The notes under the pieces are model-generated. The model worked only from the letters and a program-made list of their open reading frames with translations. It was not told the DNA's origin and did no database searches. From Bacteroidota bacterium (GTDB lineage: Bacteria; Bacteroidota; Ignavibacteria; UBA10030; UBA6906): 64,000 nt of DNA. Shown one piece after another: positions 1 through 64,000 of the stretch. Within the stretch, counting starts at the first letter, position 1. Each line of letters starts with the position of its first letter. The translations under genes and the position numbers were made by a program. The stretch is taken from contig JAUQWO010000022.1 in the NCBI GenBank assembly GCA_030835135.1, forward strand, positions 1 to 64,000. Reading direction: 5' to 3'.

Positions 1-945
1 ACCCGTGTATGGAAGGGAGATGAGCGTATCAGTACCGAACAGACACCAGCCCCGGCACCGCCGTCCACATTCAAGATCATCGCTGCATTCCTGACGATCT
101 ACATCGTGTGGGGGTCCACGTATCTTGCGATCCGCTTCGGCGTGGAGACCATCCCGCCGTTCATGATGGCAGCCACCCGGTTTCTCCTTGCCGGCACCGT
201 CCTTTTTGTCTGGGACCGCTTCCGTGGCGGCGCGATGCCGACGGCGGCGCACTGGCGCTCGGGGGCGATCATCGGCGGACTGCTCCTGGTGATCGGCAAC
301 GGTGGCGTGACCTGGGCGGAACGGTTCATCCCGTCGGGGGTCACGGCCCTCCTCATCAGCACCTCACCGATCTGGTTCGTGGTCCTCGACTGGCTGTTCT
401 TCGGGGGGAAGCGGCCGACCGGGATCGTGGTCATCGGACTTGCCATCGGGCTCTCCGGCGTCTTGCTCCTCATCGGGCCCGACAGGATCCTGACCGGTGG
501 CGGATTTTCGGTACCGGGGATCATCGTCCTGATGCTCGCCACGGCGTCGTGGGCAGGAGGATCGCTCTACTCCCGTCGCGCAGCGCTTCCCGCGTCGCCC
601 CTCATGGCGACGGCGGTGGAGATGCTGGCCGGCGGCGCGATCCTGCTCGTCGTCAGCGTGGCCGCGGGCGAACCGTTCGGTCTCGACCCGTCCACCGTCT
701 CGACGTCATCACTCCTCTCGCTGGGCTATCTCTTCCTCTTCGGGTCACTCGTCGGGTTCACGGCGTACGTGTGGTTGCTGCGCGTGTCATCGCCGGCGAA
801 GGTATCCACCTACGCCTATGTCAACCCGGTGATCGCGGTGATCCTGGGGTGGACGCTCGGGGGAGAGGAACTCACGGGGAGGATGCTCATTGCCGCGGCG
901 GTGATCATCGCCGGTGTGGTGCTGATCGTGATGCGGAAGGAATGA
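1..945 (+). CDS. EamA/DMT-superfamily transporter, 5' end uncertain
   Basis: Integral inner-membrane protein with about ten hydrophobic segments and the two-fold EamA layout. The first repeat contains VWGSTYLAIRFG and the second begins around VPGIIVLMLATASWAGGSLYSRR. The family exports metabolites or amino acids; the substrate cannot be read from sequence. The reading frame is open from base 1, and no ATG, GTG or TTG lies in frame before the GTG at 106, which falls inside the first membrane helix (IYIVWGSTY) and so is a poor start. The gene therefore either begins upstream of the window or uses a rare start such as the ATC at 28, which follows a GGAAGGGAG-like ribosome site. It ends 1 nt before the convergent response-regulator gene. 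Confidence 0.8.
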   Translation, partial: TRVWKGDERISTEQTPAPAPPSTFKIIAAFLTIYIVWGSTYLAIRFGVETIPPFMMAATRFLLAGTVLFVWDRFRGGAMPTAAHWRSGAIIGGLLLVIGNGGVTWAERFIPSGVTALLISTSPIWFVVLDWLFFGGKRPTGIVVIGLAIGLSGVLLLIGPDRILTGGGFSVPGIIVLMLATASWAGGSLYSRRAALPASPLMATAVEMLAGGAILLVVSVAAGEPFGLDPSTVSTSSLLSLGYLFLFGSLVGFTAYVWLLRVSSPAKVSTYAYVNPVIAVILGWTLGGEELTGRMLIAAAVIIAGVVLIVMRKE

Positions 946-946
946 C

Positions 947-1306
947 CTACAACTGCTCGATGGCCTTGAGGAGCCGGCCGAGGTCCAGCGGTTTCTGCAG
1001 GAATGCATCGATGCCCGACGCGAGAATGTCGGCCGGGACGTAGAACTGCGAGTAGGCCGTGACCATGATGATGGGGAGGTCGGGACGGGCGGCCTTCGCA
1101 TGTTTCGAGAATTCGATCCCGTTCATCTTCGGCATGTCGAGGTCCACGATCGCCATGTGGATCAGCGACTTGCTCATCACCTCCAGGGCCTGTTCACCAT
1201 CGCCAGCCTCCAGGACCTGATATCCCTTCTCCGAGAGGATGGTCTTCAGCAGCTCACGAGCTTCCGGATTGTCGTCGATGACGAGGATGCGGCCGCCGAT
1301 CTTCAT
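947..1306 (-). CDS. Stand-alone response regulator receiver domain
   Basis: A 119-residue CheY-like protein made only of a receiver domain. Visible phosphorylation residues are the acidic pair D11-D12, the phospho-acceptor D55 (IVDLDMPKMNG), the switch T83 (IIMVTAY) and the conserved K105-P106 (FLQKPLD). There is no output domain, so it should act by protein-protein contact or as a phosphorelay intermediate. No histidine kinase is next to it. The start MKIGGRILVIDDN is chosen because its ATG overlaps the TGA of the upstream aminotransferase gene (ATGA, 4-nt overlap), which suggests translational coupling. A longer in-frame extension upstream would lie inside the aminotransferase gene and is rejected. 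Confidence 0.9.
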   Translation of the reverse strand: MKIGGRILVIDDNPEARELLKTILSEKGYQVLEAGDGEQALEVMSKSLIHMAIVDLDMPKMNGIEFSKHAKAARPDLPIIMVTAYSQFYVPADILASGIDAFLQKPLDLGRLLKAIEQL

Positions 1307-2499
1307 CGTGCACCTGCGCCGTCGCGCGATCGCGCGATGGCGTCCCGTAGTGCGGAAGCAGCGCGGTGCATCTCGTCGGGGGTGTTGTAGAAATGCGGTG
1401 AGAAGCGCAGGAGCCCTTCGCGTACCGCGATGGTGACACCGGCGTTGCGCATGTGCACGGCCAGTTCTTCCGCGCGCAGACCGGACGGTGGGCGCACGGT
1501 CACGATCCCAGCACGGCGCTGCGGATCCGACGGGGTGATGCACCGCACACCATCGATGCCGGTCAGTTCCCGGATCAGCACGTCGGTGATCGCGAGGAGG
1601 TGTTCTGCGATCGCCGCGATCCCCACATCCAGCAGCATCCGGAGTGCCGCGTTCATTGCATGCAAGCCGGCGATGTTGAGTGTCCCGCCTTCATACCTGC
1701 GCGCCGTGGCGTCCAGCTCCTGGTCGAGGTCCTTGAAGTTCCAGGGCGTCGCCACCGAGAGCCAGCCGACGTGCTGCTGGGTGATGCTGGACTGCAGGTC
1801 ATCGGTCAGGTACAGGAAGCCCGTGCCCTGCGGGGCCATCTGCCATTTTTGTGCCCCGGCCGCGAGGCAGTCGATATGCATCGCCTGCACATCGACCGGC
1901 ACGGCGCCGACGGCCTGAATGCCATCCACCACGAAGAGGATGCTGCGGTCGCGGCACAGCGCGCCGATCGCTTCGAGGTCCGCCCGATAGCCGGAGAGGA
2001 ACTGCACGGCACTGATGGCGAGGAGGCGGGTCTCGGGGCGCAGGGCGCGCGCGATGGTCTCCGGCGTCACGATACCGTTCTCGACCTGCATCATATCCAC
2101 CTGCACGCCGTGCCTGCGGAGATGCAGGAACGGGTGTAGGTTCGCGGGAAACTCCGCGTTGTTGAGCAGGATGTGATCGCCGTCCCGCCAGGGAAGCCCG
2201 GCCGCCACGATGTTCAGGGCGTCCGAGGTGTTCATGGCGAAGCTGATGCGTTCCGGCCCCTCTCCGTTGATGAGTCGGGCAACATTCTTCCGCCACTCCT
2301 TGATCATGGGGAGGTCGTCGCCGTAGGTATCGATCTCGCCCGTTGCGCGGTTGGCGATATGCGCGGAGAGCGCGTCGACCACCGGTGTTGCCAGGGGACT
2401 CGTCGCAGCATGGTTGAGATAGACATGCCCGCTGGCAAGGTACGGGAAGAGCGAACGGGCGCGGTCGAGTGTGGTCGGGGGGATCAGGGCCATATGCAT
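1303..2499 (-). CDS. Class V (PLP) aminotransferase, isopenicillin-N-epimerase/cysteine-desulfurase-like
   Basis: About 398 residues, the normal length for fold-type I class V aminotransferases. The cofactor-binding Asp-containing strand is seen in FVVDGIQAVGAVP. The Schiff-base lysine is in AGAQKWQMAPQGTGFLY. Near the N-terminus, YLNHAATSPLATPVVDAL is the usual opening of this family, and the C-terminal small domain ends with LRFSPHFYNTPDEM. The substrate is unclear: cysteine desulfurase, isopenicillin-N-epimerase-like and kynureninase-like members share this scaffold. The start could be ATG at 2499 (MHMALIPP) or 2493 (MALIPP); no convincing ribosome site separates them. It is probably co-transcribed with the response regulator, whose start it overlaps. 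Confidence 0.85.
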   Translation of the reverse strand: MHMALIPPTTLDRARSLFPYLASGHVYLNHAATSPLATPVVDALSAHIANRATGEIDTYGDDLPMIKEWRKNVARLINGEGPERISFAMNTSDALNIVAAGLPWRDGDHILLNNAEFPANLHPFLHLRRHGVQVDMMQVENGIVTPETIARALRPETRLLAISAVQFLSGYRADLEAIGALCRDRSILFVVDGIQAVGAVPVDVQAMHIDCLAAGAQKWQMAPQGTGFLYLTDDLQSSITQQHVGWLSVATPWNFKDLDQELDATARRYEGGTLNIAGLHAMNAALRMLLDVGIAAIAEHLLAITDVLIRELTGIDGVRCITPSDPQRRAGIVTVRPPSGLRAEELAVHMRNAGVTIAVREGLLRFSPHFYNTPDEMHRAASALRDAIARSRDGAGAR

Positions 2500-2554
2500 C
2501 GCAGCATCATGGAAAAAAGTACGAAGAAATGTCCCGAATAGCAAAATGGCCGTC

Positions 2555-2583
2555 TTGACTTCCCCTCCCTGTTTGGGTACATT
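2555..2583 (+). promoter_or_regulatory. Candidate sigma70-type promoter for pbpC
   Basis: TTGACT (2555-2560), 17-bp spacer, TACATT (2578-2583), located in the divergent gap about 100 nt before the penicillin-binding protein start. Spacing and hexamers fit the housekeeping-sigma consensus. Identified by eye. Confidence 0.5.
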
Positions 2584-2682
2584 CGGTGACACTTCCGGAG
2601 CAGACCATGAGTTGCATCGCCCGAACCGCCCCCAGGGCCAGCCGGTATTCGTCCGGTTGGGCGGCGGACCCTTCCGGTCGCA

Positions 2683-5019
2683 ATGGTACGCGAGCGTGAC
2701 GGGATGCCACACGTGACGCGCCGGCGAACGCTGCATATCGTAGGCGGCCTCCTGGGGGGGATGATCGGTCTGGCACTGCTCCTGTCGTCGATGTTCCCCC
2801 TCCCACACCCCAAACCGTACTCCACGCTGATCGAGGATCAGCGGGGGAGGTTCGTCCATGCCTTCCGCGCATCGGACGGGATCTGGCGGCTCAAGACGTT
2901 GCCCGCGGAGATCCCGCCACGCCTGAAACGCATCCTTCTGGCCCGGGAGGACCGGTGGTTCTCCTACCATCCCGGCGTCAACCCCTTTGCCCTTGCACGC
3001 GCGCTCTATCAGAATCTGAGTTCGGGCCGGAGAGTATCCGGCGCCTCCACCATCACCATGCAGATCGCCCGCATGCTCGAGCCGAAGGAACGGACGGTCG
3101 GGAACAAGATGCTGGAGATCCTCCGGGCATTCCAGCTGGAATGGACCTACTCGAAGGACGAGCTGCTCGAGATGTATCTTTCCATGGTCCCGCTGGGAGG
3201 CAATATCGAAGGGCTCCAATCCGCCGCCCTCATCTACTATCAGACCCCGCTCGAGCGGTTGAATGTGGCGCAGCTCTTCGACCTCATGCTCATCCCGAGC
3301 GATCCGAACGGGCTCCGGCCCGACCGGAACGGCGAGGCGTTGCTCCGTGAACGGATGCTCCAGGCGAAGCGATGGCTGGCGGAGGGGATGCTCACGGAAG
3401 CCGATTCCGTCGTGTTGTGGAATACGCCCGCCGCGGCGGAACGGCATGCGTTGCCCCGGGGAGCGGAGCACTTCGCATTGCGCCTGGCCCGGCGACTTCC
3501 CGGCACCGCGGTCGTGCACAGCACCCTGGACATGGATATCCAGAGAAAGGTCGAAACGCTCCTGGCCAACCACCTCCGGCCATGGCGGTTGAGCGGTGTT
3601 CAGAACGGAGCAGTGCTCGTCGTGGAGAATGCGACCGGCGCGGTGCGTGCGTACGCGGGCTCGGGGGCATTTGCCGACGACGCATCGCAGGGACAGGTGG
3701 ATGCGGTGATGGCATTGCGTTCTCCCGGGTCCACCCTCAAGCCGTTCCTGTATGCGATGCAGATCGAAGCGGGGGAACTCACGCCACGCACCGTACTCCT
3801 GGACACGCCCTACGATGCCGAAGGGTTCTACGCGGAGAATTACGACGGGGGGTACGACGGGCTGGTCCATGCGGATGAGGCGCTCCAGCGTTCACTGAAT
3901 GTTCCGATGGTGCGGATGCTGAAACGTGTTGGTCTCGACCCCTTCGAGGACTTCCTTGCGAAGGAGGGCTTCGTGTCGCTGCAGCAGCAACGCGGACGCC
4001 TCGGCCTCAGCATGATCCTCGGCGGTTGCGGGGTCCGGCTCGATGAACTCGTGCCGGCGTTCGCGTCCTTCCCGCGCGGCGGTGTCTGGCGGCCCTTGCG
4101 CTGGACCGAAGATGCGCCGGGGGACCCGTCGCAGGAGGTGCCCGTATTCTCCACCGCGACCGCGTACATGGTGACGCACATCCTCTCCGGTCTGGAGCGG
4201 CCTGACCTGCCGAACAATTTCGACTACGCGTTCACATTGCCGAAGGTGGCGTACAAGACCGGAACCTCATACGGTCGACGCGATGCATGGTGCATCGGGT
4301 ATTCCTCGATGTACACCATCGGGGTGTGGATGGGCAATGTGACGAACCGCGGGAACCCCGATCTTGTCGGGAGCCGCTCTGCAGCACCGCTCCTGCTGGA
4401 TGTCTTCACGTCCATCTCGTCCATCGCCGAGAAGGGGATCCTGCGACCGCCGCCGAACATACGGACACGCCGGGTGTGCGCGCGCAGCGGCCGTCCCCCG
4501 GGATTGTACTGTTCGCAGCTGATCGACGACATGTTCATCGACCGTGTCTCGTCCACGGCCCCGTGTACCGTGTGCACGGAGTTCCTGGTATCGACGGATG
4601 GCAAGGTGACGTATTGCGCCTCCTGCGTGGGCAGCCATCCCTATGCACCGACCGTGTATGCGCAGTACCCACCGGAGCTGGTCCATTTCTGGAAGATGCA
4701 CGGCGTGAACAAGACCCTTGCCCCGCCGCACGATCCGGCGTGCACGCGGGTCTTCGCGGGCGAAGGCCCGACCATCCTGAGCCCGTCCGAAGGGATGACG
4801 TATTTCATCACCTCACCCGGACAGCAGATCGTGTTGCAGGCCGGATCGAGCGTGGACGTGCAGGACCACCGGTGGTATGTGGACGATACCTATCTCGGGA
4901 AGAAACGTCCCGGGGAGAAGGTGTTCATTGCTCTGGCACAGGGGCCCCATACCGTTGCGTGCGTTGACGACCGTGGCAGACTCTCATCGGTTTCGATGAC
5001 GGTGAAGAACGCCATGTAG
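2683..5019 (+). CDS. pbpC: Penicillin-binding protein 1C (transglycosylase/transpeptidase)
   Basis: A 778-residue bifunctional class A PBP, inner-membrane anchored by a segment at about residues 18-40. The GT51 glycosyltransferase domain follows, with the catalytic region EDRWFSYHPGVNP and the SGASTITMQIARML motif. The transpeptidase domain shows SxxK at S350-T-L-K353, SxN at S404-L-N406 and KTG at K525-T-G527. The C-terminus (after about residue 600) carries a cysteine-containing segment and the PBP1C-type beta-sandwich tail. It polymerises and cross-links murein in the periplasm. The next gene is a bacterial alpha-2-macroglobulin, the well-known partner of PBP1C (E. coli yfhM-pbpC, here in reversed order). 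The start at 2683 lacks a clear ribosome site; ATG 2704 is an alternative. Confidence 0.93.
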   Translation: MVRERDGMPHVTRRRTLHIVGGLLGGMIGLALLLSSMFPLPHPKPYSTLIEDQRGRFVHAFRASDGIWRLKTLPAEIPPRLKRILLAREDRWFSYHPGVNPFALARALYQNLSSGRRVSGASTITMQIARMLEPKERTVGNKMLEILRAFQLEWTYSKDELLEMYLSMVPLGGNIEGLQSAALIYYQTPLERLNVAQLFDLMLIPSDPNGLRPDRNGEALLRERMLQAKRWLAEGMLTEADSVVLWNTPAAAERHALPRGAEHFALRLARRLPGTAVVHSTLDMDIQRKVETLLANHLRPWRLSGVQNGAVLVVENATGAVRAYAGSGAFADDASQGQVDAVMALRSPGSTLKPFLYAMQIEAGELTPRTVLLDTPYDAEGFYAENYDGGYDGLVHADEALQRSLNVPMVRMLKRVGLDPFEDFLAKEGFVSLQQQRGRLGLSMILGGCGVRLDELVPAFASFPRGGVWRPLRWTEDAPGDPSQEVPVFSTATAYMVTHILSGLERPDLPNNFDYAFTLPKVAYKTGTSYGRRDAWCIGYSSMYTIGVWMGNVTNRGNPDLVGSRSAAPLLLDVFTSISSIAEKGILRPPPNIRTRRVCARSGRPPGLYCSQLIDDMFIDRVSSTAPCTVCTEFLVSTDGKVTYCASCVGSHPYAPTVYAQYPPELVHFWKMHGVNKTLAPPHDPACTRVFAGEGPTILSPSEGMTYFITSPGQQIVLQAGSSVDVQDHRWYVDDTYLGKKRPGEKVFIALAQGPHTVACVDDRGRLSSVSMTVKNAM

Positions 5020-5173
5020 ATGGGGATCCCGCGTAGGGGTCTCGCAGGAAGGTCGTGCCACCGTGGACCGCACCCTGGACCGGGCGTGGGGGCTCCTGCG
5101 CACGCCCATCAGAGCATGGATCGACAGCATTGTATTCTCATCACACCTCACCTCACCAGAACGGGGAAGTATC

Positions 5174-8100
5174 ATGAAGCAACCACGCGTTGTCGTTGCC
5201 CTTATCCTCCTGGCCGTGCTGTTCCACAGCTGCGGCGGACCGGGAACCAACGTCCTCCGTGTCACATCGACGCTGCCATCGGGTGTCATCGGGCGTGACC
5301 TCATCCTGCCCGTGACGTTCTCCCGCGGGATCGTGCCGATGGACTCCGTGAACCAGTGGACCTCCACGCCGTACATGACCTTCTCGCCCGAGATCCCCGG
5401 AAAGTTCATCTGGGAGGACACGACACGGCTGGTATTCAGTCCGGACGGCCAGCTGCCGGGCGATGCCCGGTTCACGGCGAAGCTGAACACGGACCTGCTC
5501 ACGACTATGTCCGGTGCCGAAGGATTTGACGGCCCCGCGGAGTTTTCCTTCGAGACCGAAAGCTTCCGGCTCAAAGGGGCGGAGTTCTTCTATGACCGGA
5601 TCGGACAGAAACGGGAGATCGGCATTCGTGCGAACCTGGAGTTCACCTACCCGGTGAACGCGTCGGATGTCCCGGGCATGGTCACGGTGAAGGTGGACAA
5701 TGAACCGAAGCAGATCGCGAACGTTGCGACGACCGGCCAGAGCCGCGTGATCGCCGTGGATATCGGGACGGTGACCCGGCTCGACAAGGAACGTGTGATC
5801 GCCGTGAGCTGCGCCGAAGGTCTGACCTCGCCGGAGACCGGCACGCGGATCCGCATGGAAGAGCCGTTCGTGTACAGGATGCCGCCTCTGGGTGAGCTCC
5901 AGATACTCGGGCATGAGTTCGGTTCGGATGGCAGCAGTGGCTGGGTCAAAGTGAGGACCTCGCAGGAAGTGGATGCCGAGGTCGCGAAGGCGGGGGTAAC
6001 GCTCGACCCGGCGCGGCCGTTCACGGTGCGCAATGACGGCGACGGGTTCACGCTTCTTGGCGCCTTCGAGCCCGGTGCCGCGTTCCGGCTGACCGTGCAG
6101 AAGGGGCTGGAAAGCGTGCTGGGCGGGAAGACCCAGAACGACTACGAGGCCGACGTCGTGATCGGGAACATCGCTCCGTCGTTCGGATTCGCGTCGTCCA
6201 GCGGCATGTACATGATGCTCGGCGGGGCGCGGTCCATCGACATCACGACGGTGAACCTCCCGCAGCTCGCCGTGCGCGTCAGCCAGATCTTCCAGAACAA
6301 CATCGTGTACCTGTTGGACAACGGGCGGTATTACGACTACTCCTACTACGGTGATGAAGAAGGTGGGGGCGCGTCGTGGGTGAAGAAATACCGGTACTAC
6401 GTGGGCAATTTCGGACGGCAGCTGTCGTACGATACGCTCCGCATTGCGGGCGTCCCCAACCGTGAGATCACGACGCCGTTCAGTCTCACACCGTTCATGA
6501 ACACCGGGTACAAGGGGTTCTATCTCGTGGAGATCGCGAACCCCGAGGAGTCGTGGCGCTCGACCTCCAAGTTGATCTCCATCTCCGATATCGGGCTCAT
6601 CGCGAAGACCTCGTACGATGAGGTCCTGGTCTTCGCGACCAACCTCGTCACGACAGCGCCGATGCCGAACGTCACCATCTCGCTCATCTCCACGACGAAC
6701 CAGACCGTCGCCGTTGCGAAGACCGATCCCGATGGCGTTGCCCGCTTCACGGGGATGGCGGAGAAGTTGAAGGACTTCCCGCTGCGGATCGTGACAGCCG
6801 AAGCGGAGAACGACTTCAACGTTCTTCACCTCGACGATTACCGTGTGGAGACATCGCGGTTCGATGTTGCCGGACGGCGTGATCTGGCGGGGCCGTATGA
6901 TGCGATGCTGTACGGCGACCGGAACATCTACCGCCCCGGCGAGAAGGTGGTCGTGGCCGGCCTCGTGCGCAATCTCACGAACCCGGTCCCGGCGGGCATG
7001 CCGGTGCGCCTCAAGCTGTTCAATCCGCGCGGGTCGATCGTGCAGGAGACGCAGCACACGCTGAATGCGCAGGGTGCATTCGAGTCGTCCTTCCCGACCA
7101 CCACCGCGGCGTCGACCGGCGACTACCGGTATGAGTTGTACACCGGCAGCAACGTCTTCCTGACCTCGTACAAGGTGAGCGTGGAAGATTTCGTGCCGGA
7201 CCGGTTGCGGGTGAGTCTGACGCCGACGCTCGAGACGGCGCGGCCGGGCGAGACGGTGGACTACACCGTGCAGGCCACGAACTTCTTCGGCCCGCCTGCC
7301 GCGGGCAGGAACTGGGAGTTCGAAGGTGCCTTCACGGTCGTGCCGTATCTCTCGAAGAATTTCCCGGAGTTCGTCTTCCGTGATGATGCGGCGGCGAACA
7401 ACGTTGGCGACCCCTTTGTGGCAACGGGCCGGACGGAAAGCGATGGTACGGCGGCGATCTCGATGACGATCCCCGAGGGGTTGTCCACGTCCGGGATCAT
7501 CCGTGCACGCGGACGGGTGGCGGTCTTCGATGAGTCCGGCCGGCCGGTGCATCAGGTGGCGCAGACCATGGTCTATCCGAAACCCTATCTCATCGGGGTC
7601 AGGAATGCCGGGGCGTATTACATGGCGCCCAACACGCCGCAGAAGGTGCGCATCGTTGCGGTGGATCCCCAGGACCACCTGCTCAAGGGGTTCACAGCCC
7701 AGGTGCAACTGATCCGGTACGAATGGCATTCCGTGCTGCGTCAGCATCCGCAGACCAACAACCTGCGGTATGTGTCCGAACGACGCGAGATCCCCGTCCG
7801 CACCGACCGTGTCACCATCGGTTCCGGACCGCTGGAGTATACCTACAGCGCTCCACGGTCGGGTGACTATGCCCTGCGGGTGAGCAAGGCGGGGGATGCC
7901 GGGTACAATCAGATCGAGTTCTATTCGTACAGCTGGGGGACATCGGACATGACCTCCTTCGAGGTCGATCCGGAAGCGCGGGTGGACATCGTGCTGGACA
8001 AGAAGGTGTATGCGCCGGGCGAGAAGGCGCACATCCTTTTCCAGGCCCCGTTCAGCGGCCGGATGCTGGTGACCATTGAGCGGAACCACGTGTTCACCCA

Positions 8101-10603
8101 CCAGTATCTCGACGTGGTGAACAATGCCGCGTCGATGGATCTGGACATCACGGATGCGCATTTGCCGACGGTGTATGTCGCGGCGGTGCTCTTCCGGAAG
8201 ATCAACGACCTTTCCATTCCGCTGCTTGCGGGACATGGCTTCGCGCCGGTCATCGTGGAGCGGAAGAGCAACAAACTGGATGTGCAGATCCGAGCCCCGG
8301 AGCGGATCCGTCCGCGCGGCAAGCAGACCATCACGGTGGCGATCGCCGGTGAACCGGGTGTGGCACTCACGCTGGCAGCCGTGGATGAAGGGATCTGCCA
8401 GGTGAAGAACTACAAGACCCCGGACCCCTACGGGTATTTCTATGCGCGCCGTGCGCTCGAAACGGACACGCATGATTTCTTCAAGCATCTCTTGCCGGAA
8501 CCGGACCGGTCGCGGTTGTCCAGCACCGGTGGCGGTGAAGCCGAGATGGGCAAGCGCCTGAACCCGCTCGGCGTGCAGCGCTTCAAGCCGCTGGCGATCT
8601 GGTCCGGGATCCTTACCACCGACGGCAACGGCGAAGTGACCGTGCCTCTGACCATACCGGAGTTCAATGGTGAAGTGCGGCTGATGGCGTTCGCGTACAA
8701 GGGCGACCGGTTCGGCTCTGCGGAAAAGGCGATGAAGGTCGCCGACAACATCGTTGTGACGCCGGCATTGCCGCGCTTCGTTGCGCCGGGCGACTCGTTC
8801 AGCATGCCGGTCACGGCGTTCAACACGACGGGGTCCGGGACCACTGTGATGTTCGACATCGAGACCGCCGGTCCCCTGCGCGCAGCGCAGAAGCAGGTGG
8901 AGCTGGAGGTCGGCGCGAACCAGGAACGGTACACCCCGGTGTCGCTCGTTGCCGGACCACTCATTGGGGCCGCAACGGTGAAGCTCCGCGCGCGTGCCCT
9001 GGGTGAGGTGCTGGAATCCACCACCGAACTTCCGGTGCGCCCCGCGGCGCCGTTCGCCACGGATGCGAAGACGGGTTTCGTTGACGGCGGGAAGAATGTG
9101 AGTCTGCAGGTGGGTGATGTGTACCTCCCGGCGGGGCGAAAGGCCTATGTCGCACTCAGCCCGTTCCCGGTCTCCGCGATGGCCGGACAGTTGAAGGACC
9201 TCCTCGGCTATCCGCATGGCTGCCTGGAGCAGACCGTCTCCCGCGCGTTTCCGCAGATCTACCTGCGCGACATCGCGTCGGTCCTCGCCCCGGGAACATT
9301 GACGGGCGGGAGTCCGACGTATTATGTGAATGAGGCGATCACGAAGATCACCGGCATGCAATTGCAGGATGGAGGATTCTCCTACTGGCCGGGCGGGTCG
9401 GACGAGAATGAGTGGGCGACGGTGTATGCGACGCACTTCCTGGTCGAGGCACGCAAGGGCGGGTATGCGGTGATGGATGCCACGCTGTCGTCCGCTCTGG
9501 GTGCCGTGGGGCGCATTGCGCGCGGCAGGAAGACCGAAGACCGTTCCTACCTGGAAGCGAACAAGTGGGTCGTCCGCCGCATCGCGGCGAAGAGTTCGCT
9601 CTATGCGTTGTACGTCCTGGCGCTCGCCGGAAAACCGGAACAGTCGGTGATGAGCTTCTACCGCAATGAGCGCTCGCTCCTTACCGCCGACACGCGGTAT
9701 CTGCTCGCCGGTGCCTATGCGCTTGCCGGCGACCGGCGGTCGTACAGTGATATCATGCCGGGGCAGTTCGTCGTTGATGAGGCTGCGCGGCAGAACGGCG
9801 GCGATCTCGATTCACCCGTCCGCTCGGCAGCAGTGATGCTGAACGTGCTGCTGGAAACGGACCTCAGCAGTCCGCACGTCCCCCGTCTGACCGAGTATCT
9901 CTCCCGCGCGTACCGTACTGACGAGTGGTACAGCACGCAGGACAATGCCTTCACGCTGCTGGCATTCGGCAAGGCGGCACGGCTGGCGTCGGCAACGAAA
10001 GCGACGGGAAAGGTGACCGTGGGCGGCAAGCAGTTCGCGTACAATGGTGGGACGCAACGGATCGACTGCGAGCCGTACGGGAAGACGGTCACCATCGCGA
10101 TCGAGGGGAGTGGCCGCGTCTATTATACACTGGCGGTGGAGGGCATCCGGACCGACGGAAAGGTGAAGATGGAGGACCGGAACCTGCAGGTGCGGCGCGA
10201 CCTGCTGAACCGGTCGGGCGGCGTGGTGACCGGGCAGACGGTGAAGCAGAACGATCTTCTGGTCGTTCGGATCTCCCTCACCTCGTCCGTGGACCGTCTG
10301 GAGTACGTAGCGGTGAGTGACCTGTTGCCGGCCGGGTTGGAGATCGAGAACCCGCGTCTGACCGAGGCAACGGCGTATCCCTTCATCCAGAATGCCACCG
10401 TACCGGAGTACATGGATATCCGGGATGACCGCATCAATCTCTATACGAGTTTCCGGGGTGGCAAACGGCAGCAGGTGTTCTATTATGCGGTCCGGGCCGT
10501 GACGGCCGGCACCTTTGTGTATCCCCCGGTCACGGCAGAAGCCATGTACGATGGCCGGTATTCGTCCAGGGCAGGCGCGGGAACATTCCGCGTTGTGCGA
10601 TAG
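5174..10603 (+). CDS. Bacterial alpha-2-macroglobulin lipoprotein with intact thioester
   Basis: About 1809 residues, close to the usual size of bacterial alpha-2-macroglobulins, which trap proteases in the periplasm by a bait-and-thioester mechanism. The N-terminus MKQPRVVVALILLAV ends in a lipobox-like LFHSC, so it is probably lipidated. Macroglobulin domains follow; NIYRPGEKV (around residue 580) and KKVYAPGEKA mark typical MG folds. The thioester motif YPHGCLEQ is present (C1350, Q1353), followed by the alpha-helical thioester domain (QDGGFSYWPGG) and the C-terminal receptor-like domain. The start is placed at the signal peptide ATG after GGGGAAG, not at the GTG/ATG further up, which would add an uncharged-free 37-residue leader before the signal. 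It lies 154 nt after pbpC on the same strand, the canonical envelope-repair/defence pair. Confidence 0.93.
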   Translation: MKQPRVVVALILLAVLFHSCGGPGTNVLRVTSTLPSGVIGRDLILPVTFSRGIVPMDSVNQWTSTPYMTFSPEIPGKFIWEDTTRLVFSPDGQLPGDARFTAKLNTDLLTTMSGAEGFDGPAEFSFETESFRLKGAEFFYDRIGQKREIGIRANLEFTYPVNASDVPGMVTVKVDNEPKQIANVATTGQSRVIAVDIGTVTRLDKERVIAVSCAEGLTSPETGTRIRMEEPFVYRMPPLGELQILGHEFGSDGSSGWVKVRTSQEVDAEVAKAGVTLDPARPFTVRNDGDGFTLLGAFEPGAAFRLTVQKGLESVLGGKTQNDYEADVVIGNIAPSFGFASSSGMYMMLGGARSIDITTVNLPQLAVRVSQIFQNNIVYLLDNGRYYDYSYYGDEEGGGASWVKKYRYYVGNFGRQLSYDTLRIAGVPNREITTPFSLTPFMNTGYKGFYLVEIANPEESWRSTSKLISISDIGLIAKTSYDEVLVFATNLVTTAPMPNVTISLISTTNQTVAVAKTDPDGVARFTGMAEKLKDFPLRIVTAEAENDFNVLHLDDYRVETSRFDVAGRRDLAGPYDAMLYGDRNIYRPGEKVVVAGLVRNLTNPVPAGMPVRLKLFNPRGSIVQETQHTLNAQGAFESSFPTTTAASTGDYRYELYTGSNVFLTSYKVSVEDFVPDRLRVSLTPTLETARPGETVDYTVQATNFFGPPAAGRNWEFEGAFTVVPYLSKNFPEFVFRDDAAANNVGDPFVATGRTESDGTAAISMTIPEGLSTSGIIRARGRVAVFDESGRPVHQVAQTMVYPKPYLIGVRNAGAYYMAPNTPQKVRIVAVDPQDHLLKGFTAQVQLIRYEWHSVLRQHPQTNNLRYVSERREIPVRTDRVTIGSGPLEYTYSAPRSGDYALRVSKAGDAGYNQIEFYSYSWGTSDMTSFEVDPEARVDIVLDKKVYAPGEKAHILFQAPFSGRMLVTIERNHVFTHQYLDVVNNAASMDLDITDAHLPTVYVAAVLFRKINDLSIPLLAGHGFAPVIVERKSNKLDVQIRAPERIRPRGKQTITVAIAGEPGVALTLAAVDEGICQVKNYKTPDPYGYFYARRALETDTHDFFKHLLPEPDRSRLSSTGGGEAEMGKRLNPLGVQRFKPLAIWSGILTTDGNGEVTVPLTIPEFNGEVRLMAFAYKGDRFGSAEKAMKVADNIVVTPALPRFVAPGDSFSMPVTAFNTTGSGTTVMFDIETAGPLRAAQKQVELEVGANQERYTPVSLVAGPLIGAATVKLRARALGEVLESTTELPVRPAAPFATDAKTGFVDGGKNVSLQVGDVYLPAGRKAYVALSPFPVSAMAGQLKDLLGYPHGCLEQTVSRAFPQIYLRDIASVLAPGTLTGGSPTYYVNEAITKITGMQLQDGGFSYWPGGSDENEWATVYATHFLVEARKGGYAVMDATLSSALGAVGRIARGRKTEDRSYLEANKWVVRRIAAKSSLYALYVLALAGKPEQSVMSFYRNERSLLTADTRYLLAGAYALAGDRRSYSDIMPGQFVVDEAARQNGGDLDSPVRSAAVMLNVLLETDLSSPHVPRLTEYLSRAYRTDEWYSTQDNAFTLLAFGKAARLASATKATGKVTVGGKQFAYNGGTQRIDCEPYGKTVTIAIEGSGRVYYTLAVEGIRTDGKVKMEDRNLQVRRDLLNRSGGVVTGQTVKQNDLLVVRISLTSSVDRLEYVAVSDLLPAGLEIENPRLTEATAYPFIQNATVPEYMDIRDDRINLYTSFRGGKRQQVFYYAVRAVTAGTFVYPPVTAEAMYDGRYSSRAGAGTFRVVR

Positions 10604-10714
10604 CGAGTAACAATCCGGGCCCGGGCTGCGTACAACTCCTCAGGAGGGGACACACGCACTCCGGGCCCCGGCAGTTCCGGCCGCAGCCCACATCGATCAT
10701 CGAAAGGGAGAACC

Positions 10715-10933
10715 ATGGACACACCGACACCCTCTTCAGCACCCGAGCGTAAACGTGACCGCGGCAGCGTTATCGGCGGGATCGTGCTCATCGTTATTGG
10801 TTTGTTGTTCCTGGCCGACAGGTTCCTGGATGTGAGTTTCGGGGATTTCTGGCCGCTCATTCTGGTCGCCATCGGCGGTGCCATGCTCTGGCGGTCGCGT
10901 GATGACAACCAGCCGCAGGGGGGACAGTCATGA
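10715..10933 (+). CDS. Small membrane protein, LiaI/LiaF-like transmembrane domain
   Basis: A 72-residue protein with a charged N-terminus (SSAPERKRDRGS), then two hydrophobic helices (SVIGGIVLIVIGLLFLADRF and FWPLILVAIGGAMLW). This is the DUF5668/LiaI-LiaF transmembrane pattern, including the SFGDFWPLILVAIGG signature. A ribosome site (AAAGGGAG) precedes the ATG. Its stop overlaps the start of the next gene (ATGA), so the two are translationally coupled and probably form one membrane complex. Members elsewhere regulate envelope-stress two-component systems; that role here is inference. Confidence 0.8.
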   Translation: MDTPTPSSAPERKRDRGSVIGGIVLIVIGLLFLADRFLDVSFGDFWPLILVAIGGAMLWRSRDDNQPQGGQS

Positions 10934-11826
10934 GACCTGGCCGGATCTTCTGGGGGGTGGCGCTTGTCTCCCTGGGCCTTCTGGTCCTCGCCCACAAGGC
11001 AGGTGTCATGACCCCCAAGTGGGGGATCGCCCTCGGCCTCTGGCCGCTGGTCCTGGTGCTCTGGGGTGTCGGACTTCTGGTAGGAGGGAAAGTGGTGCGC
11101 ATGATCGCGGCAGGCGTGGCGGGTCTGGTGCTGGCGTACTTCCTCGCGGCACTCGTGACGACATCGTTCTGGGATGAGGAAGATGGAGAGGCGCTTGCCA
11201 ATGCGTCTCAGAGTTTCGTGGTATCGCCGGATACCACCGTGAAGCACGCGAGGTTCGTCCTCGATTCCGGGGCCGGTGCCTTCACGATCGCCGATACGTC
11301 CATGAACGTGTTCTTTGCAGAAGTGGAATCCAACATCGGGATGTATGCGTTCGATGAAGCGGGCCAGGGCGGGGATCGCACGTATACGATGTCCCTGGAA
11401 GGGAGGCGGAAGGGGTTCCGCCTGGGCCACCACACCAATCAGGTGACCGCCCGGCTCAACCCGGCGCCGGTGTGGGATCTGGAGATGAATATCGGTGCGG
11501 CGAAGCTGACGTGCGACCTGACCCCGTTCAAGGTCGAGCATCTGGAGATCAACGGCGGCGCATCGAGCATGAAGATCACGCTGGGCGACCGGTCGGCCAC
11601 GACGAACGTCCGCGTCTCCGCGGGTGCATCATCGATCGTCCTGTATGTGCCGGAATCGGCCGCGTGCGAGGTGGAGCTGGAGACCGCGTTGTCGTCCAAG
11701 CATTTCCCGGGATTCACGAAGTCCGGCGAGGGGATCTACCGCACGGAGAATTTTTCTACCGCGAAGAGCACGATCTCGGTGAACATCGAGGCGGGCGTGT
11801 CGAGCATCAAGGTGGAGCGGTACTGA
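10930..11826 (+). CDS. LiaF-like membrane protein with C-terminal beta-sheet domain
   Basis: A 298-residue protein. The first 80 or so residues hold hydrophobic helices of the LiaI/LiaF type (WGVALVSLGLLVLAHKAG, WPLVLVLWGVGLLVGG, MIAAGVAGLVLAYFLAAL). The rest is a repetitive beta-rich domain (for example LEMNIGAAKLTCDLTPFKVEHLEINGG, split here by short repeats with the pattern G-A-S-S), like the toast-rack/LiaF C-terminal domain. It overlaps the upstream small membrane protein by 4 nt. It probably sits in the inner membrane with the beta domain in one aqueous compartment. In LiaFSR-type systems LiaF dampens a sensor kinase; no kinase lies adjacent, so regulation of a distant system is only a guess. 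Confidence 0.78.
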   Translation: MRPGRIFWGVALVSLGLLVLAHKAGVMTPKWGIALGLWPLVLVLWGVGLLVGGKVVRMIAAGVAGLVLAYFLAALVTTSFWDEEDGEALANASQSFVVSPDTTVKHARFVLDSGAGAFTIADTSMNVFFAEVESNIGMYAFDEAGQGGDRTYTMSLEGRRKGFRLGHHTNQVTARLNPAPVWDLEMNIGAAKLTCDLTPFKVEHLEINGGASSMKITLGDRSATTNVRVSAGASSIVLYVPESAACEVELETALSSKHFPGFTKSGEGIYRTENFSTAKSTISVNIEAGVSSIKVERY

Positions 11827-11856
11827 TGCGCGTGTAACCCGGGTCAGGGCAACGCG

Positions 11857-11898
11857 AAACGGGCACACATGCCGGAAGGTTCGGCTGCTGTGCCCGTT
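11857..11898. terminator. Bidirectional terminator hairpin between convergent genes
   Basis: A 10-11 bp perfect stem AACGGGCACA / TGTGCCCGTT (11858-11867 with 11889-11898), whose loop contains a second small GCCG/CGGC hairpin, followed on the + strand by CTCTTTT. It sits between the LiaF-like gene and the convergent asparaginase-like gene. Confidence 0.7.
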
Positions 11899-11928
11899 CT
11901 CTTTTCCCTTTGCCTTCTGCATTTCCGT

Positions 11929-12414
11929 TCACTGCTCTTCGAACACACCGGTCTTCCGGTTCTTCCTGACGTTGTCCCAGCCGAACACCCTGCCGTTCAT
12001 CACGATGTAGACCCCGTGGGGAAGCACCTGCACGAACGCCAGAGCGCTGCCCAGGTTGAAAAGGCCGTCCGAACTGCCGAACTTGTACGGGACCATGGCA
12101 CCGGTCAGGACGATCGTCTTGCCCGTCACCTCGGTGCCAAGAGCGCGTGCGGTCACGTCCATCGTATCGGTGCCATGCGTGATGAGGATCTTCTCCTCGT
12201 GCGCTTTCCTGCACTGGTCCACGATCAGTGACCGGTCCGCATCCGTCATCTCCAGGCTGTCCACCATCATGAGCGTGCGCACCGCCACATCGAGCTTGCA
12301 CCGTCCGAGCGTGAGCATCTCCTGCAGATGGGAATCCTTGAAATAGAGCTTACCCTCCAGTTCGTTGTATTCCTTATCGAATGTACCCCCGGTGACGAAG
12401 ATGCGGATCGGCAT
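11929..12414 (-). CDS. Single-domain asparaginase-like protein
   Basis: 161 residues matching only the N-terminal catalytic domain of type I/II L-asparaginases (normally about 330 residues). Family signatures seen: VTGGTFDKEYN with the first catalytic Thr, ITHGTDTMDVTA with the Thr-Asp pair, and the Lys-containing strand TGKTIVLTGAMVP. The C-terminal domain that completes the active site is missing, and the ORF stops cleanly (RKNRKTGVFEEQ) just before a terminator, so this looks like a genuine short form rather than a decaying gene. Such short asparaginase-domain proteins occur in several phyla and their function is not settled. The start is the MPIRIFVTGG ATG; the upstream in-frame extension is not protein-like. 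Confidence 0.82.
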   Translation of the reverse strand: MPIRIFVTGGTFDKEYNELEGKLYFKDSHLQEMLTLGRCKLDVAVRTLMMVDSLEMTDADRSLIVDQCRKAHEEKILITHGTDTMDVTARALGTEVTGKTIVLTGAMVPYKFGSSDGLFNLGSALAFVQVLPHGVYIVMNGRVFGWDNVRKNRKTGVFEEQ

Positions 12415-12695
12415 GGCGTGATCGCTGATAGTGGTGGTGTCTGTCTGCGTTTGCTCTTCGAACCTACCCGATTCCCACCAGAAAATCAAGGCAGTCCGAT
12501 TTTGTAGAAATGTCATGGCCGGGATCGCAGAATGGGTATGATGTTCGCGCGTGACCGCGATTACAGCGCCGCCGGGGCGTATCGTGTATATTGACTCCAC
12601 ACATCGGGTGTCTCCCGACACCACACACAGGTACCAACAGTGGTCATCGTTCCATGCGTCGTCATCGCTCTTTCTTCGTAAAGGAGGGTTCCATC

Positions 12696-13916
12696 ATGCG
12701 TACAACAGTCCTGGTCATTCTTGCCGGCCTGCTGACGGTTGTGCAGTCGTTCGCGGGCGTCACAACATTCGATCGTCACTACACAGGCTCCCACCCGTCG
12801 CTTCCCATGAACTGGGAGCAGGCCCAGAATTGGGATTCCACGAAGGTCCCGGGGCTGCTGAGCCGGGTGCACATCGCCTTTGCATCGCCGTATGTTGCGG
12901 TGACGGGAACGCTCTGCGAATCGTTCACCCTGCATGTTCAGACAGGCGGAAAACTTGCACTCAGGAATACCGAGAAGGGCAAATTCCTCGTTGTGGTGAA
13001 TGATCTGACCGTGGATGCCGGTGGTGCATGGACAAAAGAGGGCCCGGACGGAACCTCGGGTCCGATCGTGGTGATCGGCGGGGACATCCGGAATGCGGGC
13101 ACGATCGACCTCAAGGGCGTGAACACGTCGCAGGAGCAGGTGATCCTTGCCGGGGTGTGCCAGAGGCTCAGCGGGAGTTCGGACATCGTGTTTCAGACGC
13201 TCCGGTCCTTCGCGAAATTCACCGTGGATGGCGTGACGGTGTATGTGACGGGCAACTACTATGGCCCGTGGCCGAACCTGGTGAACGGCGGGCAGTTCAT
13301 CGTGGGCGAGGCACCGCTCCCGATCACGCTGGCGTCCTTCGCTGCGGCTCCGGTGCTCGGGGCGGCGGGTGTCGCCCTCCAGTGGCGGACGATCACGGAA
13401 GTGGACAATTACGGGTTCTTCATCGAGCGCCGTGCGGCGGATGCAGGGGCTTTCCAGCAGGTGGATTTCGTCCCCACGCAGGGGAACGGGATCGTGCCGC
13501 ATGACTACAGCTTCACCGATGCAGCGGTGGCAGCGGGAACGTGGTACTACCGGTTGCGTCAGGTTGACCTGAACGGTGACGAGTCGGTGACGGACGAGGT
13601 GCGGGTGGAGATCGCGGGGGTCACGGACGTGACCACGGATGCGGTCCCCTCAGCGTTCGGATTGCAGCAGAACTATCCGAATCCCTTCAACCCCGAGACC
13701 GCGATCACGTTCACCGTGGCAGCTGTCGGGAATGCGAAGCTGGTCGTGTATGATGCGCTGGGCAGGGAGGTCGCCACGCTGTTCGATGGGTTGGCCGAGC
13801 CGGGGAGGATGTACAACGTGCGGTTCAACGCAGCAGGATTGTCGAGTGGGATGTACTTCTACCGGCTGAACGCTGGTGCGCAGGTGGACATGAAGCGCAT
13901 GGTGCTTGCCCGGTAG
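12696..13916 (+). CDS. Secreted T9SS cargo protein with type-A sorting domain
   Basis: A 406-residue exported protein. The signal peptide MRTTVLVILAGLLTVVQSFAG is preceded by a strong AAGGAGG ribosome site (12681-12687). The N-terminal region (about residues 25-200) has a repetitive beta pattern like a G8- or pectate-lyase-type fold (AQNWDSTKVPG, DLTVDAGGAW, NAGTIDLKG), which is only a guess. A FnIII-like domain follows (IERRAADAGAFQQVDFV ... WYYRLRQVDLNGDES). The last 80 residues are the sorting domain: LQQNYPNPFNPETAI, then LVVYDALGREVATLF, ending YFYRLNAGAQVDMKRMVLAR. It should cross the outer membrane by T9SS. No catalytic residues recognised. Confidence 0.85.
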   Translation: MRTTVLVILAGLLTVVQSFAGVTTFDRHYTGSHPSLPMNWEQAQNWDSTKVPGLLSRVHIAFASPYVAVTGTLCESFTLHVQTGGKLALRNTEKGKFLVVVNDLTVDAGGAWTKEGPDGTSGPIVVIGGDIRNAGTIDLKGVNTSQEQVILAGVCQRLSGSSDIVFQTLRSFAKFTVDGVTVYVTGNYYGPWPNLVNGGQFIVGEAPLPITLASFAAAPVLGAAGVALQWRTITEVDNYGFFIERRAADAGAFQQVDFVPTQGNGIVPHDYSFTDAAVAAGTWYYRLRQVDLNGDESVTDEVRVEIAGVTDVTTDAVPSAFGLQQNYPNPFNPETAITFTVAAVGNAKLVVYDALGREVATLFDGLAEPGRMYNVRFNAAGLSSGMYFYRLNAGAQVDMKRMVLAR

Positions 13917-13953
13917 CGTTCCGCGCGGAGAGCGGTACGCTCCGCAACAGCAA

Positions 13954-13988
13954 CGCCGGGCCATGCACACCTTCCTCATGGCCCGGCG
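13954..13988. terminator. Perfect inverted repeat between convergent T9SS genes
   Basis: CGCCGGGCCATG (13954-13965) and CATGGCCCGGCG (13977-13988) form a perfect 12-bp stem with an 11-nt loop, in the 102-nt gap between two convergent cargo genes. No U-run follows on either strand, so termination is inferred from position. Confidence 0.6.
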
Positions 13989-14018
13989 TCCGCTGTTCAC
14001 ATCACACACCCACCGCTG

Positions 14019-16685
14019 TCACTTCACCAGTAGCATCTTCCGCAATTCCACGAACGGCACGTTGCCGTTGGCTTGCTGTGCCTGCAGGCGGTAGAAGTAC
14101 ACGCCGCTTGCCACACGCACGCCGTCGTTGTTCGTGGCGTTCCAGGTCATGGACTGGTAGCCCGCGCCCATCTCCCCGTTCACCAGCGTTGCGACCTCGC
14201 GGCCCAGCGCATCATAGATGGTCAGGCGCACGGACGCCGCGGCCGGGAGGCCGAAGCGGATCGTCGTGCTGGGGTTGAACGGATTGGGGTAGTTCTGATC
14301 CAGCGAGAACTGCGTCGGCACGGCGAGACGGCCGTCCACATCGGTGATGGTACCGCGGACGAGCGTTACGTTCACGGTGTCGATGCAGTACTGGACCGGA
14401 TTGGCCGGGTCCTTCGTTGCCACCGACCACTTCAACAGCACGGAGTCCGCCGCGCCGAGGTAGGTGAGGAGCTGCTTGCCGGTCCGGACAAGGAACGTGT
14501 CCTTCGCTGCATTGGCGGTCGGCACTGCCGAGCCACCCACCGGGAGCCACTGATAGATCAGGTTGTCGCCGTTCAGGTCCACCGCTGCGCGCCAGCGGAA
14601 GGTCACCGTCTGCGCGGTGTCATTCAGCACCACGCGCGACGTATGCGCCGGGCTCAGCAAGGAGAAGTACCGGTTCGGCGGGGCGTTGATGCCGCCCGTG
14701 ATATCGGTGACCCAGCTGGGGGTGATCTGGTAACCGTCGTTGTACACCGTCGAGCCTGACGTGTACTGGGTGGCGACGCCCTGGACGCTCATCGGGTAGA
14801 CGGGTTCCGTCGTGCCGTCGAGTTCCATGTCCAGGTCGATGCGCAGGAGCAGGTCCCGGTACCCATCGGTGATGGTCATGTTCGCATCGGCACCGGCCGC
14901 GGGCCAGGCAACGGACCCGGCGGTCTTGGCGACGCCAATGAACTTGATGAGCTGACTCTCATACTTCTCCGCGTCGGCAAGGTACTGCTGGAGTGTCAGG
15001 ACCTGCGGCGTGACCGCATTGTTGGAGTCGAGGAGCTGCACATCGGCCATATTGACGATGTTCAGCTGGGTCGTGCCGCGGTTCTGTCCGACGACGCCCT
15101 TGATGACGAGGCGGTCACCGAACTTGTAGACAGGTCCACCGCCCGTTACGCTCCCCTTCGTCACGTTGATGCCGCCCGTGGCATCCTGGATGAAGTACTG
15201 GAAGCGGTTCGCGCTGGCCGTGGGGTTCATCGAGATGACCGTACCGATGACGGTCACGGTGTCGCCGACACGGTCCGGCTTGTACGGATCCACCGTCTGA
15301 CGGCGCACCGCGGCGATCGTCTCGGAGATGATCACCTTGATCTTCTCGTGCGCATCGGTGGTGAAGTTGTTCGGGCCTGTCGGCGGCGAGATCAGGACCA
15401 CTTCTTCGTTGGAATTCTCGAAGTAGATGATGTTGCCCGCGGCATCGACGGTGATGTCGGAACGGGCGCCGGTCATGTTGTTCGCCTTGTCCTTGTAGAC
15501 CGTGTCGAGGGTCGGGGTGCCGCTGTAGAGGCTCTTGATGACGTAGATGTTCTGTTTCACGTTGGCGTCGCCGGATTTGCGGCGGGCGATCGTGAAGTAG
15601 AGCATATCGTCGGCGCCCGTGGTGTCCTTGCCGTGTGCGATGGCCATCGTGTTGCCGCGGCCGCTGTCCACGGTCACCGTCCACTGCGCATCGGCGAGCT
15701 TCTTCGGCGTGCTGCCATCCCACCCTGCGAAGTTGAATTTGGCCACGCCCGGGGCGATGTTGTCCTTGGCGCCGTAGAACGTGGCAAAGATCACCGAATC
15801 GCCTCCAAACTGCACATCCCAGAAGACCACCGTGGAATCGCCATCGATGGCGATGGTCTTTGGCTGGAACCAGGTGCTCGCCCCGATGGGCGCGAAGTAC
15901 ACCTTGCTGTTGCCCGCAACGGCCATCACGCGTCCGCTCCCGGACCCGCCGATCGCGAGGCCCTCGAGGTTCGTCGTGTATCCGCCCGAATCGACCATGA
16001 TGACGTTCAGCGTATCCGTGTGATACCGGAAGATCTGTTTGTTGTCCCGGCCGATCAGATAGACGTATCCTGCCTCGTCCGCCTCGGATGAGTAGCGGAG
16101 GTTGGCCGGTCCAACGACCGCCCCGGTATTATTCAGCTTTGCCACGCCTTTGCTGTTGCCCCACAGGCGTCCATCGGCCGAATGACGCGCGATGCCGGTG
16201 GCGTACCCGCCATTGTCCGCGGCGTAGATGAACCCGAAATTCTTGAGCTCCATGTTCCGGATGGCGGTGACGCCCCGGGTGAAGATCGACGGCTGGTCAT
16301 AGAAGATCTCGGTATAGGCGTTGTAGCCCTTGTCGAATGCCGCGATCTTGATCGTATAGTCGCCGGACGGGACCGGCACGCCGAGGAAGTTGTTGCCGTC
16401 CCACACCACGAGCGTGTCGCCCGAGGGGAGGTCGGTTGCCTTGATCGTCCGGATCGTGCCGGAAATGTCGTTGATCATGACGAGCACGGAGTCTGCGTGG
16501 TCGGACAGCACGAACCGGATCGCAGCGCCGGTACCATCATTGAACTTCGCGTCGAACGGATCGTTCGTCGCAGGCTGGGTGACGCGCACGTTGTGGGCGA
16601 ACACATCGGCCGTTGCCTGCTGGACTGACCCGGTGAGGAGGAGCAGGGTCAGAGCGGTCAGGCACAGGGTGGAAAGAAGCTTCAT
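14019..16685 (-). CDS. Large secreted T9SS protein with FlgD-like and OB-fold-like regions
   Basis: 888 residues. The signal peptide (MKLLSTLCLTALTLLLLTGS) starts after an excellent AGGAGG ribosome site. A FlgD-type Ig segment near residues 50-130 (IRTIKATDLPSGDTLVVWDG, VPSGDYTIKIAAFDKGYNAY) is followed by a propeller-like region with repeated AADNGGYATGI, DEAGYVYLIG and VDAAGNIIYF strands. Around residues 480-690 are two OB-fold-like nucleic-acid/sugar-binding modules (GDTVTVIGTVISMNP, GDRLVIKGVVGQNRGTTQL). The C-terminus is a canonical sorting domain (LDQNYPNPFNPSTTI ... VELRKMLLVK). Probably surface-attached or released; no enzymatic motif recognised. It is divergent from the FG-GAP protein at 16972 and both have promoters in the shared gap. 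Confidence 0.85.
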   Translation of the reverse strand: MKLLSTLCLTALTLLLLTGSVQQATADVFAHNVRVTQPATNDPFDAKFNDGTGAAIRFVLSDHADSVLVMINDISGTIRTIKATDLPSGDTLVVWDGNNFLGVPVPSGDYTIKIAAFDKGYNAYTEIFYDQPSIFTRGVTAIRNMELKNFGFIYAADNGGYATGIARHSADGRLWGNSKGVAKLNNTGAVVGPANLRYSSEADEAGYVYLIGRDNKQIFRYHTDTLNVIMVDSGGYTTNLEGLAIGGSGSGRVMAVAGNSKVYFAPIGASTWFQPKTIAIDGDSTVVFWDVQFGGDSVIFATFYGAKDNIAPGVAKFNFAGWDGSTPKKLADAQWTVTVDSGRGNTMAIAHGKDTTGADDMLYFTIARRKSGDANVKQNIYVIKSLYSGTPTLDTVYKDKANNMTGARSDITVDAAGNIIYFENSNEEVVLISPPTGPNNFTTDAHEKIKVIISETIAAVRRQTVDPYKPDRVGDTVTVIGTVISMNPTASANRFQYFIQDATGGINVTKGSVTGGGPVYKFGDRLVIKGVVGQNRGTTQLNIVNMADVQLLDSNNAVTPQVLTLQQYLADAEKYESQLIKFIGVAKTAGSVAWPAAGADANMTITDGYRDLLLRIDLDMELDGTTEPVYPMSVQGVATQYTSGSTVYNDGYQITPSWVTDITGGINAPPNRYFSLLSPAHTSRVVLNDTAQTVTFRWRAAVDLNGDNLIYQWLPVGGSAVPTANAAKDTFLVRTGKQLLTYLGAADSVLLKWSVATKDPANPVQYCIDTVNVTLVRGTITDVDGRLAVPTQFSLDQNYPNPFNPSTTIRFGLPAAASVRLTIYDALGREVATLVNGEMGAGYQSMTWNATNNDGVRVASGVYFYRLQAQQANGNVPFVELRKMLLVK

Positions 16686-16725
16686 GAGTTCCTCCTGTGA
16701 AATGGACATAGGGGTTGACCTTTCC

Positions 16726-16753
16726 AAGTTAGCAATCGCTGGAAGAAAGGCAA
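16726..16753 (-). promoter_or_regulatory. Candidate promoter of the 14019-16685 gene
   Basis: On the - strand TTGCCT, 16-bp spacer, TAACTT, about 40 nt upstream of the start codon. The -10 region GCTAACTTG recurs at the 37577-37604 candidate, which raises its credibility slightly. Confidence 0.4.
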
Positions 16754-16795
16754 GGCTTCCGCTTCCATGATGGTTCATCATTGGCACAGGCGTGC

Positions 16796-16824
16796 TTGAC
16801 ATTCCGCGCAGCGAATGGTATCAT
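16796..16824 (+). promoter_or_regulatory. Strong sigma70-type promoter for the FG-GAP protein gene
   Basis: A perfect TTGACA (16796-16801), 17-bp spacer, TATCAT (16819-16824). It lies about 148 nt before the ATG at 16972, implying a leader of roughly 140 nt. Confidence 0.6.
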
Positions 16825-16971
16825 AGTACTACCTGTGTCATGTGCGCATCCGCTGTCATCTTGATCGCGAGCTGCACTGCCGACATTCTCTTCTCACCGG
16901 GTCGGATCACGAACGCACTTGTCGTCCACCACTACAGTACCTACTCACACATTCACTAGAGGAGTCAACGC

Positions 16972-18867
16972 ATGAGCAGAGCTACCATCGTGCTGCTTGT
17001 CCTCGCGCTCGTCAGCGGTGCCGCCATGGCACAGCTGTCCAGCGTGGCGACACACAATTCCTACCAGACGAAGTTCCTCTGGACCGGTCCCGACAGCACC
17101 AAGCCGTTCCGCAACGACCAGGGCATCCGCAGCGCCTGGGTCACGAAGGACATGGACAAGGACGGCAAGCCCGAGATCATGTGCACCGACTATGCCAACG
17201 GCGGCCGCGTCCACGTGTTCGAGTTCAAAGCTCCGAACATCCTTGAACTTGTCTGGTCGTCACCGAACATGTATTCCAGCAACGCGAACTCCACCCCCCG
17301 CTGGGTGAAGGACGGCGACCTGGATGGCGACGGGAACCGCGAGATCATCTATCCGGTCGGTCCGCGCTACACGGGCAAGGTTGTGGTGTTCGAGTTTAAC
17401 GGAACGGACAACTCGTATGGTGCAGCCCCGGGCCTCGCTGACCTCGAACTTCCCGCGACGCAATTTGCGGGCGTTCTGGGCGCCACGTCGGCACTGCGCA
17501 TGGATCGTGAGACAGGTACGGTGGAAGATATTGATGGTGATGGCCGTGATGAACTGATCATGGCGAACCAGGACAATAAGGTGTACGTCCTCGGCGTCAT
17601 CGGCGATATCGGCGGGTTCGGGTCGTGGGACATCGAAGGCGGGAACCCCGCGGTGCAAGCGGAGAACAGGTTCTCCGCCGGTTCGTGGTGGCAGTCTGTG
17701 CCGGCCGACATCGACGGCGACGGCGGCAAAGAGATCGTCAACCACTACTGGAACTTCTACGGGTTCTGGTCGATCGATCCGAAGGGAACGGATACCTATC
17801 GCTATCCGACCCCGGGTGTCGACACATTGACGAATCCGATGGCAAAGAAGTATTACTTCGAATACATGAAGTCGCGTGGTGATGATGCCGTTGCGTACAT
17901 GGGCGTGCAGCCCGTCGATGTGAACGGTGACGGCGCCAAAGAGATCGCCGGCATCCTCTACATCGGTGGCTCCACGAACGATTATCAGGTCAGCCTGACT
18001 GCGGTCGCCAAGGGCGATACGGGCGTGTATGTGTGGAAGGATTCGAGCCAGTTCGGGATCATCGGAACGGACCTCTGGAAGACCGCCGGCAAGAACACGG
18101 GTGCCTTCTGGGGTATCGGTGCCTATGATTTCAACGGCAACGGGCGGGAGGAGATCCTTGCGGGTGGCGGGGCCGACTACAATGTGGTCGCTCTGGAATA
18201 CAAGGGCACGGGAAGCCTGACGGACCCGGCGAACTACACGAGCACCGTGTATTATCCTGGCGAGCCGGCCTTCTTCCATAACATCGATTACTATGATTCG
18301 CTCGGCATGGGCGTTGATACGGTGTTCGCCGAGAGTCCGTTCGTTTCCAAGATGTTCGCAGGATCCGATGTGAACGGCAACGGAAAGAAGGAACTGATGC
18401 TCTCGTACCAGAGCGTCGCAGATTCCGTGACCTACCGCCGGTATTCCTGGGATACGTCGGCGACACCTGATTCCTGGAAACTGGACAGCACCTGGAAGCA
18501 GGTCAACGTCGTCGCGACCAACCTTCGCATGCTCGAATGGACCGGCTCCACGTTCGTACCGATCGACGTGACCACCGTCACCCCGGACCAGTACGTGCTC
18601 GAAGCCAACTATCCAAATCCCTTCAACCCGTCCACGATGATCCGCTTCGCGCTCCCGGCGGAGAACAAGATCTCTCTCGTGGTCTATGACATGCTCGGCC
18701 GCGAAGTGAAGACCCTGATCGGCAGCCAGGAGATGGCGAAGGGTGCCTATCAGCAGGAATGGGACGGCACGAACAATGCCGGACAGAGCGTTGCCAGCGG
18801 CAGCTACGTGTACACGCTCAAGTTCGGGAACTTCAGCAAATCCCAGAAGATGATGCTCGTCCGTTAG
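16972..18867 (+). CDS. Secreted FG-GAP/VCBS-repeat protein with T9SS sorting domain
   Basis: 631 residues. The signal peptide MSRATIVLLVLALVSGAAMAQ follows an AGAGGAG ribosome site. The body is a seven-bladed-propeller-like series of FG-GAP/VCBS repeats with calcium-binding DxDGDG loops: KDMDKDGKPEIMC, DGDLDGDGNREIIY, EDIDGDGRDELIM, ADIDGDGGKEIV, VDVNGDGAKEIAG, YDFNGNGREEILAG and SDVNGNGKKELML. The last 80 residues are a type-A sorting domain (LEANYPNPFNPSTMI, then VYDMLGREVKTLIG, ending KMMLVR). Integrin-like propellers of this kind usually bind ligands or other surface proteins; no enzyme motif seen. A clear terminator follows. Confidence 0.88.
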   Translation: MSRATIVLLVLALVSGAAMAQLSSVATHNSYQTKFLWTGPDSTKPFRNDQGIRSAWVTKDMDKDGKPEIMCTDYANGGRVHVFEFKAPNILELVWSSPNMYSSNANSTPRWVKDGDLDGDGNREIIYPVGPRYTGKVVVFEFNGTDNSYGAAPGLADLELPATQFAGVLGATSALRMDRETGTVEDIDGDGRDELIMANQDNKVYVLGVIGDIGGFGSWDIEGGNPAVQAENRFSAGSWWQSVPADIDGDGGKEIVNHYWNFYGFWSIDPKGTDTYRYPTPGVDTLTNPMAKKYYFEYMKSRGDDAVAYMGVQPVDVNGDGAKEIAGILYIGGSTNDYQVSLTAVAKGDTGVYVWKDSSQFGIIGTDLWKTAGKNTGAFWGIGAYDFNGNGREEILAGGGADYNVVALEYKGTGSLTDPANYTSTVYYPGEPAFFHNIDYYDSLGMGVDTVFAESPFVSKMFAGSDVNGNGKKELMLSYQSVADSVTYRRYSWDTSATPDSWKLDSTWKQVNVVATNLRMLEWTGSTFVPIDVTTVTPDQYVLEANYPNPFNPSTMIRFALPAENKISLVVYDMLGREVKTLIGSQEMAKGAYQQEWDGTNNAGQSVASGSYVYTLKFGNFSKSQKMMLVR

Positions 18868-18907
18868 TCCCGCGCTCCGTTATCGCGATGTGTTGTTTGA
18901 CATACCA

Positions 18908-18944
18908 GGGCCGTGACAGATCATCTGTTGCGGCCCATTTTTTT
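18908..18944 (+). terminator. Rho-independent terminator
   Basis: Stem GGGCCG..ACAG / CTGT..CGGCCC with a 5-nt loop and a two-base internal mismatch on each side, followed by ATTTTTTT. It ends the FG-GAP gene transcript and isolates the first receptor cassette. Confidence 0.85.
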
Positions 18945-18989
18945 ACGGAAGAAGGAAGAGGGTAGAAGGAAAACGCGTCGGAACCCATG

Positions 18990-19048
18990 GCGGGATCGAT
19001 CCCGCTGATCGGGGAAATTGCATGATCGCGGCGGGCGTGAGCCCGCCG
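18990..19048 (+). promoter_or_regulatory. Palindrome and GNRA hairpin in the leader of receptor cassette 1
   Basis: A perfect 16-bp palindrome GCGGGATCGATCCCGC (18990-19005) is followed by a hairpin with an 8-bp stem CGGCGGGC / GCCCGCCG closed by a GTGA (GNRA) tetraloop (19029-19048), ending 4 nt before the AGGAGG ribosome site of the TonB receptor. It could be an operator plus a translation-controlling hairpin; no TTGACA-type promoter was found in this gap. Confidence 0.45.
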
Positions 19049-19063
19049 GCACAGGAGGCGTGT

Positions 19064-21826
19064 ATGTCAGTTCGCAGTATGATCGCAGTACTGGTGGGAT
19101 GCCTGATCACCGGTGCCGCCTTTGGGGGAACCACGGGGAAGATCGCCGGACGCATTCAGAGCGCGGAGAACGGCGAGGCCCTGGTCGGGGTCAGCGTGCT
19201 CATCGAAGGCACGACCATCGGCGCCAGCACGAACGTGGATGGTGACTACACCATCATCAATATCCCGCCCGGCACGTACAACCTTGTCGCCTCCGGGGTC
19301 GGCTTCCAGAAGAAGCGTATCACGAACGTCAAGGTCTCGGTGGACTTCACCACGCGCGTGGACATCAAGCTGGGAACCGACGTGATCGCCCTCGAAACGG
19401 TGGAAGTGCAGGCCGAGGCTCCGATGATCCGCCGCGACCTGACCTCCTCGCATACGAACATCGACGCGGCGGCCATCCAGGCTTTGCCCGTGGAAAGCGT
19501 AGCGCAGATCCTCTCCCTGCAGGCCGGCATCACGCAGGGTGCCGGTGGCGAGCTGCATATCCGCGGCGGCCGCTCCAACGAGATCGCCTATACGGTCAAT
19601 GGCGTGTCGATCTCCAATCCGTTCGACAACACCCGCACCGTCCAGATCGCCACGAATGCCATCCAGGAGCTGTCGGTGGTGAGCGGCACGTTCAATGCCG
19701 AATACGGCAATGCGCTGAGCGGTGTCGTCAATACGGTGACCAGGGAGGGTGGTACCAGGTTCGGTGGCAGCCTGTCGTTCTATACGGGCGACTACGTGAG
19801 CGGTCACGATGAGATCTTCACGAACATCGACAATCTCAAACCCTTCAGCCACACGGTGACGGAACTGACGCTCAATGGACCGATCCTGAGCGATGATGTG
19901 AGCTTCTTCCTGTCCGGACGGTTCGATGATGAGAAGGGATGGCTCTATGGTGTACGCCAGCATGTGCCCTCGGACTACGCCAGCGTCAACCCGATGAATC
20001 CCAATGACATCACGCTGTTTCGGTCCGGCGACAGCGCCCTCGTCCCGATGAATCCGAGCCGGGAGGTGAGCGGGACCGCCAAGCTGACCTTCACGCCGTT
20101 CTCCACGGCGAAGATCCGGTACGATGTCCTGTACTCGAACTCCTCCTGGAAGGGGTATTCGCACAGCTACAAATACAACCCGGATGCGAACTACAATAAT
20201 AATGAGTGGGGCCTGCTGAACTCCCTGGAACTCCGGCATTCGGTGAACGCCTCAACGTACTATACGCTCCGCGGGTCGTACAATCTCAACGATTACAAGC
20301 AGTATCTCTATCCGCTCCTCGACGCCTCCGGCAGTCCTGTTGTGTACTCCGCCGGCGGCGGGCTGGCCATCAGCACACTCCACGCGGATCCGCGGTACCA
20401 GCCGGATTACAAGAGCGTCGCCGTGGCCCCGTACACGTTCCTCTCCGGCGGCACGCGCAACGGGCACTACTACCAGCGGTCCGCCACGACAAGCGTGAAG
20501 TTCGATGTGACCAGCCAGGTGACGCAGAATCATGAAGTGAAATTCGGCGCGGAGTACAAGACCCATACGCTGACGTACGAGAGCTTCAGTGTCCTCCGGG
20601 ATACGGTGCGCTATTTCACGCCGACCATCCCGTCGATCGCCACGTCGTATCATGACGCCTATTCCCGAAAGCCGAAGGAGATCTCGGCATACCTCCAGGA
20701 TAAGATGGAATTCGACAACCTCATCCTGAATGTCGGTCTCCGGTACGATTTCTTCAGTGCGGATGCGGACTATTCCACGGACATGTTCCATCCGAGTCCG
20801 AACAGCCCGACGTTGCCGACATCGATCGACCGTTCGACCCTGCTGGCCCGGTCGAAGGGCAAGCACCAGTGGAGCCCCCGCGTTGGCGTCTCGTTCCCGA
20901 TCACGGACAAAGGGATCATCCATTTCTCGTACGGGCACTTCTTCCAGATGCCGCCGTTCTCGTACCTGTATGCGAATCCGGATTTCAAGTACAGTTTTTC
21001 GACCGGCACGCCCAGCTTCGGGAATGCCGATCTGAACCCGCAGCGGACCGTCACCTACGAACTCGGCCTCCAGCAGCAGCTCATGCCGAACCTCTCGTTC
21101 AACGTGACGGGATTCTACAAGGACGTGCGCGACCTGCTGGCCCAGCAGCAGATACGCATCAGCGGGGACGAGACCTACTACAAGTATGTGAACAAGGACT
21201 ACAGCAACGTGAAGGGGCTCACGTTCTCGCTCACCAAGCGGCGCGGACCGGGCGACCTGATCGGGGCGACGCTGGACTACACCTTCCAGGTCTCCGAAGG
21301 GAACGAGACGGATGCCAACGCATTCTTCGTCGATCTCTCCTCGGGGCGGCAGAGCGAGAAGGTACCCGTGTACCTCGATTGGGACCAGAGCCATACGCTG
21401 AATGCGACCGTCTCCATCGGTGAACCGAAGGACTGGAATGTCACGCTCGTTGGCCGTCTCGGCACGGGACTGCCATACACACCGCAGATCCTGACGCAGA
21501 CCGTGTACCTGGTGACCAACAGCGCCCGGAAGCCCTCCCAGGTCCGCGTGGATCTGCTCGCCGACAAGACCTTCACGGTGGCGGGGATCCAGCTGACGGG
21601 GTTCCTGAAAGTGTACAATCTCTTCGACAATCTGATCGAGCGGTATGTGTACGACGACACGGGACGGGCAACGTACACGCTCGTGGCGGGGCAGGGGACG
21701 GCCGAAGCAACGAATGCGATCGCCGCGCGCGTGCCGGGCGTTCATCCGGCATCCGAATGGTTCGTGCGGCCGGACTACTATGCCCCCCCGCGAGAAGTGC
21801 GTGTCGGCTTCGACGTAGAATTCTAG
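19064..21826 (+). CDS. TonB-dependent receptor with carboxypeptidase-regulatory N-domain (cassette 1)
   Basis: 920 residues. The start is the ATG after AGGAGG (19053-19058). The signal peptide MSVRSMIAVLVGCLITGAAFG leads into a CarboxypepD_reg-like beta-sandwich (TTGKIAGRIQSAENGEAL ... NIPPGTYNLVASGVGF), then a plug domain (LHIRGGRSNEIAYTVNGVSI, FNAEYGNALSGVVNTVTREGG) and a long beta-barrel region ending REVRVGFDVEF. This is the SusC-like class of outer-membrane active transporters, energised by TonB. No SusD is nearby; instead the next two genes encode a huge secreted protein and a PorV-like barrel, the same order as at 29881-37412 (reverse strand) and 42585-48905. The ligand is unknown. Confidence 0.9.
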   Translation: MSVRSMIAVLVGCLITGAAFGGTTGKIAGRIQSAENGEALVGVSVLIEGTTIGASTNVDGDYTIINIPPGTYNLVASGVGFQKKRITNVKVSVDFTTRVDIKLGTDVIALETVEVQAEAPMIRRDLTSSHTNIDAAAIQALPVESVAQILSLQAGITQGAGGELHIRGGRSNEIAYTVNGVSISNPFDNTRTVQIATNAIQELSVVSGTFNAEYGNALSGVVNTVTREGGTRFGGSLSFYTGDYVSGHDEIFTNIDNLKPFSHTVTELTLNGPILSDDVSFFLSGRFDDEKGWLYGVRQHVPSDYASVNPMNPNDITLFRSGDSALVPMNPSREVSGTAKLTFTPFSTAKIRYDVLYSNSSWKGYSHSYKYNPDANYNNNEWGLLNSLELRHSVNASTYYTLRGSYNLNDYKQYLYPLLDASGSPVVYSAGGGLAISTLHADPRYQPDYKSVAVAPYTFLSGGTRNGHYYQRSATTSVKFDVTSQVTQNHEVKFGAEYKTHTLTYESFSVLRDTVRYFTPTIPSIATSYHDAYSRKPKEISAYLQDKMEFDNLILNVGLRYDFFSADADYSTDMFHPSPNSPTLPTSIDRSTLLARSKGKHQWSPRVGVSFPITDKGIIHFSYGHFFQMPPFSYLYANPDFKYSFSTGTPSFGNADLNPQRTVTYELGLQQQLMPNLSFNVTGFYKDVRDLLAQQQIRISGDETYYKYVNKDYSNVKGLTFSLTKRRGPGDLIGATLDYTFQVSEGNETDANAFFVDLSSGRQSEKVPVYLDWDQSHTLNATVSIGEPKDWNVTLVGRLGTGLPYTPQILTQTVYLVTNSARKPSQVRVDLLADKTFTVAGIQLTGFLKVYNLFDNLIERYVYDDTGRATYTLVAGQGTAEATNAIAARVPGVHPASEWFVRPDYYAPPREVRVGFDVEF

Positions 21827-21929
21827 GACAACGGGACCACGGCAACGGGCACAAGGCAGGACGTGGCGAGGTGAAGAGCATCGGACGTTGTCCGTGCGCG
21901 AACTGGATGTTGAAAAAGGAATCGTGTGC

Positions 21930-24900
21930 ATGAAGAACATGAGAATCACCCGGTGGATGGTGTGGATGCTCGCGGTCGCGGTGAGTGCGGGCTCGACGGC
22001 GGCGCGTGCGGACGACGACGGGCTGGAAAAGGCACGCCGTGCCGTGAAGGAGTACATGCAGGCCAATCCGTACCCGACGGTGGCGAGCGGCACCGCGCCC
22101 GCCCCGATGAAGCCGGCGGCACCGCCCGTCGCCAAGGTGACGGCGACAATGGCACAGAAGGACCGGAAGTCCTTCTTCATGAACGGCAACCGGGTCGCCG
22201 TGGAGCTGTACAACTACGGCGGCATCGCGCCGGGCTATGACGCCCTGCGTGCGGTGAACAACCTCGTCTGGCGGAACCTGGATTACGCGTTCCAATTCTG
22301 CCCCATCGTCGGCGCGTCCGTACCCGATGCGTGGATGCCCGGCAGGCGTCTCCATATCGTCTCCGATGCCCTGTGGGACTATCCGAACCTGCGCGAAGTG
22401 AATCCGACCGGCGATACGCTCTGGCAATGGCAGCCGCTCCCAGGGTTTGCGGATCCCGGACAGAAGTATATGGCGTCGAATCCGGCAGATGACCTGAACG
22501 GCGATGGTAAACCCGACAGCTGGCCGCACACGTGGTACAACCCCTCCACCGGGAAGTATGTCTGGCCCGGGTACCTGTCGCAGGATGTGATGAGCTCGGA
22601 CCTCGAAGTGTTCTGGGCGATGGATGACCGGTTCAATACCGAGTTCCAGTACTTCCCGTTCACGTCGGACTCGTCGCGGAAGGGGATCGGGGTGCAGGTG
22701 GATGGGCGCGCGTTCCAGTGGAGCAATGCGCTGGCCGAGAACACGATCTTCTTCGTGTACACCGTCACCAATACCAGCGACAAGCATCTGGACAGCGTGT
22801 ACTTCGGCATCTACGGCGATCCGGACCTGGGCGGAGGTGCGCCCGAGAACACGGATGACAACGGGTATTTCGTTCCCCCGTACGATACCACCGGGCGTCT
22901 GGACGGGGTGCCGATCTACTCGCGCAGCATGGTGTACTTCTGGGATCCGGACATGAAGGGTGCCCGCGGACTCCCGCTGGGGTTCGTCGGGTGCAAGTAC
23001 CTCGAGAGTCCGGGCAACCCGGTGAACGGCATCGATGATGACGGTGACGGCGTCATCGATGAACGGCAGGACGACGGGATCGATAACGATCACGACTGGA
23101 GCATCCTCGAAGACGACATCGGGATCGACGGCGTACCGAACACCCAGGACCAGGGCGAGGGCAACGGCGTGCCCGATGCCGGCCGGCGCCTCGGGGACGG
23201 GACACAGGACCCGCTCTATCCGGGCGAGCCGAATTTCGAACTCACCGATCTCGACGAGTCGGACCAGATCGGTCTCACCAGCTTCAACAGCTGGTCGTGG
23301 AATACGGACCGCATCTCCAACGACGAATCGATGTGGAACCGCTCCATCCCCCGGAACTTCGGCGCCATCCAGCAGAACTCCGATATCGTGTACATCTTTG
23401 CCTCCGGCTACATCACGCTGGCCCGCGCGGAGACGAAGCGGATCTCGATGGCCCTGCTCCTTGCGGAGAACCTGGACGGCCTGTTGACCACGGCGAAGAC
23501 CGTGCAGACCATCTATAACAAAAACTATCAGTTCTTCCGCCCGCCCGTCACGCCGCACATGACGGCCGTGCCGGATGACAAGAAGGTGACGTTGTACTGG
23601 GATACGGCCGCGGAAGCAAGTGTCGATCCGATCACCGGCAAGGATTTCGAGGGGTACGTGATCTACCGGAGCACCGACCCCGCGTTCGGCGATATCCAGA
23701 CCGTCACCGACGGGAAGGGTGCGAAGTTCCTCTCGACACCGCTCACCGATGTGACCGGGGCCGAAGCGAAGTGGGACATTGCCCTGCGATCGGAGCCGTA
23801 TACCGATGCGAATTTCAACGGGAAGTATGACGCCGGCGAGTCGTATGTGGATTGGAACCACGATGGCCGGTATACCGAGAACGGCGAGGACCTCTGGAGG
23901 GGATACCATCCCGTTGCCTATCAGGACCGCGGTCTGCAATACTTCCTCGGGAACAACCGCGGGCTCGTGCACTCGTTCGTGGATTCGAACAACGTGATCA
24001 ACGGTCAGACCTACTACTACGCGGTGGTGGCGTTTGACCATGGCGATTCGGTCGGCATTCCGCCCACGGAGACCACGAAGAAGATCACCGTGGACCCGAT
24101 CACATCCACGTACAAGTACGATGTGAACACGGCGCAGGTGGTCCCGGGCCCGCGGACCAGCGGGTACATTCCGCCGGCGCTCGCCTCCCGGAATCTCAGC
24201 CATACGAGTGGGATCGGCACCGGTCCCGTAACACTCCGGATGATGAACGACCTTGTGATCCGGAACGCCGGCGAGTACACGGTGACCTTCGCCGATTCCT
24301 TCTTCAATGGCCAGCGGAACATCCCCGGCAAGAACTACTCCGTGCTGGATGCGAAGCCGGTCACGGAGACATTCGCTCCCTTCGACACGAACTTCTCGAC
24401 CCTGAGTCACAACGCGCTCGCGGATGACGGATCGTTGCGTGTGACCGGGGCGAACGGCACCGTGTACACGCGTGGAGCGGATTATATCGTGAATTTTCAG
24501 CGTGGGTCCATCCGCCGGACGGCGGCAAGCACGATGCCCGCGAATGGCACCTACACCATCACCTACCGCTACTATCCGGTGTACCAGAGCCGCGCCATCA
24601 AGGCGGAGGATTCGAATCCGGTGTTCGATGGGGTGTCGTTGAAGATCGAGGACCATCCCGAGCTGCGGTACGACTCCATCCGGTCGCGGTGGGTGGAGGG
24701 AAGCAGCAACTTCACCTTCCTGGCGAAGATCACATCGATCGGCACCCGGAAACGGCTCTGGCCGGCGGACTATGAGATCCGCTTCTCGAACACCGACATC
24801 GATACGGCGCTGGTGCAGAGTGGAGGGCTGGTCCGGGTGCCCGTGCGGTATGCCGTGTACGATGTGACCACGGGGACCCCGCAGCGTATCCAGACGTTCC

Positions 24901-25484
24901 TCGCGGAGAACAGCGCGACTCGCGACCGCCAGTGGAGTCCCGGCGAAGAGATCGTCCTCTTCAAGCCCGGTGCGACGGGTGCTTCCACGGACACCACCAC
25001 ATGGGGGATCGTCGTCTCCGCTCCGGCTGACAGCTCGGTGACCCCGCGCTCGCCGGGCAATGGGGATGTCCTGCTGATCGCGACCCGCCGGCCGTTCTCC
25101 AACGACGACCGGTTCACGATCGCCACCGAAGGGTCGACCGTGAGCACGGAACGGGCATCGTCGCTCATGGACCAGATCTACGTCGTCCCCAATCCGTATG
25201 TGGGCCTCAGCGACATCGAGCCGACCAACCGTCTGCCCGGCGCCACGCGCGGCGAGCGGCGGATCTATTTCGAACATCTCCCGTCGCTCTGCACCATCCG
25301 CATCTTCACGATCAATGGGGATCTGGTGCAGACGCTGAACCATGATACCGGCGTACAGAACGGACGCGAGTACTGGAACCTGCTCAACCGGGATGGCTTC
25401 AGTGTGGCCTATGGTGTGTATATCGCGCACATCGATGCCCCCGGGGTGGGGGAGAAGATCCTGAAGTTTGCCCTCATCAAATGA
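21930..25484 (+). CDS. Large secreted protein with FnIII and variant VPNPY C-terminal domain (cassette 1)
   Basis: 1184 residues. Signal peptide at MKNMRITRWMVWMLAVAV, with the AAAAAGGA ribosome site correctly spaced for ATG 21930. The N-terminal third is specific to these cassettes (VAVELYNYGGIAPGYDAL, then SWPHTWYNPSTGKYVWPGYL, then NTIFFVYTVTNTSDKHLDSV). A calcium-binding-like acidic stretch follows (GIDDDGDGVIDERQDDGIDND), then FnIII-like domains (KVTLYWDTAAEASVDP, GQTYYYAVVAFDHGDSVG). The C-terminus does not carry YPNPFNP but a related variant: VVPNPYVGLSD, LCTIRIFTINGDLVQTL, ending HIDAPGVGEKILKFALIK. It is clearly homologous in all these parts to the 31013-34516 product. Probably exposed at the cell surface and working with the adjacent receptor; function unknown. 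Confidence 0.82.
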   Translation: MKNMRITRWMVWMLAVAVSAGSTAARADDDGLEKARRAVKEYMQANPYPTVASGTAPAPMKPAAPPVAKVTATMAQKDRKSFFMNGNRVAVELYNYGGIAPGYDALRAVNNLVWRNLDYAFQFCPIVGASVPDAWMPGRRLHIVSDALWDYPNLREVNPTGDTLWQWQPLPGFADPGQKYMASNPADDLNGDGKPDSWPHTWYNPSTGKYVWPGYLSQDVMSSDLEVFWAMDDRFNTEFQYFPFTSDSSRKGIGVQVDGRAFQWSNALAENTIFFVYTVTNTSDKHLDSVYFGIYGDPDLGGGAPENTDDNGYFVPPYDTTGRLDGVPIYSRSMVYFWDPDMKGARGLPLGFVGCKYLESPGNPVNGIDDDGDGVIDERQDDGIDNDHDWSILEDDIGIDGVPNTQDQGEGNGVPDAGRRLGDGTQDPLYPGEPNFELTDLDESDQIGLTSFNSWSWNTDRISNDESMWNRSIPRNFGAIQQNSDIVYIFASGYITLARAETKRISMALLLAENLDGLLTTAKTVQTIYNKNYQFFRPPVTPHMTAVPDDKKVTLYWDTAAEASVDPITGKDFEGYVIYRSTDPAFGDIQTVTDGKGAKFLSTPLTDVTGAEAKWDIALRSEPYTDANFNGKYDAGESYVDWNHDGRYTENGEDLWRGYHPVAYQDRGLQYFLGNNRGLVHSFVDSNNVINGQTYYYAVVAFDHGDSVGIPPTETTKKITVDPITSTYKYDVNTAQVVPGPRTSGYIPPALASRNLSHTSGIGTGPVTLRMMNDLVIRNAGEYTVTFADSFFNGQRNIPGKNYSVLDAKPVTETFAPFDTNFSTLSHNALADDGSLRVTGANGTVYTRGADYIVNFQRGSIRRTAASTMPANGTYTITYRYYPVYQSRAIKAEDSNPVFDGVSLKIEDHPELRYDSIRSRWVEGSSNFTFLAKITSIGTRKRLWPADYEIRFSNTDIDTALVQSGGLVRVPVRYAVYDVTTGTPQRIQTFLAENSATRDRQWSPGEEIVLFKPGATGASTDTTTWGIVVSAPADSSVTPRSPGNGDVLLIATRRPFSNDDRFTIATEGSTVSTERASSLMDQIYVVPNPYVGLSDIEPTNRLPGATRGERRIYFEHLPSLCTIRIFTINGDLVQTLNHDTGVQNGREYWNLLNRDGFSVAYGVYIAHIDAPGVGEKILKFALIK

Positions 25485-25595
25485 TGCGCTGACGACGATG
25501 GGACGCAGAAGAACGGAATACCCGATGATGAGCATCGGGGCGGGCGCACCTGAGAAGTGCATGACATGCATTCCCCTGAAAGTGGAGATCCAACA

Positions 25596-26621
25596 ATGAG
25601 ACGTTCACCAATCATCCTGCTGACGGTGCTCGGGGCGATGGTCGTTGCCGGGCTGGCAACGGCGTCGGCGCAGAACCTGACCAAGACGGGCACCACCGCA
25701 GCGCCGTTCCTCAAGATCGGCGTCGGCTCGCGCGCCATCGGCATGGGTGGCGCGTTCACCGCGACGGCCGACGATATCACGGCGATCTACTGGAACCCGG
25801 GCGGTCTCGCGAAGCTGTACTCCAGCGAGGCCACGTTCAATCACGTCCGCTGGCTTGCGGATGTGAACCTCGACTTCGCTGCGTTCGCGACCCACATCCC
25901 CGAGTTCGGTACGCTCGGTGCGTTCGTGAGCGTGGAATCGATGGATGAGATGGAGGTGCGGACCACCGCGCAACCGGAAGGGACCGGCGAACGGTTCACC
26001 GCCGGCGCGATGGCCATCGGCATTTCCTATGCGCGCGACCTGACGGACCAGTTCTCGATCGGGTTCAACGCGAAGTACCTCAACGAACACCTCTGGAACA
26101 TGTCGGCAAGCGGGGTCGCCATCGACATCGGGACCATCTACCGGATCCCGATCCTGAACGAATTCCGGCTGGCCGCCAGCATCTCGAATTTCGGCACGAA
26201 GATGAAGCTGGAAGGGCGCGACAATCTGAAGATCGCCCAGGTCGGCGGCGGCGAGGGGAACCTGATCAATACCGACATTCAGCTCGATGCGTTCGAACTG
26301 CCCCTGCTCTTTCGCGTGGGTGTGGCCGCGGACGTGGTGAAGGATGGCGAGCACCGGGTGACCGCCGCCGTGGATGCTGTCCATCCCAACGACAACACCG
26401 AATACCTGAACACCGGCATGGAGTACGCCTGGAACGAGATCGTGTTCGTCCGGGGCGGGTGGAAGTCCCTCTTCGAGCGCGAGACCGAACAACACTTCAC
26501 CGCGGGTGTCGGCCTGCACTACCGCATCGTTGGTGATTTCAAGTTCATGGTGGATTATGCCTACCAGGACTGGGGACGACTGAAGAATGTCCACTACCTG
26601 ACGTTCGGCATGCGGTTCTGA
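25596..26621 (+). CDS. PorV/PorQ family (UPF0164) outer-membrane protein (cassette 1)
   Basis: 341 residues. Signal peptide MRRSPIILLTVLGAMVVAGLATASAQ, then the family hallmark FLKIGVGSRAIGMGGAFTA and ITAIYWNPGGLAKL. The remainder alternates short beta strands, as expected for a FadL-like 14-strand barrel, ending HYLTFGMRF. PorV carries T9SS cargo from the translocon to the surface attachment complex; PorQ and other paralogues are less defined. It is 111 nt after the large secreted protein, suggesting a dedicated partner. The paralogue at 29881-30936 shares the motifs HPNDNTEYLNTG / HPNDNTEYVNAG and NFGTKMKLEGRD. Confidence 0.88.
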   Translation: MRRSPIILLTVLGAMVVAGLATASAQNLTKTGTTAAPFLKIGVGSRAIGMGGAFTATADDITAIYWNPGGLAKLYSSEATFNHVRWLADVNLDFAAFATHIPEFGTLGAFVSVESMDEMEVRTTAQPEGTGERFTAGAMAIGISYARDLTDQFSIGFNAKYLNEHLWNMSASGVAIDIGTIYRIPILNEFRLAASISNFGTKMKLEGRDNLKIAQVGGGEGNLINTDIQLDAFELPLLFRVGVAADVVKDGEHRVTAAVDAVHPNDNTEYLNTGMEYAWNEIVFVRGGWKSLFERETEQHFTAGVGLHYRIVGDFKFMVDYAYQDWGRLKNVHYLTFGMRF

Positions 26622-26700
26622 TCGGTACCATCCGGTGTCCGCCGTGCCTCGGACCACGCAATGGGACGAGGCAGAGGCGGCACCAGACCGGAGGTGTGCG

Positions 26701-27318
26701 ATGAAAGCGGTGCTCGCGGTCGTGTGCCTGCTGTTCCTCCTTCCTGATGTACTCCATTCCCAGTCATCTGATGCGGAGCTCGTGAATGTCAAAGAGCTCA
26801 TACCGGACATCGTCCTCGACCTGAAGTACAGCACGGTCGTCAACTTCACCGCACAGAAACTCTACACGACCAACGAATGCCTGCTGGCGCGCGGCATGGT
26901 GAACCGTCTGGCCGTGGTGCAGGACAGCCTGCGCGCACGGGGGCTGGGGTTGAAGATCTTCGATGGGTACCGTCCGCGTGCGGTGCAGTATCTGATGTTC
27001 GAGATCTATCCCGACCCGAACTTCGTTGCTGATCCGGTCACGGGATCCAAGCATAACCGTGGAGCGGCCGTGGACCTCACGCTGATCGACCTGGCGACCG
27101 GCGCGGAGTTGTCCATGCCGACCGCGTTCGACTATTTTGGTGACGCCGCTGCCCATGGGTGGACCATCGGATTGTCGGCGGAGCAGATCGCGAACCGGGA
27201 ACTTCTCCGCTCGATGATGGAGGATGTGGGCGGACTCACGAGGCTCCCGTCGGAATGGTGGCACTACGAGCATGCGCCCTCCACGAGCATCCCCCTCTAT
27301 GACTTCCAGATGAAATGA
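26701..27318 (+). CDS. D-alanyl-D-alanine dipeptidase, VanX/DdpX type (peptidase M15D)
   Basis: 205 residues with a signal peptide (MKAVLAVVCLLFLLPDVLHS), so active in the periplasm or outside. The M15D zinc site is intact: SKHNRGAAVDL supplies H118 and D125, and EWWHYE supplies the catalytic E185 and zinc ligand H188. The substrate-side arginine is likely in IFDGYRPRAVQ. It hydrolyses D-Ala-D-Ala, releasing D-alanine from peptidoglycan-derived dipeptide. ATG 26701 follows GGAGGTG. It sits 79 nt after the PorV-like gene and 16 nt before a T9SS cargo gene, so it is probably part of that transcript; functionally it fits the murein-salvage genes at 54-64 kb. Confidence 0.9.
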   Translation: MKAVLAVVCLLFLLPDVLHSQSSDAELVNVKELIPDIVLDLKYSTVVNFTAQKLYTTNECLLARGMVNRLAVVQDSLRARGLGLKIFDGYRPRAVQYLMFEIYPDPNFVADPVTGSKHNRGAAVDLTLIDLATGAELSMPTAFDYFGDAAAHGWTIGLSAEQIANRELLRSMMEDVGGLTRLPSEWWHYEHAPSTSIPLYDFQMK

Positions 27319-27334
27319 CACGCGAGGACCGGCC

Positions 27335-29665
27335 ATGAGAACACTGCTTGCTCTTCTGGTATGCGCGGCCCCGGCGCTCGCCGATCAGGGGGTCGAGTTC
27401 ACCGTGAACACCAGGCATCCGGGTACGCAGCGGGATGTGCAGGTGGACCGCGATCTGCTCTCCTCCGCGCTCATCGTGTGGACGAGCGGGAATCATGCCG
27501 GGTCCGGCACACGCGGGGATATCGTCCTCCGGCGGTTGACCCTGGAGATGTGGAACGGCGGCGCTGCACGGTCCGGGAGCAGCGTGCCCGGCCCCGGCGT
27601 CACGAGCATGAGCGCCCTTGCGGACACGGAGATGATCATACACGACCCTGCCGGGATCGGGGATCAGGAGAAGCCAGCCCTCGCGGCCAACCTCCGGGGA
27701 TCTGCCGTCGTCGCCTGGGCGTCGATGACCAACCGCGATTCCGCGTACGACATCAAGGCGCGCCGGTTCCATCTCGGCGTTCCTGCGGGACCGGAATTCT
27801 TCGTGAACACCACGATGCCGCGGACCCAGACCGAGCCGGATGTGGCGATCGACAGCGCGGGACGTTTCGTGGTGGCGTGGGATGGCTGGACCGCGGGCGA
27901 CGACCGCGATGTCTATCTGCGGGTCTACGGTGCCGACGGCGCACCGCGTACCGGAGAGATCCGGGTCAACACCACCACGGCGTACAGTCAGGCGAGACCC
28001 GCCGTGCGGTACCGGCCCGACGGGTCGTTCGTCGTGGTGTGGGAATCGTGGCAACAGGATGACGGGCTGGCTGCAGGGTATGGTGTGTATGCGCGGCTCT
28101 TCGACAGTCTCGGCGTCCCGCTCTCCGGCGAGATCGCGGTCAACGTGTGGACTCCCGACTTTCAGTGGTATGCCGATGTCGAAACGTTCAGTGACAATGG
28201 CTTCGTGGTGGTCTGGTGCAGCTGGGAGCAGGACGGTGCCGATGGCGGGATCTATCTCCAGCGGTTCGCTGTGAACGGCGCGCGGCGCGGCGTGGAAGAG
28301 CGGGTGAACACCACCACCGCGCAGTATCAGTGGCTTCCACGCATCCGGCGGAACGAGGACGACAGCTTCGTCGTCTGCTGGTCCAGCTGGAAGCAGGACG
28401 GCAGCAGAGAGGGTGTGTATCTCCAGATGTACGACACGGAGGCCCGGAAGGTCTCGTTCGAGACGCAGGTCAACAGCCGCACCGAGTCATACCAATGGGA
28501 GCCGGATATCGTGGCCGTCGCTCCGGGCGACGTGTTCGCGGTGTGGTCCGATTGGTTCAGCCCCCAGCTCGATCATGAAGTGACCGCCCGCCGCATCTTG
28601 CCCGTGCGTTCCCAGGGTGCGCTTGCCCCGTCCGCGCTGATGCATACCGCCGGCCGCACAACCTCGCGCCTGACGGTTCATGTGATCGATTCTCTCGCGT
28701 TGACGGGGCACACGTATGAGGCGATCTTCGACTCGCTCCCGAACAGGACGGCAGCGTTGAGCGTCCGCGACCTCGTGTCCGGCGATACCCTCGTGCATCG
28801 GTTCCCGATCGGCCTGGGTGAGAACATCTTCTATTTGACCCCCGCCTTTCATGGCGTCACGGTGGAGGTCGTGCCGGAATTCGATCTCGATCTGGATCTG
28901 AGCTCTTCCACCACGATCAACCGGAGCGGGAACACCTTCATGTTCTCAATCAACCCTCCGTCTGCCGGCACCAGGAGGGTTGCTCCCATCGAGGTCGCGC
29001 TCATCTGGGGGAATACCGATACGCTGGCGGATGGCAGCTACGTCACGGCACTTGACACCGCGCTGTCGCTGAGCGGGAAACGAGAAGTGCTGGTGCCCTT
29101 CCGCGGCTGGAATATCACGGACGGACAGAAGATGGACCTGCTGGTGGTCGACAGTCCGTCCAACAAGCGCTGGGATAAAGGCGAGCGGATCGTGTTCCTG
29201 ACACCACCGGCCTACCGCTCGATCGCCACCAACACGCACGCCGAGGTCCGTCCGGATGCCTTCGGGACTCCGGTGATCTACCCGGGGCCGGGCGACACGA
29301 CGATCATCCGGACGTTCAGGCCGATCACGAACGCTGACCGTTTCACCTTCTCGGCTGTGCGGGCTGCGGTCCTGGATGTGTCTGAGCCGCAGGGGCGGCC
29401 GGGGCTCTTCGCACTTGCGCAGAACTATCCGAATCCCTTCAACCCGTCCACCACGATCCGATACACCGTTCCCGTCGCGGGCGATGTCACGCTCACGGTG
29501 TATTCGATGCTTGGGCAACGGATCGGTGTGCTCGCGTCAGGGTTCCATCAGCCCGGCACGTACCGTGTACGGTTCGATGCGCGGACGCTCGCCAGCGGGG
29601 TCTACTTCTACGCGCTGGATGGGGGAGGGAAGAGGTTGGTGCAGAAAATGATGGTGATGAAGTAG
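27335..29665 (+). CDS. Secreted repeat protein with T9SS sorting domain
   Basis: 776 residues beginning with the signal peptide MRTLLALLVCAAPALA after a GAGGA ribosome site. Residues about 20-430 consist of five or six repeats of roughly 60 residues with the pattern VNT..x(10-15)..P.V....G.FVV.W.SW..D....VY.R.Y (for example EIRVNTTTAYSQARPAV, FVVVWESWQQDD, FVVCWSSWKQDGS), which reads like a beta-propeller. A Big/Ig-like middle region follows, then the sorting domain (LAQNYPNPFNPSTTI, VYSMLGQRIGVLAS, ending KMMVMK). No enzyme motif recognised. Last gene of the cassette 1 transcript, converging on cassette 2. Confidence 0.85.
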   Translation: MRTLLALLVCAAPALADQGVEFTVNTRHPGTQRDVQVDRDLLSSALIVWTSGNHAGSGTRGDIVLRRLTLEMWNGGAARSGSSVPGPGVTSMSALADTEMIIHDPAGIGDQEKPALAANLRGSAVVAWASMTNRDSAYDIKARRFHLGVPAGPEFFVNTTMPRTQTEPDVAIDSAGRFVVAWDGWTAGDDRDVYLRVYGADGAPRTGEIRVNTTTAYSQARPAVRYRPDGSFVVVWESWQQDDGLAAGYGVYARLFDSLGVPLSGEIAVNVWTPDFQWYADVETFSDNGFVVVWCSWEQDGADGGIYLQRFAVNGARRGVEERVNTTTAQYQWLPRIRRNEDDSFVVCWSSWKQDGSREGVYLQMYDTEARKVSFETQVNSRTESYQWEPDIVAVAPGDVFAVWSDWFSPQLDHEVTARRILPVRSQGALAPSALMHTAGRTTSRLTVHVIDSLALTGHTYEAIFDSLPNRTAALSVRDLVSGDTLVHRFPIGLGENIFYLTPAFHGVTVEVVPEFDLDLDLSSSTTINRSGNTFMFSINPPSAGTRRVAPIEVALIWGNTDTLADGSYVTALDTALSLSGKREVLVPFRGWNITDGQKMDLLVVDSPSNKRWDKGERIVFLTPPAYRSIATNTHAEVRPDAFGTPVIYPGPGDTTIIRTFRPITNADRFTFSAVRAAVLDVSEPQGRPGLFALAQNYPNPFNPSTTIRYTVPVAGDVTLTVYSMLGQRIGVLASGFHQPGTYRVRFDARTLASGVYFYALDGGGKRLVQKMMVMK

Positions 29666-29791
29666 AAGGGGAGAAGGAATGGAGGATGGGGGGTGCGGGA
29701 GAGGGGAAGAGGAAGAGGAAAAGGAAGAGTAGGAGGACGAGGGAGAGGACGAGAAAGAGGAAGCGGAAGAGGAAGCGGAAGAGGAAGCGGA
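29666..29791 (+). repeat. Polypurine tract with 12-bp tandem repeat
   Basis: About 125 nt that are almost pure A/G on the + strand directly after the stop codon, with an uninterrupted 33-nt purine run (29697-29729) and three copies of the 12-bp unit GAGGAAGCGGAA near 29757-29790. No protein-like reading. It separates convergent genes and precedes the shared terminator. It may form triplex (H-DNA) or stall RNA polymerase. Confidence 0.7.
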
Positions 29792-29812
29792 CAACCCGAT
29801 CAGCGTACAATA

Positions 29813-29858
29813 GAAAAGGGCAAGACAGCGAGCGACATGGTGCTGTTTTGCCCTTTTC
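29813..29858. terminator. Bidirectional terminator between cassettes 1 and 2
   Basis: A 16-bp stem (GAAAAGGGCAAGACAG at 29813-29828 with CTGTTTTGCCCTTTTC at 29843-29858, one G-T wobble) with a 14-nt loop. A-rich and T-rich arms serve as a U-tract in both directions for the two convergent genes. Confidence 0.85.
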
Positions 29859-29880
29859 CTGTTCCTCGAGCCTTCTCTCC

Positions 29881-30936
29881 TTACAGTCGAACTCCCAGCG
29901 AGAAGTACTGCACGTTCTTCAACCGCCCGTAATCTGCGAAGCCATAGTCCAGCTTGATCGTGGCGACGTTCGGGATGCCGTAGTGCACGCCCACGCCCCA
30001 CGTGAGGCCCTGTTCGGAATCGCGCAGGAACAGCGATTTGTACCCCACGCGTCCGAAGATGATCTCTTTCCAGGTCGCTTCCAGCCCGGCATTCACATAC
30101 TCGGTGTTGTCATTCGGATGTGTCGCATCCACCGCGAACGTCGTCCGGATATCCTCGACCGGAGTGATCTCGTACGCGACGCCGATCCGGAACGTCAACG
30201 GGAGGTCGAAGGTCTCCGTCCTGAGATCCGAGGGGATGTTGCTCGGTCCGCTGCCGATGTCGCCATCCGGGTCGTAGTTGAACTGCAGATCGCGCCCTTC
30301 CAGCTTCATCTTTGTGCCGAAGTTCGAGATCGATGCGCCGAGGGTCAGGCCGGGGATCTCGGACATGTACAGGGTACCGATATCGACTGCGAACCCGTTG
30401 GCGGCCTCGCTCCAGACCGCATCGCGGATGTACTTCGCCGTGAACCCGATCGAGAAGCGGTCCGTCAGGTTGCGCGCGTAGCTCAACCCGAAGGCGATGG
30501 AACTCGCGTCCCACTTCCGGCCATCGCCGTTCGGGAAATCCACCGTCCGGACGATGTCCTCGGGCACGCGCATCGAGATCACCGACAGGCCGAAGGTGCC
30601 GAGCTCGCCGATGGGCATCGCGCCTGCGGCGAAATCGTAATTGATGTCGGCCAGCCAGTTGGCGTGGTTGAACGTGAGTTCGCTGTTGATCTGCATACGG
30701 GACAGCGCGGCCGGGTTCCAGTAGATGGAGCTGATGTCGCCGGTCACCGCCGCCTGCGCGCCGCCCATGCCGAGGGCCCGGGCGCCGACGCCGATCTTGA
30801 GGAACTGTGCCGCCGTGGTGCCGACCTTGGCGGTACTGCGGAACAGCTGGGCACGGGCGGGTGTGGCATTCACGATAAGGAATGCCAGCAGAAGGGCTCC
30901 CGCGAGCGTGGCCCGTGTGCTGCGCATGATCTTCAT
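29881..30936 (-). CDS. PorV/PorQ family (UPF0164) outer-membrane protein (cassette 2)
   Basis: 351 residues. The signal peptide MKIMRSTRATLAGALLLAFL is preceded by GGAGG. It has the family signature FLKIGVGARALGMGGAQAA followed by ISSIYWNPAALSRM and ends QYFSLGVRL. It is very close to the cassette 1 paralogue (shared NFGTKMKLEGRD and HPNDNTEY) and lies 76 nt after the large secreted protein on the same strand. Predicted beta-barrel that could deliver or hold the neighbouring secreted protein at the outer membrane; by family knowledge only PorV itself has a demonstrated cargo-shuttle role. Confidence 0.88.
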   Translation of the reverse strand: MKIMRSTRATLAGALLLAFLIVNATPARAQLFRSTAKVGTTAAQFLKIGVGARALGMGGAQAAVTGDISSIYWNPAALSRMQINSELTFNHANWLADINYDFAAGAMPIGELGTFGLSVISMRVPEDIVRTVDFPNGDGRKWDASSIAFGLSYARNLTDRFSIGFTAKYIRDAVWSEAANGFAVDIGTLYMSEIPGLTLGASISNFGTKMKLEGRDLQFNYDPDGDIGSGPSNIPSDLRTETFDLPLTFRIGVAYEITPVEDIRTTFAVDATHPNDNTEYVNAGLEATWKEIIFGRVGYKSLFLRDSEQGLTWGVGVHYGIPNVATIKLDYGFADYGRLKNVQYFSLGVRL

Positions 30937-31012
30937 ACAACCTCCAGAGCAATTCATGTGTGCGATCCGTACACCGCGGTGCCCGTCACCCGGGCACCGC
31001 GTGACGCGTTGA

Positions 31013-34000
31013 TCACTTGATCAGTGCAAGCCGGCCGATCTTCTCGCCGACACCCGGGACCTCGACGTGATAGATGTACACGCCGTAGGCCAGGCGCTGG
31101 CCTTCATACGAAAGGACCCGCCAGTCGGCATAGCTGTTCCCATCATCCTTCACGATCGTGTCCACCAGCTCACCGAGGAGCGTGTAGATGCGGATCGTGC
31201 ACTTGGGCGGCAGGTTCCGGAACTGCAGCTTGTTCTCCCCGCGCCGGATCGAACTCGGACCCGGCTGCTCCATCGTGCTGTAGGCGACGTACGGGTTCGG
31301 CACCACACAGATCTGGTCGAGCGTGTTCGTCGCCGTGGCAACATCGAACTTCGACGCGGTGCTCGTGAACGTGTACTGATCGCCCGCGGCGAACGGCTTC
31401 GAGGTCTTCACCTCGTAGATGTTCCCCTGGGTCGGATAGACCGGTGTCTGGCCGTTCGGCACGCTGAACGTGACCGACAGCATCACCGGGATCGGGCTCT
31501 GCGGCGCGTACTTGGGCGGCGTCACGAACACGATCTCCCGTCCGGGGCGCCACATGCTGTCGGTGAGCGCCTTGTCCACCAGGATGCGCATCGTGGACGT
31601 GTCGGACATGTTGACGATCCTGAAGGGGCATACGACCACGCGGCGGCCCGAATTGTTCAGCACCGTGTCGCCCGGGAACGCCCACTTGCCGTTCGCGAGC
31701 GTGTCCGTCTTGTTCCACTGGATCTGGAAATCGAGCGGTGCCGGACGGAATGGTGCGGTCGTCAGCGCGATGGTCTTGTGGACCCGGCCGACGAGATTGG
31801 AATTGTTGATGGCGGACCATCCGCTCCGGGCGGAGTCTATCCCCAGCGGCACGTCGGTGGCGTACACCCGCATGCCATCGAACACCGGATTGTCGTCTTC
31901 CGTCGCCAGACGGTTGCTCTCGTACACCGCATAGTACCGGAAGGTGATCGTGTAGGTCGCCCCCGCGGTCAGATTGCCCGTCGCGTTGCCGCGGATGCGG
32001 CCACCGGTGGCATCCAGCCGGTACTGGGAGGGGTTCACGGTCGCGCCCGCCGCATCCTTCACGACCACCGTCGAGGCGACCAGGTTCTTGTGGGACAGCG
32101 GCACATAGATCGTATCACGCGAGGTGAAGCTCTCGCTGTGGTCGGACAGGGACTGGATATCGTACACGACCTTGCCGCCCGCCGTGCGGAAATCGATGTT
32201 GTACCTCGCACCGTCGATCACGGCGACGTCATCCATCACTTTCACGCTGATCGTACCGGTGGAGACACCGGCCACGCGCTGGGCCGTCGCGCCATTGCCG
32301 ACGCTGGCCTTCGTCTGGCCCGCGGGGAGCGGCCCGGGGATCACGGCCAGCGTGTTCTGGTCGAAGCTGAGCACGCCCGTCACCGGATCCTTGGTGATCG
32401 CGATCTGGCACTCCGTGGGCGGCAGCGAGACGCCCAGGGTATCGAATCCATGGTCATACGATGCGACGGCATAGTAATACGTGACGCCGTTGGTGACTGT
32501 GGAATCGACATACTCGTGGACCAGGCCGTTGTTGGTGCCGAGGTTGTACTTCACGCCCCGGCCCTGGTATTCGACCGGATGCAGTCCGGACCAGGTATTG
32601 ACGAGGTCGAACTGGGCTTTGGTCCCGTTCTTGCCCACGAGCGGCGTGGGGAGGAAGGCCGAACCGTTCGCGTCCGTGATCGTGTAGACATCACTGAACG
32701 TGTAGTCCTGGCTCCGGTAGATCTTGTAGCCCTCGAAGTCCTGGGTGTTCGTCAACGGATCGGTGGTCTTCTCCGCCAGATTGTCCCAGTAGAGTGTCAC
32801 GCGGCCTTCGCCGGGGATCGCGGTCACATTCGGTTTGGGCGGCGGCTGCGCGAACAGGTAGTTCGCTTCCAGCACGCGCTGTGCCGTCTCGGAATTGAGC
32901 AGCAGGTCGGCGAGGTTCTCGCCCATCATCAGCGCGATGGAGAACCGCTGCGTCCCTTCCGGCTCGAGCACGAACGGACCGGAACCGTACAGGAACTCGT
33001 TGTCGCCCGGCGTGCGGAAATACGCCTGGTCCACAGCGATCGAGTCGGAGGAGAGCTGCTGGGTGAAGAGCACATCGTTGACCGGGAAGTTCGGCGATGC
33101 TGCCGCCTGCGCGACGAAGCTGGTCAGACCGATCTGATCGGATTCGTTGACGTCGCGGATGCCGAAATTCGGTTCCGAGGTGAAATTGCCGTTGGCGTCG
33201 GTGCCGTTGTCCGGCTTGGCATTCCCTTCGCCGAAGTCACCGGTGCCGGCGATGCCGTCCAGCCCGACGTCGTCCTTATCGACACGCCAGTTGCCGTTCT
33301 CGTCGCCCGACCACCGCGCCTTCGGACGGCCGTACAGTTTGACGTACTTGGCGGTGTCCGCAATGCCGGTCGTGAGCGGGAGCGTGGTACCGTCGATATA
33401 GGTGCCCGCTGCATTGAACGGACTCTCGTCGATCACACCATCATCATCGTCATCCTTGCCGTTCGTCGAATTGCTGGGCGACTCGAGGAACTTGAACCCG
33501 AAGTATCCCGGCGTCAGTCCGCCATCGCCCTTGTTGTCCGCATCCCATGCGTACACCATGCTGCGCGCGCGCTGCGGGAAGGGATCGGCAAGAACGCCCC
33601 TGGGGGGGATGAAATAGGCATAATCGTCGCCGTAGTCGTTCGGACCGCCGACGTGCGGGTCGCCGAACATGCCGAAGTACACTCTGCCGAGCGTCTTGGG
33701 GCTCTTGTTCGTGACACGGTACACGAGGAAGATGATGTCCTCGGCCAGCGGATTGTTGAACTGGAAGAACCGGCACTCGAGGTCGAGTCCGAGGCCGACG
33801 CGGGTCGTGTCGCCGTCCCACGGCAGATACCTCTGCATCCACTTCTTGTTCGTGGCATCGTCGCACACGAAGTAGACTTCCTCATCGGGCGACGTGGCGT
33901 CGTTACCGAGATATGCCGGCCACACATAGCGGCCGAGTGCGCTGTTGTACCACGACTCCGGCCAGCTATGGGGCTTGCGGGTCAGGTCGCCGCCCACGTC

Positions 34001-34516
34001 GGAACGGTGGCTCCATGCAGCGATGTCCGCCTGTCCGGGAGCGGCGTATCCGGGCTTCGGCAGCCATCCCCATTTCAGGGACCCGTCCGGCGCGTACGCA
34101 CCCTGGCTCGGCGTGTACATGCCATCATCCAGGATCCACACGGAATCGCCCTGAATGCTCTTCACCTTTGCGGCAACCAGCGGATCGAATTCGTAGCCAT
34201 ACCCCAGCCGGTTCCAGACCAGGTCCGCAACGTTGCCGAGGGCGTTCGGCCGCGTGATGTTGCCGTAGTTGTAGACGATGGTGGTGATCTTATTCCCGCG
34301 GATGATCAGGCTGCGGATCTCCTTCATGCTGCCCGTGGTCTTGGCCAGTGCCGGGCCCGACTGCTGGTGTTCGAGAAAGTCCACCAGCCGCTGCCATTCC
34401 TGAGGGCTCGCCTTCTTCGGGTCGAGCTTCAGCAGATCGTTCTCCTGCGCACGTGACACGCCCGCCGTCACCATCAGCGCCGCGGCCACCAGGAGAGTGA
34501 GAAATGATGTTTTCAT
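31013..34516 (-). CDS. Large secreted protein with variant VPNPY C-terminal domain (cassette 2)
   Basis: 1167 residues. Signal peptide MKTSFLTLLVAAALMVTAGVSRAQ. It is homologous along its length to the 21930-25484 product: TIVYNYGNITRPNAL, SWPESWYNSALGRYVWPAYL, DIIFLVYRVTNKSPKTLGRV, the acidic loop GKDDDDDGVIDE, FnIII-like RVTLYWDNLAEKTTDP and VTYYYAVASYDHGFDT, and the C-terminus VVPNPYVAYS, KCTIRIYTLLGELVDTI, HVEVPGVGEKIGRLALIK. It lies 28 nt after the receptor gene and 76 nt before the PorV-like gene, a tight operon. No enzymatic site recognised; most likely a surface component that works with the receptor. Confidence 0.83.
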   Translation of the reverse strand: MKTSFLTLLVAAALMVTAGVSRAQENDLLKLDPKKASPQEWQRLVDFLEHQQSGPALAKTTGSMKEIRSLIIRGNKITTIVYNYGNITRPNALGNVADLVWNRLGYGYEFDPLVAAKVKSIQGDSVWILDDGMYTPSQGAYAPDGSLKWGWLPKPGYAAPGQADIAAWSHRSDVGGDLTRKPHSWPESWYNSALGRYVWPAYLGNDATSPDEEVYFVCDDATNKKWMQRYLPWDGDTTRVGLGLDLECRFFQFNNPLAEDIIFLVYRVTNKSPKTLGRVYFGMFGDPHVGGPNDYGDDYAYFIPPRGVLADPFPQRARSMVYAWDADNKGDGGLTPGYFGFKFLESPSNSTNGKDDDDDGVIDESPFNAAGTYIDGTTLPLTTGIADTAKYVKLYGRPKARWSGDENGNWRVDKDDVGLDGIAGTGDFGEGNAKPDNGTDANGNFTSEPNFGIRDVNESDQIGLTSFVAQAAASPNFPVNDVLFTQQLSSDSIAVDQAYFRTPGDNEFLYGSGPFVLEPEGTQRFSIALMMGENLADLLLNSETAQRVLEANYLFAQPPPKPNVTAIPGEGRVTLYWDNLAEKTTDPLTNTQDFEGYKIYRSQDYTFSDVYTITDANGSAFLPTPLVGKNGTKAQFDLVNTWSGLHPVEYQGRGVKYNLGTNNGLVHEYVDSTVTNGVTYYYAVASYDHGFDTLGVSLPPTECQIAITKDPVTGVLSFDQNTLAVIPGPLPAGQTKASVGNGATAQRVAGVSTGTISVKVMDDVAVIDGARYNIDFRTAGGKVVYDIQSLSDHSESFTSRDTIYVPLSHKNLVASTVVVKDAAGATVNPSQYRLDATGGRIRGNATGNLTAGATYTITFRYYAVYESNRLATEDDNPVFDGMRVYATDVPLGIDSARSGWSAINNSNLVGRVHKTIALTTAPFRPAPLDFQIQWNKTDTLANGKWAFPGDTVLNNSGRRVVVCPFRIVNMSDTSTMRILVDKALTDSMWRPGREIVFVTPPKYAPQSPIPVMLSVTFSVPNGQTPVYPTQGNIYEVKTSKPFAAGDQYTFTSTASKFDVATATNTLDQICVVPNPYVAYSTMEQPGPSSIRRGENKLQFRNLPPKCTIRIYTLLGELVDTIVKDDGNSYADWRVLSYEGQRLAYGVYIYHVEVPGVGEKIGRLALIK

Positions 34517-34544
34517 ACAGAGTCCCATCGAATGAATGAGAGTA

Positions 34545-37412
34545 TTAGAACACGATCGAAGCGCCGACGCGGACAAGCCGCGGGGTGCTGATATTGCCGG
34601 GGTTGGCGTAGTAATTGTCGATGCTGCTGAGCGGTATCAGACCAGGATCGCCACGCAGGATGCGGTTGCGCATCACCGCAAGGTTCTCCGGTTGCAGGGT
34701 TTGGTCGATGTTGTAGAGCGCTCGTCCCGAGTTCGCATAGACGTAGAGTTCGTTCTCGACATCGAACAGATTGTCGACCTGCACGAACACCGACATGTCG
34801 AACCCGCTGACCTGGAAGAACTTCTCGATCTTCAGGTCCACGTTCCACTGCATCGGCTGCCGGTCGCTGTTCTGAGTGAAACTGATGGGGGAGACGTTGG
34901 ACGGGAACGATGGGGTGTAGGGCGTGCCCGTGCGCAGGTACCCGATCATGCTCACGCTCCAGTCGTTGGGCTGGGAGAGCATGACGGTGGAGGTCAGCGT
35001 ATGGCTGCGGTCGAAGCTCAGTGGCACGAGGTACGTCTGGCTCAACCGGCCCGCCTGTTCGTTGAAGAATATCTCGTCCGTCGGCTGCGTCCGGTTCCCT
35101 TCGCTTACCTGGAAGGTGTAGTCCAGTGTCGCGGAGACCATGTCGGCCGCGGAACGCCGCTTCAGGAGCGAGATGCTGATGCCCCGTGTGTTGGCGTAGC
35201 TCAGGTTCGTCAGCAGATTGTAACTCAGATCGCCGCGCGGCGTGATGATCGTTTGCGAATAGATGTAGTCGCGCACGTCCTTGTAGTACCCCGTGATCTC
35301 GACCTTGAGGTCCTCGGTCAAACCCTGCTGCAGGCCAAGCTCGTACTGCACGCTCTTTTGCGGATTCACGTTGGGGTTGCCGAAGGAAAGCGACACGCCG
35401 GAGGGGGCGCGGAAGTTCGGGTTGCTGTACAGACTGGACAACGAACCGATCTGGAAGAAGTGGCCATACGAGAAGCGGATCGTCCCCTGGTCGGTAATGG
35501 GGTACGACACGCTCACGCGGGGACTGATCATGTGCTTCTTCTCGGCAGGGGCGAGGTTCTTCGAGAGGAACATGCCGTCCTTGATCGCGAGTTCGCTGCT
35601 GATCGAGGTATTATAGTTCGCCGCGGGATCGAAGAATTCGTACCGAACGCCGAGATTCAGGATGATGGACTTGAAGAGTTCGATCTTGTCCTGCACATAG
35701 GCGGCCAACTGGAGCGGCTGCCGCTGGTAGAAGGTGTACCCGCCGGTCGCATCGGGGATATAGGGCAGGTAGTGATACAATCCCGTCAGGGCGTCCGAAA
35801 AGGTCGGCGTGGAACCCAGGACAGGATCCCGGAATTGCAGGGTGTACGATTCGACGGTCAGTTTGTGTTTCCGGGCCTCGACTCCCGCCTTCACTTCGTG
35901 GATGCCCCACTGACCGACGAGGTCGGCCTTGCCTGCGATCGTGACGGTCTTGCGGCTGAACCGGAACAGGTCAGTGCCGCCGGTGACATATGTCGTGTTC
36001 GGAAAATACCTCTGGTAGAAGCTGGGGAGATAGCGCGGATCGTACGGATCGTCGTACGCCCAGCTCTGCCCCTTGTCGATGATGTATGAACCCTTCAGGG
36101 TATAGAACATATTGTCGGTCACGGAATGCGTGAACTCGAGCGAATGCATGAAGCCCTGGCTTTTCGCGATGGCGTTTCCGTCGGGTTTGAACCGCACCGT
36201 ATACGGATCGGCATCGGGTGATTCATCAAAATTGTGCACGAACTCATACTTCAGCTTGATCGACGGGGTGATCCTCCATGCGATGTTCCCCTGCACGTTG
36301 TACGATCGGCTCCAGTTCAGAGACACCGCATCCGGGGTGTAGGTCGAGTCATGACCAAAGGCGCTGGTGTACAAGCTGGGACGCCCGGTCAGGTCCGTGG
36401 TCGGATTGACGAGCGGCGCAAAGTAATATGGATCGTTTGGCGAGCCCCTCCGGGGATCACCGACGAGGAAGCCTTCGCGTGAGAGGAATGCGTCCGTGGG
36501 GAGGTACATCCGCTGGCCATACAAGTGGCCACCGTTCCAGTTGTACACACCGGAGGCGAAGAACGTGAGATCCTCGCCGAGGATCGGGCCGCCGAGGGTC
36601 GCTTCCGTCCGGTTCACGTTGGTCGGGGTGATCTTGTTGATGTTGTAGAAGAGGCCCTTGTGCGAACTGACGTGATCGCCAAAGAACTGCTTCACGCTGC
36701 CGGCCCATTTCACGCCACCATCGCGCGTCACATAGTTCACCACGCCGCTGAGGGCGCTGCCGAACTCAGCGCTGAACGTTCCGCTGGAGACGGACACTTC
36801 GCGCACGGCGTTGGTTGCGACGCCGACGGAGCGTGTGTTGCCGTAGGGGTTGTTGATGTTCATCCCGTTCAGGGTGTAGGCGATCTCATTGCCCAATCCG
36901 CCGCGGATGTGGATGCTGCCGTCATCGTCTACCGTGACGCCCGCCTGCAGACCGATCACCTCGCTGATATCCGTCACCGGCAACGCCTCGATGGATTCCG
37001 AGGAGATCGATGCTACGGGGTTCGTGAGGTCCTGACGGATGAGGGGCGTGCGCTCGGCCTGGATCACCACCGCGTCGAGTTCCACGCTTCCCTCGACGAG
37101 GTCGATATCCTGCTGCGTCGTGAAGTCGGAGGAGATGCGAAGGTCGTTCACCTCGAACCGGCGGTAGCCGATGAAGGAGGCCACGACCTTGACATTGCCC
37201 GGCGGGACGTTGAGGATCACATAGTGGCCGTCCACGCTCGATGAAGCGCCGAGGGAGGTCCCTGCAACGGTGACGTTCACGCCGGGAAGCGGTTCCCGCG
37301 TGCGGGAATCACGGACCACGCCGGAGATCTTGCCTGTTGAACCGGCGAGGAGCTCTGGAGCCGCCAGTACAACGCTCAGCAGAACCGCCAAACAACGTGT
37401 AAGGATGCGCAT
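34545..37412 (-). CDS. TonB-dependent receptor with carboxypeptidase-regulatory N-domain (cassette 2)
   Basis: 955 residues. The signal peptide MRILTRCLAVLLSVVLAAPELLA starts after AAAAGG. The CarboxypepD_reg-like domain begins GSTGKISGVVRDSRTREPL and ends VPPGNVKVVASFIGY. The plug region contains IHIRGGLGNEIAYTLNGM and FSAEFGSALSGVVNYVTRDGG, and the barrel runs to VRVGASIVF. It is the first gene of a three-gene - strand operon. A TTGACT-N17-TATATT promoter is visible about 120 nt upstream. The ligand is unknown. The closest relative in this window is the cassette 1 receptor (shared plug wording NEIAYTVNG / NEIAYTLNG). Confidence 0.9.
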   Translation of the reverse strand: MRILTRCLAVLLSVVLAAPELLAGSTGKISGVVRDSRTREPLPGVNVTVAGTSLGASSSVDGHYVILNVPPGNVKVVASFIGYRRFEVNDLRISSDFTTQQDIDLVEGSVELDAVVIQAERTPLIRQDLTNPVASISSESIEALPVTDISEVIGLQAGVTVDDDGSIHIRGGLGNEIAYTLNGMNINNPYGNTRSVGVATNAVREVSVSSGTFSAEFGSALSGVVNYVTRDGGVKWAGSVKQFFGDHVSSHKGLFYNINKITPTNVNRTEATLGGPILGEDLTFFASGVYNWNGGHLYGQRMYLPTDAFLSREGFLVGDPRRGSPNDPYYFAPLVNPTTDLTGRPSLYTSAFGHDSTYTPDAVSLNWSRSYNVQGNIAWRITPSIKLKYEFVHNFDESPDADPYTVRFKPDGNAIAKSQGFMHSLEFTHSVTDNMFYTLKGSYIIDKGQSWAYDDPYDPRYLPSFYQRYFPNTTYVTGGTDLFRFSRKTVTIAGKADLVGQWGIHEVKAGVEARKHKLTVESYTLQFRDPVLGSTPTFSDALTGLYHYLPYIPDATGGYTFYQRQPLQLAAYVQDKIELFKSIILNLGVRYEFFDPAANYNTSISSELAIKDGMFLSKNLAPAEKKHMISPRVSVSYPITDQGTIRFSYGHFFQIGSLSSLYSNPNFRAPSGVSLSFGNPNVNPQKSVQYELGLQQGLTEDLKVEITGYYKDVRDYIYSQTIITPRGDLSYNLLTNLSYANTRGISISLLKRRSAADMVSATLDYTFQVSEGNRTQPTDEIFFNEQAGRLSQTYLVPLSFDRSHTLTSTVMLSQPNDWSVSMIGYLRTGTPYTPSFPSNVSPISFTQNSDRQPMQWNVDLKIEKFFQVSGFDMSVFVQVDNLFDVENELYVYANSGRALYNIDQTLQPENLAVMRNRILRGDPGLIPLSSIDNYYANPGNISTPRLVRVGASIVF

Positions 37413-37536
37413 GGTGTACCTTTTGGTTGATGAGAGTGCCAATACAACAACGGGGGAACTGAGAAAGGAAAACGGTCGATCTTCCCTACGGCCCGAGGAC
37501 ACGACAGCGAGGATGAAGATCACTATTATAGACAAA

Positions 37537-37565
37537 AATATAGAGAAACCACTTCCCGTAGTCAA
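37537..37565 (-). promoter_or_regulatory. Strong sigma70-type promoter for cassette 2
   Basis: On the - strand TTGACT (37565-37560), 17-bp spacer, TATATT (37542-37537). It gives a leader of about 120 nt before the receptor ATG at 37412. Confidence 0.6.
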
Positions 37566-37576
37566 GCAGCGGGAAC

Positions 37577-37604
37577 TTGATTTTTTGCGTGATTGTGCTA
37601 ACTT
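37577..37604 (+). promoter_or_regulatory. Candidate promoter for the 37743 gene
   Basis: TTGATT (37577-37582), 16-bp spacer, TAACTT (37599-37604), about 140 nt before the ATG. The -10 region GCTAACTTG matches the one at 16726-16753. Weaker than the TTGACA/T promoters. Confidence 0.4.
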
Positions 37605-37742
37605 GACGGGCATATTCCTCTCCAGTCTGTCCTGTCAACTCACAGACCTCATCGTGCCGGGCATCGTGGCAGTGTCGGACGGTCTGGCCGGACGCCACCG
37701 CCACGGCCCGGATGCAGTACCCATTACCAACAGGAGGTATTC

Positions 37743-39197
37743 ATGAGAACGCTTCTACGATTCGCAGTATTGACGGTCCTGATCGCTGCTGCTGTCATGG
37801 TTGCCGATGCGCAATGGAAGTGCCTGTATGCGACATGGGATGAGGAGACGAATGGCACGGGTCATCAGGTGTTGGGCGTGGGCGTCATCCACGAGGATAT
37901 GTTCGTTGCGCTGGTCAGCGTCCGCGGCGTGCGGAGCTTCCTGATCCCCTATGTGAACGCGGATTCATCCAGCGGCCGGAAGTACTATTACGGGTACGGC
38001 ACCGCGCTGACCTCGGGGATCTACCAAACGTGGACCGATGGCGGGTTCGATCAGGTGATCGCCAAAGACATCTACAAGATCAAGGCGATGCCTGACAGCC
38101 TCATCTATGTGGCGAGCAACGACATCGACCATAACATCCTGGTGTTCAAGTATACGAATGACACCATCACGGTGGTGGACCCCTTCCCGCGGCAGCAGAC
38201 GGGGACCAATGGTATCTTCGGTATCGATGTCGACAATAATGGCTACGTCTATGTCTGCAACGATACGACCGTCGGCCAGACGTCGGACCTGAAGGTCTAC
38301 AATCCCATCAGCCAGTGGACGGTGGGTGGGCACACGGATGCTCCGGTCACGTCGATCAATCTTCCTGATGGCGTGTACAAGGGGATCGCCGTGACCCCGA
38401 CAGGAAACGCGATCTTCATCGCGGATTACGTGAACAAGAAAGTGATCAAGTATGTCGGCACCCCCGCCACCGGGTATACGCTCGCCCCGGGGTTCACGTT
38501 CAGCATGGGCCCGGAAGATACGCTCACCGGGAAACCGACAGGCCCCATCGGGCTGGGCTATCTTGCATCCAAGAACATCCTTGCCGTTGCGTGCGACTCG
38601 TTGTTCAAGCCGTCGGGTGGATTGAATTACTCGTACGGCCGCATCTATCTGTTGAATGGCAATACCGGCGCGAAGATCTCCCCCGATACCAGCATGAACA
38701 TGATCGATCAGGCGGCGTGGAACTTCGCGCAGACCGGGGCATACAATGACCGCGGTAACGGCGATGCGCCGGGCAACGCTTCGGGGTATGCATCGACGTA
38801 CGATGTGAAGTTCGATGAGAACGGGAATCTCTATAGCCAGTCGCAGTTCGGCTGGACCGTGGAGAAATGGATGTATGAAGGAACCCTGCCAAGCTTTACC
38901 ACGGGCGTCGAACAGGCAGGCACGGAACTCCCCGCAGGCTACGCACTGTCGCAGAACTATCCGAATCCATTCAATCCGACGACGACCATCGAGTTCTCGA
39001 TGCCGCAGTCAGGTTTTGCATCGTTGAAGGTGTTCGATCTGCTCGGCCGCGAGGTCGTGACGCTGATGAACGAAGAGAAGCCGGCGGGTTCATACCGTGC
39101 GACACTGGATGCCAGCACCCTTACCAGCGGAACGTACTTCTATGTGCTGCGCGCAGGTTCCTTCACGGCGACCCGGAAAATGGTATTGGTGAAGTAA
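37743..39197 (+). CDS. Secreted beta-propeller-like protein with T9SS sorting domain
   Basis: 484 residues. The signal peptide MRTLLRFAVLTVLIAAAVMVADAQ follows AGGAGGT. The body has NHL/SMP-30-like propeller strands (YVASNDIDHNILVFKY, IDVDNNGYVYVCNDTT, VTPTGNAIFIADYVNKKVIKY, VKFDENGNLYSQSQFG). The sorting domain is LSQNYPNPFNPTTTIEFSM, then LKVFDLLGREVVTLM, ending FTATRKMVLVK. Its last 75 residues are nearly the same as those of the neighbouring GH18-like protein, also at DNA level, pointing to recent duplication or gene conversion. Followed by a 400-nt repeat-rich gap. Confidence 0.85.
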   Translation: MRTLLRFAVLTVLIAAAVMVADAQWKCLYATWDEETNGTGHQVLGVGVIHEDMFVALVSVRGVRSFLIPYVNADSSSGRKYYYGYGTALTSGIYQTWTDGGFDQVIAKDIYKIKAMPDSLIYVASNDIDHNILVFKYTNDTITVVDPFPRQQTGTNGIFGIDVDNNGYVYVCNDTTVGQTSDLKVYNPISQWTVGGHTDAPVTSINLPDGVYKGIAVTPTGNAIFIADYVNKKVIKYVGTPATGYTLAPGFTFSMGPEDTLTGKPTGPIGLGYLASKNILAVACDSLFKPSGGLNYSYGRIYLLNGNTGAKISPDTSMNMIDQAAWNFAQTGAYNDRGNGDAPGNASGYASTYDVKFDENGNLYSQSQFGWTVEKWMYEGTLPSFTTGVEQAGTELPAGYALSQNYPNPFNPTTTIEFSMPQSGFASLKVFDLLGREVVTLMNEEKPAGSYRATLDASTLTSGTYFYVLRAGSFTATRKMVLVK

Positions 39198-39598
39198 CGG
39201 TGCAGGGGTGTGTGCGCGGAATTGTGTTGAGGTGTTGTGATCCTTGTCGGGGCCGTGTCGGTGATTTCGCAATGGCCGTGTCGGGCCCGTGTCGGGCCCA
39301 TGTCGGGGCCATTTCGGGGCCATGTCGCGGTCATGTCGGGCCCATGTCGGGGCCGTGTCGGTGATTTCGCAATGGCCGTGTAGGGGCCGTGTAGGGGCCG
39401 AGCATGCTCGGCCCCTACAAAGTCTGTGCGCGCACGCGGTGCCTCGGCCCCTACAACGTGATATGCGGGGTGCAGGCACATCATGGTGATTTCGCAATGG
39501 CCCCTACGAAGTTGATATGGGCACGTGGGCCCGACCCCGGAGGAAGTTGACATTCATTCCCGCATTCCTGTCCTTGAAGAAAAAGGGATGCCCTGCTG
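39198..39598 (+). repeat. Intergenic repeat element A: 11-bp tandem array plus 30-bp palindrome
   Basis: From 39244 to 39399 the sequence is an unbroken series of 11-bp units (consensus RTGTCGGGGCC, turning into GTGTAGGGGCC at the right end). It is interrupted by two copies of a 23-bp unit with GTGATTTCGCAATGGCC, exactly 100 bp apart (39255 and 39355). The array runs straight into a perfect 30-bp palindrome at 39390-39419 (TGTAGGGGCCGAGCA and its complement). Downstream, two more partial arms GGCCCCTAC followed by GATATG occur (39446-39464 and 39500-39518). No protein-like ORF. The same element recurs at 42177-42334. Confidence 0.9.
39390..39419. repeat. Perfect 30-bp palindrome, copy A
   Basis: Each half is TGTAGGGGCCGAGCA, so the sequence equals its own reverse complement over 30 bp with a GCATGC centre. 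An identical palindrome lies at 42244-42273. Confidence 0.92.
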
Positions 39599-42112
39599 AT
39601 GCGACGGTACTGCGCCACACTGTGCTCGATACTCCTCCTCGTTGTCACTTCCTCCACAACCCGCGCTGACGATCCCCCGCGGGAAACCAGCGTCCATGCA
39701 TCGTTCATGGATCTGTATCGTACCGCCCCGCTGGCGGCGCCCGTGCCCGCGCCGCCGGGCTATGTCATCCAACCGCTCGACCGCACGGCCCGAACTTCGC
39801 GTCTCACGCGCGAGGTCTTCGGATATCTTCCGTATTGGTTCATCAGCCGCTGGACACAGGTGGATCTCCAGCTCGTGAGCACGATCGCGTATTTCTCCGG
39901 CGAGATCGGCGCGGATGGGTCCATCGGCGACACCCACGGCTGGCCGAAAACGCCCGGCGATCCCACGGCATCGGCACAGGTGGTGAACATGATCAATGCC
40001 GCGCATGCGGCCGGCGTGAAGGTGGTGCTGTGCTGCACGAATTTCAGCGGATCGGAGATCGATGCCATCGTCAGCACCCCGGCGTACCGCACGGCGTTCA
40101 TCCAGCAGTCGATGGCCATCGTGAAGGCAGGGAACGGCGACGGGATCAATATCAATTTCGAAGGGATCAACAGCGCAAGCAAATCCGCGCTCACGCAGTT
40201 CATGATCGCGCTCGCCGACAGCTTCCATGCGAACCTCCCCGGGAGCCAGGTCTCGTGCGCACCGACCGATTTCGATACGCGCGCGGGGGACTGGGACCTG
40301 GCGGCGCTGGATCCCAAACTCGATCTCTTCTTCTTCCAGGGATATGGCTACGGCTGGAGCGGTGGTTCGGTGGCGGCACCGGTGGGTCTCCTGCCGCATA
40401 CGGCGTTCTGGGGGAGCCTCAACAGCACCACCCTGATCAATTATGTCCTTGCGCGAATCGCGCCTGCGAAGGTCGTCCTCGGTGTGCCGCACTATGGCTA
40501 CCGCTGGCCCACGGTGTCGGGTGACCCGCGCGCGGCAACGATGGGGTCGGGCGTGGTCATCTATTACCCCGATGCCCTGGGGTTCATCGGCAGCTACGGG
40601 CGGCAGTGGGACCAGGCAGCGCAGAACCCCTGGTTCCGGTACCAGGCCGGTACGCAATGGTATCAGGGATGGTATGACGATGCCGAGAGCATGAGCTACA
40701 AGTACCAGTTCGTGCTGGACCGGAACCTGATGGGGATCGGGATGTGGGCGCTGGGGATGGACGCAGGGAACAAGGACATCTGGAACATGCTGGCGGTGTA
40801 CCTGACTGATTCCGGCTATGTGCCCCGCGCGCCGTCGGCTCCTGTTCTCGCCGCCGTGAAGGATACCTCGGAGCAGTTCGACAATCGCGTCGTCGTCCGG
40901 TGGCGTTCGTCCGGCACCCCCGCGGCAGCCGGGTTCCGGTTGTACCTGACGCACGATCTTGCATCATGGCCCACGACACCCCTTCTGGATGAATCGGTCC
41001 TGGGTCCGGCGCAACGTGAAGCGGTGATCAGCGCTCTTACAGCCGATACCACGTATTTCGTTCGCATGGTGGCCGTGGACAGCCTGCATGTGCGCATCAG
41101 CGATACCTCGGACACGTACGCGGTGCGGGTGGGGGGCGGGAAGCCGTATCTCATCGTGGACGGCTTCGACCGTGTGACGGGGAGCTACAATCTCCCGCGT
41201 CACGATTTCGGCGCACGGTACGGCCAGGCGCTCGCCGCGTCGGGCGCCCACTTCGACTGCGTGGACAACGAGGCCGTGCAGCAGGGGATGGTGCAGCCCG
41301 GGGCGTATGCAGGCGTTCTCTGGTTCCTGGGCGATGAATCCACCGCCGACCTTTCGCTGAACACGATCGAGCAAAGCGTGTTGCAGTCGTACCTCAAGGG
41401 CGGCGGGCGGCTGTTCATCACAGGCTCTGAACTCGGGTACGATCTCGGCCGGAGTGCATCGCCCAACTATGCGCCGGCGTTCTATGCGGACTACATGAAG
41501 GCCGTCTATGGAGGCGACAAGGCTTCCACGAGCAGCTACACCGGTGCCGCCGGGTCGGCCTTTGCCGGGATCAGCGGGACTTTTGGCAGTGTGTATCCGG
41601 AAGACTATCCCGACTACATCAACCCGGCAGGTGGCGCGAAGAGCGCGCTCACGTATTCTGCATCGCAGGTTGCGGCGGTGCAGTACGAAGGGACGTTCGG
41701 GGGTGGGAGCATCGCGGGGCGTCTGGTGTACGTGGCGTTCGCGGTCGAGACCATGGGCTCTGTCGCTGAGCGGGCGGCGTTGATCGGACGCGTCGTCACG
41801 TTCTTCAGCGGGGCGACAGGCATCGCGGACGAGGAAGCGTCGCATCCGGATACGTGGTCGCTGGAGCAGAACTTCCCCAATCCGTTCAATCCCACGACGA
41901 CCATCGGGTTCTCGATGGCGCGCCCGGGGTTCGCGTCGTTGAAAGTGTTCGACCTGCTCGGCCGCGAGGTCATGACGCTGGTCAACGAAGAGAAGGCGGC
42001 TGGCTCGTACCGCGCGACGGTGGATGCAAGCGCACTCACCAGCGGCACCTACTTCTATGTGCTGCACGCAGGGTCCTTCACGGCGACCCGGAGAATGGTA
42101 TTGGTGAAGTGA
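39599..42112 (+). CDS. GH18-like glycosidase with altered catalytic motif, FnIII and T9SS sorting domain
   Basis: 837 residues. Signal peptide MRRYCATLCSILLLVVTSSTTRA. Residues about 65-400 are a glycoside hydrolase family 18 barrel (VFGYLPYWFISRW, LVSTIAYFSGEI, LDLFFFQGYGYGW, VLGVPHYGYRW, the YaaH/spore-cortex-like branch). The catalytic motif DxxDxDxE reads D181-G-I-N184-I-N186-F-E188: the general acid Glu is kept but both inner Asp are Asn. A FnIII domain and a second domain of about 250 residues follow (LIVDGFDRVTGSYNL, with a glutamine-amidotransferase-like VLWFLGDESTADLSL). The end is a sorting domain (LEQNFPNPFNPTTTI ... FTATRRMVLVK). Expected to act on chitin- or murein-type polymers, or to bind them if inactive. 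The gene is bracketed by repeat elements A and B. Confidence 0.82.
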   Translation: MRRYCATLCSILLLVVTSSTTRADDPPRETSVHASFMDLYRTAPLAAPVPAPPGYVIQPLDRTARTSRLTREVFGYLPYWFISRWTQVDLQLVSTIAYFSGEIGADGSIGDTHGWPKTPGDPTASAQVVNMINAAHAAGVKVVLCCTNFSGSEIDAIVSTPAYRTAFIQQSMAIVKAGNGDGININFEGINSASKSALTQFMIALADSFHANLPGSQVSCAPTDFDTRAGDWDLAALDPKLDLFFFQGYGYGWSGGSVAAPVGLLPHTAFWGSLNSTTLINYVLARIAPAKVVLGVPHYGYRWPTVSGDPRAATMGSGVVIYYPDALGFIGSYGRQWDQAAQNPWFRYQAGTQWYQGWYDDAESMSYKYQFVLDRNLMGIGMWALGMDAGNKDIWNMLAVYLTDSGYVPRAPSAPVLAAVKDTSEQFDNRVVVRWRSSGTPAAAGFRLYLTHDLASWPTTPLLDESVLGPAQREAVISALTADTTYFVRMVAVDSLHVRISDTSDTYAVRVGGGKPYLIVDGFDRVTGSYNLPRHDFGARYGQALAASGAHFDCVDNEAVQQGMVQPGAYAGVLWFLGDESTADLSLNTIEQSVLQSYLKGGGRLFITGSELGYDLGRSASPNYAPAFYADYMKAVYGGDKASTSSYTGAAGSAFAGISGTFGSVYPEDYPDYINPAGGAKSALTYSASQVAAVQYEGTFGGGSIAGRLVYVAFAVETMGSVAERAALIGRVVTFFSGATGIADEEASHPDTWSLEQNFPNPFNPTTTIGFSMARPGFASLKVFDLLGREVMTLVNEEKAAGSYRATVDASALTSGTYFYVLHAGSFTATRRMVLVK

Positions 42113-42350
42113 GGGTGTGCAGGCCCCGGGAATGCTTTGCTGTTTTCTTATCCGGCAGAGGGACGCCAACGTGATTTTGCAGGGTCCTTGCAGGGTCCTT
42201 GCAGGGTCCTCGTAGGGGTCTTGTAGGGGCCTTGTAGGGGCCTTGTAGGGGCCGAGCATGCTCGGCCCCTACACGGTTGATATGCTTCTCGTAGATGCCT
42301 CGGAGGGGCCCCTGCAATGTTGATACGGAGGCGCAGTGGCCAGCAGGGTA
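42113..42350 (+). repeat. Intergenic repeat element B: 11-bp tandem array plus 30-bp palindrome
   Basis: Seven contiguous 11-bp units from 42177 to 42253 (three TTGCAGGGTCC, one TCGTAGGGGTC, three TTGTAGGGGCC) run into the perfect 30-bp palindrome at 42244-42273. Then come CGGTTGATATGC and, further on, a partial arm GGCCCCTGCAATGTTGATA (42307-42325). Same architecture and same palindrome as element A, on the other side of the GH18-like gene. No coding potential. Confidence 0.9.
42244..42273. repeat. Perfect 30-bp palindrome, copy B
   Basis: Identical in all 30 positions to the palindrome at 39390-39419, in the same setting at the right end of an 11-bp repeat array. Confidence 0.92.
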
Positions 42351-42584
42351 CGACATTAGTTGCGACACGTTCCCATGGACTAATTCGATGTCAGTAATTC
42401 CTTGAACTGGAACGGTTTAGCTCGATTTACTTGACAGTTCATTAGTTGTTCAGTATATTTTGCTATCATAATTCAGACATCGACGTCTGCCCGCCCTGTA
42501 CGGCCCTCCCCGCCTCCGCTCGCAGACGCCCTTCGCACACGTTCTCCTTCGCACTACATCAGGTCTACTATTTCAGGAGCAACT
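42350..42584 (+). promoter_or_regulatory. A+T-rich control region and leader of cassette 3
   Basis: The region 42350-42480 is strikingly A+T-rich for this genome and contains a 9-bp direct repeat CATTAGTTG (42354-42362 and 42440-42448), the second copy inside the promoter spacer. The transcribed leader holds an inverted repeat CGTCTGC / GCAGACG (42484-42490 and 42522-42528) and a CAGGAG ribosome site before the ATG at 42585. Confidence 0.55.
42431..42459 (+). promoter_or_regulatory. Consensus sigma70-type promoter for cassette 3
   Basis: Perfect TTGACA (42431-42436), 17-bp spacer, TATATT (42454-42459). It is the best promoter match in the window and implies a leader of about 120 nt. Confidence 0.7.
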
Positions 42585-45500
42585 ATGAGAGTGACCTTTA
42601 CTCTTTTCAGTGCTGCCCTGGTTCTTTTCACTTCGATCGCGTTCTCCGGCACGACAGGAAAGATCGCCGGCGTCATTCGTGACGCACAGAGCGGCGAACC
42701 GCTCCCGAACGTCAACGTGATCGTTGAAGGAACCATGCTGGGCGCAGCAACCAATCCTGATGGATTCTTTGCCATCCTGAACATCCCACCGGGACGGTAC
42801 AAGGTCATCGCCAAGCTCATCGGGTACACTTCGGGTGCGGCGGTCAATGTCCGCGTGGACATCGATCAGACGACCGAACTGAACCTCCGTTTGAGTCAGG
42901 AGACGATCTCGGGCGAGGAGGTGACGATCATTGCCCAGCGTCCGGTGGTCCAGAAGGACGTTGCCGCGAGCCGCGCGAACATCGAATTCCAGGACATCGA
43001 GAAGCTTCCCGTCACCAGTGTTTCAAGTGTGGTGACCCTGCAGGCAGGCATCCAGGGAGGGCTCGTTATCCGTGGAAGCAGCAGCGATCAGGCCGCGTTC
43101 GTTGTTGATGGTATGCTGATGCGCGACGAAAGAACGAACACCCCGTTCACCGGGATCAGCCTCAGTTCAATTCAGGATGTTCAGGTTCAGACCGGCGGGT
43201 TCAATGCCGAGTACGGCAATCTGCGTTCGGGTGTCGTGAACGTCGTCACGCGTGAAGGCAGTTCCTCATCATACAGTTTCAACTTCATCGGCCGGTACAG
43301 TCCGGCCGGACCGAAACATTTCGGACCGTCGATCTACGACGCGAACTCCTACTGGATCCGTCCGTATCTGGATGACGCCGTGGCGTGGAACGGGACGAGC
43401 TCCTGGGACGCGTGGACGCAGGCGCAGTATCCGGATTTCGAAGGGTGGAACGCTGTGTCCGCGCGCCTCCTGAAAGATGCCGATCCGACGAACGACCTCA
43501 CCCCCGAAGCCGCCCAGCGCCTGTTCCTCTGGGAGCACCGCCGTCAGGCCGAGATCAAAGACCCTGACTGGGACATGGACATGGGCTTCGGTGGACCCGT
43601 GCCCTTCATTTCGGAGCAACTCGGGAACCTCCGCTTCTTTGCGTCGTACCGGCAGCAGTCCACGCAGTATCTCGTGCCGCTCTCCCGTAACGGCTACAGC
43701 GATCTCAACGGCCAGTTGAAGATCACGTCGGATGTCGGTCCGGGCATGAAGCTCATGCTCTCCGGCCTCATCGCGAAACAGGAAGGGACGAACAGCAATA
43801 ACACCGGCGACCCGGGAATGTTCACCACCGTGTCGGGTGTTGCGTCGGCTCTCTATAATAATTCCACGGCCGGGTACATCGACGCCCGCATCTTCGGCAC
43901 CGATTACTGGGCGCCCACCACGACGAACATCAGCATGTTCGGCGCGAAATTCTCGCACGCCCTCAGTGCCTCGACGTTCTACGAGGCAACGGTGCAGCGC
44001 TTCGCGCAGGGCACCGACACGAACCCGGGCACGTTGCGCAACACCGAACGGAAGTTCCTCTTCGGGAACAGCTACTATGTGGATGAGGCCCCGTTCGGGT
44101 TCCAGCCGTATCCGAGCACTGGCATCATCGGCCTTCGCATGGGTGTGGGTATGAGCAACTCCCGCGACACGTCGCGGGTGGAGACGTGGACGGCGCGGTT
44201 CGACCTGACCACGCAGCTTGACAAGTTCAATCAGCTCAAGGCGGGTGTGGAGTTGGCGTACACGGACAACTGGGTGCGCGCACGCAACATCGACATCTCG
44301 CTGCCGAGCGGACGGTACAATACAAGCTGGCACAACTATCCGATCCGTGGTGCCGTGTACCTCCAGGACAAACTGGAGTTCGAAGGGATGATCGCGAATC
44401 TCGGTCTCCGTTTCGAGTATCTCAACCCGAACGGGAGCTGGTACGAGTACGCGAACGATCCGTACAACAGCGCGTTCGCCGGTCAGACCCTGCTCGATAC
44501 GGCGCTGGTGCTCACGACCGCGCCGGCAACGTTGAACGTCAGTCCGCGATTGGCCGTGGCCTTCCCGATCAGCGACGATGCCAAGTTGTTCTTCAACTAC
44601 GGACATTTCCGTCAGGTGCCCGATCCGCGCAACCTGTTCCTCCTGCGCCGGTATTCGGACAACAACCAGGTGACCGCCATGGCGGATCCCACGGCCGACT
44701 TCCCGAGGACCGTGGCCTATGAGCTTGGCTACGAGCACAGCCTGTTCGACGAGTATCTCCTGCGGGTCTCCGCGTACTACAAGGACGTGACGAATGAGAC
44801 CAAGACCGTGAGCTACTACGGGCGGAACTCGGGCGTCCAGTACAGCAAGTACACCAGCAACCAGTACCGCGATATCCGCGGTTTCGAAGTGCAGGTGAAC
44901 AAGAATCGCGGCAATTGGGTGCAGGGCTTCCTGAATTACACATACGACGTCCGGACGACCGGGTATTTCGGGCTCGGGCGGTACTACGAGGACCCGAACG
45001 AGCAGCGCGCGTATGTGCGTACGAACGTGTATCAGGAGAAACCGCTGCCGCGCCCGTATGCCCGCGTCAACGTCGATTTCTTCACGCCATCCGATTTCGG
45101 CCCCGCACTCGCGGGACAGAGCCTGCTGGGCGACTGGCGTCTGAACTTCATCGGCACGTGGTCCGCCGGTGCCTACGACACCTGGGCCGGCGGTGGTACG
45201 ATCGCCGAACTGCAGTACAACGTGAAGTGGCGCGACTACTGGAATCTGGACATGCGCCTCAGCAAGAACTTCAAGTTCGGGCGGGCGAACATCCAGTTGT
45301 TCGCCGACGTGTCGAACCTCCTGAACTTCCGGTACTTCAGCGGGGACAACGGGTTCTTCGGGACGCGCGACTACGACAACTACATGAAGTCGCTGCACCT
45401 GCCCGACTTCGCGCCGCAGTTCAAGACGGCGATCGGGTACGTGAACATCCCCGGCGACGACCAGCCGGGCGACTACCGCAAGGATGGCGTGCCGTACCAG

Positions 45501-45752
45501 CCGATCGTGGGCGTGGCGCAGTTGACCGACCTCGACCTGCCATCGAACCAGCACGCCCGGCCTTTCTATTATGTGGTATCGACGGGCGAGTACTATCAGT
45601 TCGTGAACGGTGTCCGTCAGGTCGTGGACCCCGGCAAGCTGCAGCAGGTGATGGACGATAAGGCATACATCGATATGCCGAACCAGGAAGCATTCACGTT
45701 CCTCAATCCCCGGAACATCTTCTATGGCATCCGGTTCTCGTTCGATATCTGA
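42585..45752 (+). CDS. TonB-dependent receptor with carboxypeptidase-regulatory N-domain (cassette 3)
   Basis: 1055 residues. Signal peptide MRVTFTLFSAALVLFTSIAFS. The CarboxypepD_reg-like domain is GTTGKIAGVIRDAQSGEPL ... IPPGRYKVIAKLIGY. The plug domain contains LVIRGSSSDQAAFVVDGM and FNAEYGNLRSGVVNVVTREGS. The barrel is long, with a C-terminal FYGIRFSFDI. It is more divergent from the other two receptors than they are from each other. Outer-membrane active transporter; ligand unknown. First gene of a + strand run: secreted protein, PorV-like, lipoprotein, T9SS cargo. A consensus promoter and structured leader lie upstream. Confidence 0.9.
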   Translation: MRVTFTLFSAALVLFTSIAFSGTTGKIAGVIRDAQSGEPLPNVNVIVEGTMLGAATNPDGFFAILNIPPGRYKVIAKLIGYTSGAAVNVRVDIDQTTELNLRLSQETISGEEVTIIAQRPVVQKDVAASRANIEFQDIEKLPVTSVSSVVTLQAGIQGGLVIRGSSSDQAAFVVDGMLMRDERTNTPFTGISLSSIQDVQVQTGGFNAEYGNLRSGVVNVVTREGSSSSYSFNFIGRYSPAGPKHFGPSIYDANSYWIRPYLDDAVAWNGTSSWDAWTQAQYPDFEGWNAVSARLLKDADPTNDLTPEAAQRLFLWEHRRQAEIKDPDWDMDMGFGGPVPFISEQLGNLRFFASYRQQSTQYLVPLSRNGYSDLNGQLKITSDVGPGMKLMLSGLIAKQEGTNSNNTGDPGMFTTVSGVASALYNNSTAGYIDARIFGTDYWAPTTTNISMFGAKFSHALSASTFYEATVQRFAQGTDTNPGTLRNTERKFLFGNSYYVDEAPFGFQPYPSTGIIGLRMGVGMSNSRDTSRVETWTARFDLTTQLDKFNQLKAGVELAYTDNWVRARNIDISLPSGRYNTSWHNYPIRGAVYLQDKLEFEGMIANLGLRFEYLNPNGSWYEYANDPYNSAFAGQTLLDTALVLTTAPATLNVSPRLAVAFPISDDAKLFFNYGHFRQVPDPRNLFLLRRYSDNNQVTAMADPTADFPRTVAYELGYEHSLFDEYLLRVSAYYKDVTNETKTVSYYGRNSGVQYSKYTSNQYRDIRGFEVQVNKNRGNWVQGFLNYTYDVRTTGYFGLGRYYEDPNEQRAYVRTNVYQEKPLPRPYARVNVDFFTPSDFGPALAGQSLLGDWRLNFIGTWSAGAYDTWAGGGTIAELQYNVKWRDYWNLDMRLSKNFKFGRANIQLFADVSNLLNFRYFSGDNGFFGTRDYDNYMKSLHLPDFAPQFKTAIGYVNIPGDDQPGDYRKDGVPYQPIVGVAQLTDLDLPSNQHARPFYYVVSTGEYYQFVNGVRQVVDPGKLQQVMDDKAYIDMPNQEAFTFLNPRNIFYGIRFSFDI

Positions 45753-45804
45753 CCGCACCGTGCCTCGGTCGCACGACACACGCGTTTCTCACTGCGAGGA
45801 AGCA

Positions 45805-47871
45805 ATGAAGAACATACAATTCGTCGTACTCATCACACTGTTCCTTCTCGGCCTGGCACCGCAGGCGGCCCGGGCCCAGGGGTATGAGACCCAATGGATC
45901 ACGGTCGGTTCGCTCCAGAACTGGTATGCGAACATGGGCTGCGAGATCGAGGAGGGGCGTGTCAAGAAACAGCAGGATGGGCTTCAGTGGGAGGCCATCT
46001 ACGCGAACCAGGATATGCAGGCGGCAAAGGGGCTCTGGATCGGCGCGGTCAATTTCCGTGACCCGGACGGCACCGTGTACCCGCACAAGGTCATCGGCGT
46101 CGGCCCGCGGTACGACGGCAAGAACGTGTTCACCCCCACGCTGTTCGAGATGGTGACGAAGATGGAGGCGCCCAGCGTGACCGTTGACGGCGTGAATACC
46201 ACGGGCCGGCTCGTGGACATCAAGCGTGTCGACCCCACCATCCCGGGCGACAGGATGATCGTCAATGAGGTGACGACAGCACTCGGCCTGAAGTTGACGC
46301 GCAAGATCTACGCATTCAGCCAGCAGTACCACGACAACTACATCATCAGCGACTATCGCTTCACGAACACATCGAACGTACGTCTGGATTCGGTGATGTT
46401 CTACTTCCAATACCGCATCGCGATCTGTGCCACGACCCGTTACGTGATCGGCAATGCGACGGGGTGGGGGCGGAATTCGATGCTCAACACGCGTGGCGAT
46501 GGTGTGAAGGCGGATACGGATGACGCGGTGAACATCCCCGGCGTGTACACGGCGCCGCACATGCGTCTGCAATACGTCTGGCACGGTAAGTATCCTTCGT
46601 TCACGCAATACGATAACATCGGTGGCCCGATCTGGTCGCCCCGGCCGGTCTCCGAGTATGGCGATCCGGCAGACACCGTCGGCCGGCTCGGTGCCGCGCA
46701 ATTCGTGGGCATCGGGACGCTTCACGCGGACCGGTCCGCTGCGGACAGCACGGACGACATGACGCAGCCTGCGACGACATCGTATGAGGGGTCGGACGAG
46801 TTCCTCGCCAACGCGGACGCCGACATGTACAATGCGGCGCGCATGACGGCCAAGTACACCACCTGGATGCGCCGCGGACATCGATCCCCGCGCCATGCGG
46901 ATTTCGTGGAGCCGACCGGCGCATTCAATGACCCGAAGGGCGATCCGGCTCTGGGCTCCGGCGAGGGGGGGTACTCGGCTGCCAACGGATATGGTCCGTA
47001 CAGCATCGAGCCGGGGCAGGATGTGCACATTGTGCTCGTGGAAGCAGTGGCAGGTCTGAGCCGTGAGGCCCAGATCTCCGTCGGCCGGAAATTCAAAGCA
47101 TCCACGATCTCCGCCATCGCCAAGAATGATTCGGTGCTGACCGGGAAGGATTCGTTGTTCCAGACCATGCGCCGCGCGATCGCGAACTACAAATCGGGCT
47201 TTGCGTTGCCGCCGGCGCCGCTCCCCCCGAAGATCCTCACGGTGACATCCGCGGGCGACAAGATCGGGCTCACGTGGGACGTGTACAGTACACCGGACCC
47301 GGCGCTGGCGGGCTTCCGGGTCTATCGTGCGCTCGGAAAGACGGACGGCGAATACACCCTGCTGGCGCAGGTCGGGAAGACCGTCCGGTCGTTCGATGAT
47401 ACGACCGCCCTCCGCGGCCGTGCGTACTACTATTATGTTGTCTCCGTCGGTGACCCGGCGTTGAACACCGGTCAGGCGCTCACGCCCGCCGGCGTGCCCC
47501 TCATGAGCAGCCGGTACTACACACAGACGTACGAACCGGCGTTCCTGAAGCGGGCGCCCGGGACGGCGATGAGCGAGATCCGCATCGTGCCGAATCCGTA
47601 CAGCGTGTCGGCTCCTCTGAAGACCCTCAGGTTCGAGGGCGAGGGCGACAAGATCGCGTTCTTCAATATCCCGGGGCAGTGCCGGATCCGCATCTTCACC
47701 GAACTCGGCGAACTCATCAAGGAGATCGAGCACACGGATGGCAGCGGCGACGCCTACTGGAACTCCGTCACCTCCTCGAATCAGGTGATCGTGAGCGGCA
47801 TTTACATCGTGGTCTTTGAGAACCTGCAGACGGGCGAGCGCATCATCAAGAAGCTCTCTGTCATCCGTTAA
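45805..47871 (+). CDS. Secreted protein with FnIII and variant VPNPY C-terminal domain (cassette 3)
   Basis: 688 residues, shorter than its counterparts in cassettes 1 and 2. Signal peptide MKNIQFVVLITLFLLGLAP after GCGAGGA. The N-terminal part (GCEIEEGRVKKQQDGLQW, KGLWIGAVNFRDPDG, NYIISDYRFTNTSNVRLDSV) shares with the other cassettes only the theme of an interaction domain followed by FxYxxTNTS. A FnIII domain follows (KIGLTWDVYSTPDPALAG, GRAYYYYVVSVGDPAL). The C-terminal domain is of the same variant type: IRIVPNPYSVSAPL, QCRIRIFTELGELIKEI, then GIYIVVFENLQTGERIIKKLSVIR cut short here. It lies 52 nt after the receptor. Function unknown; likely surface partner of the receptor. Confidence 0.8.
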   Translation: MKNIQFVVLITLFLLGLAPQAARAQGYETQWITVGSLQNWYANMGCEIEEGRVKKQQDGLQWEAIYANQDMQAAKGLWIGAVNFRDPDGTVYPHKVIGVGPRYDGKNVFTPTLFEMVTKMEAPSVTVDGVNTTGRLVDIKRVDPTIPGDRMIVNEVTTALGLKLTRKIYAFSQQYHDNYIISDYRFTNTSNVRLDSVMFYFQYRIAICATTRYVIGNATGWGRNSMLNTRGDGVKADTDDAVNIPGVYTAPHMRLQYVWHGKYPSFTQYDNIGGPIWSPRPVSEYGDPADTVGRLGAAQFVGIGTLHADRSAADSTDDMTQPATTSYEGSDEFLANADADMYNAARMTAKYTTWMRRGHRSPRHADFVEPTGAFNDPKGDPALGSGEGGYSAANGYGPYSIEPGQDVHIVLVEAVAGLSREAQISVGRKFKASTISAIAKNDSVLTGKDSLFQTMRRAIANYKSGFALPPAPLPPKILTVTSAGDKIGLTWDVYSTPDPALAGFRVYRALGKTDGEYTLLAQVGKTVRSFDDTTALRGRAYYYYVVSVGDPALNTGQALTPAGVPLMSSRYYTQTYEPAFLKRAPGTAMSEIRIVPNPYSVSAPLKTLRFEGEGDKIAFFNIPGQCRIRIFTELGELIKEIEHTDGSGDAYWNSVTSSNQVIVSGIYIVVFENLQTGERIIKKLSVIR

Positions 47872-47894
47872 TGAACGAGCATCGGGGCCTTTCC

Positions 47895-48905
47895 ATGAGA
47901 ACACAACGTGGTGTCGTGAGCTTCATCGCTCTGCTGTGCGTTCTGACGGCGATCGACGCTCCTGCGCAGCAGAAACTCGCGCAGACCGGTATGAAATTCC
48001 TGAATGTCCTGCCCGACGCCCGGGCCGCGGCCATGGGCGAAGCGATGACCTCGCTCGAAGGGCCGGCATCCTCGCTCTTCTTCAACACGGCATCGATGGG
48101 CCGGATGACCGGGCTGTCGAGCGTGTTCGTGAGCCACACCCAGTGGATCGCGGACATCAAGCACATGTATGCTGCCGCGGCGTTCAGCCCGTTCGACGGC
48201 GAGTATGGCGTGATCGGGTTCAACTTCCAGGCAGTCGACTACGGGGTCTTCGAGGAGACGATCCTCTGGAACAATGAGGCCGGGTACCTGGACCTCGGCA
48301 CGTTCAAGCCGTCGGCGATCATGGTCGGTCTCGGCTATGCACGCGCCCTGAACGATAAGTTCTCCGTCGGCGGGAACGTGAAGTATGTGCGGCAGTCGCT
48401 GGGCGACGGCACGAACGCGCTCGCCGCCAATGGCGACCCGGTGAAGGTCTCCAATACGACCAGCGTGTTCGCGTTCGACTTCGGCATCCTGTACAAGACC
48501 GGGTTCAAGAGCCTGAACTTCGGCATGGCGATCCGCAATTTCGCCAAGGAGGTCATGTATCAGAAGGAAGGTTTCCAGTTGCCGCTGACCTTCAGGGTCG
48601 GCGTCTCGATGAATGCGCTTGACATGACCGATGCCGACCCGACGATGCACAAGTTCCTCGTCGCCATCGATGCCGAGCACCCGCGCGACTTTGCGGAGCA
48701 GGTGCGGCTGGGCGGGGAGTATGTGTTCATGGATATCCTCTCGCTCCGTGCCGGGTATGTCTCGGGCGGTGACGAGTATGGCGTGAGCTATGGCGTTGGA
48801 CTGAAGAAGGATTTCGATGGCTTCGGATTGAGCGTGGACTATGCGCGCACGCCGTTCGGGGTCTTCGGGGCCGTCAACCGGTTCTCGTTCCAGTTCTCTC
48901 TCTAA
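47895..48905 (+). CDS. PorV/PorQ family (UPF0164) outer-membrane protein (cassette 3)
   Basis: 336 residues with signal peptide MRTQRGVVSFIALLCVLTA and mature start QQKLAQTGMKFLNVLPDARAAAMGEAMTS, the family opening, then SLFFNTASMGRM. Beta-rich to the C-terminal RFSFQFSL. An alternative ATG at 47871 overlaps the preceding stop (TAATG) and would add eight residues (MNEHRGLS); 47895 gives the better signal peptide. This paralogue departs most from the other two (AAAMGEA in place of GMGGA). Predicted outer-membrane barrel linked to the secreted protein 23 nt or less upstream. Confidence 0.85.
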   Translation: MRTQRGVVSFIALLCVLTAIDAPAQQKLAQTGMKFLNVLPDARAAAMGEAMTSLEGPASSLFFNTASMGRMTGLSSVFVSHTQWIADIKHMYAAAAFSPFDGEYGVIGFNFQAVDYGVFEETILWNNEAGYLDLGTFKPSAIMVGLGYARALNDKFSVGGNVKYVRQSLGDGTNALAANGDPVKVSNTTSVFAFDFGILYKTGFKSLNFGMAIRNFAKEVMYQKEGFQLPLTFRVGVSMNALDMTDADPTMHKFLVAIDAEHPRDFAEQVRLGGEYVFMDILSLRAGYVSGGDEYGVSYGVGLKKDFDGFGLSVDYARTPFGVFGAVNRFSFQFSL

Positions 48906-48958
48906 TATCCCGGGTCACCGTACCACTGAGTTTGACGATCGATAACAGGACTGTTCGC

Positions 48959-50155
48959 ATGAAAACTTCAATGCTGAGAATCGCGGTCCCCGGGCTCACA
49001 CTGCTCTCCGTACTGATGATGGCAGGGTGCAACGAGGAACCGCCGGCAAGTCTCTACAGCGACAATTATACAAGCCGTCCGCAGCCGGTGGTGAGCACGC
49101 TGGATCCCGCAGGCACGGCTCTGGCGGGCGTCACCACCATCACCATCACCGGCACCAACTTCTCGGCGGTCGCCGCCGAGAATCAGGTGTTCTTCGATGC
49201 GACCCCGGCCACGATCCTGACGGCCAGCACGACGCAATTGATCGTGCGCGCACCGAACCTGGTGAAGGACACGGTGCAGGTGCGGGTGTCGGTGTACAAG
49301 TCCGACAAGTACAGCGAGGCCAAGCAGTATAGGCTGCTGGCCGCGGTCGCCGACTTCGGCGGCCTTGCCAAGACCGATGAACCATGGGCGGTGACGGCCG
49401 ATGCGGCGGGCAACGTCTATGTGTCCATCAGCGGGTCGGGGGTGAAGAAGATCACGCCGACGGGCGTGAAAACCGATTACGCGAGCCATTGGGCGACGGG
49501 GGGGGGGACAAAATGGTCGGCGATGAAGATCGGGCCGGGTGGCGTGCTGTATAGCGCCCGCATTCTCCGAATCATCTACACGACGCCGGCAGGAGGCGGT
49601 GCGCCCACGACCTGGGTGACCGGCAGTGCGATCGGTCTGATCTATGACCTGGATTTTGACGCGCAGGGCAACTGCTGGGCAGGCGGCAACAACGCCTCGG
49701 TGTACCGTGTGAAGCAGGACAAGTCGATCAAGGCGTTCCCGTTCACCTGCAACGCCCGGTCGATGCGTGTGTACAACGGCTACCTGTACGTCGGCGGCAA
49801 GGTCGATACGACCGAGGGTGTCTGGCGCGCACAGATCATCAATGCGGACAGCCTGGGTGCATTCGAGCAGTACTATAATTTCAGCGCTTCCTATTCGGGC
49901 TACCTCGTGAATGCCGTCACGTTCGCAGCAGACGGTGACATGTACATCGGGACAGATGCGCCCCAGGCAGTGGTGGTGGTGCATGCGAACAAATCGGCGG
50001 AACCGCTGTACCCCGGACTGTTCAGCCCGGTCACCCTGCTGTTCACCTGGGGCAAGGATGACGACATGTACCTAATCCGCTCGGTCAATACGCCACAGCT
50101 GATCAAATCCACGATGTTGAAGAATGGCGCGCCGTACTATGGCGCCACATTGTGA
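48959..50155 (+). CDS. Lipoprotein with IPT/TIG domain and propeller-like repeats
   Basis: 398 residues. The N-terminus MKTSMLRIAVPGLTLLSVLMMAGC has a clear lipobox (MAGC), so it is lipidated. An IPT/TIG Ig-like domain follows (VVSTLDPAGTALAGVTTITITGTNFS ... VRVSVYKSDKY, given here in parts), then propeller-type strands (WAVTADAAGNVYVSISG, DLDFDAQGNCWAGGNNAS, VTFAADGDMYIGTDAP). SusD/E-like glycan-binding lipoproteins and surface IPT/TIG proteins are common neighbours of TonB receptors, and this one may be the surface ligand-binding lipoprotein of cassette 3. No SusD (TPR) fold is recognisable. 53 nt separate it from the PorV-like gene. Confidence 0.8.
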   Translation: MKTSMLRIAVPGLTLLSVLMMAGCNEEPPASLYSDNYTSRPQPVVSTLDPAGTALAGVTTITITGTNFSAVAAENQVFFDATPATILTASTTQLIVRAPNLVKDTVQVRVSVYKSDKYSEAKQYRLLAAVADFGGLAKTDEPWAVTADAAGNVYVSISGSGVKKITPTGVKTDYASHWATGGGTKWSAMKIGPGGVLYSARILRIIYTTPAGGGAPTTWVTGSAIGLIYDLDFDAQGNCWAGGNNASVYRVKQDKSIKAFPFTCNARSMRVYNGYLYVGGKVDTTEGVWRAQIINADSLGAFEQYYNFSASYSGYLVNAVTFAADGDMYIGTDAPQAVVVVHANKSAEPLYPGLFSPVTLLFTWGKDDDMYLIRSVNTPQLIKSTMLKNGAPYYGATL

Positions 50156-50193
50156 TACACAGTTCCACACTCAACAACAGAAAGGGGTACGTT

Positions 50194-51645
50194 ATGAAGG
50201 CAGTCTACACGGTTGTCCTCCTGACCCTGGTGCTGGCCGCGAGTGCATTCTCGCAGTCATACACCTGGCAGCATATGGGTGTCTTTCCGCCATCGCACGG
50301 CGTAGCGGGTGACACGTTGTTCGGTAATGGTTTGCACGGCCTCGCGGTGGATGGCGAAGGGAAGATCTGGGTTCAGCACTACTACGCGATCTCGCGCGAT
50401 AGTCTCCTCATCCCGAACTATATGGCCGACAAGGACACTACGGTCGATGTCGATACCATCGAGGCCCGCAAGATCACGGTCCGTGCCCTGTATTGCTTCA
50501 ACCCTGACGGCACGCAGCCGGCATGGTCGCCGCTGAAGGTCCTCAATATGCCCGGCGGCAAGAAGGACACCATCGGCGGGTATTCGGTCTATGTGAAGGG
50601 CAAGCTGGTGTGGCACCCCACGCTCAGCTCACGCGGTGCCGGTGTCGGATTGCGTGCTGACTGGGACGGCAATATCTATGCCCTCTGGTTCAACAATGTG
50701 TACAAGATCGACCACAAGACCGGTGATGTGCTCAACAAGTTCGTGATCAACACGAACGGCAGTCTGGTGGCACCGGGCGTGGACCAGGATGGGAACGTGT
50801 ATGTGAACCGCGTCGTTACCACCGGGTACCCGCTGTGGGTCTATGACAATGCCGGCAACTTCCTGCAGTATGCGCGTGACACGCTGGCCGGGTTCTCCCG
50901 CGCGATCGATGTCAGCAAAGACGGCAACGACATTTACTATGCAGGCTACACCCTCCACACGGTCATCCGTTATCGCAACTCCGCGGGCTCCGGCGTGCTC
51001 GGTCCGTGGGACCAGGTGGACAGCGTGATGAAGGGTTTTGATTCCGAGTCGTTCGCGTGGAACAAGAAGACCGGGCAGTTGTGGGCTTCCTCAGGCTCCT
51101 ACAACGACATGCCGAACCGCTACCCGGGTGTGACCACCACCTATGACCCTGGTGCATGGTATGCGTACAACCCGACCACCGGTGAGCTGACCGGCGAAAA
51201 GATCAACTGGGAGTTCGGCGTCGCCGCGAATGCCAATGAGCGTCCGCGCGGTATCGCGTTCAGCCCGGGCGGCGACACGGCCTATGCGTGCGTGTTCGGC
51301 GGCAACGCCGGTCCGCCTCCCGGCCTGCGCTGGTACACGCGCAAGCTGACAAGCGTGGAACAGACGGAAAGCGCCATCCCGTCGGGCTATACGCTGTCGC
51401 AGAACTACCCGAACCCGTTCAACCCGTCGACCGAGATCCAGTTCACGCTCACGAAGAGCGGTATGACCACCCTGAAGGTGTATGACATGCTGGGCCAGGA
51501 GGTCGCGACCCTCGTGAACGAGCAGCTGAACGCCGGCACGTTCAAGTCGAAGTTCGATGCGTCGCGCCTGTCGTCCGGAACGTATGTGTACGTTCTTACG
51601 TCGAACGGCACACGCCTCGTGAACAAGATGCTTCTCATGAAGTAA
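50194..51645 (+). CDS. Secreted propeller-like protein with T9SS sorting domain
   Basis: 483 residues. The signal peptide MKAVYTVVLLTLVLAASAFSQ is preceded by AAAGGGG. Propeller-like strands recur (LHGLAVDGEGKIWVQHYY, VGLRADWDGNIYALWFNNV, APGVDQDGNVYVNRVVT, AIDVSKDGNDIYYAGYT, GIAFSPGGDTAYACVFGG). The C-terminus is LSQNYPNPFNPSTEIQFTL, then LKVYDMLGQEVATLV, ending RLVNKMLLMK. It resembles the 37743-39197 protein in length and plan. Last gene of cassette 3, closed by a strong hairpin. Confidence 0.86.
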   Translation: MKAVYTVVLLTLVLAASAFSQSYTWQHMGVFPPSHGVAGDTLFGNGLHGLAVDGEGKIWVQHYYAISRDSLLIPNYMADKDTTVDVDTIEARKITVRALYCFNPDGTQPAWSPLKVLNMPGGKKDTIGGYSVYVKGKLVWHPTLSSRGAGVGLRADWDGNIYALWFNNVYKIDHKTGDVLNKFVINTNGSLVAPGVDQDGNVYVNRVVTTGYPLWVYDNAGNFLQYARDTLAGFSRAIDVSKDGNDIYYAGYTLHTVIRYRNSAGSGVLGPWDQVDSVMKGFDSESFAWNKKTGQLWASSGSYNDMPNRYPGVTTTYDPGAWYAYNPTTGELTGEKINWEFGVAANANERPRGIAFSPGGDTAYACVFGGNAGPPPGLRWYTRKLTSVEQTESAIPSGYTLSQNYPNPFNPSTEIQFTLTKSGMTTLKVYDMLGQEVATLVNEQLNAGTFKSKFDASRLSSGTYVYVLTSNGTRLVNKMLLMK

Positions 51646-51701
51646 TGATGTCTCTGTGCAGGAAACACCTCGTGTGCTCACACGACAGATGATGCTGAAC
51701 G

Positions 51702-51734
51702 CAGAGGCATCCGGCGCAAAGCCGGATGCCTCTG
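51702..51734 (+). terminator. Terminator hairpin after cassette 3
   Basis: Perfect 14-bp stem CAGAGGCATCCGGC / GCCGGATGCCTCTG with the 5-nt loop GCAAA. Only a short T-poor tail follows, so it could also act as a stability hairpin. Confidence 0.7.
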
Positions 51735-51819
51735 TGTCATATTGGTCCATCCGGGTCCGGCGGACCCGCTGCCACCGGACGGACCACTCCAGGAACCCGT
51801 TTTGCGAAGGGCTGTATCC

Positions 51820-54201
51820 ATGAAGACATTGATCGTCCGCTGGTCCGTTCTCATGCTGCTGGTATCCCTGGTCGCCGGTGCATCCACCGCCCAGGCCCCA
51901 CCCAAACGTGAATTCCGGGCCGCATGGCTGGCCACGGTGGACAATCTCGATTGGCCGGTGCGGGGCGACACACCGCAGAACCAGAAGAACCAGCTCATCG
52001 TGCTGATGGATGGGATGAAGGCCGCGGGGATCAATACCGTGATCTTCCAGGTGCGGCCGGAGTGCGACGCGCTCTACGCGTCGGCGTATGAGCCGTGGTC
52101 GTACCATCTGACCGGGACCCAGGGCAGCGGACCGTCGCCGTTCTATGACCCGCTCGAGTTCGCCATCCAGGAGGCACACAAGCGCGGGATGGAACTGCAT
52201 GCCTGGTTCAATCCCTACCGGGCAGAGAAGGCGATCAACCGCTATCCGCTTGCATCGAGCCATGTGTATGTGCAGCATCCCGATTGGATCCTGTCCTTCC
52301 CGAGTTCCAACCTCCGCATCCTCAATCCGGGCCTCGAACAGGTCCGCGAGTTCGTTGCGCGCGTGGTGGCGGACGTCGTCCGCCGGTACGACGTGGACGG
52401 TATCCACGCCGACGACTATTTCTACCCGTACAGTCCGATCATCTCCACCGAAGATGCCGCCACGTTCACGGCCTATCCCCGGGGTTTCACGAACATCGGG
52501 GACTGGCGGCGGGACAACGTGAACCTGCTCATGAAGATGATCATGGACAGCGTGAACACGATCAAGCCCTCCGTGAAATTCGGGATGAGCCCGTTCGGTA
52601 TCTGGAAGAACGGCGTCCCTCCGGGGATCACCGGCCTCGACGCGTACAGCTCCATCTATGGCGATGCGATCGCGTGGCTGCAGCAGAAGACCGTCGACTA
52701 TCTGACGCCGCAACTCTACTGGAAGATCGGCGGGAGTCAGGATTATGCGAAGTTGAGCGCCTGGTGGGCCGATTCCTGCGCGCGGAACGGGCGGCATTTG
52801 TATCCCGGCCTCGCGTCGTACCGGATGACGTCCGGTTCCGGCGACTGGCCGGCCTCCGAGATCCTTTCCCAGGTCCGGATCAACCGCGGTAATCCGAAGA
52901 TCCAGGGAGAAGTGTACTTCCGGGCAGCGCTGGGTCTGGTGGAGAACACGAAGGGATTCGCGGATTCGCTGAAGACAGGGATGTACAGGTACCCCGCTCT
53001 GCTCCCCGTGATGATGTGGAAGGACACGATCGCCCCCTTCATGCCGCGGAACATCCGGTATGAGAAGATCTCACCGTCGGCCCCCGCAGCGATCCTCTGG
53101 GACCTGCCGCTCACGGCACCGGATGGTGACTCCGCGAAGCGCTATGCTGTGTACCGTTTCGATCATGCACCGTCGTTGCCCGCGGAACTTGCGGACGCGC
53201 GGAACATGATCGATGTGGTCGGCGCACGGTCATTCACGCCGCCGACGCCGCCGCCCGGCGGTCCGTACTCGTATGTGGTCACCGCGCTCGATCGGAACTA
53301 CAATGAAAGCGAGCCGAGTACCATCCTGCTCGTCGGCGTGCCGGCCGTGCCGGTGCTCGCGAGTCCGGGCCCGCTCGCTATCGAGATGCCCGAGAGCCTG
53401 ACGGTCCGGTGGAAGTCGGATCCGCTCGTCGCCGCGTACCATGTGCAGGTCGCACTCGATTCGCTCTTTGCCGGGACTCTCATCGTGAACGACTCGACGG
53501 TCACCGACACCGCGCGTGTGGTCCGCGGGTATCCGGGACTCACGGCCGTGTACTGGCGCGTCCGCGCACGGAATGCCGCGGGCGCTTCGGCATTCTCCGC
53601 GCCGCGCGTCTTCTATGGCGGATTCCCCGCGGTGGCGCTGGGTGTGTATCCAGCGAACTCCGCGCTGGATATCCCGACCACGGCAGCGCTCCGCTGGGGC
53701 ACCGCACCCGCGGCCGCCTCGTACCGTGTGCAGCTGGCGCTTGCCGCCAATTTCACGCCGACCCTCGTCGATACGGCGGGGATCGTGGACACCTCCTTCA
53801 CACCCGGCGCGCTCCAGAACTACAAGATCTATTTCTGGAGGGTGAAGGCAACGAATACCTTCGGCACGAGCGACTGGTCCATCGCGTACCGGTTCCGCAC
53901 GGTCCAGGCAACAGGTGTTGAAGAGGAAGAGTTCCCGTCCACCTATTCGCTCGCACAGAACTATCCGAACCCGTTCAATCCGGTCACCACGATACGGTTC
54001 ACGGTCCCGCGGTCCGGCCTCGTCCGCGTGGCCGTCTTCGATCTGTTGGGGAGGGAAGTGGCATCGCTGGTGGACGGCGAACTGCCGGCCGGCGCGTATG
54101 CCGTGCAATGGGATGCGTCCGGGGTGGCGAGCGGGATGTATCTCTGCCGTATGCAGGCAGGTGATTTTGTCCGGATTAATCGTATGTTATTGTTGCGTTG
54201 A
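51820..54201 (+). CDS. GHL10-type (DUF187/YngK-like) glycoside hydrolase with T9SS sorting domain
   Basis: 793 residues. Signal peptide MKTLIVRWSVLMLLVSLVAGASTAQ. Residues about 28-350 match the GHL10 TIM barrel: REFRAAWLATVDNLDWP, NTVIFQVRPECDALYAS, EAHKRGMELHAWFNPYRA, VDGIHADDYFYPYSP (likely catalytic acidic cluster), FGMSPFGIWKN, YLTPQLYWKIGG. Two or three FnIII domains follow (about residues 410-700), then a sorting domain (LAQNYPNPFNPVTTI, VFDLLGREVASLV). GHL10 enzymes are predicted to act on cell-wall or related glycans. It heads the murein-related run; the 72-nt gap to the next gene has no terminator. A nested inverted repeat lies upstream at 51744-51785. Confidence 0.87.
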   Translation: MKTLIVRWSVLMLLVSLVAGASTAQAPPKREFRAAWLATVDNLDWPVRGDTPQNQKNQLIVLMDGMKAAGINTVIFQVRPECDALYASAYEPWSYHLTGTQGSGPSPFYDPLEFAIQEAHKRGMELHAWFNPYRAEKAINRYPLASSHVYVQHPDWILSFPSSNLRILNPGLEQVREFVARVVADVVRRYDVDGIHADDYFYPYSPIISTEDAATFTAYPRGFTNIGDWRRDNVNLLMKMIMDSVNTIKPSVKFGMSPFGIWKNGVPPGITGLDAYSSIYGDAIAWLQQKTVDYLTPQLYWKIGGSQDYAKLSAWWADSCARNGRHLYPGLASYRMTSGSGDWPASEILSQVRINRGNPKIQGEVYFRAALGLVENTKGFADSLKTGMYRYPALLPVMMWKDTIAPFMPRNIRYEKISPSAPAAILWDLPLTAPDGDSAKRYAVYRFDHAPSLPAELADARNMIDVVGARSFTPPTPPPGGPYSYVVTALDRNYNESEPSTILLVGVPAVPVLASPGPLAIEMPESLTVRWKSDPLVAAYHVQVALDSLFAGTLIVNDSTVTDTARVVRGYPGLTAVYWRVRARNAAGASAFSAPRVFYGGFPAVALGVYPANSALDIPTTAALRWGTAPAAASYRVQLALAANFTPTLVDTAGIVDTSFTPGALQNYKIYFWRVKATNTFGTSDWSIAYRFRTVQATGVEEEEFPSTYSLAQNYPNPFNPVTTIRFTVPRSGLVRVAVFDLLGREVASLVDGELPAGAYAVQWDASGVASGMYLCRMQAGDFVRINRMLLLR

Positions 54202-54272
54202 TTCTGTGTCATAGCCGGAACAGCCAAGGGATTTCCCTGTCATGTTACATGCTCAGGCCGAAAGGGTCATCG

Positions 54273-55499
54273 ATGAGTTCTCCGCACGAGGTGCGGCCGC
54301 GCAGCGCTGGTGCTGTGAAAGCGGCGATTCTTTCCCTGCTTCTGATGGTGCCGCTGTGTACGGCGGCCGGAGGGTCTGATATGCTCTCCGACATCCTCAA
54401 AGAGGCGAAACAGAAATTCGCTCCCGACCGCAGGACGGTCGTCTTCGATATTCAGCCCGAACCCAAGGGGAAGATCGTCGTGCTGCGCGGTGAGATCCAC
54501 TCGATCGCGCTCAAGAAGGAGCTCTTCACATTCCTCGCCCAGCACAAAGAGTTCGTGTTCGAGGACAGCATCCAGACGCTGCCACAGCCGATCGTGGGTG
54601 ACAACACACGGGGTGTGGTCAGCGTGAGCGTTGTGAACATCCGCTCCAAGCCGGACCACGCCGCGGAAATGGCGACCCAGGCGATCCTCGGCACCCCGCT
54701 CCGGATCCTCAAGAAAGAGCACGGGTGGTACTATGTGCAGACGCCCGATGACTATCTCGGGTGGACGGATGACCGCATCGCCATGATGACCGCGGCGGAG
54801 TTCGAGTCGTGGGTGGCACGGCCAAAGGTGGTGGTGACAACGGAGATCACATTCCTGCGCGCGAGCGAGGAGCCGGCGGCGGAGGTGGTCGCCGATGTGG
54901 TGGCGGGCGGGTTGCTTGCGCTCACCGGGGAGACCGAGAGGTCATTTGCGGTGGCATTCCCCGACGGCAGGACGGCGGTCCTGCCGCGCAGCATGGGGGT
55001 TGCGTATGCGGAGTGGATCGCCGGCGCAGCACCCACGCCGGAGAATATCATCGCCACGGCGCGCCGGTTCTTCGGCGTCCCGTATCTCTGGGGCGGCACG
55101 TCGGCCAAAGGGCTGGACTGCTCGGGATTCATCAAGACCGTGTACTTCCTGAATGGCGTGCTGATGCCGCGTGATGCCAGTCAGCAGGTGGGCGTTGGCG
55201 ACGTGGTGGATACCACCGGCGGGGTGGACCTGAAGCCGGGCGACCTGTTGTTCTTCGGGTTCAAGGCGACACCGGAGCGGCGGGAGCGGGTGACCCACGT
55301 GGGCATCTCCCTCGGCGGCAAACGTTTCATCCACGCCTCCACGGATGTACGCGTGAACAGCCTCTCGCCGGCGGATACCGACTACAGTCAGCATCGCGAA
55401 CAGATGTTCCTCCGGGCCCGCCGTGTGATCGGTGCCGGTCCGGCCGCGGGAGTGAAGTTCCTGAAAGACATCCCCGACTACGGAGGCGGCCGTGAGTGA
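54273..55499 (+). CDS. NlpC/P60 (C40) peptidoglycan endopeptidase with SH3 domains
   Basis: 408 residues. ATG 54273 is chosen for the AAAGGG site 7 nt upstream; an ATG at 54249 is possible. A signal-type helix (AAILSLLLMVPLCTAAGG) is followed by a BON-like stretch, two SH3-like domains (VVSVSVVNIRSKPDHAAEM, WYYVQTPDDYLGW) and the NlpC/P60 domain with C283 (GLDCSGF), H342 (VTHVGIS) and H354 (FIHAS). It has the layout of gamma-D-glutamyl-L-diamino-acid endopeptidases that cut stem peptides to L-Ala-D-Glu. The next gene, overlapping by 8 nt, epimerises exactly that dipeptide, a strong functional link. Confidence 0.92.
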   Translation: MSSPHEVRPRSAGAVKAAILSLLLMVPLCTAAGGSDMLSDILKEAKQKFAPDRRTVVFDIQPEPKGKIVVLRGEIHSIALKKELFTFLAQHKEFVFEDSIQTLPQPIVGDNTRGVVSVSVVNIRSKPDHAAEMATQAILGTPLRILKKEHGWYYVQTPDDYLGWTDDRIAMMTAAEFESWVARPKVVVTTEITFLRASEEPAAEVVADVVAGGLLALTGETERSFAVAFPDGRTAVLPRSMGVAYAEWIAGAAPTPENIIATARRFFGVPYLWGGTSAKGLDCSGFIKTVYFLNGVLMPRDASQQVGVGDVVDTTGGVDLKPGDLLFFGFKATPERRERVTHVGISLGGKRFIHASTDVRVNSLSPADTDYSQHREQMFLRARRVIGAGPAAGVKFLKDIPDYGGGRE

Positions 55500-56619
55500 G
55501 TCCCCGTCGCGACGCGATTTCCTCCGCATGGTCTCGCTCGCCGGTGCGGCTGTGGCGCTCCATCCGCGGGCACTTCCTTTTTCTCCCACCTTCACCGTCA
55601 ATGACATGAAACTGACCTTTGCGCCGTACACGCTGGAACTCAAGCACACGTTCACCATCGCCACGAGCTCCCGTACCACCACACCGGATATGATGGTGCA
55701 GGTGGAGAAGGATGGCATCATCGGCTACGGCGAGGCATCCATGCCGCCGTACCTGGGCGAGTCGCAGGACACCGCGACTGCGTTCCTGTCCAGGGTGGAC
55801 CTCACCGGCTTTCCCGATCCGTTCGAGTTCGAGACGGTGCTGGCCTCTGTCGATGCGATCGCGCCGGGGAACCCTGCCGCCAAGGCGGCGGTGGATATCG
55901 CCCTGCACGACTGGGTGGGGAAGAAGATGGGACAGCCGTGGTTCCGCATCTGGGGGCTCGACCCGAAGAAGACCCCGGTGACGTCGTTCACGATCGGGAT
56001 CGATACGCCCGAGGTGGTGCGCCAGAAGACAATAGAGGCTGATATCTACAAAGTGCTCAAGGTGAAGCTCGGGCGTGACACGGACAAGATGATGATCACC
56101 ACCATCCGGGAGGTCACCGACAAGCCCATCTCCGTGGACGTGAATCAGGGGTGGAAGGACAAGAGCTTCGCTCTCGCCATGATCGAATGGCTTGCCACGA
56201 AGAACATCCTGTTCGTGGAACAACCGATGCCCAAGGAGCAGGTGGACGACATTGCCTGGCTGCGCGAAAGGAGTCCGCTCCCGCTGATCGGTGACGAGAG
56301 CGTGCAGCGCCTGCCGGATGTGCGCAAAGCGTGGGGCGTGTACGATGGCGTCAATATCAAACTGATGAAGTGCACCGGCATGCGTGAGGCACACAAGATG
56401 ATCACGCTCGCCCGCGCGCTGGATATGAAGGTCATGATCGGCTGCATGACCGAGACCTCCTGCGCGATCTCCGCGGCCGCACAGCTCTCGCCGCTGGTGG
56501 ATTGGGCCGACCTGGACGGCGCGGTGCTGATCAAGAACGATCTGTTCGATGGCGCAACGATCGTGGATGGCAAGGTGACGTTGTGGGAGAAGCCGGGGAT
56601 CGGCGTCACGAAGAAGTAG
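55492..56619 (+). CDS. Tat-exported L-Ala-D/L-Glu (dipeptide) epimerase
   Basis: 375 residues of the enolase superfamily, muconate-lactonising subgroup. The catalytic set is complete: K190-V-K192, metal ligands D216, E243 and D268, and the opposite-face base K290. The N-terminus has a twin-arginine signal, S-R-R-D-F-L-R followed by a hydrophobic stretch, so the enzyme should be folded with Mg2+ in the cytoplasm and exported to the periplasm, unlike cytoplasmic E. coli YcjG. It converts L-Ala-D-Glu from murein turnover to L-Ala-L-Glu, which ordinary peptidases can use. It overlaps the NlpC/P60 gene that makes its substrate. Confidence 0.92.
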   Translation: MSESPSRRDFLRMVSLAGAAVALHPRALPFSPTFTVNDMKLTFAPYTLELKHTFTIATSSRTTTPDMMVQVEKDGIIGYGEASMPPYLGESQDTATAFLSRVDLTGFPDPFEFETVLASVDAIAPGNPAAKAAVDIALHDWVGKKMGQPWFRIWGLDPKKTPVTSFTIGIDTPEVVRQKTIEADIYKVLKVKLGRDTDKMMITTIREVTDKPISVDVNQGWKDKSFALAMIEWLATKNILFVEQPMPKEQVDDIAWLRERSPLPLIGDESVQRLPDVRKAWGVYDGVNIKLMKCTGMREAHKMITLARALDMKVMIGCMTETSCAISAAAQLSPLVDWADLDGAVLIKNDLFDGATIVDGKVTLWEKPGIGVTKK

Positions 56620-56679
56620 AGAAGGGTCCTGCTTCCTTCACCCTTCACGTTCCATTCACCGAAAGGCCGAAGAGAGCGT

Positions 56680-57822
56680 ATGGCATCACAGCAGAGGTTG
56701 ATCTCGTTGGACGCTTTTCGCGGGGCAACGATTGCGGGCATGATCCTGGTGAACAACCCGGGGACCTGGTCGGCGATCTACCCGCAACTCCGTCATGCGG
56801 CGTGGCACGGGTGGACCTTCACGGATTTCATCTTCCCGTTCTTCCTGTGGATCGTCGGTGTCTCGATGACCCTCTCCTTCGCGCGGCGCGTGGAGGAGGG
56901 GGCTGACAAACCGAAGCTGCTCCTCCATGTCCTCCGCCGCGCGGCGATCATTTTCGGCCTCGGTTTGTTTCTGAACGGGTTCCCGTTCGGGCTGGCGCTC
57001 GGCCACGATTTTTCCTGGGCGCACATCCGCATCCCCGGCGTGCTCCAACGCATCGCCGTTTGCTACCTGATCGCCAGCACGATCTTCCTCTACACCGGGC
57101 TGCGTGCCCAGATCGCCTGGATCGTGGGGTTACTGACATCGTACTGGCTGCTGACCGCCTTCGTTCCGGTGCCGGGCTACGGGGCAGGCGTCGTGGAGCC
57201 GACCGGGAATCTCGCCTGGTTCATCGATTCCAACCTGCTCAGCGGGCACACCTGGCGCGGAGCGCCCGTACCGGGTTTCGATCCTGAAGGCCTCTTCAGT
57301 ACGATCCCCGCGATCGGCACGGCGCTGATGGGCGTGCTGACCGGCCACCTGTTGCGGTCGCGCCTGACGGGCGAGGAGAAGACCGCCTGGATGTTCGTCG
57401 CGGGCAACTTCCTGCTCCTTGCCGGTGCCATCCTCGACATGTGGTTCCCGATCAACAAAGCACTGTGGACGAGCTCATACGTCATCTTCATGGCTGGCTG
57501 GGCGAATGTCTGTCTTGCCATGTTCTACTGGCTCATCGATGTGAAGGGATATCGTCGCTGGGCGACGCCGTTCGTCATCTATGGGATGAACGCCATCACC
57601 GTATTCGTCCTGTCCGGTCTGGTCGCAAAGACCATGGGTCTCATCCGGTGGACAGCGGAGGATGGACAGAAGTACTCGGTCTGGTCGTACCTCTACCGGA
57701 CGGTCTATGTGCCACTCGGGAGCCCGATGAACTCGTCGCTGCTGTTCGCGATCAGCTTCATCTCGCTGATGTTCCTGGTCGTCTGGTTCATGTGGAAGAG
57801 GAAGTGGTTCCTGAAGGTCTGA
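56680..57822 (+). CDS. NagX-like membrane acyltransferase (heparan-alpha-glucosaminide N-acetyltransferase family)
   Basis: 380 residues and about ten membrane helices. It opens with the family signature RLISLDAFRGATIAGMILVNNPG, then FPFFLWIVGVSMTLSF (DUF5009/DUF1624), and ends with a helix and a basic tail WKRKWFLKV. The human relative acetylates glucosamine across a membrane; bacterial NagX is linked to N-acetylglucosamine use. In this cluster it may handle glucosamine-type sugars from murein. 60 nt after the epimerase gene, ribosome site GAGAGCG weak but start conserved. Confidence 0.88.
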   Translation: MASQQRLISLDAFRGATIAGMILVNNPGTWSAIYPQLRHAAWHGWTFTDFIFPFFLWIVGVSMTLSFARRVEEGADKPKLLLHVLRRAAIIFGLGLFLNGFPFGLALGHDFSWAHIRIPGVLQRIAVCYLIASTIFLYTGLRAQIAWIVGLLTSYWLLTAFVPVPGYGAGVVEPTGNLAWFIDSNLLSGHTWRGAPVPGFDPEGLFSTIPAIGTALMGVLTGHLLRSRLTGEEKTAWMFVAGNFLLLAGAILDMWFPINKALWTSSYVIFMAGWANVCLAMFYWLIDVKGYRRWATPFVIYGMNAITVFVLSGLVAKTMGLIRWTAEDGQKYSVWSYLYRTVYVPLGSPMNSSLLFAISFISLMFLVVWFMWKRKWFLKV

Positions 57823-57842
57823 CACAATACAGGATCGGTACC

Positions 57843-59573
57843 ATGTCACGGATCGTCATAGTGATCGGACTGCTGATGGGCATGTCGCTGCACACGATGA
57901 ACGCACAGGACCAGGCCGCCCTGCTGAAGGAGATCCAGCGCCTCGAACAGCACTACGGCGGACATCTCGGCGTGATGGCGAAGAACCTCCGCACGGGCGA
58001 AGTGGTCCGCTACAATGCGGAAGAACGGTTCCCGACTGCGAGCCTGATCAAGTACCCGGTGATGGTGGCGTACTTCAAGGCCGTGGCGGAAGGACGCGTG
58101 AAGCCGGAGATGCCCATCACCCTCACCGCCGACGATAAACGTCCGGGGTCGGGTGTGCTGGAAGGTCTGGATGCCGGAGCGGTGATCACGCTTCGCGATG
58201 CGGTGCGCCTGATGATCACGCTCAGCGACAATACGGCGACCAATCTGGTGGTGGACCGGCTCGGGACGACGCACGAGGGACGCCTTGCGTATGTGAACGA
58301 CATGATGAAGCGTGTGGGGCTGAAGAACACGCGGTTGTTGAACCGGCTGTATTCCTGGGCGACGAAGCAGCGGACGCCGGAGGGGATCCGGTATGGCATC
58401 GGGGTGTCGACACCGGAAGATATGGTCACGTTGTCCGAAGCGCTCTACCGGCGGACCCTGGTGGCTCCCGGTGCGTCGGACGACATGCTCTCGATCCTGA
58501 AGTCGCAATTCTACGACGACATGATCCCGCGGTTCCTCCCGGTATCAGCGTGCGCGAGTTTTGCCGTGGCGCACAAGACCGGCTTCGTGCAGGAGAGCAA
58601 GACGGATGCAGGGTTGGTGCTGTCGGACAAGCTGGACATGGCGATCGGGATCTTCATCGACAAGCATCCCGATCACACCGAGTACCTCAATAATACGGGC
58701 GGTCTGCTCGGCGCGCATGTCGCGCGGGCGATCTGGAACCACTTCACAGGCATGACCGGATATGACAACGGGCCGGTGGCGACGGCGCATGTGGATTGGA
58801 ACATGATGCCGGGCGGCAAGTGGGGTATATGGCGGTCATCCGCGGCGCCGTTCCCGCATCCCGACCGGGCGAACGGGCTGACGAGGAAAGATGGTACCCA
58901 CTACCCCGCGTACCCGCATTACACGGACAGCAGCATCGTGGTGTTCGTGCCGGATGGGTTGAAGCCCGGTCCGGACGGGGTGAACCTGATCATCCATTTC
59001 CACGGGCACGGCAATGACAATATGAATGTGCTCGAACGCTACATGATGCCTCAGGCCATGGAGGATGAAGGGATCAACGCCATTCTCGTCCTCCCGCAGG
59101 GGCCATACCGGGCACGGGATTCGTTCTGCGGAAAAATGGAGGATCAGGGCGGCTTGCGGCGCATGGTCGAGGATGTGCTCCGGACCATGCAGCGTGAAGA
59201 GGTCATTCCGGAAGCCCGGGTTGCCAGGATCGTGCTCTCGGCACACAGCGGCGGGTACCGGCCTGTGGCCGTTTGCCTCGAAAAAGGGGAGATGCATGCT
59301 TCGGTCTCGCACCTCTTTCTTTTCGATGCTTTCTATGGTAACTTTGAGTTCTATAAGGCCTGGCTGGAACAGGGCACGGGCATGATCGAGGCGGCGTATA
59401 CGGAGCATCTGGCCCGGGAACATACGGAATTTGCGGATTCGCTGGCCGCGCCGCTCCGCGCGCGCTTCCATGCGGTCCCCACGGAGGTCGAACACGATGC
59501 GGTGCTCGGGGCGTTCCTTCACCCCTGGCTCTCGCGGCTTCCGGCTGACTTCAAAATTTCACCATCACACTGA
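57843..59573 (+). CDS. Fusion: class A beta-lactamase-like serine hydrolase plus alpha/beta hydrolase
   Basis: 576 residues. Signal peptide MSRIVIVIGLLMGMSLHTMNA. Residues about 25-300 are a class A beta-lactamase fold: S67-L-I-K70 (TASLIKYP), S128-D129-N130 and K245-T-G247. The omega-loop Glu (Ambler 166) is not in its usual EPELN context, so it may be a DD-peptidase or esterase rather than a lactamase. Residues about 330-576 are a second hydrolase with an oxyanion strand (IIHFHGHGND) and nucleophile elbow S469 (SAHSGGY), probably an alpha/beta hydrolase. Murein-peptide processing is the natural guess from the neighbours. 21 nt after the NagX-like gene. Confidence 0.82.
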   Translation: MSRIVIVIGLLMGMSLHTMNAQDQAALLKEIQRLEQHYGGHLGVMAKNLRTGEVVRYNAEERFPTASLIKYPVMVAYFKAVAEGRVKPEMPITLTADDKRPGSGVLEGLDAGAVITLRDAVRLMITLSDNTATNLVVDRLGTTHEGRLAYVNDMMKRVGLKNTRLLNRLYSWATKQRTPEGIRYGIGVSTPEDMVTLSEALYRRTLVAPGASDDMLSILKSQFYDDMIPRFLPVSACASFAVAHKTGFVQESKTDAGLVLSDKLDMAIGIFIDKHPDHTEYLNNTGGLLGAHVARAIWNHFTGMTGYDNGPVATAHVDWNMMPGGKWGIWRSSAAPFPHPDRANGLTRKDGTHYPAYPHYTDSSIVVFVPDGLKPGPDGVNLIIHFHGHGNDNMNVLERYMMPQAMEDEGINAILVLPQGPYRARDSFCGKMEDQGGLRRMVEDVLRTMQREEVIPEARVARIVLSAHSGGYRPVAVCLEKGEMHASVSHLFLFDAFYGNFEFYKAWLEQGTGMIEAAYTEHLAREHTEFADSLAAPLRARFHAVPTEVEHDAVLGAFLHPWLSRLPADFKISPSH

Positions 59574-59585
59574 CAACGGAGTCCC

Positions 59586-61943
59586 ATGGCTGCACACGTC
59601 TATGATCTGTCGTCCACTGTCGAATCCTATGAACTGAGCAAGACCGGCCGGGCGTTCCTGTACCCGCCGACGGAGAAGATCAAGGTCATCGAGGTCGATA
59701 ACTTTCCGCTGCTGGGAAAGCTGACCGCGTTCCGCTTCATCGAGTGGGTCCTGAAGAACCCTGACGGCGTCATTTCGCTGCCGACCGGAAAGACCCCCGA
59801 GCACTTCATCAAGTGGGTGATGCGTATCCTGGAGCGGTGGGATCAGGCGGACATCCGGAAGCAGTGCGAGGCGTACGGCATCCCGACCGCCCGCCGGCCG
59901 GTGATGGACGGGCTCCGGTTCGTCCAGATCGACGAGTTCTACCCGATGGATGCGACGCAGCAGAACAGCTTCAACTGGTATGTGAACGAATTGTATCTGA
60001 AGGGGTTCGGCATCCGTCCGGAGAATGCCCTGCTGATCGACGCGACAAGCCTCGGCCTTCCCCCGGGGGTGTCGATGCAGGAGATGTTCCCGAACAACAT
60101 CGTGGACCTCTCGTTGCGTGTGCGGCAGACCCGCACGAACCTCGAGCAGCGGCAGAAGGAGACCATCAACCGGGTGGACGAGTTCTGCATGGAGTACGAG
60201 AAGCGCATCCACGAGATGGGCGGGATCGGGTTCTTCCTCGGCGGCATCGGTCCGGACGGCCACATCGCCTTCAACGTCCGCGGCTCGAGCGTCTTCTCGG
60301 TCACGCGTCTGACCGGGACCAATTATGAGACCCAGGCCGCAGCGGCGTCGGACCTCGGCGGCATCGAGATCTCCCGCAGCCGTCTGGTGATCACGATCGG
60401 GCTGGCAACCATCACCTATAACCCGACGGTCACAGCCATCATCATCGCCGCCGGCGACGCGAAGGCCCCGATCGTCGCCTCGGCGATCGAGAACAATCCG
60501 AGTCCGCAGTACCCGGCATCCGTTCTCCAGGGCATCGAGGGTGGGCGCATGTACCTGACGAAAGGCGCCGCGAGCCGGCTGGTGGAGCGGCGGTTCGAGG
60601 ATTTCCGGAACAAGCCGGAGGTCACGTCCGCGGATATCGATGATGTCGTTGTCCCGCTCGCGCTGAAAGTCGGCAAGCGTGTCACGGCATTGCAGGCGGA
60701 AGACTTCGCCGGCGACCGGTTCGGCGCCGAACTGCTTTCGAAGTCGGGTCAGCCCGTTCCGGCTCTCGTCCACGGCGTTGCCGAACGTCTCGTCGCCAAG
60801 ATCGAACGCGGACTTGCACCGGTGAAAGAGACGGTGTTCCTCCATACCGAGCCGCACCATGACGACATCATGCTCGGGTACCTCGCGCACATCTACCACC
60901 TGGTCCGCGATCCCAGCAACAAGCACTACTTCGCGAACCTGACGTCCGGTTTCACGGCGGTCTCGAATCCCTTCTGCCATTCGGTCGTCAAGAACCTGAT
61001 GCCGTACCTGGAGAGCCCGAAGTTCGCACAGATGCTCAAGGAGGGCTACTTCAATCCGAAGAGCGCGCCGAACAAGATGGAGGATGTGTTCCTCTATCTG
61101 GACGGCGTGGCCGCGAACAATGTGGACATGAAGAACGAAGGCCAGGCGCGCCGCATGCTGCGCAACCTCATCGAGGTGTACAACACCAGCGACATGCGCG
61201 TGTTGCGGCTGCGGGTGCGGGACATGGACGAGTACTTCAGCACGCAGTACCCGGGTGCCAAAGATCCGCCGGATATCCAGCTGTTCAAGGGGACGATCCG
61301 TGAGTACGAGGTCGAGCTCCTCTGGGCATACTTCGGCATCGATGCGTCAGCGATCTCTGCCCTGCGCCTCGGCTTCTACAAGGGCGATATCTTCTCCGAA
61401 GAGCCCGAGGTGGACCGCGATGTGATCCCCATCTATCAGCTCATCAAGAAGGTGAACCCGACCGTCGTCTCGGTCGCGTTCGATCCCGAAGGGAGCGGCC
61501 CCGACACCCATTACAAGGCGTTGCAGGCGGTGGCCGAAGCCCTGCGGATGTACGAGAAGGAGACCGGCAATACGAACATCCGGGTGTGGGGCTACCGGAA
61601 CGTGTGGTACCGGTACCGTCCATCCGAAGCCGAACTGCTCATCCCCGTGTCGCTGAACTCGCTGTCGCTGCTGCACACGGCGTTCATGAACTGCTTCGGT
61701 TCGCAGAGTGCGGCATCGTTCCCGAGCTATGAACATGACGGACCGTTCTCGGAACTCGCCCAGCAGATCCAGGTCGGACAGTATGATATGATGAAGACCT
61801 GTCTCGGCCATGGCTATTTCCAGAAGCACCCCCATCCCCGCATGCGCGCATCGCGCGGCATGATCTTCCTGAAGGAGATGGAGCTGACAGAATTCTACGA
61901 AAAAGTGCGTGAACTCAAGAAACTCACCGAAGCAAAGGACTGA
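59586..61943 (+). CDS. Glucosamine-6-phosphate deaminase fused to PIG-L deacetylase domain
   Basis: 785 residues, cytoplasmic (no signal). Residues about 30-340 are NagB-like (ISLPTGKTPEHFIKW, FVQIDEFYPMDATQQNSF with the active-site Asp, GIGPDGHIAFNVRGSS), catalysing glucosamine-6-P to fructose-6-P plus ammonia. The C-terminal half is a PIG-L/LmbE zinc deacetylase (HTEPHHDDIMLGYLAH gives the PHHDD metal motif near residue 420; VVSVAFDPEGSGPDTHY). The fusion would remove the N-acetyl group and deaminate aminosugars in one protein, a layout known in Bacteroidota. It links murein aminosugars to glycolysis. 12 nt after the fusion hydrolase gene; stop and next start nearly abut. Confidence 0.92.
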   Translation: MAAHVYDLSSTVESYELSKTGRAFLYPPTEKIKVIEVDNFPLLGKLTAFRFIEWVLKNPDGVISLPTGKTPEHFIKWVMRILERWDQADIRKQCEAYGIPTARRPVMDGLRFVQIDEFYPMDATQQNSFNWYVNELYLKGFGIRPENALLIDATSLGLPPGVSMQEMFPNNIVDLSLRVRQTRTNLEQRQKETINRVDEFCMEYEKRIHEMGGIGFFLGGIGPDGHIAFNVRGSSVFSVTRLTGTNYETQAAAASDLGGIEISRSRLVITIGLATITYNPTVTAIIIAAGDAKAPIVASAIENNPSPQYPASVLQGIEGGRMYLTKGAASRLVERRFEDFRNKPEVTSADIDDVVVPLALKVGKRVTALQAEDFAGDRFGAELLSKSGQPVPALVHGVAERLVAKIERGLAPVKETVFLHTEPHHDDIMLGYLAHIYHLVRDPSNKHYFANLTSGFTAVSNPFCHSVVKNLMPYLESPKFAQMLKEGYFNPKSAPNKMEDVFLYLDGVAANNVDMKNEGQARRMLRNLIEVYNTSDMRVLRLRVRDMDEYFSTQYPGAKDPPDIQLFKGTIREYEVELLWAYFGIDASAISALRLGFYKGDIFSEEPEVDRDVIPIYQLIKKVNPTVVSVAFDPEGSGPDTHYKALQAVAEALRMYEKETGNTNIRVWGYRNVWYRYRPSEAELLIPVSLNSLSLLHTAFMNCFGSQSAASFPSYEHDGPFSELAQQIQVGQYDMMKTCLGHGYFQKHPHPRMRASRGMIFLKEMELTEFYEKVRELKKLTEAKD

Positions 61944-61945
61944 AT

Positions 61946-62854
61946 ATGCGCTGTCTGATAGCTGTCCTGCTCGCCGGGCTTGTACTCCCGGCGAGCGGAC
62001 AGGTCCGCGTTGTTTCCACCGATCGCCTTCCCCTTCCTGTGGATCACGTTTGGAGCGCCCCCCGGTTCTCACCTGATGGAACATCGGTCTTTGTGACCAC
62101 CGCCGGTTACCGGGGTATCTGGCGGTTCACACCTGCGACCGGGTCACTCCTCCAGGTGTGCGATGATGCCGGAGCGGGATTCGGATTCACGGTCTCCCCC
62201 GACGGCAACCGCATCGCCTACCGGCGCACCCTGGAAGGGGTGCCGATGAACCGTCGCGTGCAGGAGGTGGTCGAGGTGGACCTCTCCTCCGGCGAGCAGG
62301 TGGTGATGGCCTCCGGCCGTGACCTGCCGGTGCCGGTCTACGCCGGCGACCGCGTCCTGTTCGATCCCTCCGGAACACAGAAGACCATGGTGCCCGCGTT
62401 GGTACCGGGGAATGCCGTGCTCGGGATCGAAGAGACGAAGATCGCGGCCGTGGTGGACGGGGTGCCGGTGCACCTCGACCCGTACACGAGTGGCAGTTAC
62501 ATCTGGCCCTCGCTCTCGCCCGACGGCACACGCGTGGTTGCCTATGAAATGTCGCGCGGGATGTTCGTTGCGGATCTCACCGGCCGGGTGCTGGCGGAGT
62601 TCGGACGCTGTGACGCGCCGTCGTGGATGCGGAGCGGCCGATGGGTCGTGTACATGCGCGAGAAGAATGACGGACATCAGATCACCGGGGCGGACCTGTA
62701 CTGTGTGCGGCCCGACGGTGGTGCACCCGTCCGTCTCACCGACACCCCGGCGATCGAACTCATGCCGGTCTGTTCGCCCGTGGATGACCGGATCCTTGTT
62801 GCCACCCCTTCCGGTGAGATACTGGTACTGACGTACCGGGAGGAGGGGCGATGA
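61946..62854 (+). CDS. TolB-like WD40/PD40 propeller protein, exported
   Basis: 302 residues. Signal peptide MRCLIAVLLAGLVLPASGQ. At least four PD40-type repeats: APRFSPDGTSVFVTTAGYRG, FTVSPDGNRIAYRRTL, WPSLSPDGTRVVAYEMSRG and ELMPVCSPVDDRILVATPSG. It sits 2 nt after the NagB/PIG-L stop and overlaps the amidase start by 4 nt (ATGA). Likely a periplasmic binding or assembly scaffold; no catalytic motif recognised. Confidence 0.85.
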   Translation: MRCLIAVLLAGLVLPASGQVRVVSTDRLPLPVDHVWSAPRFSPDGTSVFVTTAGYRGIWRFTPATGSLLQVCDDAGAGFGFTVSPDGNRIAYRRTLEGVPMNRRVQEVVEVDLSSGEQVVMASGRDLPVPVYAGDRVLFDPSGTQKTMVPALVPGNAVLGIEETKIAAVVDGVPVHLDPYTSGSYIWPSLSPDGTRVVAYEMSRGMFVADLTGRVLAEFGRCDAPSWMRSGRWVVYMREKNDGHQITGADLYCVRPDGGAPVRLTDTPAIELMPVCSPVDDRILVATPSGEILVLTYREEGR

Positions 62855-64000
62855 GACCCAACGCAGAGGGACTTCGGAGAACGGAACGCATCGGAAGACG
62901 TGACGAGCGAGACGTGAAGAGCGCAGTGAGCACTGTGGGTGGTAGCGGGGTCCGGGGCGCGCTCCTGCTGACCGTTGCGCTTTTCGCCATGGTGTTCGTG
63001 ACTGGTGGACGGGCGGCGGCGCAGACGGGCGATCTGTCGGGCCTGAAGTTCTGCATCGATCCCGGGCATGGTGGGCACAATGCGGCCAATGACCGGCACG
63101 TGATCCCGGATCCCGGAACGGACTTCTGGGAATCCGAAAGCAACTTCCAGAAGGCGAAGCGGCTGGATACGCTGCTCACGGCGCGGGGTGCGACGGTCAT
63201 CCTGACCCGCTACACCAACGATTACCCGGCGGATGATGAGCCGTCGCTGTCGGCTCGCTGGGGCCTCGCGAATGCCAATAATGTGAACTGGTTCCATTCC
63301 ATCCATAGCAACGCCACCGGTGGTACGAATTCATCGGTGAACTACACACTGATCCTCGTTAAAGAGGATATCACTACCCGCCAGGCCGTGTGGCCGCAGG
63401 CGGTGACGATGTCCAATATCATCGGACCGTCGATCCAGGCGAAGCTGCGCAACACGATGCGCTCGACGTGGACCTATCTGGATTATACCTTCTACGGAGG
63501 GGCCAATGGTGGATTCAATCTCGGCGTATTGAATGGTCTGGCGATGCCGGGCGAACTCTCGGAAGGATCGTTCCACGACTTCTATCCGGAGACGCGACGG
63601 CTGATGAACAACCTCTATCTCAAGATGGAGGCCTATGCGCTGCGGAATGCGTTCATGCAATATCACGGTGCGGCGCCCGACTCACTCGGGATCATCGCCG
63701 GTGTGCAGGGCGACGTCGCTTCGGGCAAACCGATCAATCTGAGCCGGGTACGCCTTATCCCCGGCGACCGCGTGGTGAACGGCGATGTCTATAATAATGG
63801 GTTCTACATGTTCGACAACGTACCGGAGGGCACGTATACGGTCCGGTTCGAAACGCCCGGGTACACGGTCGACTCCGCCCAGATCACCGTTGGCCGCGGT
63901 GCCACCGTCTTCCTTGACCGCAGTCTGACGTCCTTTGCCGCGCCTGCTCCGGTGACCACATCTCCGGTGAACGGCGATACGGCGTATTCCGCGGCAAACC
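62851..64000 (+). CDS. N-acetylmuramoyl-L-alanine amidase (Amidase_3), 3' end outside window
   Basis: Open to the window edge; at least 383 residues. ATG 62851 has a strong AGGAGG site and overlaps the previous stop. After a basic N-terminal extension of about 33 residues comes a signal-type helix (GALLLTVALFAMVFVTGG). The Amidase_3 zinc enzyme is complete in its key residues: H73 (CIDPGHGGHN), E94 or E96 (WESESNF), H152 (SIHSNATGG) and the catalytic E235 or E238 (PGELSEGSF). A carboxypeptidase-regulatory-like domain follows (about residues 285-355), then what looks like an Ig/FnIII start (PVTTSPVNGDTAYS). A T9SS sorting domain may lie beyond the window. Cleaves MurNAc-L-Ala bonds, feeding the upstream cluster. 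Confidence 0.9.
   Translation, partial: MRPNAEGLRRTERIGRRDERDVKSAVSTVGGSGVRGALLLTVALFAMVFVTGGRAAAQTGDLSGLKFCIDPGHGGHNAANDRHVIPDPGTDFWESESNFQKAKRLDTLLTARGATVILTRYTNDYPADDEPSLSARWGLANANNVNWFHSIHSNATGGTNSSVNYTLILVKEDITTRQAVWPQAVTMSNIIGPSIQAKLRNTMRSTWTYLDYTFYGGANGGFNLGVLNGLAMPGELSEGSFHDFYPETRRLMNNLYLKMEAYALRNAFMQYHGAAPDSLGIIAGVQGDVASGKPINLSRVRLIPGDRVVNGDVYNNGFYMFDNVPEGTYTVRFETPGYTVDSAQITVGRGATVFLDRSLTSFAAPAPVTTSPVNGDTAYSAAN

Follow-up and report, generated by a model that had tools for sequence, protein, structure and literature searches.

The secreted proteins described here end in a C-terminal domain (CTD) that opens with VPNPY and, although homologous to the type A CTDs of the T9SS, forms a distinct and divergent branch among them. 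Their genes almost always lie between a gene for a TonB-dependent receptor (TBDR) and one for a barrel of the PorV family, and this TBDR-cargo-PorV unit recurs in about nine phylum-level lineages. In the open-access literature we found no description of the unit or of PorV paralogues in these phyla, and the recurrence suggests a widespread and apparently undescribed surface machine. With a little better than even confidence, we favour the reading that each cargo docks on a private PorV paralogue and is retained beside the TBDR, as a T9SS-built SusCD-like complex.

The genome measures 4.9 Mb; the window, i.e., the whole stretch of 64,000 nucleotides that was analysed, is its contig segment C74:1-64000. 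It holds three three-gene cassettes, each transcribed in the order TBDR, large secreted protein, PorV/PorQ-family barrel (Table 1). The TBDR is thus a third constant member of the unit, which the sequence-only reading had left out of its finding. Eight other secreted proteins of the window carry YPNPFNP or FPNPFNP tails. The cassette a cargo has a likely ATG start at 21930 and a Sec signal (MKNMRITRW..ARA) without lipobox. A long open reading frame with Arg/Lys repeats at 29686-31020 (+), antisense to the cassette b barrel gene, is most likely not a gene.

Table 1. Cassette genes, VPNPY-type domains and contrast cargos in the window.
Feature	Coordinates	Strand	Evidence
Cassette a gene 1: TBDR, N-terminal CarboxypepD_reg and Plug	19022..21826	+	Pfam PF13715, PF07715, PF00593 above cut-off
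Cassette a gene 2: secreted cargo	21888..25484	+	Translation, signal check, AlphaFold2 model of body
VPNPY-type CTD, cassette a	25182..25484	+	Alignments; AlphaFold2 beta-sandwich, pLDDT 85; best fold match PorZ CTD
Cassette a gene 3: PorV/PorQ-family barrel paralogue	25557..26621	+	NF033709 228.8 bits; below PorV, PorQ and PorV2 equivalog cut-offs
Cassette b gene 1: TBDR	34545..37613	-	PF13715, PF07715, PF00593
Cassette b gene 2: secreted cargo	31013..34576	-	Translation; body homologous to cassette a
VPNPY-type CTD, cassette b	31013..31306	-	Alignment
Cassette b gene 3: PorV-family barrel paralogue	29881..30957	-	NF033709 218.7 bits
Cassette c gene 1: TBDR	42585..45752	+	PF13715, PF07715
Cassette c gene 2: secreted cargo, shorter and different body	45724..47871	+	Translation; no match to body HMM
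VPNPY-type CTD, cassette c	47584..47871	+	Alignment
Cassette c gene 3: PorV-family barrel paralogue	47871..48905	+	NF033709 202.3 bits
YPNPFNP-type cargo	12591..13916	+	
YPNPFNP-type cargo	14019..16802	-	
YPNPFNP-type cargo	16972..18867	+	
YPNPFNP-type cargo	27335..29665	+	TIGR04183 38.7 bits
YPNPFNP-type cargo	37743..39197	+	TIGR04183 47.2 bits
FPNPFNP-type cargo	39599..42112	+	
YPNPFNP-type cargo	50152..51645	+	TIGR04183 43.0 bits
YPNPFNP-type cargo	51742..54201	+	

The sequence-only reading had ascribed a common set of motifs to the three cassette proteins, and most of it holds. The tails open with VVPNPY (from 25182 on the plus and 31306 on the minus strand) or IVPNPY (from 47584, plus strand), continue with C-(T/R)-IRI-(F/Y)-T..G.L in all three, and finish on a hydrophobic-Ile-Lys/Arg end (ALIK, ALIK and SVIR). 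The proposed G-x-G-E ending is found in two of them, while the third has Q-T-G-E-R-I. Similarly, the eight stand-alone tails had all been described as YPNPFNP with LGREV; seven have YPNPFNP and one FPNPFNP, and LGREV is present in six, the other two having LGQRI and LGQEV. The neighbouring barrels, previously called UPF0164, belong to the PorV family by model NF033709 (202-229 bits, cut-off 90), whereas PF03687 exceeds its cut-off in only one of them.

Across the whole genome, a PorV-family gene follows on the same strand within at most 500 nt in 11 of the 13 clear VPNPY tails, against 0 of the 150 scored TIGR04183 tails, of which the genome has at least 150 (Fisher p = 2e-15). These 11 are the best VPNPY tails, and all 11 barrel-linked cargos have a TBDR directly 5'. 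One of the two exceptions is an orphan paralogue, C49:37886, with no barrel next door; the cassette cargo C46:174033 shares 63% identity with it in the tail and 59% in the body. The other is a cassette on contig C12, in which an inserted YPNPFNP gene separates the receptor-barrel pair from the VPNPY gene. The genome has 16 PorV-family genes above cut-off, which also include the true PorV adjoining PorU (C69), PorQ (C45) and a PorV2-like gene (C72). On contig C36, a protein with a YPNPFAP tail is followed by a pair of neighbouring PorV-family genes, scoring 145.7 and 68 bits (L020, 9056-12706), possibly a further cargo-barrel arrangement outside the VPNPY class. In the PorU-PorV locus, a CTD protein with the tail YNWPNPAYGG directly follows the canonical PorV (L009, C69, 6195-9461) and matches the VPNPY profile weakly.

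The unit is not peculiar to this genome. A profile scan of genome contigs with a five-row tail alignment as query returned 80 close relatives, which by record title belong to Ignavibacteria, Kryptonia, Calditrichota, KSB1, Neomarinimicrobiota, Stahlbacteria, Delongbacteria, Zixibacteria and Rhodothermales; a 12-row tail alignment used as query for related loci had no stretch conserved enough. A PorV-family gene lies directly 3' in 80/80 of these relatives, and a TBDR directly 5' in 64 of the 65 loci with enough DNA. In 30 further loci from a sample of 148 genomes, PorV is directly 3' in 28 and the other two are permuted to TBDR-PorV-cargo; the 18 lower-ranked loci have it directly 3' throughout (18/18), one with a tandem-duplicated cargo-barrel pair. 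Receptor-barrel-cargo order is seen in the rearranged loci L137 (G016:C21:60000-75000) and L138 (G001:C1:512000-527000), and the tandem duplication of cargo and barrel at L140 (G112:C1:3249000-3266500).

Because best hits favour complete orthologues, we also sampled 40 stretches round weaker hits, down to about 60 bits, in genomes of other lineages. In this distant sample the barrel is directly 3' in 32 of 43 tails and nearby in four more. Four of the seven tails without a barrel belong to one tandem array in a KSB1 genome (L170, G150:C20:1-16000), where four VPNPY-type cargos follow each other with no PorV or receptor nearby. Among the YPNPFNP-type reading frames on the same DNA, a PorV-family gene directly 3' was found in none (0/77 in the close-relative set and 0/21 in the distant set, 0/98 in total). 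A YPNPFNP-type cargo gene does occur directly after the barrel in 22 of the 80 units, hence both tail types can occur within a single gene row, and which of them a cargo carries goes with where its gene lies relative to the barrel. The split into two CTD classes according to PorV adjacency, as suggested from the window, is thus strongly supported in the genome itself and across phyla.

The tail also travels with the T9SS. In the 148-genome phylum sample it occurs in 83 genomes, all of which have SprA (83/83), and in 0/31 of the genomes that lack SprA; SprA is likewise present in 12/12 tail-bearing genomes reached via loci of other lineages. Some sample genomes have single low-scoring tail matches (E 1e-9 to 1e-10), which may be PorZ itself. 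Up to 19 tails occur per genome, and the tail count per genome follows the PorV-family count with a Spearman coefficient of 0.94, with the highest PorV-family counts entered as at least 13. SprA-positive genomes free of the tail have one to four PorV-family genes. The genome of the window has the sorting components SprA, PorU, PorV, PorZ and PorQ.

The type A model TIGR04183 gives no match for two of the window tails and 12.2 bits for the third (cut-off 23), and touches its cut-off in some paralogues on C46 (27.7 bits in L016, 20.9 in L017). A type B identity was considered and dropped, since the family models stay below cut-off and the neighbours have no PorP/SprF match: TIGR04131 does not match, and PF13585 is absent in the window cargos and reaches 17.6 bits in L016 (cut-off 27). 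AlphaFold2, run on 38 aligned tails, predicts a beta-sandwich (pLDDT 85), all-beta except for one short helix. With this model Foldseek places PorZ first (5m11, E 2e-6), with PorU and, from translocon structures, the CTDs of NucA and RemZ lower in the ranking. VIA-align gives Z 12.8 for PorZ, 10.1 for PorU, 8.6 for the mirolase CTD and 8.1 for the NucA CTD, and only PorZ and PorU rise above a crowd of common sandwiches. Sequence profiles agree. Searched against the PDB, the tail profile finds PorZ (E 8.6e-5), then PorU (0.012), and ordinary cargo CTDs are not among its matches. The ranking is unchanged with a smaller profile of 12 rows (PorZ E 1.2e-5). In contrast, the YPNPFNP profile finds the cargo CTDs 8glj, RgpB and NucA, but neither PorZ nor PorU. 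The tail hence belongs to the type A fold family, on the PorZ/PorU side. The cargos are not PorZ themselves: only their C-terminal part matches the full-length PorZ model, with 18-38 bits (cut-off 260), and the genome has its own PorZ at C60:22825 (328 bits). The tyrosine of PNPY is present in 38/38 tails and a Lys/Arg at position -6 in 35/38, aligned with the type A KMxLxK ending by eye rather than by structure. The motif E lysine of RemZ, Lys1110, contacts PorV (PMC10994853). The sequence-only reading would have been given up had the VPNPY type proved to be the mere edge of TIGR04183 with no link to PorV; homology to type A CTDs is indeed there, but the link to PorV is very strong.

While the window barrels clearly fall into the PorV family, none reaches the PorV, PorQ or PorV2 equivalog models (38-110 bits; cut-offs 250, 220 and 325). 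Elsewhere in the genome these models give 258.5 bits for PorV on C69, 234.5 for PorQ on C45 and 225 for the PorV2-like gene on C72, which is below its cut-off. PorP/SprF models were not among the matches of the neighbouring barrels. The receptors score 53-75 bits with the SusC/RagA model TIGR04056 and do not reach its cut-off of 368, and Pfam SusD does not match the cargos. We also considered the cargo as a lipoprotein analogue of SusD, and dropped this because a rough scan finds a lipobox in only 4/68 cargos; 64/68 have a non-lipoprotein Sec signal. As the cargos are mostly not lipoproteins, another anchor is needed.

We propose that the cargo would be exported by Sec and then translocated by SprA, guided by its VPNPY tail. 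The tail would be captured by the PorV-family barrel from the adjoining gene, and not, or not only, by the housekeeping PorV. Most likely it would be left on the protein as a non-covalent anchor on this barrel, as for the PorZ CTD on PorQ and the PorU CTD on PorV. The PorZ CTD escapes cleavage by PorU (PMC8545088), and a review describes the CTDs of PorU and PorZ as staying bound to PorV and PorQ, respectively, and suggests that cognate PorV-like barrels shield CTDs from cleavage (PMC10202324). Barrel, surface cargo and the TBDR encoded upstream might then form an uptake complex in the outer membrane, analogous to SusCD in function, where a surface protein anchored on the PorV-family barrel takes the part of the lipoprotein SusD. 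The orphan cargo C49:37886 and the KSB1 array L170, both without a neighbouring PorV, count against such private pairing, and the resemblance to PorZ and PorU could reflect shared ancestry without shared fate. Moreover, mirror-tree analysis shows that all members of the unit correlate, the tail-PorV pair no more than others (partial correlation given TBDR 0.12-0.24), and hence lends no support to co-evolution of tail and PorV beyond joint inheritance. The earlier suggestion that the variant domain routes cargo to its own PorV or to another attachment route fits the PorZ/PorU resemblance, but the mirror-tree does not single out the tail-PorV pair. In the PorV tree, branches are long, the backbone is unresolved and the cassette barrels are not recovered as one clade.

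The same gene linkage would be expected if the paralogue were a dedicated but transient shuttle that takes the cargo from SprA and hands it on, after which PorU cleaves the tail and no lasting complex of barrel and cargo exists. Type B CTDs and SprF-like proteins are cognate shuttle pairs of this kind, needed for secretion (PMC12618676). However, the nearest known CTDs, those of PorZ and PorU, are described as retained (PMC8545088, PMC10202324), and a recycled shuttle needs no private copy per cargo; we consider this explanation unlikely. We regard it as rather unlikely, too, that the tail is simply a type A CTD that has diverged and is served by the housekeeping PorV, with the barrel as a FadL-like channel or part of the TBDR complex that has no role in sorting, and adjacency reflecting co-function in an operon. 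The type A fold is kept and a Lys/Arg probably equivalent to that of motif E is present, so that the housekeeping PorV may still bind the tail; some members come near the TIGR04183 cut-off, and in the mirror-tree the TBDR-PorV distances correlate best. Against this, YPNPFNP cargos are never directly 5' of a PorV-family gene in any of the three sets counted above, although 22 of 80 units have one just 3' of the barrel, thus tail type follows position relative to the barrel and not operon membership. Finally, weak profile similarity to the FlgD Ig-like domain could mean that the tail is a docking domain of Ig type with no relation to T9SS export, and that the cargo takes another route to the surface. 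Since PorZ and PorU are best by both sequence and fold, and the tail keeps strictly to genomes with SprA among those tested, this is very improbable.

The VPNPY tails share with type A CTDs (TIGR04183/PF18962, shuttled by PorV) the beta-sandwich, the PNP motif A, the GxY motif D, a probable counterpart of the terminal Lys/Arg of motif E, and T9SS hosts, but have VPNPY for YPNPFNP, window tails below the model cut-offs and a private PorV paralogue. The CTDs of the attachment complex, PorZ with PorQ and PorU with PorV, are closest in sequence and fold and have barrel partners of the PorV/PorQ family, the PorZ CTD being non-cleaved. In contrast to them, the bodies of VPNPY cargos show no match to propeller or sortase families, their barrels are neither PorQ nor PorV equivalogs, and a genome carries many such units, in operons that include a TBDR. 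Type B CTDs (TIGR04131) with PorP/SprF-like shuttles show the same arrangement, with a dedicated barrel gene directly behind the cargo gene and numerous pairs in a genome; orphan cargos occur as well and in F. johnsoniae share a shuttle (PMC12618676), a situation to be compared with the orphan C49:37886. CTD and barrel families differ, however, and five type B operons of F. johnsoniae contain a PorE homologue where a TBDR is found here. Like SusC/SusD loci, the units pair a CarboxypepD_reg TBDR with an adjoining gene for a large surface protein and have many paralogues per genome, yet the receptors score below the SusC cut-off, and the cargo is not SusD, mostly no lipoprotein and bears a T9SS-type tail. 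In the BamG-BamH pair of the Bacteroidota BAM complex, a FadL/PorV-like barrel also is the platform for a surface protein (PMC12578637), but that protein, BamH, is a lipoprotein; the complex serves to fold outer-membrane proteins and involves no CTD.

In the literature, one PorV is taken to serve every type A substrate, and cognate pairing of CTD and barrel is reserved for type B and SprF (PMC12618676). A type A-related tail with a nearly one-to-one tie to PorV paralogues departs from this view. We may tentatively speculate, at somewhat less than even confidence, that the units represent a third T9SS sorting class, with a type A-derived CTD and its own PorV-family anchor for each cargo. Throughout the FCB superphylum, this class would build TonB-driven uptake complexes that offer an alternative to SusCD with its lipoprotein. 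If true, this would account for the dozen PorV-family genes in many of these genomes. Anchoring as in PorZ-PorQ would then apply to ordinary surface proteins as well, and a T9SS-built uptake machine would be indicated. Genome annotation could also recover many surface proteins now missed by the TIGR04183 and PF18962 models.

For cargo a, AlphaFold2 predicts (pLDDT 77) an N-terminal half that resembles the beta-supersandwich found in enzymes of the GH15/GH65/GH94/GH116 type (best Z 20.3 over 257 residues, rmsd 3.1), and no helical catalytic barrel. This predicted fold is compatible with a sugar-binding surface protein, although the beta-supersandwich is also found in the periplasmic domain of YidC and hence is no proof of a ligand. 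In cargo b, residues 801-884 (window 31925-32176, minus strand) match a phage tail tube model weakly (NF052337, 30.8 bits, cut-off 60), which probably reflects a shared beta-sandwich.
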